50,367 bases of DNA from Ralstonia sp. SET104 (GTDB lineage: Bacteria > Pseudomonadota > Gammaproteobacteria > Burkholderiales > Burkholderiaceae). Location: contig NZ_BHVX01000023.1 in NCBI RefSeq assembly GCF_003851545.1, positions 1-50,367 on the forward strand, given 5' to 3'. The position numbers were made by a program, and so were the translations under genes. The notes beneath the pieces were generated by a model. It was not told the origin of the DNA, searched no databases, and was given only the letters and a program-made list of their open reading frames with translations. Of the stretch, positions 1-50,367 are shown piece by piece; position 1 is the first letter of the stretch; each line of letters starts with the position of its first letter.

Positions 1-172
1 TATGTGAGGCTTCGCATATTCACGAATCCCGGCCATCCCTCTACCCAGCGCCGCCAAACTGCGCGAGGCGTTGGCACGGCGACTGAGGTGGACCGAACCG
101 GGCGGCGCCGTCCATGAGCGGTCGGCCAAGTGATAAACGGCTCGGCACCGGCACACTGAAAGGAACAGGCTA
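1..172. other. left-edge segment without an assignable gene
   Basis: No complete gene is visible. Plus-strand frame 2 is open from base 8 to a TGA at 131-133 and could encode the last 41 residues of a protein, but an in-frame TGA at 5-7 precedes it and the peptide matches no family I recognise. It could be a decayed 3' end. The ribosome binding site of the next gene (GGAACAGG) lies just before base 173. Confidence 0.3.
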
Positions 173-868
173 ATGGATATCGAGGCATTGCGAAGCACCC
201 TGGAGCAAGCCAGCCTGGCATCGCTGGGCGTGGGCTTTCTGCTCGGGTTCGTGTTCACCTTCAACCCGGTGGCGCTGGCCGCGATCCCGGTGTCGCTGGC
301 CTACGTCACCAAAGCACGCGAAACGAAAACGGCGATCCGGTATGGCGCGATGTTCATCCTCGGGATGGTCCTCACGCAAACGCTGCTGGGACTGGCGGCG
401 GCCTTGGGTGGCCAAGGGGTGGAGCGGGTCATCGGACGTGAGTGGGGCGTCGTGCTGGGACCGGCGCTGATTCTGCTTGGACTCATATGGCCAGGATGGA
501 TCAGGCTGCCCTTGCCATCGCTTCCCGTTCGCGCCAAAAGAGTGGGTAGCGGTTGGGGCGCGTTCGCTCTCGGTGCCCCCTTTGCCGTGGCCGTCTGCCC
601 TGCGTGCACGCCGGCTATGGTGATCTTGCTCGGCATCGCCGCCGTGATCGGCTCCCCGTTGTTCGGCGCGACCCTGTTATTCGCGTTCGCTTTGGGCCGT
701 GCCGTGCCGATCATCGTCGGCGCGGTGGCCTTGGGACGGCTGGAGAGCCTCTCGATGCTGAAGCGTTACCAAAAAACCTTCGAGATTGCCGGCGCGGTCG
801 TGCTGATTCTTTCCGGCCTTTACATGTTGAATGCGTACTTCTTCATCATTCCGGAGCTCGCGGCCTGA
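173..868 (+). CDS. CcdA/DsbD-type membrane electron-transfer protein lacking one of the two redox cysteines
   Basis: This 231-residue protein has about six hydrophobic segments and the layout of the CcdA family, which carries electrons from cytoplasmic thioredoxin to periplasmic thiol proteins. Classical CcdA uses one cysteine in TM1 and one in TM4. Here the TM1 motif reads FNPVALAAIP (residues 30-39), so the usual cysteine is Val33, while the TM4 motif AVCPACTPAM keeps Cys142 and Cys145. It may therefore use the CxxC pair alone or move something other than two electrons; this is inference. The start at 173 has a GGAACAGG ribosome site. The cytochrome c gene follows after 32 bp, suggesting one transcript. 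MerT-like transport is an alternative role. Confidence 0.75.
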   Translation: MDIEALRSTLEQASLASLGVGFLLGFVFTFNPVALAAIPVSLAYVTKARETKTAIRYGAMFILGMVLTQTLLGLAAALGGQGVERVIGREWGVVLGPALILLGLIWPGWIRLPLPSLPVRAKRVGSGWGAFALGAPFAVAVCPACTPAMVILLGIAAVIGSPLFGATLLFAFALGRAVPIIVGAVALGRLESLSMLKRYQKTFEIAGAVVLILSGLYMLNAYFFIIPELAA

Positions 869-900
869 AGGTGAGCTGGCGCGCAAACAGGAGCAGTCCA

Positions 901-1575
901 ATGATTCGACGACTTGGCGTTCATGCGGTCGTGGCCGCTTTGGGCCCACTTGTGTTTAGTGTGCCGGCTCGTGCAGAGGGTGACCTCACACGTGGCGCAC
1001 AAGCCGCCCGTGCCTGCATGGCGTGCCATTCATTTGCACCGGGTCGGCACATGACAGGCCCGAGTTTGGCAGGCGTTTTGGGCCGCAAAGCAGGCACAGC
1101 CGACGGTTTCGTGCGCTACTCTGACACCCTCAAGCAATCAGGTCTGGTCTGGGACAAACGGAACCTCGATGCATGGCTCAAAAATCCGGCGGCCGTGGTG
1201 CCGGGTAACGCGATGACCTTTCCCGGTATTGCCGATGCACGTGCGCGAGCCGATCTGGTTGCTTACCTTGAAGCCGTTTCCACGGGTCGTGTGAAGGTGC
1301 CCGATAGTGGCCTGCCGAACTTGAAGGAGCTCGACGCGGCGTCGAGGGTCACCTCAATCCGTTACTGTAGCGACACCTATCGCCTGACCACCGCCGACCG
1401 GAAGACCCACGCCTTTTGGGAGTTCAACCTGCGATTCAAAACCGATGGCAGCGCTGCCGGCCCGGCTGCCGGTCAGCCTGTGCTGATCGGCGCAGGCATG
1501 CAAGGCGACCGTGCTGCCGTGGTGTTCGCACGCCCCGAGGAAATCTCGACCTTCATTCAGAGGCGGTGCCCATAA
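901..1575 (+). CDS. periplasmic c-type cytochrome with C-terminal extension
   Basis: The protein has 224 residues: a signal peptide (about 1-25, ending PARA), then a class I cytochrome c domain with heme motif CMACH (Cys39, Cys42, His43) and a likely axial Met105 in NAMTFPG. The first 120 residues match a typical cytochrome c552-like domain. The last 100 residues, with two cysteines, form an extension I do not recognise. ATG 901 is preceded by AGGAG. A much longer frame is open upstream, but it overlaps the CcdA-like gene and lacks a signal peptide, so 901 is preferred. CcdA proteins often serve cytochrome c maturation, so the pair makes functional sense. It converges with dsbD, 80 bp away. 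Confidence 0.85.
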   Translation: MIRRLGVHAVVAALGPLVFSVPARAEGDLTRGAQAARACMACHSFAPGRHMTGPSLAGVLGRKAGTADGFVRYSDTLKQSGLVWDKRNLDAWLKNPAAVVPGNAMTFPGIADARARADLVAYLEAVSTGRVKVPDSGLPNLKELDAASRVTSIRYCSDTYRLTTADRKTHAFWEFNLRFKTDGSAAGPAAGQPVLIGAGMQGDRAAVVFARPEEISTFIQRRCP

Positions 1576-1655
1576 AATCTGGCCACCCAACCTGCGGCAT
1601 CTGGAACTCAGCGGCGATGCCGCTGCAGAGCTGCGGCCGGGGAATCGGCCAATTC

Positions 1656-3602
1656 TCAACTCTTCCCGTTGTGGTTCCACGCCCGCGAGAGGCTGTCGAG
1701 AAAAAGGCTTGCCGACTGAAAACCGATCACCCGCACCGAGCTCTCACGTCCGTCGGCACCAAACAAGATGATGCCGGGCGGCCCGAACAAGCCGAAGCGT
1801 TTGAGCAGGGTGCGGTCGTCGGCCGTATTGCCGGTCACGTCCGCCTGCAACAGCACAGCCCCCGCCAGCTGCGCCTGGACTCTTGGATCGCTAAAGGTCA
1901 GGCGTTCCATTTCCTTGCAACTGACGCACCAATCGGCATAGAAATCCAGTAGCACCGGCTCGCCGGCCGCGGCGGCCTGCACCAAGCGCGCATCGAGCTC
2001 GGTCACAGAACGGATGCGCTCGAAGTGCACCACCGCCGGGCCAGCAGTGGAGGCAGGTGCCACCTGGCCAGCACGCAGATGCGACAGCGGCTGGAGCAGG
2101 TCCCGTCCGCCAGACGCCAGCCCGACCAGCAGGATCGCCCCTGCCAGCGCGGCCACCACGCCCATGCCTTTCCCCAACCGGGCCAAGCTGCGAGGCTCGG
2201 GACCAAGCGAATCGAAGGCGCCCAGGAAGGCGGAGGCAATCAGCAGCAGCATGCCCCACGCCGTCATTGCTGCCCAGGGAGGCAATAGCGGACCGACAGC
2301 CCAGAGCGCCTCGCCCAGCAGCAAGAAGCCCAAGAAGCCCTTCGTCACCTTCAGCCAGTGTCCAGCGCGCGGCAGAAGATTGCCGGCGGCGACGCCGATC
2401 AGCACCAGCGGTGTCCCCACGCCGATCGCCATAGCGAATAGTGCAACGCTACCGCTGATGCCATCACCGGTTTGCATGAGATAGGCCAGCGTGCCCGACA
2501 GCGGCGCACGCACGCCGCGAACGACGACCAACGCTGAAATCACCCCCGATACTGCGGCAACAGCAATCTGGCCGCCCGACCGCTGGTTCGAGGACGCCGC
2601 CATTGGGGGCTGTCGCCCCAGCTCATAGAGTCCGAACATCGACAGCGCCAGGGCCACTGCCAGCGTGGCAAAAGCTCCCAGCGCCCACGACATCTGCGGC
2701 CCCGCCGAGAATCTCTCGCCGAAAAATCCTGCAGCCACGCCGACGCCGGCATAAGCCACCGTCATTCCAAGCACGTAGGCTAGCGAGACCAGCAAGGCGC
2801 GACCGCGCGTGACGTGCTCGCCGACGACGATTGACGACAGCATCGGCACCATCGCCAGCACGCTTGGCGTGAGCGTCAGCAGCAGGCCGAAGCTGAGGAA
2901 GACCGTGGCAATCTTCCCCAACTGGCGGCTGGCCAGCACACGGGCAATGCGGTCGCCGTCGTCATTCCTTGGCGCAGCTGATGGAACAGCAGGCTCAATT
3001 TGCCCCTCTCCCAAGCCGGGCAAAGTCGGCGCCGCCGGCGGCACGGGCGACGTCATTGGCGTGCTGCTCCGATGCCGATCGAATAGGCCACCGAGCAAGC
3101 CACCGCCGACCTTGTACACACTCTTCATCGGCGGGTAGCAGATTCCCTTGTCGGCACAGCCTTGTGATGTCACCGTCAGCGACCATTTGCCGTCGGCAGG
3201 CACGACCGCCACCGGCACGCGAATGGTGACGCCGCCATGATAGGTCTCCATCTGCTTGCCGAGCGCTTCGTCAAACTTGACCTGCCCCGGCGGAAACTCG
3301 GGGGCGCCGAGATTGACCTCAGCCGGTTGTGCGGTGAACGCGAATCGCTCACGGTAGAGGTGATAACCGTCGGCAATGTCGAAGTGCACCTCGATGGAGT
3401 GGTCTTCGAGTTGCCGCGCCACCAAACGGAAGGCCCGTTCCGGTGGCAGGAGATCTTGCTCGCCAGCAGCATGGGCAACCCCACCGGCGCCTGCGATGCA
3501 GAGCCATATAAAAGCAAGCAGCTGCAAAACGAGCTGTGCCGGGGCGAGGAGTCGTACTCGCCCGTCACCGCCAGTGCGCATGGCTGCCACGCTCCATCCC
3601 AT
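1656..3602 (-). CDS. dsbD: DsbD-like thiol:disulfide interchange protein without transmembrane cysteines
   Basis: The 648 residues contain all three DsbD modules. An N-terminal periplasmic domain keeps its cysteine pair (CADKGICYPP, Cys149/Cys155). An eight-helix membrane domain spans about residues 225-500. A C-terminal thioredoxin-like domain carries WCVSCKE (Cys559/Cys562). In E. coli DsbD the membrane domain relays electrons through a cysteine in TPCVLPM and another in SPCTTAPLSG. Here these read TPSVLAM (Ser247, codon at 2862-2864) and VRGVRAPLSG (Gly363, codon at 2514-2516), so both relay cysteines are absent. I checked both codons in the nucleotide sequence. The signal peptide ends near VAHA. 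Met8 (3581) is an alternative start. It is the last gene of the minus-strand copper set. Transport through the membrane must work differently or be lost. Confidence 0.88.
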   Translation of the reverse strand: MGWSVAAMRTGGDGRVRLLAPAQLVLQLLAFIWLCIAGAGGVAHAAGEQDLLPPERAFRLVARQLEDHSIEVHFDIADGYHLYRERFAFTAQPAEVNLGAPEFPPGQVKFDEALGKQMETYHGGVTIRVPVAVVPADGKWSLTVTSQGCADKGICYPPMKSVYKVGGGLLGGLFDRHRSSTPMTSPVPPAAPTLPGLGEGQIEPAVPSAAPRNDDGDRIARVLASRQLGKIATVFLSFGLLLTLTPSVLAMVPMLSSIVVGEHVTRGRALLVSLAYVLGMTVAYAGVGVAAGFFGERFSAGPQMSWALGAFATLAVALALSMFGLYELGRQPPMAASSNQRSGGQIAVAAVSGVISALVVVRGVRAPLSGTLAYLMQTGDGISGSVALFAMAIGVGTPLVLIGVAAGNLLPRAGHWLKVTKGFLGFLLLGEALWAVGPLLPPWAAMTAWGMLLLIASAFLGAFDSLGPEPRSLARLGKGMGVVAALAGAILLVGLASGGRDLLQPLSHLRAGQVAPASTAGPAVVHFERIRSVTELDARLVQAAAAGEPVLLDFYADWCVSCKEMERLTFSDPRVQAQLAGAVLLQADVTGNTADDRTLLKRFGLFGPPGIILFGADGRESSVRVIGFQSASLFLDSLSRAWNHNGKS

Positions 3603-3742
3603 ACACCACTCCCTGACCTCAATGACCGACCATACAGTGCTGATCGCGCTGTAGCCTCTCGGCTGATGCCTTCACGCCTCTCGAGCCACCGGGCATCGTG
3701 AGCCGGTGCCATCTGGCGCCCCACCATTGACACCCGATGGGA

Positions 3743-4072
3743 TCATTCCGCCGCGCCACCCGACGCCCCAGGGGGAACGTGAAGATGCAAGAACTTCTCG
3801 ACGGGAACAACCGCCACGATCCCGGCGCCCGGCACCGTCGATTTTCCGACCGCAACGATCGCGTTGGTGATGGCCTCAACCTCGGCCTCGTCCGCGAAAA
3901 TTTCAACCTTGGTATGCACGGTGGTCAGGTCACTGGAAAAGAAATTCTTGTACTCGCCGTACCCCTTGACCCTGGTGATCGTCAGACCCGGGGCGTGAAC
4001 GGTCGCAAGCTTCCGTTCAAGCTGCTCCAGCAGTTCGGTGGGAACAATGGCAATCACCCATTTGGTGCTCAT
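3743..4072 (-). CDS. PII-like signalling protein
   Basis: The 109-residue protein has the size and beta-alpha-beta pattern of the PII superfamily: an opening strand WVIAIVPTELLEQLE, a region GYGEYKNFF where PII proteins carry the T-loop, and a second repeat rich in Val/Ile ending VPVEKFLHLH. It lacks the Tyr-uridylylation context of GlnB/GlnK. PII-like proteins beside RND or other metal transporters are known and are thought to sense ligands and control transport; that role is inferred here. ATG 4072 has an AGGAG site seven bases upstream. The frame continues upstream to 4360, but that part overlaps the Rieske gene. It sits between the Rieske and dsbD genes on the same strand. Confidence 0.72.
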   Translation of the reverse strand: MSTKWVIAIVPTELLEQLERKLATVHAPGLTITRVKGYGEYKNFFSSDLTTVHTKVEIFADEAEVEAITNAIVAVGKSTVPGAGIVAVVPVEKFLHLHVPPGASGGAAE

Positions 4073-4131
4073 GACCGTCTCCTTGACAACCGAGGTAGGG
4101 GCCACCGCAGCCGGTGCAGCGGGGCAAGAAA

Positions 4132-4737
4132 TCATCTGGCTCCATAGCGATCCTCGCCAACTATCAAGCGGGCGTTGTCCAGGTACTGGTACGGAGGGAT
4201 CTCCAGGTTGAGCGGCGCAGGAACATTCCGGAACACACGTCCGGCCAGATCGAATTTGGAACCATGGCAAGGACAAAAGAAGCCACCGGGCCAACGATCG
4301 CCCAAATCCGGGGCGCCGACTTCCGGCCGATAGTTCGGTATGCAGCCAAGATGCGTACAAATGCCTACTGCCACAAAGTAGTCAGGCCGAAGGGAGCGGG
4401 TTGCGTTGCGTGCATAGGCCGGCTGTTGATCTTCTTTGGATTGCGGATCGCCCAACAGATTGTCGTGTGTGCCTAGACGATCCAGCATGTCGCGGGTACG
4501 GTGCAAGATCCAAACGGGCTTACCGCGCCAAGCGACGGTAACCAGAGCCCCGGGCTCAACGGCATCGAGGTTCACCTCGACGGGGGCTCCTCTCGATCTG
4601 GCGGCGCGGCTCGGCGCCATGCTCGCGACGAATGGCAGCATGGCGCCAGCGAGCCCCACACCACCCACGGTGCCGGTGGCCAGCAGAAGCAATCTGCGCC
4701 GGCGTGCGGTTCGGGAGTCTGCGCTTGGCTTGCTCAT
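4132..4737 (-). CDS. Rieske 2Fe-2S protein (PetA-like, stand-alone)
   Basis: The 201-residue protein has a basic N-terminus (ARRRRLLLLA), one hydrophobic helix (about residues 18-42) and a C-terminal Rieske fold. The two cluster motifs are CTHLGC and CPCHGSKFD, each giving one Cys and one His ligand plus the disulfide cysteine. This matches the iron-sulfur subunit of ubiquinol-cytochrome c reductase in layout and length. No cytochrome b or c1 gene is next to it, so it is either a spare subunit for a complex encoded elsewhere or part of a separate electron path with the cytochrome and DsbD proteins nearby. ATG 4737 has GGAG upstream. The longer open frame to 4947 overlaps the methyltransferase gene. 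Confidence 0.88.
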   Translation of the reverse strand: MSKPSADSRTARRRRLLLLATGTVGGVGLAGAMLPFVASMAPSRAARSRGAPVEVNLDAVEPGALVTVAWRGKPVWILHRTRDMLDRLGTHDNLLGDPQSKEDQQPAYARNATRSLRPDYFVAVGICTHLGCIPNYRPEVGAPDLGDRWPGGFFCPCHGSKFDLAGRVFRNVPAPLNLEIPPYQYLDNARLIVGEDRYGAR

Positions 4738-4795
4738 CGCGGTGATCTCCAAGCCGGGATCAATGTGGTCAGTCACCGGACTTTGACCGAGCACA

Positions 4796-5455
4796 TCAGT
4801 CCACGAGTGTGCTGAACAATTGCTTCCATTGCCTGACGCCTGGCATGAACATGGGGACGTCTTTTCGATACGCCTCGTAGGCGGCCCCAAAACGGCTGAC
4901 CATGTCTTGTTCTTCCTTGCGCGCCAGCCTGTTATAGACAAACACAATGACTGGCAACAGCACCACGGTGATCAGCGTGGGCCAATGCACCACCTGCCCG
5001 AAGACAGCCAGCATGATGCCGAGGTACTGCGGATGACGGACGAATCCATAAGGTCCCTCCTGGGCGATGCGCCCGGCGCGGCTTGCCCGATAGACAGTGC
5101 TCCATCCCCAAATCAGCAGAATGAGGCCCGGGAGGATGAAGACGGTAGCTATCACCATCTCGACCATTGCGCCAGCCATGCCATAACCGAGCAGCGTAGC
5201 CCACAGATGCCCACTGTAGACAGTAAGCGGTATGTCGATTCCGAGGAAGCCCGTCAGGAGGTAGATCGTGAGGGGGAAGCCGTACATTTCCGCGTACAGC
5301 GCGATCACAAAGGCCTGAACGAGACCCGCCCCAGTCCATTCGCGCCAACCTTGCGGCGCCACGTACCGATACAAGATCCATGACACCACCCCAACCAAGA
5401 CCGCGACAAGGTTCCAATGGCCGTAGTGCGCACTAAAACTACTCATGATGTTCAT
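4796..5455 (-). CDS. isoprenylcysteine carboxyl methyltransferase-like membrane protein
   Basis: The 219 residues form five or so membrane segments followed by the ICMT/PEMT signature: GPYGFVRHPQYLG (about residue 140), then the RKEEQDMVSRFG and YEAYRKDVPMF motifs near the C-terminus. Members are SAM-dependent methyltransferases. Bacterial homologues in metal-resistance clusters are common, but their substrate is unknown, and no CaaX-type protein is evident here. ATG 5455 has GAGGAG just upstream, so it is favoured over the internal ATG at 5446. The gene lies 58 bp before the Rieske gene on the same strand. Confidence 0.82.
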   Translation of the reverse strand: MNIMSSFSAHYGHWNLVAVLVGVVSWILYRYVAPQGWREWTGAGLVQAFVIALYAEMYGFPLTIYLLTGFLGIDIPLTVYSGHLWATLLGYGMAGAMVEMVIATVFILPGLILLIWGWSTVYRASRAGRIAQEGPYGFVRHPQYLGIMLAVFGQVVHWPTLITVVLLPVIVFVYNRLARKEEQDMVSRFGAAYEAYRKDVPMFMPGVRQWKQLFSTLVD

Positions 5456-5614
5456 GGCACTCCTCGCGCAGACGACAGGATTGGATTTGCCCCTGCATCT
5501 CCGGACACCGCCTCACACTTGCGTTGATGATTCGCGCACTAGGATGGCCTACAGCCCTTGTCCTGCTCTTGCTGGAACCCGCCTTCGCGATACACGTGCG
5601 GCCTCACTCGCGAT

Positions 5615-5860
5615 TCACTTTTCGATCCGAAATGGCTGCTTCTGCTCAGGCGTGTCCTCTCTCGTCGAACGCCGCTGATCGTCTTGACCTTGCATGCCTT
5701 TCATCATCAGCCACATCGATAGCGGGCAGACGAGGATCAGCAGGTAGGGACCAATGCCCAGCACGAAGGCACGAACTGACGGGAAAACGGCATAGGCGAG
5801 CGCCAAGATCGCCACCAGGGCAGCGCCCACGGCGGCCATGGTTCTCATATTGCATTTCAT
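5615..5860 (-). CDS. small DUF2933-type membrane protein
   Basis: The 81-residue protein has two hydrophobic segments (about 7-27 and 33-53) separated by a short PSVRAF turn, followed by MMKGMQGQ and a charged, soluble tail. This matches the DUF2933 family of short inner-membrane proteins often found in copper and silver resistance clusters. Their function is not known. ATG 5860 is preceded by AGGAG. About 160 bp without any clear gene separate it from the methyltransferase downstream. Confidence 0.72.
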   Translation of the reverse strand: MKCNMRTMAAVGAALVAILALAYAVFPSVRAFVLGIGPYLLILVCPLSMWLMMKGMQGQDDQRRSTREDTPEQKQPFRIEK

Positions 5861-5908
5861 AGCGGTACTCCTGTGGTGCTCGGTCGTTCGCGATACGGCC
5901 GACCACCG

Positions 5909-6214
5909 TCATTTCGATGAGGGCGTCTGGATCTTGTCCGCGTACTTGCGCAGGATTTCCCCCATCGCCTGCATCATCTCCCCATGCATCTGCATCGAGA
6001 GCTTCTCGTTGCCGGGCGGCAGTTGCCCCATCATCGGACAACCGCCCATCATTCCGTCGCCCATCATGTGATCCATCATCATGGAGTGCATGGGGTCTTG
6101 CGAACCCGGCTTGGTGCCGTCGGTGCCACGGCTGGGGCCGGCTGCCACGCTCCAGCCACCGGCCCCAAGCAGGGCAAGCGCAAGCGTTGCGGCCACGACT
6201 GATTGCGTCTTCAT
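5909..6214 (-). CDS. methionine-rich periplasmic protein, probably copper-binding
   Basis: The 101-residue protein has a signal peptide ending near VAAG and a mature part dominated by Met and His: HSMMMDHMMGDGMMGG, then CPMMGQ, MQMHGEMMQ. Such Met/His clusters bind Cu(I)/Ag(I) in known periplasmic proteins; binding here is inferred from composition. The downstream helix MGEILRKYADKI is conserved in related small proteins of copper islands. ATG 6214 is chosen because GGAG lies six bases upstream; ATG 6226 in the same frame is possible. It lies among the small-protein genes downstream of cueR-copA and may share their transcript. Confidence 0.75.
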   Translation of the reverse strand: MKTQSVVAATLALALLGAGGWSVAAGPSRGTDGTKPGSQDPMHSMMMDHMMGDGMMGGCPMMGQLPPGNEKLSMQMHGEMMQAMGEILRKYADKIQTPSSK

Positions 6215-6346
6215 GTCATTCTCCATATTCGATTGAGCTGGATCGCTCTCACCTGATTTCGTGTGTCATCGACCTGACGACTGGTCTCTCAGCATCCGCA
6301 TCGCACTGACGCGAGCACTTCGATCATCGGGCTGCGGCGCACACGC

Positions 6347-6589
6347 TCATTTCGCTTCGGAAGAACCCTTTGTGCTGCCGCCGTCTGCCGGGCGGGCATC
6401 CGTTGATTTCATCATTTCAGCGCACTGCTTCTGCATCGCCTCTTTGCTCGATGCAGTACCGGAAGCGGCGGCGGAATGCTTTGCAGCCGCGCGCGCACTG
6501 TTGATGGCGTCCCAGTTGGGACCCGCGAAGGCCGCGCCAGCGGCAACACCAAGCGAAACGAGAACGATGATTCTGAGAACAGAATGCAT
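6347..6589 (-). CDS. small exported protein with GPNWDAINSAR motif
   Basis: The 80-residue protein has a signal peptide (about 1-21, ending AFA) followed at once by GPNWDAINSARAAAK, then an Ala/Ser-rich stretch, a KQCAEMMKS segment with one Cys and two Met, and a low-complexity C-terminus. The same GPNWDAINSAR block begins the mature part of the protein at 17914-18420. I know no function for it. ATG 6589 is preceded by GGGGAAG; an in-frame GTG at 6604 is less likely. Confidence 0.65.
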   Translation of the reverse strand: MHSVLRIIVLVSLGVAAGAAFAGPNWDAINSARAAAKHSAAASGTASSKEAMQKQCAEMMKSTDARPADGGSTKGSSEAK

Positions 6590-6710
6590 GATGGTCTTCC
6601 CCACATAAGGTTTCTTCCCGGCTCATTCCAGGCAGAGTCAGCAGACATCCTGCCGGGGGAGCGATTGAAATCAGAGCTTGCGGCGACGGATTGCCGCGTA
6701 TGGGGGGGGA

Positions 6711-7097
6711 TCAGATTCGCAAGCGCGCTGTTGCGAGATAGATGGGCCCAGGCACTGCAGCGGGCCGAGAGGCCAACGGGTAAGCCGGTCCGGCGTAAGG
6801 CGTCGGAGGAAGAACGTGCACGAGCCCGATTGCGGCAGGCAGCATGCCAAGATCAAGAGCATGGCCGTTGGCATCCGCCAGGTGGCGGCCATCGTGCCGA
6901 TGGTCCGCGCAGAGCGCAGGCTGCGCATCGTCCATGTCCTGGCAGTTCACGACGGAAACAGCCATCGCCGAGGAGTCCATCATGGCCCCCGACTCGGGCG
7001 GGCAAACGTATCCCGCGATCGCCACGCGCGTGAACAACACCGTCGCGAGCAACGCGAGCACAAGCAACCGAGCGAGGGGGTGATGGTGATGCTTCAT
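6711..7097 (-). CDS. small exported Cys/His/Met protein, paralogue of 17415-17795
   Basis: The 128-residue protein has a His-rich start (MKHHHH), a hydrophobic signal or anchor (about 8-28), then GYVCPPESG, CQDMDDAQPALCADH and a C-terminal YLATARLRI. The protein at 17415-17795 shares GYVCP-ES, LCAD and YLQTARLRL, and the product of 10278-10715 has a looser C-DMAD-LC-HC pattern. Three cysteines with nearby His, Met and Asp suggest metal handling, but no function is established. ATG 7097 has an AGGG site; an upstream TTG at 7109 is less likely. It is probably transcribed from the cueR promoter through copA (gap 113 bp). Confidence 0.65.
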   Translation of the reverse strand: MKHHHHPLARLLVLALLATVLFTRVAIAGYVCPPESGAMMDSSAMAVSVVNCQDMDDAQPALCADHRHDGRHLADANGHALDLGMLPAAIGLVHVLPPTPYAGPAYPLASRPAAVPGPIYLATARLRI

Positions 7098-7210
7098 GTA
7101 TCCCTGCAAACAGGTGCGTTCAGTCTAGGCCTGCCAAAACTTGACCACAAGGCGGGCGCGACTTTGGGGACGGTAGGCGGTGGACATGATCTTCATCCAA
7201 CATGCGGCGC

Positions 7211-9619
7211 TTAAGGCACCTGCGTTCTCAACCGCAGCGCATTGGAAATCACCGACACCGAACTCAGGCTCATGGCAAGTGCCGCAATCATCGGTGACAG
7301 CAGCCACCCCGTGAACGGATACAGCAGCCCAGCGGCCAGCGGGATTCCCAGCGCGTTGTAGACGAACGCAAATCCGAGGTTCTGTTTCATATTGGCAATG
7401 GTGGCTTGCGACAGTTCCCGCGCACGCGCTAACCCGCGCAGGTCGCCCTTGACCAGCGTGACCTGGGCGCTATGCATCGCCACATCGGTTCCAGTCCCCA
7501 TGGCGATGCCGACGTCGGCTTTGGCTAGGGCCGGCGCATCGTTGATGCCGTCGCCAGCCATGGCCACCACGTGGCCTTCGCCTTGAAGTTTTGCGACCAG
7601 CGCTAGCTTGCCGGCCGGTTTGACTTCACCGTGAAACTCGCTAATACCAAGGGGGCCGGCCACGGCTCGCGCTGTCGCGATGCTGTCGCCGCTGGCCATC
7701 ACCACGCGAATCCCGGCTGCTTTGAGCGCCGCAAGCGCTTCGGGAGTGCTGGCCTTGATCGGGTCCGAGACCGTCAGCAGCCCCGCCAATTTCCGGTCAA
7801 CGGCCAGGTACATGACACTGGCGCCGTACTGCCCCAGCACATTTGCCCGCAACGCTTGTGATTCAATGACGACTTGCTCCCGACGCATCAGGGCGGCATT
7901 GCCGAGTATCAGTTGGTGACCGTCAACCCGGCCCCGCACGCCCATACCCGCGTCCGATGCGAAATGTTCGACCTTCCCTAACGTCAGGCCCCGCTCACGC
8001 GCCGCCGCAACGATGGTGGCCGCCAGCGGGTGCTCGCTACCCTGATCGAGACTCGCCGCCAGGCGTAGCACCGTGGTCTCATCGAGCGAATCGACGGCCA
8101 ATGCCCGCTCGAAGACCGGACGGCCCTCGGTCAGCGTGCCGGTTTTGTCGACGATCAGGGTGTCGACCTTGCGGAAATGCTCGATGGCGGCCGCATCCCG
8201 GAACAGAATGCCCTGGGTTGCCGCCTTGCCGCTGGCCACCATGATCGACATCGGCGTAGCGAGCCCCAGCGCGCATGGACAGGCGATGATCAACACGGCC
8301 ACGGCATTGACCAGCCCAAAGACCCAGCTCGGCTCGGGACCGAACAATCCCCAGCCGAAGAAAGCAAGCACGGCAATGGCTACCACCACCAGCACGAACA
8401 CGCCGGCAACCTGGTCCGCCATGCGCTGCATGGGCGCCTTGGAGCGCTGGGCCTGGGCCACCATCTGGACGATCTGCGACAGCACCGTCTGGGCGCCGAC
8501 CTTTTCCGAGCGCATCACCAGGCTGCCCGACGTATTGAGGGTGGCGCCGATCACGTGGTCGCCAGCGTGCTTGGAAACGGGCAACGGCTCGCCGGTGATC
8601 ATCGATTCGTTGATGGCGCTTGCTCCTTCGGTCACGATGCCATCGGTTGGCACCTTCTCGCCCGGCCGAATCCGAAGCAAGTCGCCGACATGCACGTGCG
8701 TGAGCGGAACGTCCTCCTCGCTGCCGTCAGGCTTGATGCGGCGTGCCGTCTTGGGTGCCAGGCCGAGTAGCGACTTAATGGCAGCCGAAGTCTGCGAACG
8801 CGCCCGCAGTTCAAAAATCTGGCCGAGCAGCGTGAGCGAAATGATGACGGCCGCAGCTTCGAAGTAGACCGGGATGCGGCCGTGCATGGCAAAGCTGGAG
8901 GGAAACAGCCCGGGCGCAACGGTGGCTGCAACGCTGTAGACGAAGGCCGCGCCAGTGCCCAGACCGATCAGGGTCCACATGTTCGGGCTGCGGCTGCGCA
9001 ACGACTGCAGGCATCGGGCATAGATGGGGAAGCCGGCCCACAAGACCACGGGCGCGGACAAGGCAAACTCCACCCAGCCTTGCGCCGCCGGGGCCACGCC
9101 AGCGACATGGCCCCCCAGCATCACCAGCGCTACGACAGCGATCGTCAGCGGCAAGGTCCACCAGAAGCGTCGGCGGAACGCCGCGAGTTCGGGATGCTCA
9201 TCCGCGTCAAGACTCGGCATCGCCGGCTCAAGCGCCATACCGCACTTCGGGCAACTCCCGGGATGGTCCTGGCGGATCTCGGGGTGCATGGGGCAGGTGT
9301 AGACGGTGTCCTGCGCTGCATTGGCGTCGTCTACAGCGGAGGTGACATGTGGATGCGTGTACCGCGTGGGGTCCGCATCGAACTTCCGCTGGCATGCTGC
9401 GCCACAGAAGCTGTATCGGGTTCCCGCGTAGCTTGACTGATACGGCGTATTGGGCTTGACCGTCATCCCGCACACCGGGTCCCGTTCCTCAGTGGCGGTC
9501 ACGAGCGTCAGTCGCGTCGCCGTGGCATGCGGGTGACCCCCAGCTTGGGCTCGCTCCGGCTCGCCGTCGTGCCCGGGCGCGGCGGATGACATATGCGGAT
9601 GCGGTTGTTGGTCGCGCAT
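7211..9619 (-). CDS. copA: copper-translocating P1B-type ATPase
   Basis: The 802-residue protein exports Cu(I) across the inner membrane at the cost of ATP. The N-terminus lacks the usual ferredoxin-like metal domain. It carries instead a YHS-like segment (DPVCGM, about 47-52, with FCGAAC) and a heavy-metal-binding segment (YTCPMHPEI to CPKCGM, about 107-128). The catalytic parts are all present: TGEPLP (342), the metal-site CPC (447-449), phosphorylation motif DKTGT (491-495), SEHP (528) and [10 protein letters not shown]. Eight membrane helices are apparent. ATG 9619 lies 12 bp after the cueR stop, so the two form an operon under the promoter at 10157-10187. The N-terminus (HPHM, GGHPHA) is His-rich. 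Confidence 0.95.
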
Positions 9620-9631
9620 TTTCGCGGTGCC

Positions 9632-10060
9632 TCAATGCCTTGTGGCCTGCGGTGCGGGCAATTGCCGTGGGGCTGCGCTGCTGATGGCCTCCAGGATCGG
9701 ACAAGCGGGTCGATCGTCGCCATCACAATGCTGCGCCAGATACAGCAGGGTGTCCCGCATGCCGCTGAGCGCGGCAATCCGAGCGTCCAGTTCCTGAATG
9801 CGCTGCAACGCGATGGCCTTCACCGCCACGCTCGCGCGCCGCTTGTTTTGCCACAGCCCGAGCAGCTCCCGAATCTGCGCCGTGGAGAAACCCAATGCCC
9901 GCGCACGCCCAATGAAGCGCAGGGTGTGGATGTCGTTTTCACGATACATCCGGTAGTTTCCCTCGCTCCGGGTAGCCGAAGCGACCAGGCCAATACTTTC
10001 GTAGTAGCGGATCATTTTGGCCGAGACGCCGGAGACACTCGCGGCTTGTCCGATATTCAT
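9632..10060 (-). CDS. cueR: CueR-type MerR-family copper regulator
   Basis: The 142-residue protein begins with the MerR winged-helix domain (NIGQAASVSGVSAKMIRYYE), continues with the dimerisation helix, and ends with the Cu(I)-binding loop HCDGDDRPACPI. The two cysteines fall at 112 and 120, the same spacing and numbering as in E. coli CueR, which indicates a monovalent ion (Cu or Ag) and not mercury or zinc. ATG 10060 is the standard family start; the frame is open for another 38 codons upstream across its own promoter. It is the first gene of the cueR-copA operon and probably controls that promoter and the one at 17221-17251. Confidence 0.95.
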   Translation of the reverse strand: MNIGQAASVSGVSAKMIRYYESIGLVASATRSEGNYRMYRENDIHTLRFIGRARALGFSTAQIRELLGLWQNKRRASVAVKAIALQRIQELDARIAALSGMRDTLLYLAQHCDGDDRPACPILEAISSAAPRQLPAPQATRH

Positions 10061-10156
10061 GGCGTGCTCCTCGCTCCTGCGCGCATGGCAGCTTCGGTAT
10101 CCTGTGTTCGCGACATCTTTCACGGAACCGACGCGTGCCCAAATCTTCACGATTTC

Positions 10157-10187
10157 ACGGTACACCCTTCCCAAGTGGGAAGGTCAA
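10157..10187 (-). promoter_or_regulatory. CueR-type promoter/operator of cueR-copA
   Basis: Read on the minus strand, -35 TTGACC (10187-10182) and -10 TACCGT (10162-10157) are separated by 19 bp. The spacer region contains an inverted repeat, CCTTCCCA and TGGGAAGG, at 10166-10183. A 19-bp spacer holding a dyad is the hallmark of MerR-family promoters, which the regulator activates by untwisting. The mirrored hexamers on the plus strand are poor, so this site does not obviously drive the plus-strand gene at 10278. Confidence 0.85.
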
Positions 10188-10277
10188 GGATGTCGCAATC
10201 GTGCTTTTGCCCGATGCCCATGCGGGCGCCTGATCCTGTTTTCCGCGCAGTTGCATTGCGAGCAAAAACCGGTATCC

Positions 10278-10715
10278 TTGCGAAAATTCTGCCGCTGCAA
10301 AAAACCCTTGCGTCACACGCCACGCCGGCATCCTTTCTTCGCTGGCATCCTCCTGCTGGTTTTCCTGACTGTTCAACTGGCAGCGGCGGCGTACGCCTGT
10401 GCCGGCAGTCAGTACCGGATGGACGGCGGCGACGCAAAAGCAGCCCTGACCGAATCGTGCACTGACATGGCCGATCATCACGGCAGCAGCGTGGACAAGG
10501 ACAACGGCGCCCTTTGCCTGGCCCATTGTCAGGCCGACTCAAAGAGCGCCGACCATGTCGCACCGCAACTGCCGGTTTTCTTGCCGGTGCTGACGGGCGT
10601 CATCGAGCCGACACGCGTCGTTCTAGCCGATGTTCGCGCCGCGCTGCGCACCGAGGTGACAGCGCGCGCTCCCCCGCCACCCCTGGCCATCCTTTACTGC
10701 AGTTTCCAAACGTAG
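10278..10715 (+). CDS. small exported Cys/His protein upstream of cusC
   Basis: The coding signal is clear from about RHPFFAGILLLVF onward: a signal or anchor helix ending AAAAYA, then C-AGSQ, CTDMADHHG, GALCLAHCQAD, and a C-terminus PPPLAILYC. About 145 residues result if the TTG at 10278 is used. No ATG exists in frame after the cueR promoter, so the start is uncertain; TTG 10308 is another candidate. The position directly before cusCBA matches that of cusD in the Cupriavidus cusDCBAF operon, but I cannot confirm homology. The Cys/His/Asp pattern relates it to the products of 6711-7097 and 17415-17795. The cusC start follows after 70 bp. Confidence 0.6.
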   Translation: MRKFCRCKKPLRHTPRRHPFFAGILLLVFLTVQLAAAAYACAGSQYRMDGGDAKAALTESCTDMADHHGSSVDKDNGALCLAHCQADSKSADHVAPQLPVFLPVLTGVIEPTRVVLADVRAALRTEVTARAPPPPLAILYCSFQT

Positions 10716-10785
10716 CCTCCGGATCGACGTCATTCTGTGCCCCCCTCTCTAGGCGTGGGGAGCTGTCGTCGTTCTTGGAGGCTTT

Positions 10786-12087
10786 ATGCTTTTTCCTCGT
10801 CGCCTGACGCTGGCGCTGCTCTGCGCGCCTGCCTTCGGCATCGCGATGTCGCATGCCGCGACCTCGCAATCCGTTCCCCCGCTTTCCGTTGAGGAAACCG
10901 TCGCGCTCGCCACCGCGCATGCCAGCGACGCCGAATCCTCGCGCGGCACCATCGAAGCCGCAACCCAAATGGCGGTCGCCGCCGGCCAGTTGCCGGACCC
11001 CGTACTCAAGCTCGGACTCGACAACGTGCCGGTCAACGGCCCCGACCAGTTTTCGCTCAGCCGGGATTTCATGACCCAGCGCTCCATCAGCGTGATGCAG
11101 GAATTCACGCGCGCGGACAAGCGCCGCGCCAAAGCGGCACGTTTCGAGGCGGAAGCCGACGCCGCCGAAGCGCAGCGCGCGGTCGGCCTCGCCAACGTGC
11201 AGCGCAACGCCGTCGGTGCGTGGCTGGACCGCTGGTATGCCGAACAGACCGGCACGTTGCTGGGCCACCATGGCCACCCGCTGGAACTCGCATTGCAGGC
11301 GGCAACTGCCGCGTATCGCAGCGGACGGGGCACACGCGCCGACGTGCTGGCGATGGAACTGGAAATCCAGAAGCTGCAGGACCGCCTGGACGAAAACCGC
11401 GCTGCCGTGGCGACCAGCACCGTCGCTCTAGAGCGCTGGGTTGGCCCGGCTGCGAGCCGCCCGATGTCCGAGCGCCCGCGCCTCGATGTTCCCCCGCCGG
11501 TCGAACAACTGGCGCGCGGTGAGTTGGACGCGGTACCCGAGATCACCGCCGCGCAGCGCGAAGTGGGTCTGGCGGAGAGCGAGATCCGGGCCGCCGCCGA
11601 AACAAAGAAGCCGGATGTCACGGTCGAGCTGATGTACAGCCAGCGTGGCTCCGCGTTCTCGAACATGGGTTCCGTGAACATCAGCTTTCCGCTGCCTTGG
11701 GACCAGGGCAACCGGCAGGACCGCGAAGTCGCGGCCAGGCTGGCACAAGCCCAGGCGGCGCGTGCCAAGTCCGAAATCCTCCGGCGCGATACCCAGGCCA
11801 TGGTCGGCGCCAAGCTGGCCGAGCTGCAGCGCAATCTCGAGCGGCTCAAGCGCTACGACGAGAAGACCCTGCCGCTCGCCAGCACGCAGGCGGAGGCGGC
11901 CCTGACCGCCTACCGGTCCAATACCGGATCGCTGGTGGCCGTGGCTGAAGCCAATCATCGCGCCATCGATACGGAATTGGAGCGACTGGCGCTGGAAGCC
12001 AAGACGGCCAAGCTGTGGGCGGACCTGACCTTCCTGGTTCCGCTGCCCACCGCGCAGACCGAGTCCGCCATCAAGGAACGCAAATGA
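10786..12087 (+). CDS. cusC: outer-membrane efflux protein (TolC/CusC family)
   Basis: The 433-residue protein is the outer-membrane channel of a tripartite RND system. It has a signal peptide (about 1-25, ending SHA) and the two long alternating helix-strand repeats of the family, for example QLPDPVLKLGLDNVP (first strand region) and SVNISFPLPWDQGNR (second). It is somewhat shorter than E. coli CusC and lacks an obvious lipobox. ATG 10786 follows a strong GGAGG. It overlaps the next gene by ATGA at 12084-12087, showing translational coupling with cusB. Confidence 0.9.
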   Translation: MLFPRRLTLALLCAPAFGIAMSHAATSQSVPPLSVEETVALATAHASDAESSRGTIEAATQMAVAAGQLPDPVLKLGLDNVPVNGPDQFSLSRDFMTQRSISVMQEFTRADKRRAKAARFEAEADAAEAQRAVGLANVQRNAVGAWLDRWYAEQTGTLLGHHGHPLELALQAATAAYRSGRGTRADVLAMELEIQKLQDRLDENRAAVATSTVALERWVGPAASRPMSERPRLDVPPPVEQLARGELDAVPEITAAQREVGLAESEIRAAAETKKPDVTVELMYSQRGSAFSNMGSVNISFPLPWDQGNRQDREVAARLAQAQAARAKSEILRRDTQAMVGAKLAELQRNLERLKRYDEKTLPLASTQAEAALTAYRSNTGSLVAVAEANHRAIDTELERLALEAKTAKLWADLTFLVPLPTAQTESAIKERK

Positions 12088-13616
12088 AAAAACAGGTCAT
12101 TGCAACGGCTGTGGGGCTCGTTCTTGCCGGGGCCGCCATCTATGGCGCCTACCGGGTCGGCGTCACGCAGGGTGCCCGGTCGGCATCATCGTCGATGCCG
12201 GCCAGCCCGGCATCTGGTCTCGCGGCCGGCGACGTCGATCCCAAGACCGGCAAAAAGGTGCTGTACTGGCACGATCCCATGGTGCCCGGGCAGCGCTTCG
12301 ACAAGCCGGGCAAATCTCCCTTCATGGACATGCAGTTGGTGCCTGTCTACGCGGAGGGGGACAGCGGTGCCAGCGGCATCACGGTTGATAGCCGTGTCGC
12401 GCAAAACCTCGGCATCCGCACGGCCGAGGTCAAGGCCGGCCGGTTGAGCGCGGTGCTGGAAGCGCCCGGCAATATCGCCATCGACGAGCGCAGCGTGCAA
12501 GTGATCCAGGCGCGCACGAACGCCTTTGTCCAGCACGTCGCAGTCAGGGCGACCCTCGACCCCGTGCGGCGGGGGCAAGCGCTGGTAACGCTGTATTCGC
12601 CAGACTGGGTGGCGGCCCAGGAAGAGTATCTGGCTGTGTTGCGTCAGCCGGCACACGGTCAAGCCGATCTCGCCGGTGCGGCCAAGGCGCGCATGCTGCA
12701 GGCCGGCATGACGCCGGGTCAGGTCAGCGCGGTTGAGGCCTCCGGCCGGCTGCAGCCCAGCGTAGGCATTGCGAGCCCCATCGATGGCATCGTGACCGAG
12801 GTCGCAGTGCGCGATGGGATGACAGTCTCCCCCGGCATGACGCTGTTCCGCCTGGCCGACTTGAGCCAGGTCTGGGTGGTTGCCGAGGTGCCCGAGGGCC
12901 AGGCCCGCACCATCTCGCCCGGCCTGGCGGTCAAGGTGCTGCCGACTGGGGCTGCCGAGCCGCTGGTCGGCAAGGTCGACACCGTGTTGCCCGACGTCAA
13001 CCCGGCGACACGGACCATCAAGGTGCGCATCGTCCTGCCCAACAAGGGCCGGCACCTATTGCCGGGCATGTTTGCCACGGTCCGCTTCGACAGCGGCGAG
13101 CAGCAGGACGTGCTGACCATCCCGTTGGAGGCCGTCATCCGTACCGGTCAGCGCAGCATTGTCATGGTCGATGGTGGCCAGGCGGGCTTTGTGGCCACCG
13201 AGATCAAGACCGGGCGCGAGGCCGAGGGTATGGTCGAAGTCCTGGCGGGTCTCAAGGCTGGCCAGAAGGTGGTCACCTCCGGCCAGTTCCTGATCGATTC
13301 GGAAGCCAGCCTGCGCGGCACCACCGAGCGCATGGCTGCCCCGGCTGCGGCCTCCGCACCCGCAGCGGCCACCACCGAACACGAAGGCGTCGGCCGGATC
13401 GAGGCCGTCACCGGTGAAGGCCTGACGATCTCACACAGTCCGATTCCGTCGATCCAGTGGGGTGCCATGACGATGGACTTCGGGGCGCCGCCAACAGGTC
13501 TGCCAAAAGGCCTGAAGCCGGGCGACCGGGTGCGTTTCCGCTTCCATCTGAACGCCGATGGCATGGCAGTTCTGTCTTCGGTCGAGCCAGCCACTGGCGC
13601 AGGGGACAAGCCATGA
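12084..13616 (+). CDS. cusB: periplasmic adaptor CusB with fused CusF-like domain
   Basis: The 510-residue membrane-fusion protein links the CusA pump to the CusC channel. In order: an N-terminal anchor helix (8-25); a heavy-metal-binding segment ([10 protein letters not shown] ending MDMQLVPVY, about 61-89); the adaptor core with lipoyl and beta-barrel parts (about 100-410); an Ala-rich linker (about 415-430); and a C-terminal CusF-like domain (about 434-508). The last domain keeps the His, Trp and two Met of the CusF copper site ([16 protein letters not shown]), unlike the two free-standing CusF proteins nearby. The start overlaps the cusC stop and its stop overlaps the cusA start. Confidence 0.92.
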
Positions 13617-16600
13617 TCGCCCGGCTGATTCTGGCGTCCATCCGCAACCGCTTCCTGATTCTGCTGGCGACGCTGATGCTGACCGCCTGGGGCCTGTGGG
13701 CCGTGCGCAGCACGCCGCTCGATGCCTTGCCCGACCTGTCGGACGTGCAGGTCATCATCCGCACGCCGTTCCCCGGCCAGGCACCGCAGATCGTGGAGAA
13801 CCAGGTCACTTATCCGCTGACCACCACCATGCTGTCGGTGCCCGGTGCCAAGACGGTGCGCGGCTACTCGTTCTTTGGAGACTCCTTCGTTTATGTGCTG
13901 TTCGAGGATGGCACCGACCTGTATTGGGCCCGCTCGCGCGTGCTGGAGTACCTGAACCAGGTGCAATCCCGCCTGCCGGCCGCCGCCAAGCCCGCGCTGG
14001 GCCCGGACGCGACCGGCGTGGGCTGGATCTACGAGTACGCATTGGTGGACAAGACCGGCCAGCACGACCTCAGCCAACTGCGTGCGCTGCAGGACTGGTT
14101 CCTGCGCTTCGAGCTCAAATCGCTACCCAACGTCGCCGAGGTGGCGTCGCTTGGTGGGATGGTCAAGCAGTTCCAGGTCGTCCTGATGCCGGATCGGTTA
14201 CGCGCGTACAACCTGTCCCAGGCTAAGGTGCTGGCGGCACTGAAGGCGGCGAACCAGGAGACCGGCGGTTCGGTGCTCGAACTGGGCGAGGCAGAGTACA
14301 TGGTCCGTGCCAGTGGCTACCTTAAGACGCTCGACGACTTTCGGCATATTCCGCTGATGACGAACGACGCGGGCATTGCTGTTCGCCTGGGCGACGTCGC
14401 CTCCCTCCAGCTTGGGCCCGAGATGCGGCGCGGCATTGCCGATCTCGACGGCCAGGGTGAGGTCGCTGGCGGTGTCATCGTGATGCGCTCCGGCAAGAAC
14501 GCACTGGAAACCATCGAAGCGGTCAAGGCCAAGCTCGCCACTCTGCAGAAGAGCCTGCCGGCCGGCGTCGAGATCGTGCCAACCTACGACCGTTCCGCGC
14601 TGATCAATCGAGCGGTGGAGAACCTGACGCACAAGCTGATCGAAGAGTTCATCGTCGTCGCGCTGGTGTGCCTGGTGTTCCTGTTCCACCTGCGTTCCGC
14701 ACTAGTGGCCATCGTGTCGCTGCCGTTGGGCGTGCTCGCCGCCTTCCTGGTGATGCGCTATCAGGGCGTCAATGCCAACATCATGTCGCTAGGCGGCATC
14801 GCCATCGCCGTCGGCGCGATGGTCGATGCGGCCGTGGTCATGATCGAGAACGCGCACAAGCACCTGGAACACTGGCATGCAGACAATCCCGGCCGTGACC
14901 TGGCCGGGCATGAGCGCTGGAGCGTGATCGGGGAGTCGGCGGCGGAAGTGGGTCCGGCGCTGTTCTTCTCGCTGCTGATCATCACGCTGTCGTTCATTCC
15001 GGTGTTCACGCTGGAGGCACAGGAAGGCCGGCTGTTCTCGCCGCTGGCCTTTACCAAGACCTATTCGATGGCGGCGGCGGCCGGGCTGTCCGTGACGCTG
15101 GTGCCGGTGCTGATGGGTTACCTGATCCGCGGGCGCATCCCCACCGAGCAATCGAATCCGCTCAGCCGCTGGCTGATCCGGCTTTATCAACCGGTGTTGG
15201 CCAGGGTGCTGGCGTATCCCAAGACGACGGTTGTCATCGCCGCCGTGCTGCTTGCAGCCACGGCTTGGCCGATCATGCGCACGGGCGGTGAATTCATGCC
15301 GCCGCTGGACGAGGGCGACCTGTTGTACATGCCGTCGGCGCTGCCGGGGTTGTCAGCGGGCAAGGCCGCCCAGCTCCTGCAGCAGACCGATCGCCTGATC
15401 AAGACCGTGCCGGAGGTCGCCAGCGTGTTCGGCAAGGCGGGCCGCGCCGACACCGCCACCGATCCGGCCCCCATCGAGATGTTCGAGACCACCATCCAGT
15501 TCAAGCCGCACGACCAGTGGCGGCCGGGCATGACGACCGACAAGTTGGTCGAGGAGCTGGACCGCGTGGTCAAGGTACCAGGCCTGTCCAACATCTGGGT
15601 ACCGCCGATCCGCAACCGGATCGACATGCTCGCCACCGGCATCAAGAGCCCGGTCGGCATCAAGGTGGCGGGCACGGACTTGAAGGAGATCGACCGCCTG
15701 ACCACGCGGATCGAGGAGGCGGTCAAGACTGTACCCGGGGTTACCTCGGCGCTGGCCGAACGCCTGTCCGGCGGGCGCTACGCCGACGTCGATATCGACC
15801 GGATGGCTGCGGGACGGTATGGCCTCAATATCGAAGACGTGCAGAGCATCGTGTCGTCAGCCGTGGGTGGAGACAACGTGGGGGAAGTGGTCGATGGCTT
15901 GGCCCGGTTCCCGATCAACGTCCGCTACCCACGTGACTACCGCGACTCGGTCGAGCAACTGCGCAGCTTGCCGATCGTCACCGACCGCGGCCAGCAGATC
16001 ACGCTGTCTGACGTCGCTCGTATCCAGGTGGTGCAAGGGCCACCGATGCTGCGCAGCGAGAACGCGCGCCTCTCCGGCTGGGTGTATGTGGACATCCGGG
16101 GGCGCGACTTGCGCTCGGCGGTGCAGGACATGCAGGCGGCAGTGACCAAGGCGGTGCCGATGCCGGCAGGCTACGCGTTGAGTTGGTCGGGCCAGTTCGA
16201 GTACCTGGAGCGTGCCAGCGCCAAGCTGAAGGTGGTGGTGCCGTTCACCTTGCTGATCATCTTCGTGCTGCTGTACCTTGTGTTCGGCGGCATCGACGAG
16301 GCGCTGCTCATCATGGGCACGCTGCCGCTGGCGCTGATCGGCGGCTTCTGGCTGCTCTATCTGCTGGGATACAACCTGTCGGTGGCCGGGATCGTCGGCT
16401 TCATCGCGCTCGCCGGGGTGGCGGCCGAGTTCGGTGTGATCATGTTGCTCTATCTCAAACAGGCATGGTCGGAGCGGCAGGAGGCCGGCCAGAACACGAC
16501 AACGGCGCTGCTGGAAGCCATTCAGGAAGGCGCGGTCCTGCGCGTGCGCCCAAAGGCCATGACGGTCGCCGTCATCCTGGCCGGCCTGATCCCGATCATG

Positions 16601-16783
16601 TGGGCGCACGGCACCGGTTCCGAGATCATGCAGCGCATTGCCGCCCCGATGGTTGGTGGCATGGTCACCGCGCCCTTGCTATCCCTGTTCGTCGTCCCGG
16701 CCGTGTATCTACTGATCCGCCGACGGCAGACGAACTCATCATCGCTTTCCACCCACCCCTCACATCAAGAGGAATCGACATGA
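13613..16783 (+). CDS. cusA: heavy-metal RND efflux pump CusA
   Basis: The 1056-residue inner-membrane pump exports Cu(I)/Ag(I) using proton flux. The TM4 signature [20 protein letters not shown] is the form found in monovalent-metal pumps and differs from the CzcA-type signature. Family landmarks include [16 protein letters not shown] near the N-terminus, the pore-domain motif [11 protein letters not shown], and the C-terminal membrane block beginning [10 protein letters not shown]. The ATG at 13613 overlaps the cusB stop (ATGA). The stop at 16781-16783 overlaps the cusF ATG, so cusCBAF is a fully overlapping operon with coupled translation. Confidence 0.95.
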
Positions 16784-17118
16784 AACACATCAAGACTCTC
16801 GCAATCGCGCTTGCGCTCGCTGCGGCACCGGCAGCATTTGCGGCCGAATCCATGGACGGCATGAACATGAAGCCGTCGGCCGAATCGATGCAGGCACCCG
16901 GTCCGGTTGCCGCGGAGATCCAGAAGATCGACCTGCAAGCGGGCAAGGTCACGCTCAAGCACGCTGCGATTGAGAACCTCGGCATGCCGGCCATGACCAT
17001 GGCGTTTCCGGTCAAGGACCGCGCGTCGCTGAAGAACTTCAAGGAAGGCGAGTCGGTCTCGGTCATGTTCGATAAGGTCGGTGGCAAACCGACCGTGGTG
17101 GGTATTCAGCGCAAGTAA
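16780..17118 (+). CDS. cusF: periplasmic copper chaperone CusF-like, Trp replaced by Met
   Basis: The 112-residue protein has a signal peptide ending AFAA and a CusF beta-barrel. E. coli CusF binds Cu(I) through one His, two Met and a cation-pi Trp. Here the motif reads [18 protein letters not shown]: the His and MTM are kept, but the Trp position is Met. The linker before the barrel (MDGMNM) adds more Met. ATG 16780 overlaps the cusA stop, so it is the last gene of cusCBAF. Its paralogue is at 19124-19465. Confidence 0.9.
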
Positions 17119-17129
17119 ACGCCGGAGTG

Positions 17130-17155
17130 CACTCCCGCTGATGAGCGCGGGAGTG
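17130..17155 (+). terminator. hairpin after cusF, probable transcription end
   Basis: A perfect 9-bp stem (CACTCCCGC with GCGGGAGTG) and an 8-base loop follow the cusF stop by 11 bases. There is no T-run, so it may slow or protect transcripts and need not terminate strongly. The next CueR-type promoter lies 66 bp further on. Confidence 0.5.
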
Positions 17156-17220
17156 TGCCGCAGCGCGCAGTGGCTCGAAAAATGATGAGCTGCAGGATTT
17201 CGAATATTTTCGCTTAGTCC

Positions 17221-17251
17221 TTGACCTTCCCACGAATGGAAGGTTTATCTT
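17221..17251 (+). promoter_or_regulatory. second CueR-type promoter/operator
   Basis: The -35 TTGACC (17221-17226) and -10 TATCTT (17246-17251) are exactly 19 bp apart. The dyad CCTTCC (17225-17230) and GGAAGG (17238-17243) overlaps the -35 and lies in the spacer. This is the same architecture as the cueR-copA promoter, with a better -10. It should drive the small-protein genes from 17415 onward under CueR control. Confidence 0.85.
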
Positions 17252-17414
17252 GAAATCATCGCTTTAATTACCAAACCGGAATCCCCGTCGTGAGAACTCA
17301 GGCCATGGATATGCTCCCCACGCCGGCTGGCTTTGCCAGGCGGTGGCATGCGTGCGGCCGGTTTGATATCCACGGCCGCAACCTCGATCCAAGTTTGCAA
17401 AAAGGGGCGCTCCG

Positions 17415-17795
17415 ATGAGGGCCGGAAGCCGAATCCTCCGCCGATTGGCCGGCTGGGTCGTCCTGGCCAGCTTGCTCTTCACCCGTCTGGCGGCAGCAGG
17501 GTATGTGTGCCCGATGGAATCGGTGTACGGGCCGGCGCACCAGAATCTGGTGTCGCGCGACGACTGCCTAAATGCGGGCGGCGATCAGTTGGCGCTGTGT
17601 GCCGACTCGTTTGGCGACGGGCGTCTCTGGGCCGACAACAAGGGCCATCCGCCCGATGGCGATGGGCCACCAGTACGGGAAGCTCGCTATCCCCGCCCGG
17701 AGATGTCGGGGCGCAGTGATTCGTTGCATTCCCTGTCGCTCTACACGGTGGTATCTGCGCCGGTCTATCTTCAGACGGCCAGACTACGACTCTGA
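17415..17795 (+). CDS. small exported Cys protein, paralogue of 6711-7097
   Basis: The 126-residue protein has a signal or anchor helix (about 9-29), then GYVCPMES, DDCLNAGGDQLALCAD and a C-terminal YLQTARLRL. Three cysteines are at the same relative places as in the product of 6711-7097. The family is unknown to me. It is the first gene after a CueR-type promoter, which argues for a role in copper stress. ATG 17415 follows AGGGG. Its TGA stop forms the beginning of a perfect inverted repeat that reaches to the next gene's start. Confidence 0.65.
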   Translation: MRAGSRILRRLAGWVVLASLLFTRLAAAGYVCPMESVYGPAHQNLVSRDDCLNAGGDQLALCADSFGDGRLWADNKGHPPDGDGPPVREARYPRPEMSGRSDSLHSLSLYTVVSAPVYLQTARLRL

Positions 17796-17914
17796 TTGAT
17801 CCCGAATGGCGGCAGTTGCTGCTGCCAATTGCAGAAGCCATGCGCACACCCTGCTGCGAGCAAAGCACGCAATGTGGTGTCGCGCCTCTGAGAGTCAACA
17901 TTCGGGATCAATCA
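17793..17914. repeat. perfect 16-bp inverted repeat bracketing an intergenic region
   Basis: The left arm TGATTGATCCCGAATG (17793-17808) and the right arm CATTCGGGATCAATCA (17899-17914) are exact reverse complements, with 90 bp between. The left arm begins at the stop codon of one gene and the right arm ends on the A of the next gene's ATG. In RNA the arms could pair and cover the ribosome site (CGGGAT) of the downstream gene. A small mobile element with 16-bp ends is the alternative, though no target duplication is visible. Confidence 0.8.
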
Positions 17915-18420
17915 TGAAAGCTATCCAAGTTCTTTCCACTATTACCTTCGCCGCACTCAGTGCATCCGCCTTTGCAGGCCCGAACTGGGACGCCATCAAC
18001 AGCGCTCGCAAGGCTGCGCAACAACAACGGGTCGCGAGTGCGGGCGATGCGGCCGACCAAGCGGTGTGCGACCACTGCGCCATGATGGGGCAGATGTCCG
18101 CAACGGGAGACAAGATGCACGAGCAAATGATGCATCGGTCGGACGGCCAGCGGAGCAATGCGAATGCTGCGCTGTTCGGCGAGCGGGCAGCGATGCCCGC
18201 CGACTCTCGCACGGTTGCCGTCGTCCCGGGGATGAAAGCCGTTCCCGTGCGCGCTGGCGAAACGGTGCGCTTTGACTTCGGCTCAAGCTCAGCAACGTGG
18301 ACCTTTGCCGCGCGGCCGGGCAACTCCGCCGTCGAACTGAGCACGCTCTTTCCGGAGGTTCCTGCCGCCAAGGGCGTCTGGGCCTATCCCAACGGCTCCG
18401 GCCTGTACGCCGGCCACTAA
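17914..18420 (+). CDS. periplasmic protein: GPNWDAINSAR segment joined to a CzcE-like domain
   Basis: The 168-residue protein has a signal peptide (ending SAFA), then GPNWDAINSARKAAQ as in the product of 6347-6589, a middle region with CDHCAMMGQMS and several Met and His, and a C-terminal domain (about 100-168: TVAVVPGMKAVPVRAG, ATWTFAARPG) resembling CzcE, a copper-binding periplasmic protein of Cupriavidus. The order suggests a fusion of two small metal-handling proteins that are separate elsewhere. ATG 17914 is chosen because the signal peptide starts there; the frame is open further upstream. The ribosome site is weak and lies inside the inverted repeat 17899-17914. Confidence 0.68.
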   Translation: MKAIQVLSTITFAALSASAFAGPNWDAINSARKAAQQQRVASAGDAADQAVCDHCAMMGQMSATGDKMHEQMMHRSDGQRSNANAALFGERAAMPADSRTVAVVPGMKAVPVRAGETVRFDFGSSSATWTFAARPGNSAVELSTLFPEVPAAKGVWAYPNGSGLYAGH

Positions 18421-18435
18421 ATCAACTCGCGGTGA

Positions 18436-18467
18436 GCTCCCGGGGTCCTGGGAGCCGGCGCGTTTCG
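18436..18467 (+). terminator. adjacent hairpins after the CzcE-like gene
   Basis: GCTCCC (18436-18441) pairs with GGGAGC (18450-18455) around an 8-base loop. GGCGCG pairs with CGCGCC immediately after it (about 18457-18471). Neither is followed by a T-run. They are candidates for a transcript end or stabiliser between two cargo genes. Confidence 0.35.
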
Positions 18468-18552
18468 CGCCGCATTACTGGATATGAGAAATACGAGATC
18501 CTGAGCGATGGCGACGCCGCCCCACTCAGATCCGCACGATTGGAGAAAAATC

Positions 18553-18780
18553 ATGCAAACGATCAAGAAAATCATTCTCGCCAGCACGGTACTGGTGTCT
18601 CTTGGTGCAAACGCCGGTGTGGTGATGGCCGCGCAGACGGTAGACCCATACCATGATGGCGCGCACGTCGCGGACAAGCGCGATCTCTACACCGACGGCG
18701 CACGTTCGGTGAACGATCCGCGCGACCCGTACACCGATGGCGGCAACGCGCTCACCGCTCGAAACACATCAGCGGCCTGA
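18553..18780 (+). CDS. small exported protein with repeated D-x-Y-x-DG motif
   Basis: The 75-residue protein has a signal peptide (about 1-27, ending MAA) and a 48-residue mature part containing three copies of an acidic motif: DPYHDGA, DLYTDGA and DPYTDGG, spaced 13-15 residues apart. Repeated Asp and Tyr could bind metal, but I know of no characterised member. The start is supported by GGAG eight bases upstream. It belongs to the small-protein series downstream of the second CueR-type promoter. Confidence 0.68.
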   Translation: MQTIKKIILASTVLVSLGANAGVVMAAQTVDPYHDGAHVADKRDLYTDGARSVNDPRDPYTDGGNALTARNTSAA

Positions 18781-18809
18781 CGCTGCCCCGCCTCTTGCAT
18801 GGCAAAGAA

Positions 18810-18835
18810 GCCAGGGACGCCAAGGCGTTCCTGGC
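18810..18835 (+). terminator. strong hairpin after the D-x-Y repeat gene
   Basis: GCCAGGGACGCC (18810-18821) and GGCGTTCCTGGC (18824-18835) pair in 11 of 12 positions around a 2-base loop. The stem is long and GC-rich but lacks a T-run. It lies 30 bp after the stop codon and is the best terminator candidate in the small-protein series. Confidence 0.55.
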
Positions 18836-18879
18836 ATTCAGTCGAGCATCGATGCAAATCGCAATGCGTGTGACCAACC

Positions 18880-19080
18880 GTGAATAGAGCCCCAGTCTTC
18901 GATCTTCCACTCAATGTCATTGTGGCCATCTTGGTTGCCCTGGTGCTGACATTTTGTGCGATCTGTTTATTCGCTTGGTACCTGCGCCGACGATATGGCA
19001 CCGGTCATCACCGCGGACATGGCCGCGCGCCCCGTTCGCGCACGCGTTCTCGCAAGACCGTCAACCGCCGCCACAAGTAA
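18880..19080 (+). CDS. short single-helix membrane protein with basic tail (tentative)
   Basis: The 66-residue frame starts at GTG and encodes one clear membrane helix (about 12-34, with LNVIVAILVALVLTF) followed by a very basic tail (YLRRRYG, HHRGHGRAP, RTRSRK). That composition fits a genuine small membrane protein, but no ribosome site is visible and no family is recognised. It lies between the hairpin at 18810 and the second cusF-like gene, 43 bp before the latter. Confidence 0.4.
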   Translation: MNRAPVFDLPLNVIVAILVALVLTFCAICLFAWYLRRRYGTGHHRGHGRAPRSRTRSRKTVNRRHK

Positions 19081-19123
19081 GTGGATCTGTTTCCCAACCA
19101 CCTTCTCATGACGAGGTCCCACG

Positions 19124-19465
19124 ATGAAGTACGTTTCCGCTTTTGCATTCGCCATGATGCTGGCCTCGGCTCCCGCCGCCTTTGCAGCCACGCCGATGGA
19201 CGGCATGGACATGAAGCCGGCAAGCCAGGCCAAGCAAGCAGCACCCGAGCCCGTCGCGGCGGAGGTCCGGAAGATTTACCTCGATTCCGGACAGGTGACC
19301 CTCAAACACGGCCCGATCGACAACCTCGGCATGGACGCCATGACGATGCCCTTTGCCGTGAAGGACAAGGCGTCGCTGAAGAACTTCAAGGAAGGGGATA
19401 CGGTGTTGGCGACCTTTGACATGATCAACGGTCAGCCCACCGTGGTGGAGATGCGCCGGCGGTAA
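19124..19465 (+). CDS. second free-standing CusF-like copper chaperone
   Basis: The 113-residue protein closely resembles the one at 16780-17118: the signal peptide ends AFAA, then a MDGMDMKP linker, and a CusF barrel with LKHGPIDNLGMDAMTMPF. As in that copy, His and MTM are kept and the Trp is replaced by Met. The start ATG 19124 follows GAGG. The two copies have clearly diverged along their length, so this is not a recent duplication. It is the last cargo gene before the recombination module. Confidence 0.88.
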   Translation: MKYVSAFAFAMMLASAPAAFAATPMDGMDMKPASQAKQAAPEPVAAEVRKIYLDSGQVTLKHGPIDNLGMDAMTMPFAVKDKASLKNFKEGDTVLATFDMINGQPTVVEMRRR

Positions 19466-19548
19466 GCGTCACAGAGCAGCCCAGCATGCGATAGAGTCAT
19501 AAGGGGCAACAATGGAACACGCCCTTCATGACCAGCACGATAAGAAGC

Positions 19549-19576
19549 TGTCGCGCCCTACAATCGGGGCGCGACA
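19549..19576. other. putative core recombination site of the tyrosine recombinase
   Basis: TGTCGCGCCC (19549-19558) and GGGCGCGACA (19567-19576) are perfect 10-bp inverted repeats around an 8-bp spacer (tacaatcg). Two inverted arms with a 6-8 bp centre is the form of a tyrosine-recombinase core site, such as the resolution sites of Tn4430 and Tn4651-type transposons. It lies 18 bp before the recombinase start codon, so binding could also repress that gene. Confidence 0.6.
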
Positions 19577-19593
19577 ATCTCGAAATCGTATCC

Positions 19594-20916
19594 ATGCGAC
19601 CCGACATGGCTGATATTGACCGGTATATTGAGGCTGCCACCCGCGATCACACCCGGCGCAGCTATCAGTCCGCCATCCGCCATTTCGAGCGGGAATGGGG
19701 AGGCTTCCTGCCGGCGAGCGCCGACAGCATTGCGAGGTATTTGGCCGAGCACGCGCAGACGCTTTCCATCAATACGCTGCGTCAACGGTTGGCTGCGATC
19801 GCGCAATGGCATGTCTCGCAAGGCTTTCCCGACCCAACCCAAGCACCGCATGTTCGCAAGGTGCTCAAGGGCATCCAGGCACTGCACCCGGCTCAAGTGC
19901 GGCGGGCCAAGCCGTTGCAGCTCGCCCAACTGGAGCAGCTGGCAGGCTGGCTGGATATGCAGATTGCGGCCGCCTCGGTTGCGGGAAACATCCATCAACT
20001 ACAGGTCCACACCCGCAACAAAGCGCTGGTGCTGATCGGCTTCTGGCGCGGCTTCCGCTCGGACGAGCTGAGTCGGCTGCAGATCGAGCACATCACGGTC
20101 GAGCCTGGCCGGGGCATGACGATCTTCCTGCCGCGCACCAAGACGGACCGGAACCACGTCGGCACGACCCACAAGGCACCGGCGTTGTCGCGCCTGTGCC
20201 CGGTCGCGGCCTACGAAGCCTGGTTGGCAGCATCGGGCCTGACCGGTGGCCCCGTGTTCCGACGGATCGACCGCTGGGGCCGGATGGCTGATGACGGGCT
20301 GCAGGCCAGCAGCATCGTGCCGATGCTACGCTCGCTGTTTCGCGAGGCAGGCCTGCCGCAGGCGGACAGCTATAGCAGCCACTCGCTGCGGCGGGGCTTC
20401 GCGACCTGGGCCAATGGGAACCAGTGGGATCTCAAGATGTTGATGGAATACGTCGGCTGGAAGGACGTGCGCTCGGCCATGCGCTACATCGACGCGGCCG
20501 ACCCGTTCGCACAGCACAGGATCGAATCCGCACTGGCACCCCCCGCAGCGCCCGTGCCGCTCTCCACCGCCATACCGATGGCACCGCTGCCTGAGCGGCT
20601 TCCGGCGCTCCCACCCAAGCCAGTTGCCCAGACGCGGCTGATGGTGAATCTGTACATCGAGCGCAACAGCAAGTTCGTTCGCGGCATGTCCAAAGCGCGC
20701 CGATGGATCGAGCAGTTCTGCCTGTCCCAGTACCAAATGCGTGTCTTCGAGAAGCGGCGTCCCCGCTACGAAATCGTCATGCCTTTCGCTGGGGGCCCCG
20801 AACTGGAGAAGGCCATCGAGGAGCTCATCTCGGAGATGCACGAAAACGCGGACCTCTGCAATTGCTTTGTCGAGGTTACCTTGCACGATCCGCTGACCGA
20901 CACCTATTGGAGCTAG
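19594..20916 (+). CDS. transposon-borne tyrosine recombinase (TnpI/TnpS-like)
   Basis: The 440-residue recombinase has a SAM-like N-terminal domain (about 8-100) and a catalytic domain with the full set of residues: Arg155 (GFRSDEL), Lys183 (TKTD), His263 and Arg266 (HSLRR), Trp289 in the place of the second His (VGWKD), and the nucleophile Tyr298. Residues beyond about 330 form a Pro-rich linker and an extra alpha/beta domain that I do not recognise. In Tn3-family elements such enzymes resolve cointegrates. ATG 19594 is used; 19528 would place the core site inside the gene, and 19606 is also possible. It converges on tnpA with a 12-bp gap. Confidence 0.85.
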   Translation: MRPDMADIDRYIEAATRDHTRRSYQSAIRHFEREWGGFLPASADSIARYLAEHAQTLSINTLRQRLAAIAQWHVSQGFPDPTQAPHVRKVLKGIQALHPAQVRRAKPLQLAQLEQLAGWLDMQIAAASVAGNIHQLQVHTRNKALVLIGFWRGFRSDELSRLQIEHITVEPGRGMTIFLPRTKTDRNHVGTTHKAPALSRLCPVAAYEAWLAASGLTGGPVFRRIDRWGRMADDGLQASSIVPMLRSLFREAGLPQADSYSSHSLRRGFATWANGNQWDLKMLMEYVGWKDVRSAMRYIDAADPFAQHRIESALAPPAAPVPLSTAIPMAPLPERLPALPPKPVAQTRLMVNLYIERNSKFVRGMSKARRWIEQFCLSQYQMRVFEKRRPRYEIVMPFAGGPELEKAIEELISEMHENADLCNCFVEVTLHDPLTDTYWS

Positions 20917-20928
20917 CCGGACCGGTTC

Positions 20929-23862
20929 TCAGGTGCTGCTCGCACGCCGCCGAGGCGCCGTCTCGATCAGCGAATCCTGGTAGAGGTGGATCGGGAAGCT
21001 CAGGATGCCCCGGAAGTTCACGTGTGCGAAGTGCGCCGGCCCCATGCGGCGCAGCCAGTCATCGTCGATCCGTTGTCCCTTGCGCCGCCACGTATCCACC
21101 GTCGTTTGCATGCGCTCGGTATTCCACGCAATCACCAGATTTGTCAGCAGCGTGAGCGCCCCGGAAATCGCGATCATCTCGTCCTGGCGGCGGCCGCGAT
21201 CATGTTGGACCTTGCTCATATAGATCGCCCGCTGGAGCTGGTGCACGGATTCGCCCCGATTGAGGAGCGTGCGCAACTCCCGACGAAACTCGATGTTGCT
21301 GAAAAAGTCGCACAGGAATAGCGTGCGCAGCAGCTTGCCCAGATGGTCCGCTGCCCGGTGAATCGGGTCACCCTGGGCAGCACTGCCGAATCGTTGCAGC
21401 GCAACGATCGCGCTCACGCGCCCCGAGTGAATGGACGCCACCAGTCGCAGCAAACCATCCCAGCCGTCGCGGATCGCCTTGAGCGAGATGTCGAGCGAGA
21501 CAGCCCCCGCCAAACCGTCTGGCACCTGTAGGCCGCGCGGCAAGTACAGTTTGCGCTCCGACAGGTTGCGCAGCCAGGGGCAGAGGTCAAAGCCAAGCAG
21601 CTTGGCCATAGCCATCCCCACGTTCGTGTAGCCGTGGGTATCCACGGCGAGCCGCAGCAGCCCGCCGTCGGCGCGGGTCTCGTTGTGACGCATGACACCT
21701 TCAATCGCCACGCCGGTCTGACGCTCGTTGAGCACCATGGGCTGGTTGTAGACGATGCCATGTTGGTCCAGCACGTGCGTATAGATGCCGACGGCGTGCG
21801 TGCGCCGGCGGGGATCGGCGCGGGCGTAGAACAGGTGTGGGGACGTGTCCAGGCTCATTGAATCGCTGGAGGCGAGTTGGCCCGTTCCCCATAGGTCGGT
21901 GATCGCATGCGTGCGCTGGAACTCCACCACGCGCTCACTGGCGCGGCGTAGCCGCCCAGGCATTTCCAGGGCGCGCATCGCTGTGGAGACGTGCGCAGGG
22001 TCCAACTGCGGGATCATGGCCGCGACGCCCTTGGCATCCAGTTCGGTGCCGTGCGCGATCAGGGCCGCATAGAGGGAGATGAGTTCGTGTGCGTCCCGCG
22101 CCTTGCGCGCCAGCAGCACTTCGCTGAAATTTGTACGGGCATCCATCTCCAGGATCATGTCGGCAAACTGCGCGCTGCCGATGTCCTTGAAGAGCAGATC
22201 CCGGGTACGTTGGGGCGTGGTATCGGTTGTCTGCGCTTCCAGGGGCGACAAATGGAGGATGCCCTCCGCGTCGATCGTGAAGTGGCCAGCCTCACGTGCC
22301 TCGTTCAGCGCCGCAAGACCCGCCTTCAAATGCTCGGTCAGGCGATCAAGGTAGGTGCCAGCCTGGTTTGGCAAGCCGAGCGAGGACAGATGCCGGTCCC
22401 GGTCGGATTCCCACTGTGCCGGTGGAATCAGCAACTGGTCACGCTCCCGAAACGAAAGGCTGTGGTTGATCCACACCGTGCCGCGACGCAGCCCCTTGCG
22501 CAAGCTCATCACCGCAGAGGCCTCCAAGGCACGCAGCGCGCGTTGGCGGTCCTCGCCGTCAACCAGGTCGCGCCAACTGGCGCTCACCGGCACATTGCAG
22601 TCAGGCGGCAATTCCGTCATGCCCTGGTCGTGCAAACCGCCAATGAGATCGAGTTGGCGCATGGCCGGATCGCTACCGTGACTGGCAAACTCCAACGCCC
22701 GCAAGGGTGTCAGGAGATTGCGGATACGGTGGTGGTCCTCCGTAAGCGTTTCGCGCACGCTTGCGGCATGACTCGCCGGAGGCCGGCTGGATAGACCCTC
22801 AAGCAGCTTGCCGATATCTGCCAGCCGCTCCTCGGCCGAGCGGCGGGTATCGTTCACCAGCGCCTTGATCTCCACCAGTTGCTGCCGGTACTCGACCGCC
22901 GAGCGGGCTTGCTTCGTTGTGGTCTTGTTGTATGCCTGCCGGACCAAGTCTGAGATGCGGCGCCCACTTTGGTAGAGCATTGCGTCCGTTAACTCCAGCA
23001 AGGAGACGCGCAGGAAGAACACCAGTTCAATCGTTCGGGTAGACGCTTTGAGTTCGCGAACTTTGGCGGGGCGGCGGGCTTGGATACGCTGACCGTAGGC
23101 ACGCTGCTTCTCGATAGGGACCGCGTCAAATGTCCAGGTATGCGCGCCCAGGTCCTTCAAAAAGCTGATCTTGGCCAGCGTCTCGGACATGGTCGACGGG
23201 CTGTGGCGCGCGGGTGGGGTCTTGAGCCATTCCAGCACCGTCGTTCCCGAGGTGGCGTGCTGAGCAAACACCGCAGCCTCGGCCCGCATGATCTGCTCGG
23301 GCGAGACCACCACGTCGATCATCGCCAGCAAATCCCGCTCGATGCCAGCCCATATGGTGCGGGCAAGATCCTGCAGCGCACGCGTCGAAGGGATCAGAAT
23401 CCGACGCTCGTACAGCCAGTAGTGGGCGTGTTGAAGGAGTTCTTCAACGGTCAGCGATTCGGCGGCGTCCTGGCGTATCCAGGCTTCGAGGCCGGCCCAT
23501 TGCTCGTCATCGAGGCGTGTCAGGCCGAGGTATTGGAAGGCCCAGACCTGATGCTCATACAGCGTCGGATATCGCTGGTAAATGGTGCGTAGCGAGGCGA
23601 TCGTCGGCGTCTCGACGCCGAGCTTGTCGCCGATGTAGCGCAGCAACTGACGGGGAAGTGTGTTGAGTTGGTCCAGCGTACGGCCGCTGGCGCGCAGAAA
23701 GACCAACTGAATGGCGGCTCCGGGGCGTCCGGCGCGTCGAAACTTCTGGTTGATCGCTGCAACATCGCTAGCGGTCAGCGCGAAATAGTGCTCGACATCG
23801 AACTCCGACAACCGAGTGGGCAGGGAGTCCTTTCCCACATAGCGAAATTCCAAGCCCGGCAT
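20929..23862 (-). CDS. tnpA: Tn3-family transposase
   Basis: The 977-residue protein has the length and conserved blocks of Tn3-family DDE transposases, which move the element replicatively by joining its ends to a target with a 5-bp duplication. Recognisable are the N-terminal DUF4158-like part (FRYVGKDSLPTRLSEFDVEH), the catalytic region with YTHVLDQHG and AVDTHGYTNVGMAMAKLLG, and the C-terminal block with LRTLLNRGESVHQLQRAI holding the probable catalytic Glu. No frameshift is visible, so it may be active. The start ATG 23862 is 131 bp from the inner edge of the right terminal sequence. The gene reads inward from that end. Confidence 0.95.
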   Translation of the reverse strand: MPGLEFRYVGKDSLPTRLSEFDVEHYFALTASDVAAINQKFRRAGRPGAAIQLVFLRASGRTLDQLNTLPRQLLRYIGDKLGVETPTIASLRTIYQRYPTLYEHQVWAFQYLGLTRLDDEQWAGLEAWIRQDAAESLTVEELLQHAHYWLYERRILIPSTRALQDLARTIWAGIERDLLAMIDVVVSPEQIMRAEAAVFAQHATSGTTVLEWLKTPPARHSPSTMSETLAKISFLKDLGAHTWTFDAVPIEKQRAYGQRIQARRPAKVRELKASTRTIELVFFLRVSLLELTDAMLYQSGRRISDLVRQAYNKTTTKQARSAVEYRQQLVEIKALVNDTRRSAEERLADIGKLLEGLSSRPPASHAASVRETLTEDHHRIRNLLTPLRALEFASHGSDPAMRQLDLIGGLHDQGMTELPPDCNVPVSASWRDLVDGEDRQRALRALEASAVMSLRKGLRRGTVWINHSLSFRERDQLLIPPAQWESDRDRHLSSLGLPNQAGTYLDRLTEHLKAGLAALNEAREAGHFTIDAEGILHLSPLEAQTTDTTPQRTRDLLFKDIGSAQFADMILEMDARTNFSEVLLARKARDAHELISLYAALIAHGTELDAKGVAAMIPQLDPAHVSTAMRALEMPGRLRRASERVVEFQRTHAITDLWGTGQLASSDSMSLDTSPHLFYARADPRRRTHAVGIYTHVLDQHGIVYNQPMVLNERQTGVAIEGVMRHNETRADGGLLRLAVDTHGYTNVGMAMAKLLGFDLCPWLRNLSERKLYLPRGLQVPDGLAGAVSLDISLKAIRDGWDGLLRLVASIHSGRVSAIVALQRFGSAAQGDPIHRAADHLGKLLRTLFLCDFFSNIEFRRELRTLLNRGESVHQLQRAIYMSKVQHDRGRRQDEMIAISGALTLLTNLVIAWNTERMQTTVDTWRRKGQRIDDDWLRRMGPAHFAHVNFRGILSFPIHLYQDSLIETAPRRRASST

Positions 23863-23992
23863 CTTCTGCCCCCGTCAGGGTGGCGCGATCCGAAATCGCG
23901 GGCGGACATCGTACTCCCGAAGTCACTTGAGAGCAGCAGACAATTGTCGGAAAAGGCCTGGGAGCATTATGAATAAAGGCTCTGCGGGGAAA

Positions 23993-24026
23993 CCGTAAGA
24001 AAATGCACGAAAAGGACGATTACCCC
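23993..24026 (-). repeat. right terminal sequence of the Tn3-family transposon
   Basis: Read from 24026 inward the sequence begins GGGGTAATCG and continues with TTTTCGTGCA and TTTTCTTACGG, 34 bases in all. Tn3-family termini begin with GGGG, and IS1071-type ends share the TTTTC-GTGCA core. Bases 24027-24101 outside it translate in frame as a permease N-terminus, and the permease similarity stops exactly at 24027. No partner copy was found in the window. Confidence 0.7.
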
Positions 24027-24101
24027 AAAGCGGATGGCGAGATAGGTTGTGCCCCACACCACGTAGGTGATGAGCAGGCACAGCGCGATGAAGGGAGACA
24101 T
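24027..24101 (-). pseudogene. 5' stump of an EamA/DMT-family permease interrupted by the transposon
   Basis: From ATG 24101 the minus strand encodes 25 residues, MSPFIALCLLITYVVWGTTY followed by LAIRF. This is the first membrane helix of EamA (drug/metabolite) transporters, which typically read VIWGSTYLAIR here. Homology ends at codon 25, where the transposon end begins. The frame runs on into the transposon for about 14 residues to a stop, so at most a nonfunctional peptide is made. The rest of the gene should lie left of the transposon, outside the window. A GAGG ribosome site precedes the ATG. Confidence 0.8.
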
Positions 24102-24221
24102 GACGGGAGCCTCGGCGAGGAAGCCCCGATGCTACTCAAGACCGACTGATGCGCAAAACGAGTTTTGTTAGCGCTCGTTGTGAGCGGCGTTAGCAAGCAA
24201 GTGAAGTACGGCCAGCGCGGT

Positions 24222-24477
24222 GTTGTGAACATCGACTGTGCGGTCCGGAACGCCATTCGAGTGGTTCGTGAACCTCAAGCGGCGGGTCCGGAACCGCGCC
24301 TGCGGCGTTCCGGACTTCAATCATGGCGTTCGCAACGCCACACCATGGGGTTCAGAACCTCAACGGCGGTGTTCAGAACCGCATGCATGGCGTTTTGAAC
24401 CCGGCTCCCTGGTGTTCCGAACCTCAAGTGTGGGGTTCAGAACGCCAAGGCAGGCGTTCCAGACGCCAGCGGCTGGT
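24222..24477. repeat. phased array of about 12 degenerate 21-22-bp palindromic units
   Basis: Units with a core close to GTTC-N-GAAC start at 24222, 24243, 24264, 24286, 24307, 24328, 24350, 24371, 24392, 24414, 24435 and 24456. The intervals are 21, 21, 22 repeated, so three units take 64 bp and the mean is 21.3 bp. Examples of the core are GTTCAGAAC (24350, 24371, 24435), GTTCCGAAC (24414) and GTCCGGAAC (24243, 24286). The cores are usually followed by C-N-CA and preceded by GG-G. The array begins about 120 bp upstream of the interrupted permease and ends at the rhodanese stop codon. Weak reading frames cross it but show only the repeat, so I treat it as noncoding. Confidence 0.85.
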
Positions 24478-26129
24478 CAGATCACCCGGAACCCGTGCGT
24501 GCCATCCCGGCCGAGTTGTTCCACCAGCCCGAACTCCCAATCCAGATACGCCTGCATGGCTGCGCGCGGTGCGCTCGTGCCTTCGTACGGGCGGCGGTAG
24601 CGGTCGATGCGGTTTGAGGCCAGGCGGGTCTCGCCGGCTTCAACGGGCAGGCCTGCGGCCACCCATGCTGCGGTGCCACCGTCGAGCGCCCACACCTCGG
24701 CCTGCGTCAGCTCGGCCAGGTCGGCGGCGGCAAAGCGCGCGAGCTGGCTGCTGCCGCAAGTCAGCACATAGCGGCGTGCAGCCGGGATGCGTGTGAGGGC
24801 GGCGGGCAAATCGGAGCGCACGGCAAACCATGCCCCCGGAATATGCCGCGCAACATAGTTGGCGCTGCGCGTGACATCGATGACCGCCGTGTCGCCAGCT
24901 TCAAGCCAGCCGGCCAGGGTGCGCGCATCGACGGTGCACACGGTGGGGGATGGGGCGGGGGATGGAGCGGCAGGTGTCTGCCATGCGCCGGTGGCGCTGC
25001 GCTCGCTGGCGTCGACCGGGTCGACCACGTAGACCTCCCAGCCCATCTGTGCGAGCCACGAGGCAGACATGTCGGCGCGCACGCCGTCGTCATCGGCCAG
25101 GACGATGCGGGCGCCACGTACAGCGGCGATGTGGTCTGTTTCCTGCACGAGCTGGCCGCCCGGGGCGCTGGCAAAGCCGGGCAGGTGGCCGGCGGCGTAT
25201 TCCTCGGGGGTGCGTACGTCGAGCTTGTAGAGCGTGCGGTCGGGGGCGTCGAGGGTGGCAACGTCTGCAAGCGCAATGCGCGGCACGCTGGCGCGCTCGG
25301 CCACGGCGCGGGCATCGGCTTGCGCCTGGGCGCGCGTGCCTGCACAGACGCCCTGCGGATGCCGGCGGCTGGCACCGTGATCGAGCACCTGATCGGCCAG
25401 CAGCCAGCCGATGGTGCCATTGCGCAACGCCGCCACCGGGTTGGGAATGCCCGCGTTCACCAGCGATTGCGTGCCGATGATGCTGCGCGTGCGTCCGGCG
25501 CAATTGACGATGACCTGCGTGTTCGGGTCCGGCGCCAGCTCACGGATGCGCAACACCAGCTCGGCACCCGGCACGCTCGTCGCAGTGGGAATGCTCATGG
25601 TCTGGAATTCTTCATAGCGGCGCGCATCGACGATGACCACATCGCGCTTGGCATCGAGCAGCGCCTTGACCTCCTGCGCGCTGAACGACGGCGTGTGGCG
25701 ACGCGCCTCCACGTATTCGCCAAACGATTTGCTGGGCACGTTCACGTCCTGGAACACCTCACCGCCGGCTGCGCGCCAGCCGTCGAGCCCGCCGTCGAGC
25801 AGGTACACGCGTGTGTAGCCCAGTTCGGCCAGCTTGGCCGCAGCACGCGGGGCGAGGTCTACGCCGTCGTGCACGCCATACAGCACGATCAACGTATCGC
25901 GGCGCGGAATGCGCGCCCACGCCTCCAGCTCCAGCCGGGAGAGCGGCAGGTTGGCGGCCCACAGCGGGTGCGCCTGGGCGTACGGGTCTTCTTCTCGCAC
26001 GTCAACCAGCGCGATCTCCTTGCGGGCGAGCAGCGCGGCACGTACGTCGGCAAACGACAGCGCAGGGAGGTGGCTTTGGGCCAGTGGCACAGCGGCCGGT
26101 GATGTGCAAGCTTCGATGAACGTGCTCAC
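24477..26129 (-). CDS. sulfurtransferase with four rhodanese-like domains
   Basis: The 550-residue protein consists of four consecutive rhodanese folds (about 20-130, 140-260, 285-385 and 410-505). A catalytic-type Cys is visible only in domain 2 (VNCAGRTRSI) and domain 4 (LTCGSSQLAR); domain 1 has YGVHDGV and domain 3 LADDDGV at that place. Rhodaneses transfer sulfane sulfur through a Cys persulfide, so two domains may be catalytic and two structural or regulatory. The start is GTG 26129, overlapping the stop of the thiol dioxygenase gene by four bases (GTGA). Coupling with that enzyme points to catabolism of thiols and handling of the sulfur released. Confidence 0.9.
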   Translation of the reverse strand: MSTFIEACTSPAAVPLAQSHLPALSFADVRAALLARKEIALVDVREEDPYAQAHPLWAANLPLSRLELEAWARIPRRDTLIVLYGVHDGVDLAPRAAAKLAELGYTRVYLLDGGLDGWRAAGGEVFQDVNVPSKSFGEYVEARRHTPSFSAQEVKALLDAKRDVVIVDARRYEEFQTMSIPTATSVPGAELVLRIRELAPDPNTQVIVNCAGRTRSIIGTQSLVNAGIPNPVAALRNGTIGWLLADQVLDHGASRRHPQGVCAGTRAQAQADARAVAERASVPRIALADVATLDAPDRTLYKLDVRTPEEYAAGHLPGFASAPGGQLVQETDHIAAVRGARIVLADDDGVRADMSASWLAQMGWEVYVVDPVDASERSATGAWQTPAAPSPAPSPTVCTVDARTLAGWLEAGDTAVIDVTRSANYVARHIPGAWFAVRSDLPAALTRIPAARRYVLTCGSSQLARFAAADLAELTQAEVWALDGGTAAWVAAGLPVEAGETRLASNRIDRYRRPYEGTSAPRAAMQAYLDWEFGLVEQLGRDGTHGFRVI

Positions 26130-26791
26130 GATGCGGGTGTGTCCTTGGAACGATCCCAGAGATTGGGCAAGTGGGTATTGGAGTAACCGGAGATGAAGGG
26201 CTTGCGTGTGCCGTCTTCTGTATAGACGGCGCGATGGATGCCGCCGATGTTGCCGCCGTACACGTGGATGCTGATTGACGTGCGGTCATCAAAGGCGTTG
26301 TGCACGCGGTGGATGTCGCCCACGCGCGGCGAGACGCATTCGACAGCGCCGGGCTCCAGGCGGATGGCGGCGCCGTCGGGCTGCGGTTTGCCTTGGGCGT
26401 CGAGCGCAAACGGCTGCGAGTACTCTGCGCCGCGCAGCATGCCAATCAGGCCCCACGTGGTGTGGTCGTGGATGGGGGTGCGCTGGCCGGGGCCCCAGAC
26501 AAAGCTGACGATGGAAAAACGCTCGCCGGAATCGGCATGCAGCAGGAACTGCTGGAAGTGCTCGGGGTGAGGCTGTGCGTATTCCGCTGGCAGCCAGTCG
26601 TCGCGGGCGACGAGCGCGCTGAGCAGGGGGCCGGCGCGCGCGAAGATTTCGGCTTCGGCCGGTTGCTGATCCAGCAGGCGCGACAGCGCGGTCACGAAAT
26701 CGCGCAGCGGCACGATGGACTGCGATTGCGCTGGTGCCGAAACGGAGAGGGCAGCGGAAGCGGAAACGGAAGCGAGGGCAGGCGTGCTCAT
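26126..26791 (-). CDS. cysteine dioxygenase-family thiol dioxygenase
   Basis: The 221-residue cupin oxidises a thiol to its sulfinic acid with an iron centre. The iron ligands are visible: HDH in TPIHDHTTWG and the later His in VYGGNIGGIHR or GDIHRVHNA. Bacterial members act on cysteine or on 3-mercaptopropionate; the Arg60-type cysteine-specific residue cannot be judged by eye, so the substrate is open. The first 25 residues are Ala/Ser-rich and may be disordered. It is translationally coupled to the four-domain rhodanese downstream. ATG 26791 is the only ATG before the conserved region. Confidence 0.88.
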   Translation of the reverse strand: MSTPALASVSASAALSVSAPAQSQSIVPLRDFVTALSRLLDQQPAEAEIFARAGPLLSALVARDDWLPAEYAQPHPEHFQQFLLHADSGERFSIVSFVWGPGQRTPIHDHTTWGLIGMLRGAEYSQPFALDAQGKPQPDGAAIRLEPGAVECVSPRVGDIHRVHNAFDDRTSISIHVYGGNIGGIHRAVYTEDGTRKPFISGYSNTHLPNLWDRSKDTPAS

Positions 26792-26991
26792 CGGCAGGTT
26801 CCTGATGTGGGGCTCTGACGCATCTTGCTGGACTTGCGCGCAGGCGTCTACCTAACCTAAACCCCGAGCGCAGTGCCGCGGGCGGCCTGCAAGATGGCGC
26901 TGTTCTGCGGCGCCAACCGTTCAGGCGCTGATGCTCCGAAGTGGCCGCTGGAGGCCGCGTCCACCTTTAAAACGGGGTTTGTGCTGACGCG

Positions 26992-27357
26992 CTAACGGGC
27001 ATTGCCCGAATGGGATTCTGCACTGGGCCGTGAGCCGCCATGCGGGCCGGCGCTGCCGGGCGCTTCCACAACGCTCTTGGGCAGGTTGGCTGCCGGGGTG
27101 GTGGCGTCTGGGGCGTTGTTGCCACCCTTGCCGAAGCGTGCCGCCAGGCGGTTTTGCGCCTCGGTCAGTTGGGCCTGTTCTTGCGCTTTTTGCGCGCGTT
27201 CCGTTTCGGCCTGTTTGGCTGAAGCGGCTTGCTCGGCCTGCGTTGGTGGCGGCAGTTTGCCGTGGGTTGGATGCGAAAACGCCGCCATCGCCAAACCAAG
27301 CGCCACTGCGGCAGGCCACATGGCGGGGCGTTGAAGGCTATGGACAGTTTGGGGCAT
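26992..27357 (-). CDS. small exported Gln/Ala-rich protein of unknown function
   Basis: The 121-residue protein has a signal peptide (about 1-30, with AAVALGLAMAAFSHP), then a charged coiled-coil-like stretch (QAEQAASAKQAETERAQKAQ) and a low-complexity tail rich in Pro, Gly and Ser. No enzyme motif is visible. The ATG at 27357 has a good AGGAG site six bases upstream; an ATG further up in the frame is less likely. It lies between the LysR regulator and the thiol dioxygenase, all on the minus strand. Confidence 0.6.
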   Translation of the reverse strand: MPQTVHSLQRPAMWPAAVALGLAMAAFSHPTHGKLPPPTQAEQAASAKQAETERAQKAQEQAQLTEAQNRLAARFGKGGNNAPDATTPAANLPKSVVEAPGSAGPHGGSRPSAESHSGNAR

Positions 27358-27411
27358 GGCGATCTCCTGGTCGGGAACACCATGGTTCAGCAAGCGCGGT
27401 GCCGCGTGAGT

Positions 27412-28308
27412 TCAGCGCCCCTCGGCAAGCGCGTTGTGCAGCACCGTCTTGAGCACGTTGAACACCGGGTTGTCGTTGTCCTTGCGATACGCCATCCAGA
27501 GTTCGACCGGTTTGGCCGGCGTCGTGCGCACCGGGCGGTAGACCACGCCCTCGAAGTGCAGCATGGCCGCGGCCGCCGGGATGAGCGCCACGCCAATACC
27601 CGCACGCACCAGCGCCAGCATTGAGTGGATCTGGCTGACATATTCCACGATGTCGGGCAATACCTCCGCGCGCTCGAACAGGCTGCTCACCATTTGGTGG
27701 AAGTAGCGTGCTTCGTATGGCGAATACATCAGCAGCGGCTGGCCCTCGCAATCGCGCAGGCTGGGGCGTTGCGGCCAGTTGTCGGCCACGGCTTCCGGCA
27801 GGGCGATCACGAGCGCTTCCTGCGAGCACGGCACGGCGATCAGCTCGCCGTGCTCGACCGGCGGCCGCAGCAGACCCACGTCGATTTCACGCGCATCCAG
27901 TGCAGAGAGTTGCGCGCCGCTCACCATCTCTTTCAGCGTTAATCGCACCCCGGGTGAGGCCGCCCGCACCGCGCTCACCAGTGAAGGCAACTTTCCATAG
28001 CCGACCGACGCGGTAAACCCGATTGCCAACGCCCCCGACGCACCGGTTGCCACACGCCGCGCCGTGGCCGCCGCTTCATCGGCCAGACGCAGGATGCGCG
28101 AGGCATCGGGCAGGAAACTGCGCCCCGCCGCCGTCAACTTGACCGAGCGGCTGTTGCGCTCCAGCAGCGCTGTGCCGACCTGGTGTTCCAGCAGGCGCAC
28201 TTGGCGCGAGAGCGGCGGCTGCGTCATGTGCAGGCGCTCTGCTGCGCGCCCAAAGTGCAGTTCTTCTGCCACGGCAACAAAGCAGCGGAGTTGGCTGAGT
28301 TCAAACAT
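27412..28308 (-). CDS. LysR-family regulator, probably of the aldarate cluster
   Basis: The 298-residue protein has an N-terminal winged helix (LRCFVAVAEELHFGRAAERL with MTQPPLSRQVRLLE) and a periplasmic-binding-type effector domain from about residue 90. It is transcribed away from the lactonase and aldarate genes, with 127 bp between, which is the usual arrangement for a LysR regulator and its target. The inducer is likely an aldarate or pathway intermediate; this is inference. ATG 28308 begins the family's canonical FELSQLRCF start. The frame is open to 28371, but that would place the start within the control region. Confidence 0.85.
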   Translation of the reverse strand: MFELSQLRCFVAVAEELHFGRAAERLHMTQPPLSRQVRLLEHQVGTALLERNSRSVKLTAAGRSFLPDASRILRLADEAAATARRVATGASGALAIGFTASVGYGKLPSLVSAVRAASPGVRLTLKEMVSGAQLSALDAREIDVGLLRPPVEHGELIAVPCSQEALVIALPEAVADNWPQRPSLRDCEGQPLLMYSPYEARYFHQMVSSLFERAEVLPDIVEYVSQIHSMLALVRAGIGVALIPAAAAMLHFEGVVYRPVRTTPAKPVELWMAYRKDNDNPVFNVLKTVLHNALAEGR

Positions 28309-28342
28309 CGATTCAAAACCTGTATGGATTGAGTCAGTGCTT

Positions 28343-28360
28343 ATCTTGAATGGGAAAGAT
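28343..28360. promoter_or_regulatory. candidate LysR binding site between divergent genes
   Basis: ATCTT (28343-28347) and AAGAT (28356-28360) form a perfect inverted repeat around 8 bp. Its AT-rich arms in a GC-rich region and its place between the lysR gene and the lactonase gene fit a LysR-type operator. The arms are short, so the assignment is tentative. Confidence 0.4.
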
Positions 28361-28381
28361 TGGCGATGCAAGAATCGGCTC

Positions 28382-28410
28382 GCCTCGGGGCGGGGTCAAT
28401 CACCCGAGGC
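28382..28410 (+). other. 8-bp stem-loop in the leader of the exported lactonase gene
   Basis: GCCTCGGG (28382-28389) pairs perfectly with CCCGAGGC (28403-28410) around a 13-base loop, ending 26 bases before the start codon. In RNA it would sit just ahead of the ribosome site (GGAGG). It could stabilise the message or end stray transcription; there is no T-run. Confidence 0.45.
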
Positions 28411-28435
28411 CAACAACAACCAACTGGAGGCATGC

Positions 28436-29497
28436 ATGTCGATGGAAAGCACGGAAGTGAATCGCCGCACATTTCTCAGGGGCGTGGCGGGGGCGGGCCT
28501 TGCAGCGGCCAGCGGCTTGGCCGGTGCGCAGAAGGTCGAAGGGTTCAAGCCGAACGCGCGTTACCCCGATGTGGCGGTGGAGGTGCTCGACCCGAGCTTT
28601 CTGAAATACCGCCTGTACAGCAGTTCCGTAGAGCAACTCGCAACGGGGATGCGCTGGGCGGAGGGGCCGGTGTACTTTCCGGCCGGGCGCTACCTGCTGG
28701 TGAGCGATATCCCCAACAATCGCATCATGAAGTACGACGAGACGAACGGCGCCTTCAGCGTGTTCCGCGAGCCGTCGAACTACGCCAACGGCAATACGCG
28801 CGACCGGCAAGGGCGGCTGGTCACTTGCGAGCACTCGGTCACGCGCCGCATCACGCGTACCGAATACGACGGCAGCATCACCGTGCTGGCCGATCACTAC
28901 CAGGGCAAGCGCCTGAATGCGCCCAACGACATCGTGGTCAAGTCTGACGACAGCGTGTGGTTCACAGACCCGCTGTTCGGCATCAACGGCAACTGGGAGG
29001 GCTTCAAGGCGCAGTCGGAGCAGGCCACCACGAATGTCTACCGCATTGATCCGAACGGCAGCATCCGCGCGATCATCACTGACCTCATCAACCCGAATGG
29101 GCTGGCGTTTTCGCCGGACGAGAAGAAGCTCTACGTGGTCGAGTGGAAGGGCACGCCGTCGCGCAGCATCTGGAGCTATGACATCGCGCCCGATGGCACG
29201 GCATCCAACAAGACCAAGCTGATCGATGCCAACGGCGCGGGCGCCCTGGATGGCTTTCGCGTTGACAAGGACGGCAACCTCTGGTGCGGCTGGGGCTCGG
29301 ACGGGCGCTTGGGCATCAACTCGGCCGACTACGATGGCGTGAAGGTCTTCAACGCGCACGGCAAGCCGATCGGCTTCATCCACCTGCCGGAACGCTGCCC
29401 GAACCTGACCTTCGGCGGGCCGAAAAACAATCGCTTGTACATGGCCAGTTCGCACTCCCTTTACGCCCTTTATGTGGAGGCCGAAGGCGCGGTGTAA
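28436..29497 (+). CDS. Tat-exported SMP-30/gluconolactonase-family lactonase
   Basis: The 353-residue protein has a twin-arginine signal (NRRTFLRGVAGAGLAAASG, cleavage near GLAGA) followed by a six-bladed SMP-30 beta-propeller. Metal-site candidates are the Glu in WAEGPVYF, the Asn in APNDIVVKS, the Asn in NPNGLAFSPDE, and an Asp further on. Family members hydrolyse sugar lactones with a divalent metal. Export in folded form implies action in the periplasm, so it may open aldono- or aldarolactones before uptake. ATG 28436 follows GGAGG. It is divergent from the lysR gene and separated from kdgD by a hairpin and direct repeats. Confidence 0.88.
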   Translation: MSMESTEVNRRTFLRGVAGAGLAAASGLAGAQKVEGFKPNARYPDVAVEVLDPSFLKYRLYSSSVEQLATGMRWAEGPVYFPAGRYLLVSDIPNNRIMKYDETNGAFSVFREPSNYANGNTRDRQGRLVTCEHSVTRRITRTEYDGSITVLADHYQGKRLNAPNDIVVKSDDSVWFTDPLFGINGNWEGFKAQSEQATTNVYRIDPNGSIRAIITDLINPNGLAFSPDEKKLYVVEWKGTPSRSIWSYDIAPDGTASNKTKLIDANGAGALDGFRVDKDGNLWCGWGSDGRLGINSADYDGVKVFNAHGKPIGFIHLPERCPNLTFGGPKNNRLYMASSHSLYALYVEAEGAV

Positions 29498-29514
29498 CGC
29501 CGCCCTGACCGAAC

Positions 29515-29540
29515 GCGGCCGCTCCATCACGTGCGGCCGC
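29515..29540 (+). terminator. GC-rich hairpin after the exported lactonase gene
   Basis: GCGGCCGC occurs at 29515-29522 and again at 29533-29540. Since the octamer is its own reverse complement, the copies form a perfect 8-bp stem with a 10-base loop. It lies 18 bp after the stop codon. No T-run follows, but it suggests that the lactonase and kdgD are separate transcripts. Confidence 0.55.
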
Positions 29541-29570
29541 AGCATCCGAATCGGTGGATTAGGGTAGACC

Positions 29571-29597
29571 CTGTATCAATACAAGTTCTGTATCAAT
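29571..29597. promoter_or_regulatory. direct repeats ahead of kdgD, candidate operator
   Basis: CTGTATCAAT occurs at 29571-29580 and 29588-29597, 17 bp apart. The first copy continues into a partial palindrome (GTAT-CA-ATAC). The region is AT-rich compared with its surroundings and lies 84 bp before the kdgD start, the expected place for the main promoter of the aldarate operon. Which regulator binds is unknown. Confidence 0.5.
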
Positions 29598-29680
29598 CGA
29601 GTTAGCAGTTGGCTTGGACTTGAATTGATCGTGGTGCAAGAATTCGTTCACCAACAACACGCATTGATCACGAGCGCGAC

Positions 29681-30619
29681 ATGTCCCGATACAGCCCCAA
29701 AGAATTTGCCCAACAGATCGGCTCCGGTCTGCTGTCTTTCCCGGTCACGCACTTCAAGGCGTCCGACCTGTCGTTCGACGAGCCGGCCTACCGCGCCAAC
29801 CTGAACTGGCTGTTCAGCCACGATGCCGCGGGCCTGTTTGCCGCAGGTGGCACGGGTGAGTTCTTCTCATTGACCGCCGCTGAAACCGACCGCGTGGTGC
29901 GCGCTGCGGTGGAGGAAACCGGCGGCAAGATTCCTGTCATCGCCCCGGCTGGACGTGGCACTGCGGAATCGATCGAATACTGCAAGGCTGCTGAAGCGGC
30001 TGGCGCAGACGGCATCCTGCTGCTGCCGCCGTATCTGACCGAAGCGTCTGCCGATGGCGTGGCCGCGCACGTGGAACAGGTTTGCAAGTCGACCAAGCTG
30101 GGCGTGATCGTCTACAACCGCGCCAACCAGGTGCTGGATGAAAACCACCTGGAGCGTCTGGCCGCGCGTTGCCCGAACCTGGTCGGCTTCAAGGACGGCG
30201 TGGGCGATCTCGAACTGATGACCCGCATCTACGCCCGCCTGGGTGAGCGCTTCACCTACATCGGTGGCTTGCCCACCGCCGAGACGTTCGCGCTGCCGTA
30301 CCTGACGATGGGCGTGTCGACATACTCGTCGGCCATCTTCAACTTCGTGCCGAAGTTCGCCCTGGAGTTCTACGCTGCCGTGCGCGCGTATGACAACGCC
30401 AAGGTCTACGAGATGCTGAATGCGTTCGTGCTGCCGTACCTCCAATTGCGCAATCGCAAGCGCGGCTATGCAGTGTCGATCGTCAAGGCGGGCATGAAGG
30501 TCATTGGCCGCGATGCAGGCCCGGTGCGTGCCCCGTTGACCGACCTGACCGATGCCGAACTGGCGGATCTGTCGGCGCTGGTGTCGCGCATTGCCGAAGT
30601 GGAAAAGCTGGCTGCCTGA
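29681..30619 (+). CDS. kdgD: 5-dehydro-4-deoxyglucarate dehydratase
   Basis: The 312-residue enzyme belongs to the dihydrodipicolinate synthase fold family. It dehydrates and decarboxylates 5-keto-4-deoxy-glucarate to 2-oxoglutarate semialdehyde. The Schiff-base Lys lies in [10 protein letters not shown], the catalytic Tyr in VIVYNRAN, and the carboxylate-binding loop reads GGTGEFFSL. It is the common step after glucarate and galactarate dehydratases, both encoded downstream. No strong ribosome site precedes ATG 29681, but the family N-terminus ([19 protein letters not shown]) fixes the start. Confidence 0.95.
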
Positions 30620-30645
30620 ACGCAGCAAAAACGCAAGGAACCAAC

Positions 30646-32217
30646 ATGTATTTGAGCGGCGAACTGTTGTTGGGTGCTGCCCGCGTGGCGGGTGGTGCCG
30701 GCACGGTTCGCGCCATGAACCCCGCCACCGGGGAATGGCTCGAACCTGAATTCACGCTGGCCTCCAAGGCCGATGCCGCACGTGCCGCGGAACTGGCCGC
30801 CGCGGCTTTTGACGTTTACCGCGAGAGCGCGCCGGAAGCACGCGCGGCCTTCCTGGAGGCCATCGCCAGCCAGATCGAAGCGCTGGGCGATGTGTTGATC
30901 GAACGCGCGATGGCCGAGTCGGCATTGCCGCGTCCGCGTCTGGAAGGCGAGCGTGGCCGCACGTGTGGTCAGCTCCGTCTGTTTGCGAGTGTGGTGCGGG
31001 CCGGTGATGCCGTGGGCGCGCGCCTCGATTCAGCGCTGCCCGAGCGTAAGCCGCTGCCGCGTTCCGACCTGCGCATGCGCCGCATCGCGCTGGGGCCGGT
31101 GGCCGTGTTTGGCGCAAGCAACTTCCCGCTGGCGTTTTCAGTGGCGGGCGGGGATACCGCGTCGGCGCTGGCGGCCGGTTGCCCGGTCGTCGTGAAGGCG
31201 CATCCGGCACACCCCGGTACGTCCGAGCTGATGGGCCGCGCCATTCAAGCTGCGGTTGCACAGTGCGGTCTGCCGGAGGGCGTGTTCTCGCTGATCCTGG
31301 CGGACAACGATGTGGCTGGTGCACTGGTGGCAGATCCGCGCATTCAGGCGGTGGGCTTTACGGGCTCGCGCGCTGGGGGTCAGGCGCTGCTGCGCATTGC
31401 GCAGGCGCGTCCGCAGCCGATTCCGGTGTATGGCGAGCTGAGCGCCATCAACCCGGTCTTCCTGCTGCCCGATGCACTGGCCAAGCGCGCCGCTGTGCTG
31501 GGTCAGCAGTACGTGGCATCGCTCACGATGGGCGCAGGCCAGTTCTGTACGAATCCGGGCCTGCTGCTTGCCATCGACGGACCGGAACTGGACGCTTTTG
31601 AAGCGGCCGCCGCCGCTGCCATGGGCGGCGTGGCCGCGCAGCCGATGCTCACCGCCGGTATTCACGCCGCCTACACGCGCGGCGTCGACAAGCTGGCGGG
31701 CGAGGCCAACGTGCGCTGCGTCGCACGCGGGCAAGACAGCGACCAACCGTATCGCGGGCAAGCGGGCTTCTACATCACCGATGCCCAGAGCTTCCGGGCG
31801 CAGCCGACGCTGCATGATGAAGTTTTTGGCGCCACGGGCCTGGTCGTACGCTGCCGCGATGCGGAAGAGCTGCGCGCGCTGGCCGAATCGCTTGAAGGTC
31901 AGTTGACCGCCACGCTGCATCTGGACGCAGGCGACACCGCCATTGCGCGTTCGTTGCTGCCGATTCTGGAGCGCAAGGCGGGCCGCATTCTGGCCAATGG
32001 CTGGCCGACAGGCGTCGAGGTGTGCCAGGCGATGGTGCACGGCGGCCCCTGGCCGGCAACAACGGATGCCCGCACGACTTCGGTTGGCACGGCGGCCATC
32101 GAGCGCTTCCTGCGCCCGGTGTGCTACCAGGATCTGCCGGCCGAACTGCTGCCCGAGGCACTGCAGGACGCCAATCCCCTCAAGCTGCGCCGTTTGGTGG
32201 ATGGAAGCTGGGCCTAA
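30646..32217 (+). CDS. 2,5-dioxovalerate (2-oxoglutarate semialdehyde) dehydrogenase
   Basis: The 523-residue aldehyde dehydrogenase oxidises the KdgD product to 2-oxoglutarate, probably with NADP. Visible are the catalytic Cys301 in [10 protein letters not shown], the general-base Glu264 in [10 protein letters not shown], the Asn159 loop [11 protein letters not shown], and the cofactor region [11 protein letters not shown]. The subfamily is distinguished by [19 protein letters not shown], as in araE/xylose-oxidative and glucarate clusters. ATG 30646 follows AAGGAA and lies 26 bp after kdgD, so the two form an operon. Confidence 0.92.
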
Positions 32218-32248
32218 AGTCGCAACACACGCATAGCAAGAACAACAC

Positions 32249-32270
32249 GCCGGGCCACACAGGACCCGGC
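32249..32270 (+). other. small hairpin between the dehydrogenase and transporter genes
   Basis: GCCGGG (32249-32254) pairs with CCCGGC (32265-32270), loop 10 bases. It lies in the 99-bp gap between two genes of the same operon and has no T-run. It may tune relative expression or message stability. Confidence 0.35.
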
Positions 32271-32316
32271 AACTTGAACCGACTGGCACGACAGGTGCCG
32301 GCTTAAGGAGGAGACG

Positions 32317-33669
32317 ATGGACATCAAAGCCCCCACAGTGGGAGCCCAGGCTGTGCCGCACGCTGAGCGCATGAGCCGGGTGCGTTTCTTGATCCTCGCG
32401 ATGCTGTTTATCGTGACGACCATCAACTACGCTGATCGCGCGACCATCTCCATTGCCGGCTCGGCCATGCAGAAGGATCTCGGCATCGATGCCGTGTCGC
32501 TCGGCTACATCTTTTCAGCGTTCGGCTGGTCCTACGTGATTTCGCAGCTCCCAGGCGGCTGGCTGCTTGACCGCTTCGGTTCCAAGCGCGTGTACACGTT
32601 CAGCATTTTGCTGTGGTCGCTGTTCACGCTGGCGCAGGGTGCGATTGGCTTCTTTACCGGTGCGACTGCCATCATCGTGGTGTTCTGCCTGCGCTTTCTG
32701 GTGGGCGCGGCGGAAGCGCCGTCTTTCCCGGCCAACAGCCGTATCGTGGCAGCGTGGTTCCCGGCCAATGAGCGCGGCACTGCAGCGGCCATCTTCAACT
32801 CTGCACAGTACGCCGCCACGGTGGTGTTTGCTCCGCTGATGGCCTGGCTGGTGCACGAGTTTGGCTGGCATCTCGTGTTTATCGTGATGGGCGTGATCGG
32901 CATTGTTATGGCGGTGGTGTGGAAAACGTTCGTGCACGAACCGAAAGACCACCCGCGTGTCAACCGCGCCGAAATCGAGTACATCGAAGCCGGTGGCGGC
33001 CTGGTCAACATGGACCGTGCGGGCGTGGCAAAGACAGAAGGCCCGAAACTCGGTTACGTCAAGCAGCTTCTGCAGAACCGCATGCTGATGGGCGTGTACA
33101 TCGCGCAGTACTGCATCAACGCGCTCACGTACTTTTTCATCACGTGGTTCCCCGTGTATCTGGTGCAAGCGCGCGGCATGTCGATCCTGAAGGCGGGTTT
33201 CGTGGCGTCGATTCCGGCGGTGTGCGGCTTCCTGGGCGGCATTCTGGGCGGGATCATTTCTGACGCGCTGCTGCGCCGTGGTGCCTCGCTGTCAGTGGCG
33301 CGCAAGGTGCCGATCGTGCTGGGCATGCTGCTCTCCATGACCATGGTGATCTGCAATTACGTCGATGCGCAGGCCGTTGTGGTGGCGGTGATGGCGCTGT
33401 CGTTCTTCGGCAAGGGTCTGGGCGCGCTGGGCTGGGCCGTGAACTCGGATACGGCACCCAAGCAGATCGCAGGCTTGTCGGGCGCGCTGATGAACACCTT
33501 CGGCAATCTGTCGAGCATCACCACGCCGATCGCCATCGGCTACATCGTCAACACCACCGGGTCGTTCAACGGTGCGCTGGTGTATGTGGGTATCCATGCC
33601 GCGGTTGCCATCGTCTGCTACCTGTTCATGGTGGGCGAGATCAAGCGTGTGGAACTCAAGCCGCTGTAA
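32317..33669 (+). CDS. gudP: MFS transporter for glucarate/galactarate
   Basis: The 450-residue protein has twelve predicted membrane segments and the anion:cation symporter subfamily signature near the N-terminus (TTINYADRATISIAGSAMQK) with GGWLLDRFGSKRVY in the first cytoplasmic loop. It imports aldarates with protons. GudP of E. coli has the same length and opening motif. ATG 32317 follows a strong AAGGAGGAG. It lies directly upstream of gudD, which supports the substrate assignment. Confidence 0.9.
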   Translation: MDIKAPTVGAQAVPHAERMSRVRFLILAMLFIVTTINYADRATISIAGSAMQKDLGIDAVSLGYIFSAFGWSYVISQLPGGWLLDRFGSKRVYTFSILLWSLFTLAQGAIGFFTGATAIIVVFCLRFLVGAAEAPSFPANSRIVAAWFPANERGTAAAIFNSAQYAATVVFAPLMAWLVHEFGWHLVFIVMGVIGIVMAVVWKTFVHEPKDHPRVNRAEIEYIEAGGGLVNMDRAGVAKTEGPKLGYVKQLLQNRMLMGVYIAQYCINALTYFFITWFPVYLVQARGMSILKAGFVASIPAVCGFLGGILGGIISDALLRRGASLSVARKVPIVLGMLLSMTMVICNYVDAQAVVVAVMALSFFGKGLGALGWAVNSDTAPKQIAGLSGALMNTFGNLSSITTPIAIGYIVNTTGSFNGALVYVGIHAAVAIVCYLFMVGEIKRVELKPL

Positions 33670-33687
33670 GCCACGGGAGCAATAGAA

Positions 33688-35097
33688 GTGACGTTGCAAT
33701 CGATCGAATCCGGCGCACGCACCCATACACCGCGTGTGACGGAGATGCAGGTGATCCCGGTTGCCGGGCGCGACAGCATGCTGCTGAACCTGTGCGGCGC
33801 GCATGCTCCGTTCTTCACGCGCAATCTCGTCATCCTCAAGGACAACGCCGGGCGCACCGGCGTGGGCGAGGTGCCCGGCGGTGAGGGCATCCGCCAGACG
33901 CTGGAGCGTGTGATTCCGCTGGTGGTTGGGCAGCCCGTGGGCCGTGCCAACGGCGTGCTCAACAGCATCCGCCATGCGCTGACCGGTGGCGGCAGTGCCG
34001 CGCATCAGGCAACGGTGCACCAGGTGAGCTCCGCCTCGGAAGCTGCCGTGCTGCGCCAGCCGCACGAGATCAACCTGCGCATGGACAACGTCATCACGGC
34101 GGTGGAAGCGGCGTTGCTCGATCTGCTGGGCCAGTTTCTGGAAGTGCCGGTGGCCGAATTGCTTGGCGCCGGGCAGCAGCGCGATAGCGCCCCGATGCTC
34201 GCCTACCTGTTCTACGTGGGCGAGCGTCGCAAGACCGATCTGCCGTATCTTGATGGCGCGAATGGCGCTGACGATTGGTTGCGCCTGCGGCACGAAGCGG
34301 CCATGACACCCGACGCCATCGCCCGCTTGGCTGAAGCGGCCACCGAGCGCTACGGCTTTGCCGATTTCAAGCTCAAGGGCGGGGTCATGCGCGGTGCAGA
34401 AGAGATGGAAGCGATTGCCGCCATCAAGGCACGCTTCCCGCATGCCCGCGTGACGCTCGATCCGAACGGCGCGTGGTCGCTCGATGAAGCGATTGCGCTG
34501 TGCAAGGGCCAGGGCCATCTCCTGGCGTATGCCGAAGACCCATGTGGCCCGGAAGCCGGCTACTCGGGCCGTGAGGTGATGGCCGAATTCAAGCGCGCCA
34601 CCGGCATCCCGACAGCCACCAACATGATCGCCACCGATTGGCGCCAGATGGGCCACGCGGTCCAGTTGCACGCGGTGGATATTCCGCTGGCCGATCCGCA
34701 TTTCTGGACCATGCAGGGCTCGGTGCGCGTTGCGCAACTGTGCGACGAATGGGGCCTGACCTGGGGCTCGCATTCCAACAACCATTTCGATGTCTCGCTG
34801 GCGATGTTCACGCATGTGGCCGCCGCGGCACCGGGCAATATCACGGCCATTGATACCCACTGGATCTGGCAAGAGGCCGAAGAGCGCCTGACGCGCGAGC
34901 CGCTGCGCATCCAGGGCGGCCACGTGGCCGTGCCGGAGCGCTCGGGGCTGGGCATCGAGATCGACATGGACCGCGTCATGGCAGCCCATATGCTTTACAA
35001 AACCCTTGGCCCTGGCGCGCGCGACGACGCCATGGCCATGCAGTACCTCGTGCCGGGCTGGACGTATGATCCGAAGCGCCCGAGCCTGGGGCGCTGA
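33688..35097 (+). CDS. gudD: glucarate dehydratase
   Basis: The 469-residue enolase-superfamily enzyme removes water from D-glucarate (and idarate) to give 5-keto-4-deoxyglucarate. Catalytic parts are visible: the KxK motif in FADFKLKGG, metal ligands in [18 protein letters not shown] and ATNMIATDW, and the catalytic His in SHSNNHFDV. The start is GTG 33688 with GGGAG upstream; the next ATG (33745) would remove the conserved [14 protein letters not shown] start seen in E. coli GudD. It lies 18 bp after gudP. Confidence 0.96.
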
Positions 35098-35134
35098 GCT
35101 GAATATCACTTGAGAATCAATCACGGAGTCTGTG

Positions 35135-36736
35135 ATGTCTGAACCAACGCTGGCCTCTGAAGCCGGCAACGCAATTGAAAAGGCGCTGACGATCCGCGTG
35201 CATGACGGTGACAACGTTGCCATCGTCGTTAATGCACGCGGCTTGCCCGCCGGCACGGTACTGGCCGATGGCACCGTGCTGGTTGAAGGCGTGCCGCAAG
35301 GCCACAAGGTGGCGCTGGTTGACCTGGCCGAGGGCGACGCCGTCATCCGCTACAACGAGGTGATCGGCTATGCCGTGAAGCCGCTTCCGCGCGGCAGTTG
35401 GGTCAACGAGCACGCTGTGAAGCTGCCGTCTGCACCCGCGCTGGATGAGTTGCCGCTCGCCACGCGCCCCGACCCCAACCTCGCCAGGCTCGAAGGCTAT
35501 ACCTTCGAGGGCTATCGCAACGCAGACGGCACAGTCGGCACGAAGAACGTGCTTGGCATCATGACCAGCGTGCAGTGCGTGGCGGGCGTGACGGATTACG
35601 TGGTCGGCCGCATCAAGCGCGAGCTGCTGCCGCGCTTCCCGAACGTCGATGATGTGGTGGCACTCAACCACGTGTACGGTTGCGGCGTGGCCATCAACGC
35701 GCCAGCCGCCATCGTGCCGATCCGCACGCTGCAAAACCTTGCGCTCAACCCGAACTTCGGCGGCGAGATCATGGTGATCGGCCTGGGCTGCGAAAAGCTC
35801 GTGCCTGAGCGCCTCGTACCGGAAAAGCTCGCACCTGGGGGGCGTATTCCCATTGAAGTTGCCGGCACGGCAGATTCGCCGGTGCTGCGCCTGCAAGACG
35901 AAGCCTTTGACGGCTTCATCGGCATGACCGACGCCATCATGGAGATGGCCGAGCGCCGCCTGCAACACCTCAACAAGCGCCAGCGCGAAACCTGCCCGGC
36001 ATCCGATCTCGTGGTTGGCGTGCAATGCGGCGGCAGCGATGCGTTCTCTGGCGTGACCGCCAACCCGGCGGTCGGTTTTGCGGCCGACTTGATCGTGCGG
36101 GCCGGCGGCACCGTGATGTTCTCGGAAGTGACCGAAGTGCGCGACGCCATCCATCTGCTTACGCCGCGCGCCATCGATGAGGATGTCGGCCGTGCGCTGT
36201 TGCGCGAAATGGCGTGGTACGACAATTACCTCAGCGGCGGCCAGACCGACCGCAGCGCAAACCCCTCGCCGGGCAACAAGAAGGGTGGCCTCTCAAACGT
36301 GGTGGAAAAGGCGCTGGGCTCGATCGTGAAGTCGGGCAGCACGCCCATCGTCGACGTGCTCGGGCCCGGTGAAAAAGTGCGCCGCAAGGGCCTGATCTTT
36401 GCCGCAACGCCCGCCAGCGATTTCGTGTGCGGCACGCTGCAGTTGGCCTCGGGCATGAATCTGCAGGTGTTCACCACTGGCCGCGGCACGCCGTATGGTC
36501 TGGCCATGGCGCCGGTCATCAAGGTGTCGACGCGCAAGGCGCTGTCCGAACGCTGGCATGACCTGATCGACCTTGATGCGGGCCGCATTGCCACTGGCGA
36601 AGCGAGCATTGCCGACATCGGCTGGGAGCTGTTCCACCTGATTCTTGACGTGGCGAGCGGGCGCAAGGAAGTTTGCGCCGACAAGCTGGGCCTGCATAAT
36701 GCGCTGGCTCTGTTTAACCCCGCCCCGGTGACCTGA
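35135..36736 (+). CDS. garD: galactarate dehydratase
   Basis: The 533-residue enzyme dehydrates galactarate (mucate) to 5-keto-4-deoxyglucarate. It has an N-terminal SAF-like domain (about 15-95: [21 protein letters not shown]) and the UxaA/GarD catalytic part with [44 protein letters not shown] and [11 protein letters not shown]. The length is typical of GarD (about 523). ATG 35135 is preferred over the GTG immediately before it, with CGGAG upstream. It gives the operon a second entry point, feeding the same intermediate as GudD. Confidence 0.95.
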
Positions 36737-36737
36737 T

Positions 36738-37583
36738 ATGCCCACTGAAGTTCACGTTCAATCCGACCCGCTCGCGGGTGTGACCACGCGTTGCCATCGC
36801 CTGCTGCTGACCGGCGCAGGCGGCAACCTCGGCAAGGTGCTGCGCGATCGTCTGCCCAAATATGCCGATGTTTTGCGCTTGTCTGATATATCAACCCTGG
36901 GCGAGGCACGCATTGGTGAGGAGATCGCGCCGTGCGACCTGGCCGATGCGCAAGCGGTCGATGCGCTCGTTGCCGGCACGGATGCGATCGTGCATCTGGG
37001 CGGCGTGTCGGTCGAGCGGCCGTTTGAAGAGATCCTGCCAGCCAATATTGCCGGCACGTACAACCTGTACGAAGCTGCGCGTCGCCATGGCGTGCGCCGC
37101 ATCGTGTTCGCCAGCTCGAACCACACCATCGGTTTCTACAAGCAGGGCGAGGTGATCGACAGCGCCTCGCCCACCAAGCCCGATGGCTACTATGGCTTGA
37201 GCAAGGTCTTTGGCGAGCAGCTTGCGAGCTTCTACTTTGATCGCTACGGCATCGAGACGGTCGCCATCCGCATCGGCTCGTCGTTTGCCGAAGCGAAGGA
37301 CCGCCGCATGCTCATCACCTGGCTCGGCTACGACGATCTGGAGCAGCTCATCCGCCGCGCCTTGTTTGTGCCCCGCGTGGGTTTTACCGTGGTCTACGGC
37401 ATGTCGAACAACCGTGACCACTGGTGGGACAACCGCCACGCCGCACATCTCGGCTACCAGCCCACCGAGACGAGCGAGATTTTCCGCGCGCAAGTTGAAG
37501 CCCAACCGCCGCTGCCCGCCGATGACCCGGCTGCGCAGTACCAAGGCGGCGCATTCGTCAAAGCCGGCCCGTTCGGAGACTGA
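36738..37583 (+). CDS. udh: NAD-dependent uronate dehydrogenase
   Basis: The 281-residue short-chain dehydrogenase oxidises glucuronate or galacturonate to the aldarolactone. It shows the NAD-binding LLTGAGGNLGKVLRD and the catalytic Tyr/Lys in YYGLSKVFGEQ, plus SSNHTIGFY, which is characteristic of uronate dehydrogenases. The start is one base after the garD stop (TGATATG), so translation is probably coupled; no separate ribosome site is visible. Its product is a lactone, which explains the lactonase gene four bases downstream. Confidence 0.93.
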   Translation: MPTEVHVQSDPLAGVTTRCHRLLLTGAGGNLGKVLRDRLPKYADVLRLSDISTLGEARIGEEIAPCDLADAQAVDALVAGTDAIVHLGGVSVERPFEEILPANIAGTYNLYEAARRHGVRRIVFASSNHTIGFYKQGEVIDSASPTKPDGYYGLSKVFGEQLASFYFDRYGIETVAIRIGSSFAEAKDRRMLITWLGYDDLEQLIRRALFVPRVGFTVVYGMSNNRDHWWDNRHAAHLGYQPTETSEIFRAQVEAQPPLPADDPAAQYQGGAFVKAGPFGD

Positions 37584-37587
37584 CGCA

Positions 37588-38490
37588 ATGCAAGTGAACG
37601 TAGAGCCGACTGTCGAGCGGATTGGCACCATGCAATGCGGCGTGGGTGAAAGCCCCATCTGGCACGCCGGTGAGCAGGCACTGTATTGGACGGACATTCC
37701 GGGCCGCAAGCTATGGCGCTGGAATTTCTTCTCCGGCCAGCTCAATACATGGGCGCTGCCCGAGATGGCTGGCTGTATTGCCATGGCTTCCGATGGTTGG
37801 GCGATGGCCATGGAGACAGGCATCTTCCTGGCGTCGTCGCCCAAGGCTGGTGTCGAGCTTGCACCGCTGGAACGCCTCGCCACGGTGGCGCACCCGCGCC
37901 CCGACATGCGCTTCAACGATGGCCGCTGTGACCGCCAGGGCCGCTTCCTGGCAGGCACGATGGTGTTGGACACCTCCTTGGGTCTGCCGCTCGGCAAGCT
38001 GTATCGGTTCGATGCGGAGGCCGCTCGCAAGGGCAGCGTGGATGCCGTCATTGACGACCTGATCGTCCCGAATGGCCTGGCCTTCAGTCCGGATGGCAAG
38101 ACGATGTATCTGTCGGATTCGCACGCGAGCCGCCAGACCATCTGGGCCTTCGACTATGACATCGACAGCGGCACGCCGCACAACCGTCGCGTCTTCATCG
38201 ACATGAACGCCCACCCCGGTCGCCCCGACGGCGCCGCTGTAGACGCCGACGGCTGCTATTGGATCTGCGGCAACGATGCAGGACTCGTGCATCGCTTTAC
38301 GCCGGACGGCCGCCTTGATCGCAGCATTGCCATTCCCACGTCCAAGCCTGCCATGTGTGCATTTGGCGGTCCGGGGCTGGACACCCTGTTTGTAACGTCG
38401 ATTCTCATCGGCGACGACCCGCTCTCGGGCGCCACGTTTGCAGTACGCCCGGGCGTGACCGGATTACCGGAACCTGCCTTGCACCTCTGA
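37588..38490 (+). CDS. cytoplasmic SMP-30-family aldarolactonase
   Basis: The 300-residue protein is a six-bladed propeller with SMP-30 metal-site motifs: GVGESPIWH (Glu), RFNDGRCDRQGRFLAGT (Asn/Asp), VPNGLAFSPDG (Asn) and YLSDSHAS (Asp). No signal peptide is present. Placed directly after uronate dehydrogenase, it most likely opens the galactaro- or glucarolactone made by that enzyme. The ATG at 37588 is used although the frame is open far upstream, because the upstream part lies inside udh. It differs clearly from the exported lactonase at 28436-29497. Confidence 0.9.
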   Translation: MQVNVEPTVERIGTMQCGVGESPIWHAGEQALYWTDIPGRKLWRWNFFSGQLNTWALPEMAGCIAMASDGWAMAMETGIFLASSPKAGVELAPLERLATVAHPRPDMRFNDGRCDRQGRFLAGTMVLDTSLGLPLGKLYRFDAEAARKGSVDAVIDDLIVPNGLAFSPDGKTMYLSDSHASRQTIWAFDYDIDSGTPHNRRVFIDMNAHPGRPDGAAVDADGCYWICGNDAGLVHRFTPDGRLDRSIAIPTSKPAMCAFGGPGLDTLFVTSILIGDDPLSGATFAVRPGVTGLPEPALHL

Positions 38491-38547
38491 ACCCGCAGTA
38501 CGCCCCACACACAAGAACAACCCCGGGGGGCTCTTAGGAGACAACAC

Positions 38548-39849
38548 ATGAAACCCATCAAAGGCTTGCGCTGGTGGATCATCGGCCTCGTCCTCAGCGG
38601 CCTGATCATGAACTACCTGGCGCGTAATGCGCTGGCCGTCGCAGCTCCCGAAGTCAACAAGGTGCTGAACATCAGCACGCAGCAGTACGGCTACATCGTC
38701 GCGGCATTTCAGGCGGCCTACATGGTGATGCAGCCGGTGGCGGGCTACGTGCTCGACGTGCTGGGCACCAAGCTGGGTTTTGCGCTGTTTGCGGCGGCAT
38801 GGTCGGTGGTGTGCCTGTTGCACAGCACGGCGGGCAGTTGGCTGTCGCTGGCGGCGTTTCGCGCAATGCTCGGGATGACAGAGGCAGCGGGTTTTCCGTC
38901 GGCGCTGCGGGCCACGGCGGAGTGGTTTCCGGCCAAGGAAAGGTCGATCGCAACCGGCTGGTTCAACATCGGTTCTTCCGTGGGGGCTGTGGTGGCGCCG
39001 CCGCTGGTGGTCTGGTGCATCCTGCATGGCAACTGGCGCCTTGCCTTTGCGGTGATCGGCGGGATCGGGCTGGTGTGGAGCGTGCTGTGGTTCCTGCTAT
39101 ATCGCGTGCCAGCCAAACACCATCGCCTGTCGGAAGAGGAGCGCAACTACATCCGCGCCGGCCAGGAAACGCCGGATGACAACGCGAACGTGCCCAAGCC
39201 CTCGTGGGGCAAGATCGTCAGCGGCCGCCGGTTCTGGGGCATTGCCATTCCGCGCTTTCTGTCTGAGCCGGCATGGCAGACGTTCAATTATTGGATTCCG
39301 CTCTATATGGCCACCGAGCGTCATATGAACCTGAAAGAGATCGCGCTGTTTGCGTGGCTGCCCTTCTTGGCGGCCGACGTGGGCTGCGTGCTGGGCGGCT
39401 ATCTGGCGCCCTGGTTTCAGAAGCGGTTTGCTGTGTCGCTGGTGACATCGCGCAAGCTGGTGATGGTCACGGGCTGCCTGTGCATGGTCGGCCCGGCTTG
39501 CATTGGACTGGCGGCGAGCCCGTACACGGCCATTGCACTGTTTTGCGTGGGCGGCTTCGCACACCAGATGCTTTCAGGCGCGCTGTACACGCTCACGTCT
39601 GACATGTTCGGCAAGCATGAAGTCGGCACCGCCGTGGGGTTGGCCGGCATGTCGGGCTACATGGGCGGCATGCTGTTCTCGCTGGCCGTGGGCGCGCTGG
39701 CAACCACCATCGGCTACAACCCGCTGTTCGTGGCGCTGGCGGTGTTCGACATCGTGGCGGCCATCCTCGTGTGGACGATGCTCAACGACAAGCAGGCGCG
39801 CCCGGTGCCGATGCAACCCGGCAATACGGCGCCCAGCACAGCGGTCTGA
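38548..39849 (+). CDS. MFS hexuronate-type transporter
   Basis: The 433-residue protein has twelve predicted membrane segments. Its opening (RWWIIGLVLSGLIMNYLARN) and LDVLGTKLGFALFAAAWS resemble ExuT hexuronate permeases more than GudP. As last gene of the pathway it probably brings in glucuronate and galacturonate for the adjacent uronate dehydrogenase, complementing GudP for aldarates. ATG 38548 follows TAGGAGAC. It ends 25 bp from the convergent gene at 39875. Confidence 0.88.
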   Translation: MKPIKGLRWWIIGLVLSGLIMNYLARNALAVAAPEVNKVLNISTQQYGYIVAAFQAAYMVMQPVAGYVLDVLGTKLGFALFAAAWSVVCLLHSTAGSWLSLAAFRAMLGMTEAAGFPSALRATAEWFPAKERSIATGWFNIGSSVGAVVAPPLVVWCILHGNWRLAFAVIGGIGLVWSVLWFLLYRVPAKHHRLSEEERNYIRAGQETPDDNANVPKPSWGKIVSGRRFWGIAIPRFLSEPAWQTFNYWIPLYMATERHMNLKEIALFAWLPFLAADVGCVLGGYLAPWFQKRFAVSLVTSRKLVMVTGCLCMVGPACIGLAASPYTAIALFCVGGFAHQMLSGALYTLTSDMFGKHEVGTAVGLAGMSGYMGGMLFSLAVGALATTIGYNPLFVALAVFDIVAAILVWTMLNDKQARPVPMQPGNTAPSTAV

Positions 39850-39874
39850 TTTCAGTTGCTGCAGATGCTGCTGA

Positions 39875-40456
39875 TCACGCCGCCTGCTGTGCAATCTTCG
39901 GGTTGAGCTTGGTGGGGCTGAGCGGGTCGAAGTCGACCCACTCGCCGTTGCGCCAACGTCCGGCCGCTTCTTCGACATCCATACCGCCGCAGCCGGCCAG
40001 GATGCGCGCGGCTTCGGTCTCCCGGTCGGGTATGACGCGCACGGCCAGCAGCACGCCGGAATGGCGTGTCCGCAAGGTGGCATCGGGCGGTTGCACAGGG
40101 TTGGGCGCGTCGCGAGTCGCGAGCATTGCACCCGCCAGGGAGCCGATATACGCGCCCACCCCGGCTGCTACCACTGAGAACAGCACGGCCACGTGCAGCG
40201 CAATCAGCACGACCACCCCAGCCACCGCGCCAATGGCGGCGCCAATCGCCATCCCTTTGCCCGCGCCGGCATGTGCATGGGCGGCTCCGGGGTCGGCATT
40301 GCGGTCGCCACCAATCGGAAACACCGCGTGCTGGCCGGACGGGTTGACGAAGAAGACGTTCACATCGTCTTCGGAAAAGCGCTGCGCAAACAGTGCACGC
40401 GCGGCGCCTTCAGCGCGTTCAAACGTGTCGAAACGGGCGGCGACGATAAGCGACAT
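39875..40456 (-). CDS. membrane protein of unknown function with glycine-zipper helices
   Basis: The 193-residue protein has a soluble N-terminal part (LIVAARFDTFERAEGAARAL, about 1-60), then two hydrophobic segments rich in Gly and Ala (GKGMAIGAAIGAVAGVVVLI and VVAAGVGAYIGSLAGAM), and a soluble C-terminal part ending WVDFDPLSPTKLNP. The N-terminal fold resembles the ferredoxin-like heads of stress-related general stress proteins, but I cannot name it. ATG 40456 has a strong AGGAGG site. It converges with the uronate transporter gene. Confidence 0.7.
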   Translation of the reverse strand: MSLIVAARFDTFERAEGAARALFAQRFSEDDVNVFFVNPSGQHAVFPIGGDRNADPGAAHAHAGAGKGMAIGAAIGAVAGVVVLIALHVAVLFSVVAAGVGAYIGSLAGAMLATRDAPNPVQPPDATLRTRHSGVLLAVRVIPDRETEAARILAGCGGMDVEEAAGRWRNGEWVDFDPLSPTKLNPKIAQQAA

Positions 40457-40839
40457 GGGACCTCCTGAGAAACGCATTTCCCATAGCGCAAGCAAGCCGG
40501 GGGCCCGCGGCCAGAGTTACCCAAAAGTTACCAGGCAACAATCCCTCGCCATGCTTCAACCAGACGGTGCACCCCACCGGCACGGCCGCCATGCTTACGG
40601 CAGCCTTAATTAAGACCCCTCCATCGTGGGCGCCTCTATGGTGTGTTTGCGCTGGCCGGCGCGATCCTGACGAACATCCTGTGGACTGAAGCCTCGTGCA
40701 GCGTGAGCAGCACACGGGCCCTGCTTCGAAGCACGTCGCGCTGAACCGTGTTGCCTGAACGCCCGGCCGTGTGTTTTTCAGTCTGCCGTTTCTCATGGCG
40801 GCGGCCCGCCCCGCTACAATCGCGGCCTGGCATTTGTCG
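40457..40839. other. intergenic region with the ftsK promoter
   Basis: This 383-bp stretch separates two divergent genes. The only clear signal is a TACAAT box at 40815-40820 in the form GCTACAATCG, common for -10 elements in this group; the -35 is weak. It puts the transcript start near 40827, just before the ATG at 40840. I see no RNA gene or repeat in the rest. Confidence 0.45.
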
Positions 40840-43596
40840 ATGGCGTTTGAAATGGTGCTTGGCTGGTTTGGCATTTCTACCGTGTGGCTGCTGCCGCTGG
40901 TGTGGCGGTATGTAACGCGCGCGCTGGCGGGGGAGCGGGGCTTTCTTAAAGGCCGGGGCACCGTGCGGCTCTGGCTGGTGACGCTCGTCGCGCTGAGCAC
41001 CAGCGCTGCGCTTGAAGCACTCACCTCGGGCGCCGATCCGCAGGACAAGGCTGGCGGCGCTGCCGGGCGCGCGGTGTCATCGTTGTTCTCGCACCTGCTG
41101 GGTTGGACGGGCGCGTTCGTCCTGATGCTCGGCGTGCTGGTCTGGGTAGCACCGATGGTGTTCGGGCGATCGTGGGGCCAAGTGTTCAACCGCCGCCGCG
41201 CCGTTGAGGATGAAATCTCTGCCGAACCCGATATTCGCCACGATGAACCCGCTGACGATGGGCTCAAACCGACCGCTTTCGGACTTGGCGGAGCAGGGGA
41301 GGCGCACTGGAGCGGCAACACCGGCGCCGCGCAGCCGGCAGTGCGGCACCGTGGCATTGAGGCTGTGTCCGCACGGCGCCATCCCGCATGGCAGCCGCCA
41401 CCGCGCACGCGCCCGTCGCCGCCGCAGCCCGGAGAAATCTGGCCGCTGATCGATGCAAAGAAGGGCGCGCCGGCGGAGGCGCCCGCCAGCGCAAAGGCGA
41501 CCACACCTGCGGCGGCGGCAACGCCGCCACAGACGCCTCCAGCACGCCCAAAACCACGCGGCACTATCGTCAGCAGCCCGTTCCATCAACCGCAACTGGG
41601 TCTGCAGACCCAGGCACCAGTGACACCTGTGGCACCCGTGGCACCCGTGGCACCCGTGGCGCCTGTAACGCAAGCGGTTCCTGCAAGCGAGCCGGTTGCT
41701 CCGGCCGAGCCGACGATGCCGGAGCCGGTGCAAACGCAAGCCCGCGTTGCAGTCACTCAAACCGTTGATCTGGGCGCGGTACGCCAAGAGGCGGAAGCGC
41801 TTCTGGCCGAACTGCGAGGGCTGATGATGCCCTCCGCGCCGACGCCGCCTGAACCAGAGATTGCAGAGCCGGTTGTTGAAAACACCGTCCCGATTCTCGA
41901 CGCGCTGCCCGAAGCGGAAGCGCTGGCCGCTGCGCAGCCCATCGAGCCGACCGCGCAGCCCGAAGCTGCGCCTGCATTGCCAACGGCCAAACCGCGCATT
42001 GTTCTGCCCGCCGTGGTGGGGGACGTGGTATCAAGCGCAACGCCAGCCATTGCCGCTGCGCCAACACTGGCCCCCGCACCGGCACCAGTTCCCGCGGCAC
42101 CGCGCATGGTCGACTACCGCCTGCCCGGCGCCGCACTTCTGACGGCTGCATCGGCCAGTTCTGAAGCCGTTTCAACAGAACATCTTGAAGAAACCAGCAA
42201 CCTGATTGCCCAGCGCCTGGCCGAATTCAAGGTCCCTGTGACGGTCGTTGGCGCTTCGGCTGGCCCGGTCATCACGCGTTTCGAGGTCGACCCGGCGATT
42301 GGCGTGCGTGGCGCGCAGGTCGTCGGGCTGATGAAGGACCTGGCGCGTGCGCTGGGTGTAACGTCCATCCGCGTGGTCGAAACCATTCCCGACAAGACAT
42401 GCATGGGCCTGGAACTGCCCAATGCCAAGCGCGAAATGATCCGCTTGTCAGAAGTCGTGAACGCGGCGGATTTCCAGTCGCACGCGTCGCACCTCGTGCT
42501 CGCCATGGGCAAGGACATCACCGGCAACCCGGTGGTGACCGATCTTGCTCGCGCACCGCACCTGCTGGTGGCCGGCACGACCGGCTCCGGCAAGTCGGTG
42601 GCCGTCAACGCGATGATCCTGTCGATGCTGTACAAGGCCACGCCCGACGACGTGCGCATGATCATGATCGACCCGAAGATGCTGGAGCTGTCGGTGTACG
42701 AGGGCATTCCGCATCTGCTCGCGCCGGTCGTGACCGACATGAAGCAGGCCGCGCACGCGCTCAACTGGTGCGTCGGCGAAATGGAAAAGCGCTACCGCCT
42801 GATGTCTGCCCTGGGCGTGCGCAACTTGGCTGGCTACAACCAGAAGATCCGCGCGGCGGAGCAGGCCGGCCGCAAGGTGCCGAACCCGTTCTCGCTCACG
42901 CCGGATGCGCCGGAGCCACTGTCCACGCTGCCGATGATCGTGGTGGTGATCGACGAGCTGGCCGACCTCATGATGGTGGCCGGCAAGAAGATCGAAGAGC
43001 TGATCGCACGCCTGGCGCAAAAGGCGCGCGCGGCGGGCATCCATTTGATTCTGGCGACGCAGCGTCCGTCGGTGGATGTCATCACCGGCCTGATCAAGGC
43101 CAATATCCCAACCCGCGTGGCATTCCAGGTGTCGTCCAAGATCGACTCGCGCACGATTCTCGACCAGATGGGCGCGGAATCGCTGCTTGGCCAGGGCGAC
43201 ATGCTGTTTTTGCCGCCAGGCACCGGCTATCCGCAACGCGTGCACGGCGCGTTCGTCGCCGACGAGGAAGTGCACCGCGTGGTTGAGCACTGGAAACAGT
43301 TTGGCGAGCCCGAGTACGACGAAGCCATCCTCGCCGGTGATCCGGGTGAAGCCTCCGCGAGCGGTGATTTGTTCGGTGGCGAAAGCGGAGATGCAGAAGC
43401 CGATCCGCTTTACGACGAAGCAGCCGCGTTCGTGCTCAACACGCGTCGCGCTTCTATTTCTTCCGTGCAGCGGCAACTGCGCATTGGCTACAACCGTGCG
43501 GCTCGATTGATTGAGCAGATGGAAGCGGCTGGGCTGGTGTCGCCGATGGGGCGCAATGGGCAGCGTGAGGTGCTGGCGCCGGGTGGTGGGGAGTGA
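40840..43596 (+). CDS. ftsK: FtsK/SpoIIIE DNA translocase
   Basis: The 918-residue protein has a membrane N-terminus with about three to four helices (to about residue 115), a long Pro/Ala/Glu-rich linker (about 130-440), the motor domain and a C-terminal winged helix. The motor shows Walker A in [15 protein letters not shown], Walker B-like [12 protein letters not shown], and [18 protein letters not shown]. The C-terminal gamma domain ([20 protein letters not shown]) recognises oriented chromosomal motifs and activates XerCD. ATG 40840 is chosen since a -10 box lies at 40815; the open frame from GTG 40771 would include that promoter. It may be one of two FtsK copies usual in this group. Confidence 0.9.
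41629..41670 (+). repeat. short 9-bp tandem repeat inside the ftsK linker
   Basis: The unit GTGGCACCC is repeated about four times, with a diverged copy at each side, encoding Val-Ala-Pro repeats in the disordered linker. Repeat number in such stretches can vary between strains without affecting the motor domain. Confidence 0.75.
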
Positions 43597-43677
43597 CGTC
43601 CGGCGCGAGGGTCAATCCGTGATCGTGTAAGCGTCGACCAAGCACGCGCACTCCTCCACGCCGGGGGCCGAAAGCAC

Positions 43678-43863
43678 TCAGCTCTCGGCGGTGACGATCA
43701 ACGATTGCAGCCACTGCCCAAGCTGCACCTCGCCTTCCTCATCCAACTGCCCCGACAACACGCCGTACCACTGAGCGACCGCCTCGGCCGGCAGGGCGGC
43801 CTTGAGAATGGGCAGACTGTTTTCCAGGAAGAGGGTTGGCCGGGATTCGTAAAAAGCCGCCAC
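43678..43863 (-). pseudogene. 61-residue C-terminal fragment joined to an integrase remnant
   Basis: From a GTG at 43863 the frame encodes AAFYESRPTLFLENSLPILK and ends EEGEVQLGQWLQSLIVTAES. Its start abuts the point where integrase similarity ends in another frame, so it looks like the end of a different gene, or a replaced C-terminus, and not an independent gene. No ribosome site and no family are recognised. Confidence 0.45.
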
Positions 43864-44275
43864 ACGATGTGCCTTGCGCTTCTGACGCCGAGGCCGTCAA
43901 TTACGCCATCAGCGGCGGCGACGTGGAATGCGGACCGTCAGGTCGGCCAGCGTGGCGATGCCGTGGGCATGCAGGGTGGCGACCGCGCGAGCCAGCAGCC
44001 ATAGGCCGATGGGCATCACTCACCTGGGGCTCGGGAATGGGCAGCGACCGGAGCGTTTCCAGTGCGCGGGCGACCGATCTGGCGTGCTAGGTACGTTGCG
44101 CCACGTCGCAGAGAAACAGTGCGGCCAGATCGTCTTGATGGCGCTGGCGGGCAAGCTCAGCCAGGCGTTGGCGGATTTGTCCGAGCACGCCGCGCGCCGA
44201 GCGGCTGTCCCCCAGCGCGCACAGCGGCCAAGGGGCCGCATCCGGCATGACTGTTGAGGTTGAAGAATCGCGCAT
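43864..44275 (-). pseudogene. frameshifted remnant of a phage-type integrase N-terminal region
   Basis: Three frames together spell a recognisable series. First, ATG 44275 gives WPLCALGDSRSARGVLGQIR and RHQDDLAALFL up to a TAG at about 44088-44090. The same frame continues past that stop as HARSVARALETLRSLPIPEP. A second frame gives GLWLLARAVATLHAHG and IATLADLTVRIPRRRR. A third gives IDGLGVRSARHIV. This is the N-terminal (DUF3701-type) part of large phage-family integrases found in Ralstonia and relatives. The catalytic domain is missing. At least one stop and two shifts show that it is dead. It marks a former integration event beside the heat-shock genes. Confidence 0.7.
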
Positions 44276-44460
44276 CGATTTGGGCTCGTACTGGACTGTG
44301 AACCCGCAAGACGATACCAGTGTGCCCTCCGATTCGGTCTGGCGTGTTTTGCAGAATCACAGTTTGCACTGAAAAGGACGCTATATCGCTAAGATCGCTT
44401 ATCGTAACAAGCCTCTCTCCAGCGACGGATTCTTCAAGGGATCCACGTGGCCTTTTCCCC

Positions 44461-44489
44461 TTGAAATCTACCTAGCCGGATACTATTTT
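44461..44489 (+). promoter_or_regulatory. promoter candidate for the hsp20 cluster
   Basis: TTGAAA (44461-44466) and TATTTT (44484-44489) are 17 bp apart, a good sigma-70 spacing. The -35 is extended as CCCCTTGAAA, which also fits the heat-shock sigma factor RpoH (CTTGAA), though its CCCCAT-type -10 is not evident. It lies 126 bp before the first Hsp20 start. The remainder of 44276-44614 shows no gene. Confidence 0.5.
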
Positions 44490-44614
44490 TATTTCGCTCA
44501 GGCAGTCGCTACGTTGCGCACTGCGTGTTTCTGTTTGTTTGCCAGCAGCTTGGCAGGTGGATGGGAGCGCGTATGGCTCTTCACCTCCTCGCTGCATCCA
44601 CGGAGGATACGACC

Positions 44615-45055
44615 ATGAGTGACCTTCTCTTTGGGACCGACCTCTTCAGCGAACTCGATCGCATGCAAAGGCAGATGGCGAGTTTGTTCGGCGGTTTCCC
44701 GTCCAGCATTCGCTCCGGGCGTTTTGGGGCATTCCCACCCGTCAATATTGGCTCCACGGACGATTCCATCGAAATCGTCGCGTTCGCTCCGGGCGTCAAG
44801 CAGGACAAACTTGACGTGTCAATCGACAAGGGCCTGCTGACCATCAGTGGCGAGCGCGCAGCGACGTATTTGGATGACGAGCCAGAGGCACGGCTGTACG
44901 CCCAAGAGCGGTTTTCTGGCACATTCCGGCGCGTGATCGAACTGCCCCAGAGCGCCGACCCCGATAAGGTGCAGGCGCGTTACGCCAACGGCTGCTTGTC
45001 GATCAGTGTCGGCAAGCGGGAGTCTTCCAAGCCTCGGGCGATCGCTGTCCAGTAA
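44615..45055 (+). CDS. small heat-shock protein Hsp20 (first of three)
   Basis: The 146-residue protein holds an alpha-crystallin domain (about 38-140) with PPVNIGSTDDSIEIVAFAPG, the DVSIDKGLLTISGER core and a C-terminal strand LSISVGKRE. Such proteins bind unfolding proteins without ATP and pass them to DnaK. The C-terminal IxI tail motif is partly present as AIAV. ATG 44615 follows GGAGGATAC; the frame is open upstream to 44525 but without a ribosome site. It starts the run of three Hsp20 genes. Confidence 0.92.
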   Translation: MSDLLFGTDLFSELDRMQRQMASLFGGFPSSIRSGRFGAFPPVNIGSTDDSIEIVAFAPGVKQDKLDVSIDKGLLTISGERAATYLDDEPEARLYAQERFSGTFRRVIELPQSADPDKVQARYANGCLSISVGKRESSKPRAIAVQ

Positions 45056-45070
45056 TGCCAGGAGGATGTC

Positions 45071-45478
45071 ATGAACGATACTACCCAAGTCACCAAGCGT
45101 GACGAGAGCGCCGTGGCACAGCGCCAGGAAGATAGGCCGACGGCAGCGATGACGCTACTCCCTGCTGTCGACATCATTGAGAACAGCAGTGGCGTCACCC
45201 TTTGGGCCGACCTGCCCGGCGTAACTAAGGATAAGCTCGATGTGAACGTCCACGACGGCAACCTCCATATCGAGGCCGAAGCTGTCGTGCCGACACCCTC
45301 TGGCCTGCGCGTGCAACACGCGGAAATCCGGCAGCCACACTTCGCGCGCGCTTTCTCGCTGGGGCCAGACCTTGACACGTCAAAGATCGAGGCGAACCTG
45401 CAAGACGGTGTGTTGAAGCTGGCCATCCCGCGTCGCGACGAGGCTCGTCCGCGCCGCATTGATGTCACCGTGGCGTGA
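45071..45478 (+). CDS. small heat-shock protein Hsp20 (second of three)
   Basis: The 135-residue protein has an alpha-crystallin domain with LPAVDIIENSSGVTLWADLP, DVNVHDGNLHIEAE and the C-terminal LKLAIPRRDEARPRRIDV. It is related to, but distinct from, its neighbours, so the three genes are old paralogues and not a recent tandem copy. Its ATG has CAGGAGGATG upstream, and only 15 bp separate it from the first hsp20, implying one transcript. Confidence 0.92.
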   Translation: MNDTTQVTKRDESAVAQRQEDRPTAAMTLLPAVDIIENSSGVTLWADLPGVTKDKLDVNVHDGNLHIEAEAVVPTPSGLRVQHAEIRQPHFARAFSLGPDLDTSKIEANLQDGVLKLAIPRRDEARPRRIDVTVA

Positions 45479-45663
45479 CATCTCCAAGAAGGCGCATACG
45501 GAGCCGGCAACGGTGGCGTCCGTACGAGACCACCGTTGCCCCTTCGGGTGGGGCGAACAGTTTTGGCATGTCCAAATCAACACCTCGGTGCCGTACCGCT
45601 GGGACACACTCGACTTGGCGCTGCGGAGGCATCGAAGCGCATAGGCGTCGATAGGAGGGCAAC

Positions 45664-46230
45664 ATGAAAACGGAACTGGGCAAGTGGAACCCGTTCAAGT
45701 TCTTGCGCCGGACGTCTGCCGACAAGCTACCTGGGGCAGAGGAATCCAACGCGCCTGCGCCCAGGCACTGGGCGCCAGAGTGGCCGGATGTTTCGCGGTT
45801 GTTTTCCGGCGATCCCTGGCGAGCGATGGGCGAATTCCTGCACGAACCCCTCACGGGCTTCGGCGGTTTGGATCGCTGGTTCGGAGACTTCAGCTCCTCT
45901 CGCTTCCAGCCGCGGATCGACGTGGTCGACGATGGCACGGCTCTAAGGATCACCGCCGAGCTGCCGGGGATGGACCGCGAGGAGGTGCAGACGACCATCG
46001 AAGATGGCGCACTGGTGCTGCGTGGTGAGAAGAAGCAGGACATTCGGAGCGAGGAAAATGGCTGCTACCGCCTGGAGCGCGCATACGGCGCGTTCATGCG
46101 CAGCATTCCTCTGCCAGAGGGCCTCGACCTGGACCACATCGAGGCCCGATTCGAACGAGGCCTGCTGACCCTACGCCTGCCCAAATCCAGCTCACCGCCG
46201 CCTTCAGTCAGAAAGATCGAAGTCACGTGA
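45664..46230 (+). CDS. small heat-shock protein Hsp20 (third, long N-terminus)
   Basis: The 188-residue protein has an extended N-terminal arm (about 1-80, Trp/Phe-rich, ending FGGLDRWFGDFSSS) and an alpha-crystallin domain (QPRIDVVDDGTALRITAELP, TTIEDGALVLRGEK, ARFERGLLTLRLPK). The tail ends VRKIEV, an IxI-type motif for oligomerisation. Long-armed Hsp20 proteins occur in transmissible heat-resistance loci. The ATG follows AGGAGG. A 185-bp gap from the second hsp20 shows no gene. Confidence 0.9.
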   Translation: MKTELGKWNPFKFLRRTSADKLPGAEESNAPAPRHWAPEWPDVSRLFSGDPWRAMGEFLHEPLTGFGGLDRWFGDFSSSRFQPRIDVVDDGTALRITAELPGMDREEVQTTIEDGALVLRGEKKQDIRSEENGCYRLERAYGAFMRSIPLPEGLDLDHIEARFERGLLTLRLPKSSSPPPSVRKIEVT

Positions 46231-46371
46231 GCAGGTCGGCAATCACATGGACATGGCGTCGCCCCCATGCCCGGCAGGTGTGAGCCAGGCGGCGACGCAC
46301 GGCCAGGGTGGTCACGGCGGGGCCGGCCACGGTAAGGAGTTCAGCACAACTGGCGAATGGAGGTGAGAGAA

Positions 46372-46818
46372 ATGAAGTCTTCCGAATTGGCATTTCCTGG
46401 GGCGGAAGCCGCCTTTGGGATGGGGACATCGGTGGAATTTGATTCTGACTGGCTCACCTTGGGCAAGCATCGGGTGAGGCTCCGATGCACACGTGGATTC
46501 CCTTCCGAGAGAACACGGAGCGTAGCGGAACTTGCGAAGATTGCCATTGAGAATAATTTGAGTGCAGCAGCCCGGTTGGTCGAGGTGACTGCGGGACGAG
46601 GCGAGAAATCCTACACGATCACCATTGGCACGACCTTCACGAAAGACAAACAAATGACGCCCCATCTTGAATTGGCGCTGGCCACCATTTTTGGGCTGGC
46701 GCCCAGCCAACTCAATATGGAGGTCGTGGTGGTCAGCCAGGCGGAAGTGGATATGCATGCCGGCGTGTATGAGCGAATGCTGGCAGAGAAGCTTCACATC
46801 GTGCCGCCAATACAGTGA
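46372..46818 (+). CDS. protein of unknown function in the heat-shock island
   Basis: The 148-residue protein has no signal peptide or membrane segment. It begins MKSSELAFPGAEAAFG and has two apparent alpha/beta halves (SVAELAKIAIENNLSAAARL; MTPHLELALATIFGLAPSQL), with no motif I recognise. ATG 46372 follows GGAGG at the right distance and is preferred over ATG 46357. Its stop overlaps a GTG that opens a GroES-like fragment (GTGA), so the two are translationally coupled. Its place between hsp20 and dnaK suggests a part in protein quality control. Confidence 0.65.
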   Translation: MKSSELAFPGAEAAFGMGTSVEFDSDWLTLGKHRVRLRCTRGFPSERTRSVAELAKIAIENNLSAAARLVEVTAGRGEKSYTITIGTTFTKDKQMTPHLELALATIFGLAPSQLNMEVVVVSQAEVDMHAGVYERMLAEKLHIVPPIQ

Positions 46819-46928
46819 AGGACGGCGAGCACGTGCGGTTTGGCAAGTATGCGGAGGCCGTAGGCAAGGTCGCAGGCGAGGCACTGCTGGTCAAGCGTGA
46901 GGATCACATCCTCTGCATCATCGAATAG
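46815..46928 (+). CDS. GroES C-terminal fragment, 37 residues
   Basis: The reading frame VKDGEHVRFGKYAEAVGKVA then GEALLVKREDHILCIIE matches the last third of GroES, where the family reads VKVGD-VLFGKY, E-LLVMRE-DI-AV-E. The first 60 or so residues, including the mobile loop that binds GroEL, are missing. No shifted copy of the rest lies upstream, where another gene stands. It could be a truncated relic or a coupled mini-protein; the GTGA overlap with the preceding gene makes translation plausible. Confidence 0.6.
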   Translation: MKDGEHVRFGKYAEAVGKVAGEALLVKREDHILCIIE

Positions 46929-46990
46929 CGAGCAAGTGAAAGGGTTCGCAGGGAAATTCCGAGCGGGGAAGCGCTAGTCGCTTGAACATC

Positions 46991-48928
<1,938 letters not shown>

Positions 48929-49106
48929 TCGGGTCACACCGTGACGCAGTGCAAGAGCGGGTGTGGCCAATCGGCTAAGCCGAGACCAGCGGGTCCAGGG
49001 TAGGCGTCGCCATTCAAGGCCGAAGGCATACCGTGGGGCCCGCCTCATGGAAGCAGGAGGATGGATTCGGGAACGTAGGGAGGCACACAGGAACGGAGAC
49101 ATTGCC

Positions 49107-49379
49107 ATGCACATTACCAAGGTCGATTCGCGAAATGCGCGTGCCAGTGAGATTCGGGAAATCGTCGGTCCAATTGACGAGGCAGTGATCACTCGGATTC
49201 TGGACATTGAGCCGAGCATTGAGGACGTGCGGCTGGCGTACCACAGGCTGCGCGTCGACAAATGTCCCTCGTGCAAGAAGGTATCAAATCTGGGAGGAAA
49301 GGCTGCAGAAGTGTTCGAAATACTTGACGACGAGTTTCCTGATTTCGATTCGTCAGGCCATCCCTATAGTCCTAGCTAG
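49107..49379 (+). CDS. small protein of unknown function
   Basis: The 90-residue, acidic protein begins MHITKVDSRNARASEIREIV and includes DKCPSCKKVS, a lone CxxC that could bind zinc. The pattern VITRILDIEPSIEDVRLAYH suggests helices. The family is not recognised. ATG 49107 has GGAG about ten bases upstream; the frame extends further up to 48963 without a better start. It is the first gene after dnaK, with 178 bp between. Confidence 0.55.
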   Translation: MHITKVDSRNARASEIREIVGPIDEAVITRILDIEPSIEDVRLAYHRLRVDKCPSCKKVSNLGGKAAEVFEILDDEFPDFDSSGHPYSPS

Positions 49380-49404
49380 ATGCCACGACGTCTACGTGAT
49401 CATC

Positions 49405-49656
49405 ATGGACATGACCGTGCAAGCGAAGAACGGTAATGTGGAAGTCCGGGTAGTTCGCCGAAGCGATCACAGATGGGACGGAGGGTATCGCTACGTGCCC
49501 CATAGGGGCGAAGCAACAGGCTGGTACAGCGCGGCCATGCCGGAGGGTTTCGTTTCGCCTGGCATCGCAAGAAGCGCTGCCATATTGGCGGGGCGCCTAT
49601 ATGTGAAGAAACTGGGTGCGGGCGAGGAGCCCGGCACAAGGCGGGGCTCCTCCTGA
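49405..49656 (+). CDS. small protein of unknown function
   Basis: The 83-residue protein from ATG 49405 contains VEVRVVRRSDHRWDGGYRYV and a second part EGFVSPGIARSAAILAGRLY, ending in a Gly/Arg/Ser tail. A soluble alpha/beta domain is likely, but no family is recognised. The start lies 25 bp after the previous gene, and the ribosome site is unclear. GTG 49396 is an alternative. Confidence 0.45.
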   Translation: MDMTVQAKNGNVEVRVVRRSDHRWDGGYRYVPHRGEATGWYSAAMPEGFVSPGIARSAAILAGRLYVKKLGAGEEPGTRRGSS

Positions 49657-49865
49657 GCCGAAGTCCTTAGCTGCGGTCAACCGTACGCTGCACGGTGTGC
49701 ATCGCTGTTACGAAAGCGGTCAGCGACGAGGCCGGGCTTGCTTCCTGTAGCGTTCATGATTCAGGTGCCAACACGAATGTGTGGACACACAGAGTCAGGA
49801 CGTAGTGTTCGGCGCAAGAAAGAAGCCACGCCGCGCGGCACGCGACCAAAGAGACACACGGTAGC
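49657..49865. other. intergenic region without recognised features
   Basis: Only short overlapping frames in both directions are present. I see no RNA gene, repeat or convincing promoter. Confidence 0.3.
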
Positions 49866-50123
49866 ATGAACACCCTTACCTACACCCTGGTCGCCTACCG
49901 CCCCGATGGCGCCACTAATAAGAGCGAGCATGACATCTTCGTCAGCCGCGACTGGCAAGAGGTGGTGCAACGCACCGCGATTCTGCTCGACCAGAACGCC
50001 AAGTGCGAGACCAATCAGCTTTGGAATTATTACCTCTTGGTGGACGGGCAGTTTGCCGGCCCCTACACTCGGGAACGGTTGGCGAGGGCCGCGACCAACT
50101 ACCCACGGCCGGTGCGGGCATGA
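49866..50123 (+). CDS. small protein of unknown function
   Basis: The 85-residue protein begins MNTLTYTLVAYRPDGATNKS and includes ILLDQNAKCETNQLWNYYLL and GPYTRERLARAA. It has an alpha/beta composition, no signal and no membrane segment. The coherent, charged sequence with well-placed hydrophobic residues makes it a likely gene, although its ribosome site is weak. The family is not recognised. Confidence 0.5.
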   Translation: MNTLTYTLVAYRPDGATNKSEHDIFVSRDWQEVVQRTAILLDQNAKCETNQLWNYYLLVDGQFAGPYTRERLARAATNYPRPVRA

Positions 50124-50367
50124 AGGGGCGGCGCATCGGTTCCGTTCCTTTCTACGCAGAACCTGGACGCTCCTCGTATCTGTTCACCGCGCCCGTGGCC
50201 CTTGAAGGTCAAAAACCGAAATTTCGCGCTCTTTGAACGCCAACTTGATCGTGGCGTCGGGTTCGCGTTGCATTGTCGAATACCGGCGATTTACTCTGAC
50301 AACGGTACTTGCGGCGGCAGAAAATTTCCATTCCTGATCAATACGTTAGGGCCAATCTGGCGGAAAT
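50124..50367. other. right-edge segment without recognised features
   Basis: The last 244 bases become more AT-rich towards the end and contain only short frames. I see no gene, hairpin or repeat that I can support. Confidence 0.3.

Follow-up and report, generated by a model that had tools for sequence, protein, structure and literature searches.

DsbD is the textbook transmembrane thiol relay, and the dsbD gene of Ralstonia sp. SET104 raises the question of what such a protein might do once the cysteines that carry electrons through the membrane have gone. The gene lies on contig NZ_BHVX01000023.1 in a stretch of 50,367 nucleotides (positions 1 to 50,367), the whole of which is referred to here as the window. 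In canonical DsbD, electrons pass from thioredoxin to the membrane domain, then to gamma, then to alpha, and from there to partner proteins, as laid out in the available portion of PMC7347389. In the window protein the middle cysteine pair of this chain is gone, and the canonical chain is therefore cut.

Domain architecture and cysteine content of the window protein

The gene (Table 1) encodes a protein whose Pfam matches follow the DsbD domain order, with DsbD_N at residues 48-164, DsbD_TM at 231-439 and a thioredoxin-like domain at 535-614, and which scored 462 bits against the NCBIfam DsbD model (NF001419; cut-off 330). Examination of the codons confirmed all six cysteine sites given in the initial annotation of this DNA, with Cys149, Cys155, Cys559 and Cys562 present and the two membrane relay cysteines replaced by Ser247 and Gly363. 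The sole further cysteine, Cys35, is found near the N-terminus, and the membrane domain has none. The initial annotation had also described the second relay motif as SPCTT changed to VRGVR; the latter sequence is right, but the ancestral motif is better given as GPCVT, the form present in the nearest intact relatives.

Table 1. Positions of the relay-less dsbD gene, its domains and key codons, and neighbouring genes in the 50,367-nucleotide window
Feature	Position	Strand	Basis or remark
CcdA-like membrane protein, not a conserved partner	173..868	+	DsbD_TM profile match
c-type cytochrome adjoining dsbD	901..1575	+	
Relay-less DsbD, 648 aa: alpha, beta (membrane) and gamma domains	1656..3602	-	Intact frame
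Gamma (thioredoxin-like) domain, residues 526-640, under strong purifying selection	1683..2027	-	
Cys562, codon TGC, gamma pair, retained	1917..1919	-	Codon check
Cys559, codon TGC, gamma pair, retained	1926..1928	-	Codon check
Beta (transmembrane) domain, residues 229-505, under relaxed selection	2088..2918	-	
Arg362-Gly363, replacing Pro-Cys of the second relay motif	2514..2519	-	Gly363 codon GGC at 2514-2516
Ser247, codon AGC, replacing the first relay cysteine	2862..2864	-	Codon check
Alpha (periplasmic N-terminal) domain, residues 46-165	3108..3467	-	Pfam DsbD_N; aligns with solved E. coli and Neisseria DsbD alpha
Cys155, codon TGC, alpha pair, retained	3138..3140	-	Codon check
Cys149, codon TGT, alpha pair, retained	3156..3158	-	Codon check
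Ala113 codon	3264..3266	-	Aligns with E. coli cap-loop residue Phe70
His81 codon CAC	3360..3362	-	Aligns with E. coli alpha residue 40 (Tyr)
P-II-like protein, conserved island neighbour	3743..4072	-	Pfam P-II, synteny
Rieske iron-sulfur protein, conserved island neighbour	4132..4737	-	Pfam, synteny
ICMT-family methyltransferase-like membrane protein	4796..5455	-	
DUF2933 protein and three small island proteins without a Pfam match (5909-6214, 6347-6592, 6711-7097)	5615..7097	-	
Copper-type P-type ATPase, CopA-like	7211..9619	-	L043 relative annotated heavy metal P-type ATPase
MerR-family (CueR-like) regulator	9632..10060	-	L043 relative annotated cueR
CusCBA-like efflux genes: TolC-type, adaptor from 12084, RND pump from about 13613	10786..16783	+	

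Distribution and phylogeny of the relay-less DsbDs

When 5.8 billion proteins were searched with the window protein, 2220 matches were retrieved, the best 120 of which were used; repeating this with the L054 DsbD as query retrieved 4211, the best 120 of which contributed 19 new identifiers. These matches, together with DsbD frames from fetched loci, gave an alignment of 250 rows once seven identical frames, P0002 (which duplicates the window protein in shorter form) and loci that were split or fetched twice had been removed. All six cysteines were present in 231 rows, termed canonical here; the other 19 comprised 16 proteins plus L006, L014 and L054, each of which is a locus copy of a clade member. 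Fifteen proteins (P0001, P0003-P0007, P0009-P0012 and P0122-P0126) were missing both membrane cysteines, and P0008 was missing the second only, the first being retained. The four soluble cysteines of the alpha and gamma pairs were retained in 16/16 proteins and in all 19 rows, in agreement with the earlier statement that the loss was selective for the relay module. The count of at least 16 relay-less proteins is drawn from the matches listed, and the clade may well have more members.

The residues occupying the relay sites varied across these proteins, with S, G, P or C at position 247 and G, S, I, F, R or H at position 363, and position 362 was Arg in 11 of the 16 and Pro in the other five. 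Among the matches listed, carriers belonged to Ralstonia or Cupriavidus in every record giving a name, and the clusters P0003 and P0005 represent 86 and 228 contigs, respectively. Frame L007 was identical to a record of R. pickettii SSH4, and L016 to one of Cupriavidus sp. IDO, the former being the basis for placing G000 in Ralstonia and the latter for taking Cupriavidus as the other genus. Identity between the window protein and the listed intact Cupriavidus DsbDs was 60-67%. When read as DNA, L006 (genome G012), L014 (genome G225) and L054 were each missing both relay cysteines, with codons partly different from those of the window; shared in this manner across the clade, the loss is real, and with all six cysteines present in 231 of 250 rows it is not a matter of chance.

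Phylogenies were inferred from 55 rows, in which L054 stands for P0122. With the alpha and gamma columns only, the 16 relay-less rows fell on one side of a single branch (SH-aLRT 90), and the same 16 rows were separated by one branch (support 96/86) when all domains, minus the motif columns, were used. The relay-less DsbDs thus form the conserved clade that the initial annotation had envisaged. That annotation had looked to clade members with both membrane cysteines as counter-evidence; none of the 16 has the two electron-carrying cysteines together, and the sister of the clade, P0022 from Cupriavidus metallidurans, has all six cysteines along with Tyr81 and Thr113. An independent loss in L054 was also considered and rejected, the trees placing L054 in the same clade once P0123-P0126 had been added.

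Loss of the second membrane cysteine required one change on the tree. For the first, the minimum was two changes: P0008 is a clade member that still has it, and a grouping of the other 15 proteins to the exclusion of P0008 was rejected (p-AU 0.00027). Loss of both cysteines in one event at a single node is rejected with it. Most simply, the second relay cysteine would have been lost before the first, which would then have been lost several times, or once with one return.

Genomic context of the relay-less dsbD genes

In the window, the MerR regulator, CopA-like ATPase, small proteins, DUF2933 protein, ICMT-like protein, Rieske protein and P-II-like protein are encoded in that order on the same strand, followed by dsbD, and the CusCBA-like genes run opposite to dsbD. 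A relative of the cytochrome gene also adjoins dsbD in G012, and adjoins the P-II gene in a C. oxalaticus plasmid. No thioredoxin-like neighbour was detected among the island genes that were annotated or scanned.

When 396 genomes were searched with the Rieske protein, ten others were found to harbour the island, as were three plasmid records. The place of dsbD was visible in 12 island copies including that of the window, comprising four with an intact relay-less gene, six with a split gene, one with a truncated gene and one in which the gene was absent. All four intact relay-less genes that were read as DNA lie in the copper island, these being from the window, G012, G225 and G017, the gene of the last being identical to that of L054 (Cupriavidus sp. 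2SB). A single split allele accounts for all six split copies, four from Cupriavidus genomes and two from plasmids, with 0 differences across 2039 bases; dsbD was reduced to about 58 residues in one further Cupriavidus genome, and a third plasmid carried the island without dsbD; the contigs of G153 and G040 stop inside the Rieske gene. Given these split, truncated and absent copies, the gene is dispensable in those Cupriavidus islands. All four genomes in which the island gene is intact also encode a DsbD with all relay and soluble cysteine motifs (G012, G017, G225 and the window genome, G000, which has two copies).

The open-access literature was searched for DsbDs without relay cysteines and nothing was found, which is weak evidence as most subscription papers fall outside that scope. 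Judged from the sequences compared here, a DsbD without membrane relay cysteines is a variant not found in the open-access literature, and one that forms a conserved clade tied to a copper island.

Several other features of these islands were observed. In the Cupriavidus gilardii plasmid NZ_CP098737.1 (L043, 15325-20603), the island with the split dsbD is situated near the mcr-5 colistin-resistance gene and a Tn3-family transposase, and in the window a phage-type integrase and a Tn3-family transposase (19528-23862) lie past the copper efflux genes, consistent with the edge of a mobile island. The ICMT-like gene has shrunk to an 85-residue frame in several Cupriavidus islands (L126, L165-L168), and the P-II gene accompanying the split dsbD allele is also spread across two frames; judging by this damage, the distal genes seem to be decaying together in these Cupriavidus islands. 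The plasmid of Cupriavidus sp. EM10 (NZ_CP076061.1; L044, 7515-9771) encodes a more distant DsbD relative (47%) whose match extends over three frames, and none of the other island genes were found beside it. Elsewhere in the window, a 550-residue protein with four rhodanese-domain stretches is encoded at 24477-26129, and two small, secreted-looking island proteins with several cysteines (6711-7097 and 10017-10715), one of them weakly DUF2946-like at a score below cut-off, are possible substrates of the alpha domain.

Selection acting on the individual domains

Rates of nonsynonymous and synonymous substitution were estimated for each domain by the Nei-Gojobori method. Across the three relay-less pairs formed by the window, G012 and G225, dN/dS was 0.39-0.49 for beta, 0.16-0.26 for alpha and 0.10-0.14 for gamma, and the comparison of the window with L054 gave 0.36, 0.14 and 0.09, respectively. 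For the window and G012, a pair that shares the loss, bootstrapping gave 0.49 (0.32-0.73) for beta, an interval that excludes 1, 0.26 (0.12-0.52) for alpha and 0.11 (0.05-0.20) for gamma. Canonical beta domains gave 0.02-0.11 in 28 Ralstonia pairs, and in Cupriavidus a median of 0.12 (344 pairs passing the dS filter) with a 97.5th percentile of 0.20 (127 pairs with dS > 0.6). Between the window and G012, dS itself differed between domains (beta 0.22, gamma 0.43; 1683-2918), and recombination may therefore have touched gamma.

Over the whole gene, dN/dS between the window and G012 was 0.38 for dsbD, the highest among the larger genes measured; CueR, CusB (in part), Rieske, CopA, TolC, cytochrome and ICMT ranged from 0.06 to 0.18. 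One small gene gave 0.42 and the P-II gene 0.33. Nonsense codons were absent from residues 46-640 of the window and G012 genes, against 11.4 expected under neutrality.

Conservation of the protein sequences was also unequal between domains. Sites at least 97% invariant in the 231 canonical rows were retained in all 15 relay-less proteins at 15/19 positions in alpha, 34/41 in gamma and 30/76 in beta. The ratio of protein change in beta to that in alpha plus gamma was 1.99 in 15 Ralstonia relay-less pairs and 1.52 in 24 between-group pairs, compared with 0.85 in canonical pairs (n=5886). Within the four Cupriavidus relay-less proteins (6 pairs) the ratio was 0.67, so that beta was not faster there, which speaks against a uniform picture. 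In some clade members the membrane domain also carries in-frame deletions.

By these measures, evolution of the membrane domain is shown to be relaxed yet not free, with gamma strongly constrained, and the Ralstonia relay-less protein, as judged from codon change, is under selection after the loss.

Altered residues in the alpha domain

Two alpha residues set the clade apart. His81 and Ala113 are the only residues within 46-640 that are identical in 16/16 clade proteins and unlike both the canonical majority and the sister protein P0022. Position 81 is Tyr in 231/231 canonical rows; Ala is found at position 113 in 0/231, where Thr (176), Asn (26), Phe (23), Leu (3) and Ile (3) occur instead. 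Alignment with the solved domain, counted by hand, places positions 81 and 113 at Tyr40 and Phe70 of E. coli alpha. We take the Tyr40 position to lie beside the cysteines, in which case His81 would be near them. The residue following Ala113 in the cap loop, 114, is changed from Phe to Leu in six Ralstonia-type proteins. In E. coli DsbD, Phe70 of the cap loop shields the alpha disulfide, as stated in the available portion of PMC7347389. The alignment shows Tyr81 to His and Thr113 to Ala as fixed changes in what is predicted to be the alpha active-site region, the weight given to these two sites having been assigned after the fact.

Proposed function and alternative explanations

We favour, at a probability of roughly 0.5, the reading that the protein is an accessory DsbD of a mobile copper island which has abandoned the relay, kept its dithiol domains and changed alpha, and which would act as an anchored alpha/gamma module, served in trans, with copper handling its likely task. 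The membrane domain would now mainly anchor alpha and gamma in the periplasm, so that the scaffold put forward in the initial annotation stands in part: the relaxed membrane domain may act as an anchor, although the fit is only partial. As the relay-less membrane domain cannot itself bring electrons, we propose that gamma and alpha would be reduced in trans by the canonical chromosomal DsbD, and that the alpha/gamma module may then handle disulfides or Cu(I) of the periplasmic copper proteins of the island. According to Katzen and Beckwith, DsbD domains can reportedly work as separate polypeptides. That dithiols can serve as Cu(I) ligands has a precedent in Salmonella, whose ScsB and ScsC have subpicomolar affinity for Cu(I), as described in the part of PMC8900818 that was available. 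A soluble-domain function has probably been maintained in Ralstonia. Were that so, reduction in trans would be possible at somewhat less than even chances, and direct binding of Cu(I) rather unlikely.

The chief rival is slow decay, under which an accessory dsbD that had been copied into a copper island became redundant with the chromosomal dsbD, lost its relay, has no function of its own and is in the course of disappearing. We regard this as a tentative but serious alternative. What has become of the Cupriavidus copies fits it well, the gene being split, truncated or absent in 8/12 visible island copies (although six of these eight are one identical allele), and it is consistent with the raised dN/dS and in-frame deletions of the membrane domain and with the variable residues at both relay sites. 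It sits less easily with a gamma dN/dS of 0.11 (upper bound 0.20) after the loss, with zero nonsense codons where 11.4 were expected in the window and G012 pair, or with four soluble cysteines invariant in 16/16 proteins alongside two fixed alpha changes. The original view that the loss did not reflect decay is upheld for Ralstonia, where the protein is under selection post-loss, but not for some Cupriavidus lineages, with their split, truncated and absent alleles.

A more specific reading is that DsbD has been turned into a membrane-tethered Cu(I) dithiol module, in which a putative Cys-Cys-His alpha site would bind Cu(I) and hand it on, or would reduce the island's copper proteins; the reductant would come in trans from the chromosomal DsbD. 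The His at the Tyr40 place and the smaller cap-loop residue at the Phe70 place would then have been gained on the branch losing the second relay cysteine. In this full form we hold the copper module to be unlikely.

Electrons might instead cross the membrane by way of a partner, with the CcdA-like protein doing the relay for the window DsbD, as the initial annotation had suggested. Its gene and dsbD are separated by about 790 bases that include the cytochrome gene, and the protein combines a membrane CPAC motif with its DsbD_TM match; its first motif, FNPV, is without cysteine, and its best NCBIfam model, ArsG, reached 58.8 bits, far under the cut-off of 200. Elsewhere in the window genome, a homologue (52%) is encoded at L163, where Pfam, run on five frames, identified a thioredoxin/glutaredoxin-like frame and a MerR-family regulator along with the DsbD_TM protein itself; this setting might hint at a redox function. 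Both a redox and a metal role are possible for this CcdA-like family. No separate CcdA-like counterpart was detected at an E value of 1e-5 in G012 or G225 (2/2 other genomes searched), where matches fell only inside DsbD genes. The CcdA-like protein is hence not supported as a general electron partner, and such a role in the window genome is improbable. A mer-like operon setting for L163 was considered separately and set aside, there being no Pfam match in the frames taken for MerT and MerP.

A new, non-cysteine relay at the replaced sites, such as a metal site in the membrane, is very improbable. Retention of Arg362 in 11/16 proteins might be cited in its favour, but position 362 is Pro in the other five, sites 247 and 363 are variable, and the membrane domain is relaxed; the metal relay of the initial annotation is unsupported because the replacing residues are not conserved, and a selected new ligand site would look otherwise. 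A sequencing or assembly error at the two relay codons has next to no likelihood, for the loss is also present in other genomes, where the substitutions differ in part, and nothing was found in favour of an error.

Relationship to known systems and implications

The relay-less protein shares with DsbD the three-domain order, the alpha cysteine pair in the motif QGCADKGxCYPP and the gamma motif WCVSCK, and differs from it in the lost membrane cysteines, the relaxed membrane domain, the alpha His and Ala, and the location in a copper island. The suppressor of copper sensitivity ScsB is a DsbD-like protein with the same alpha, beta and gamma domains and is tied to copper tolerance, and the Salmonella protein binds Cu(I) and keeps ScsC reduced, going by the available text of PMC8900818. 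The relay-less DsbD differs in having no relay cysteines, and no ScsC-like gene was noticed beside it. With CcdA it has in common the membrane domain family (DsbD_TM) of its beta domain; CcdA is in effect the beta domain alone with its two membrane cysteines, as described in the accessible part of PMC4491210, whereas the relay-less DsbD lost them in that very module.

The pattern suggests that the outer parts of the relay-less DsbD have been turned to another job. A clade in which the relay has been discarded and the outer dithiol domains remain under selection would show that these domains are useful apart from their own relay, and offers nature's own test of whether another protein can serve alpha and gamma in trans, or whether the two bind copper. 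It also advises caution before any protein that scores as DsbD is taken to be a disulfide reductase, the name that several members of the clade bear in public records. The relay-less observation is more general than the single window sequence could reveal.
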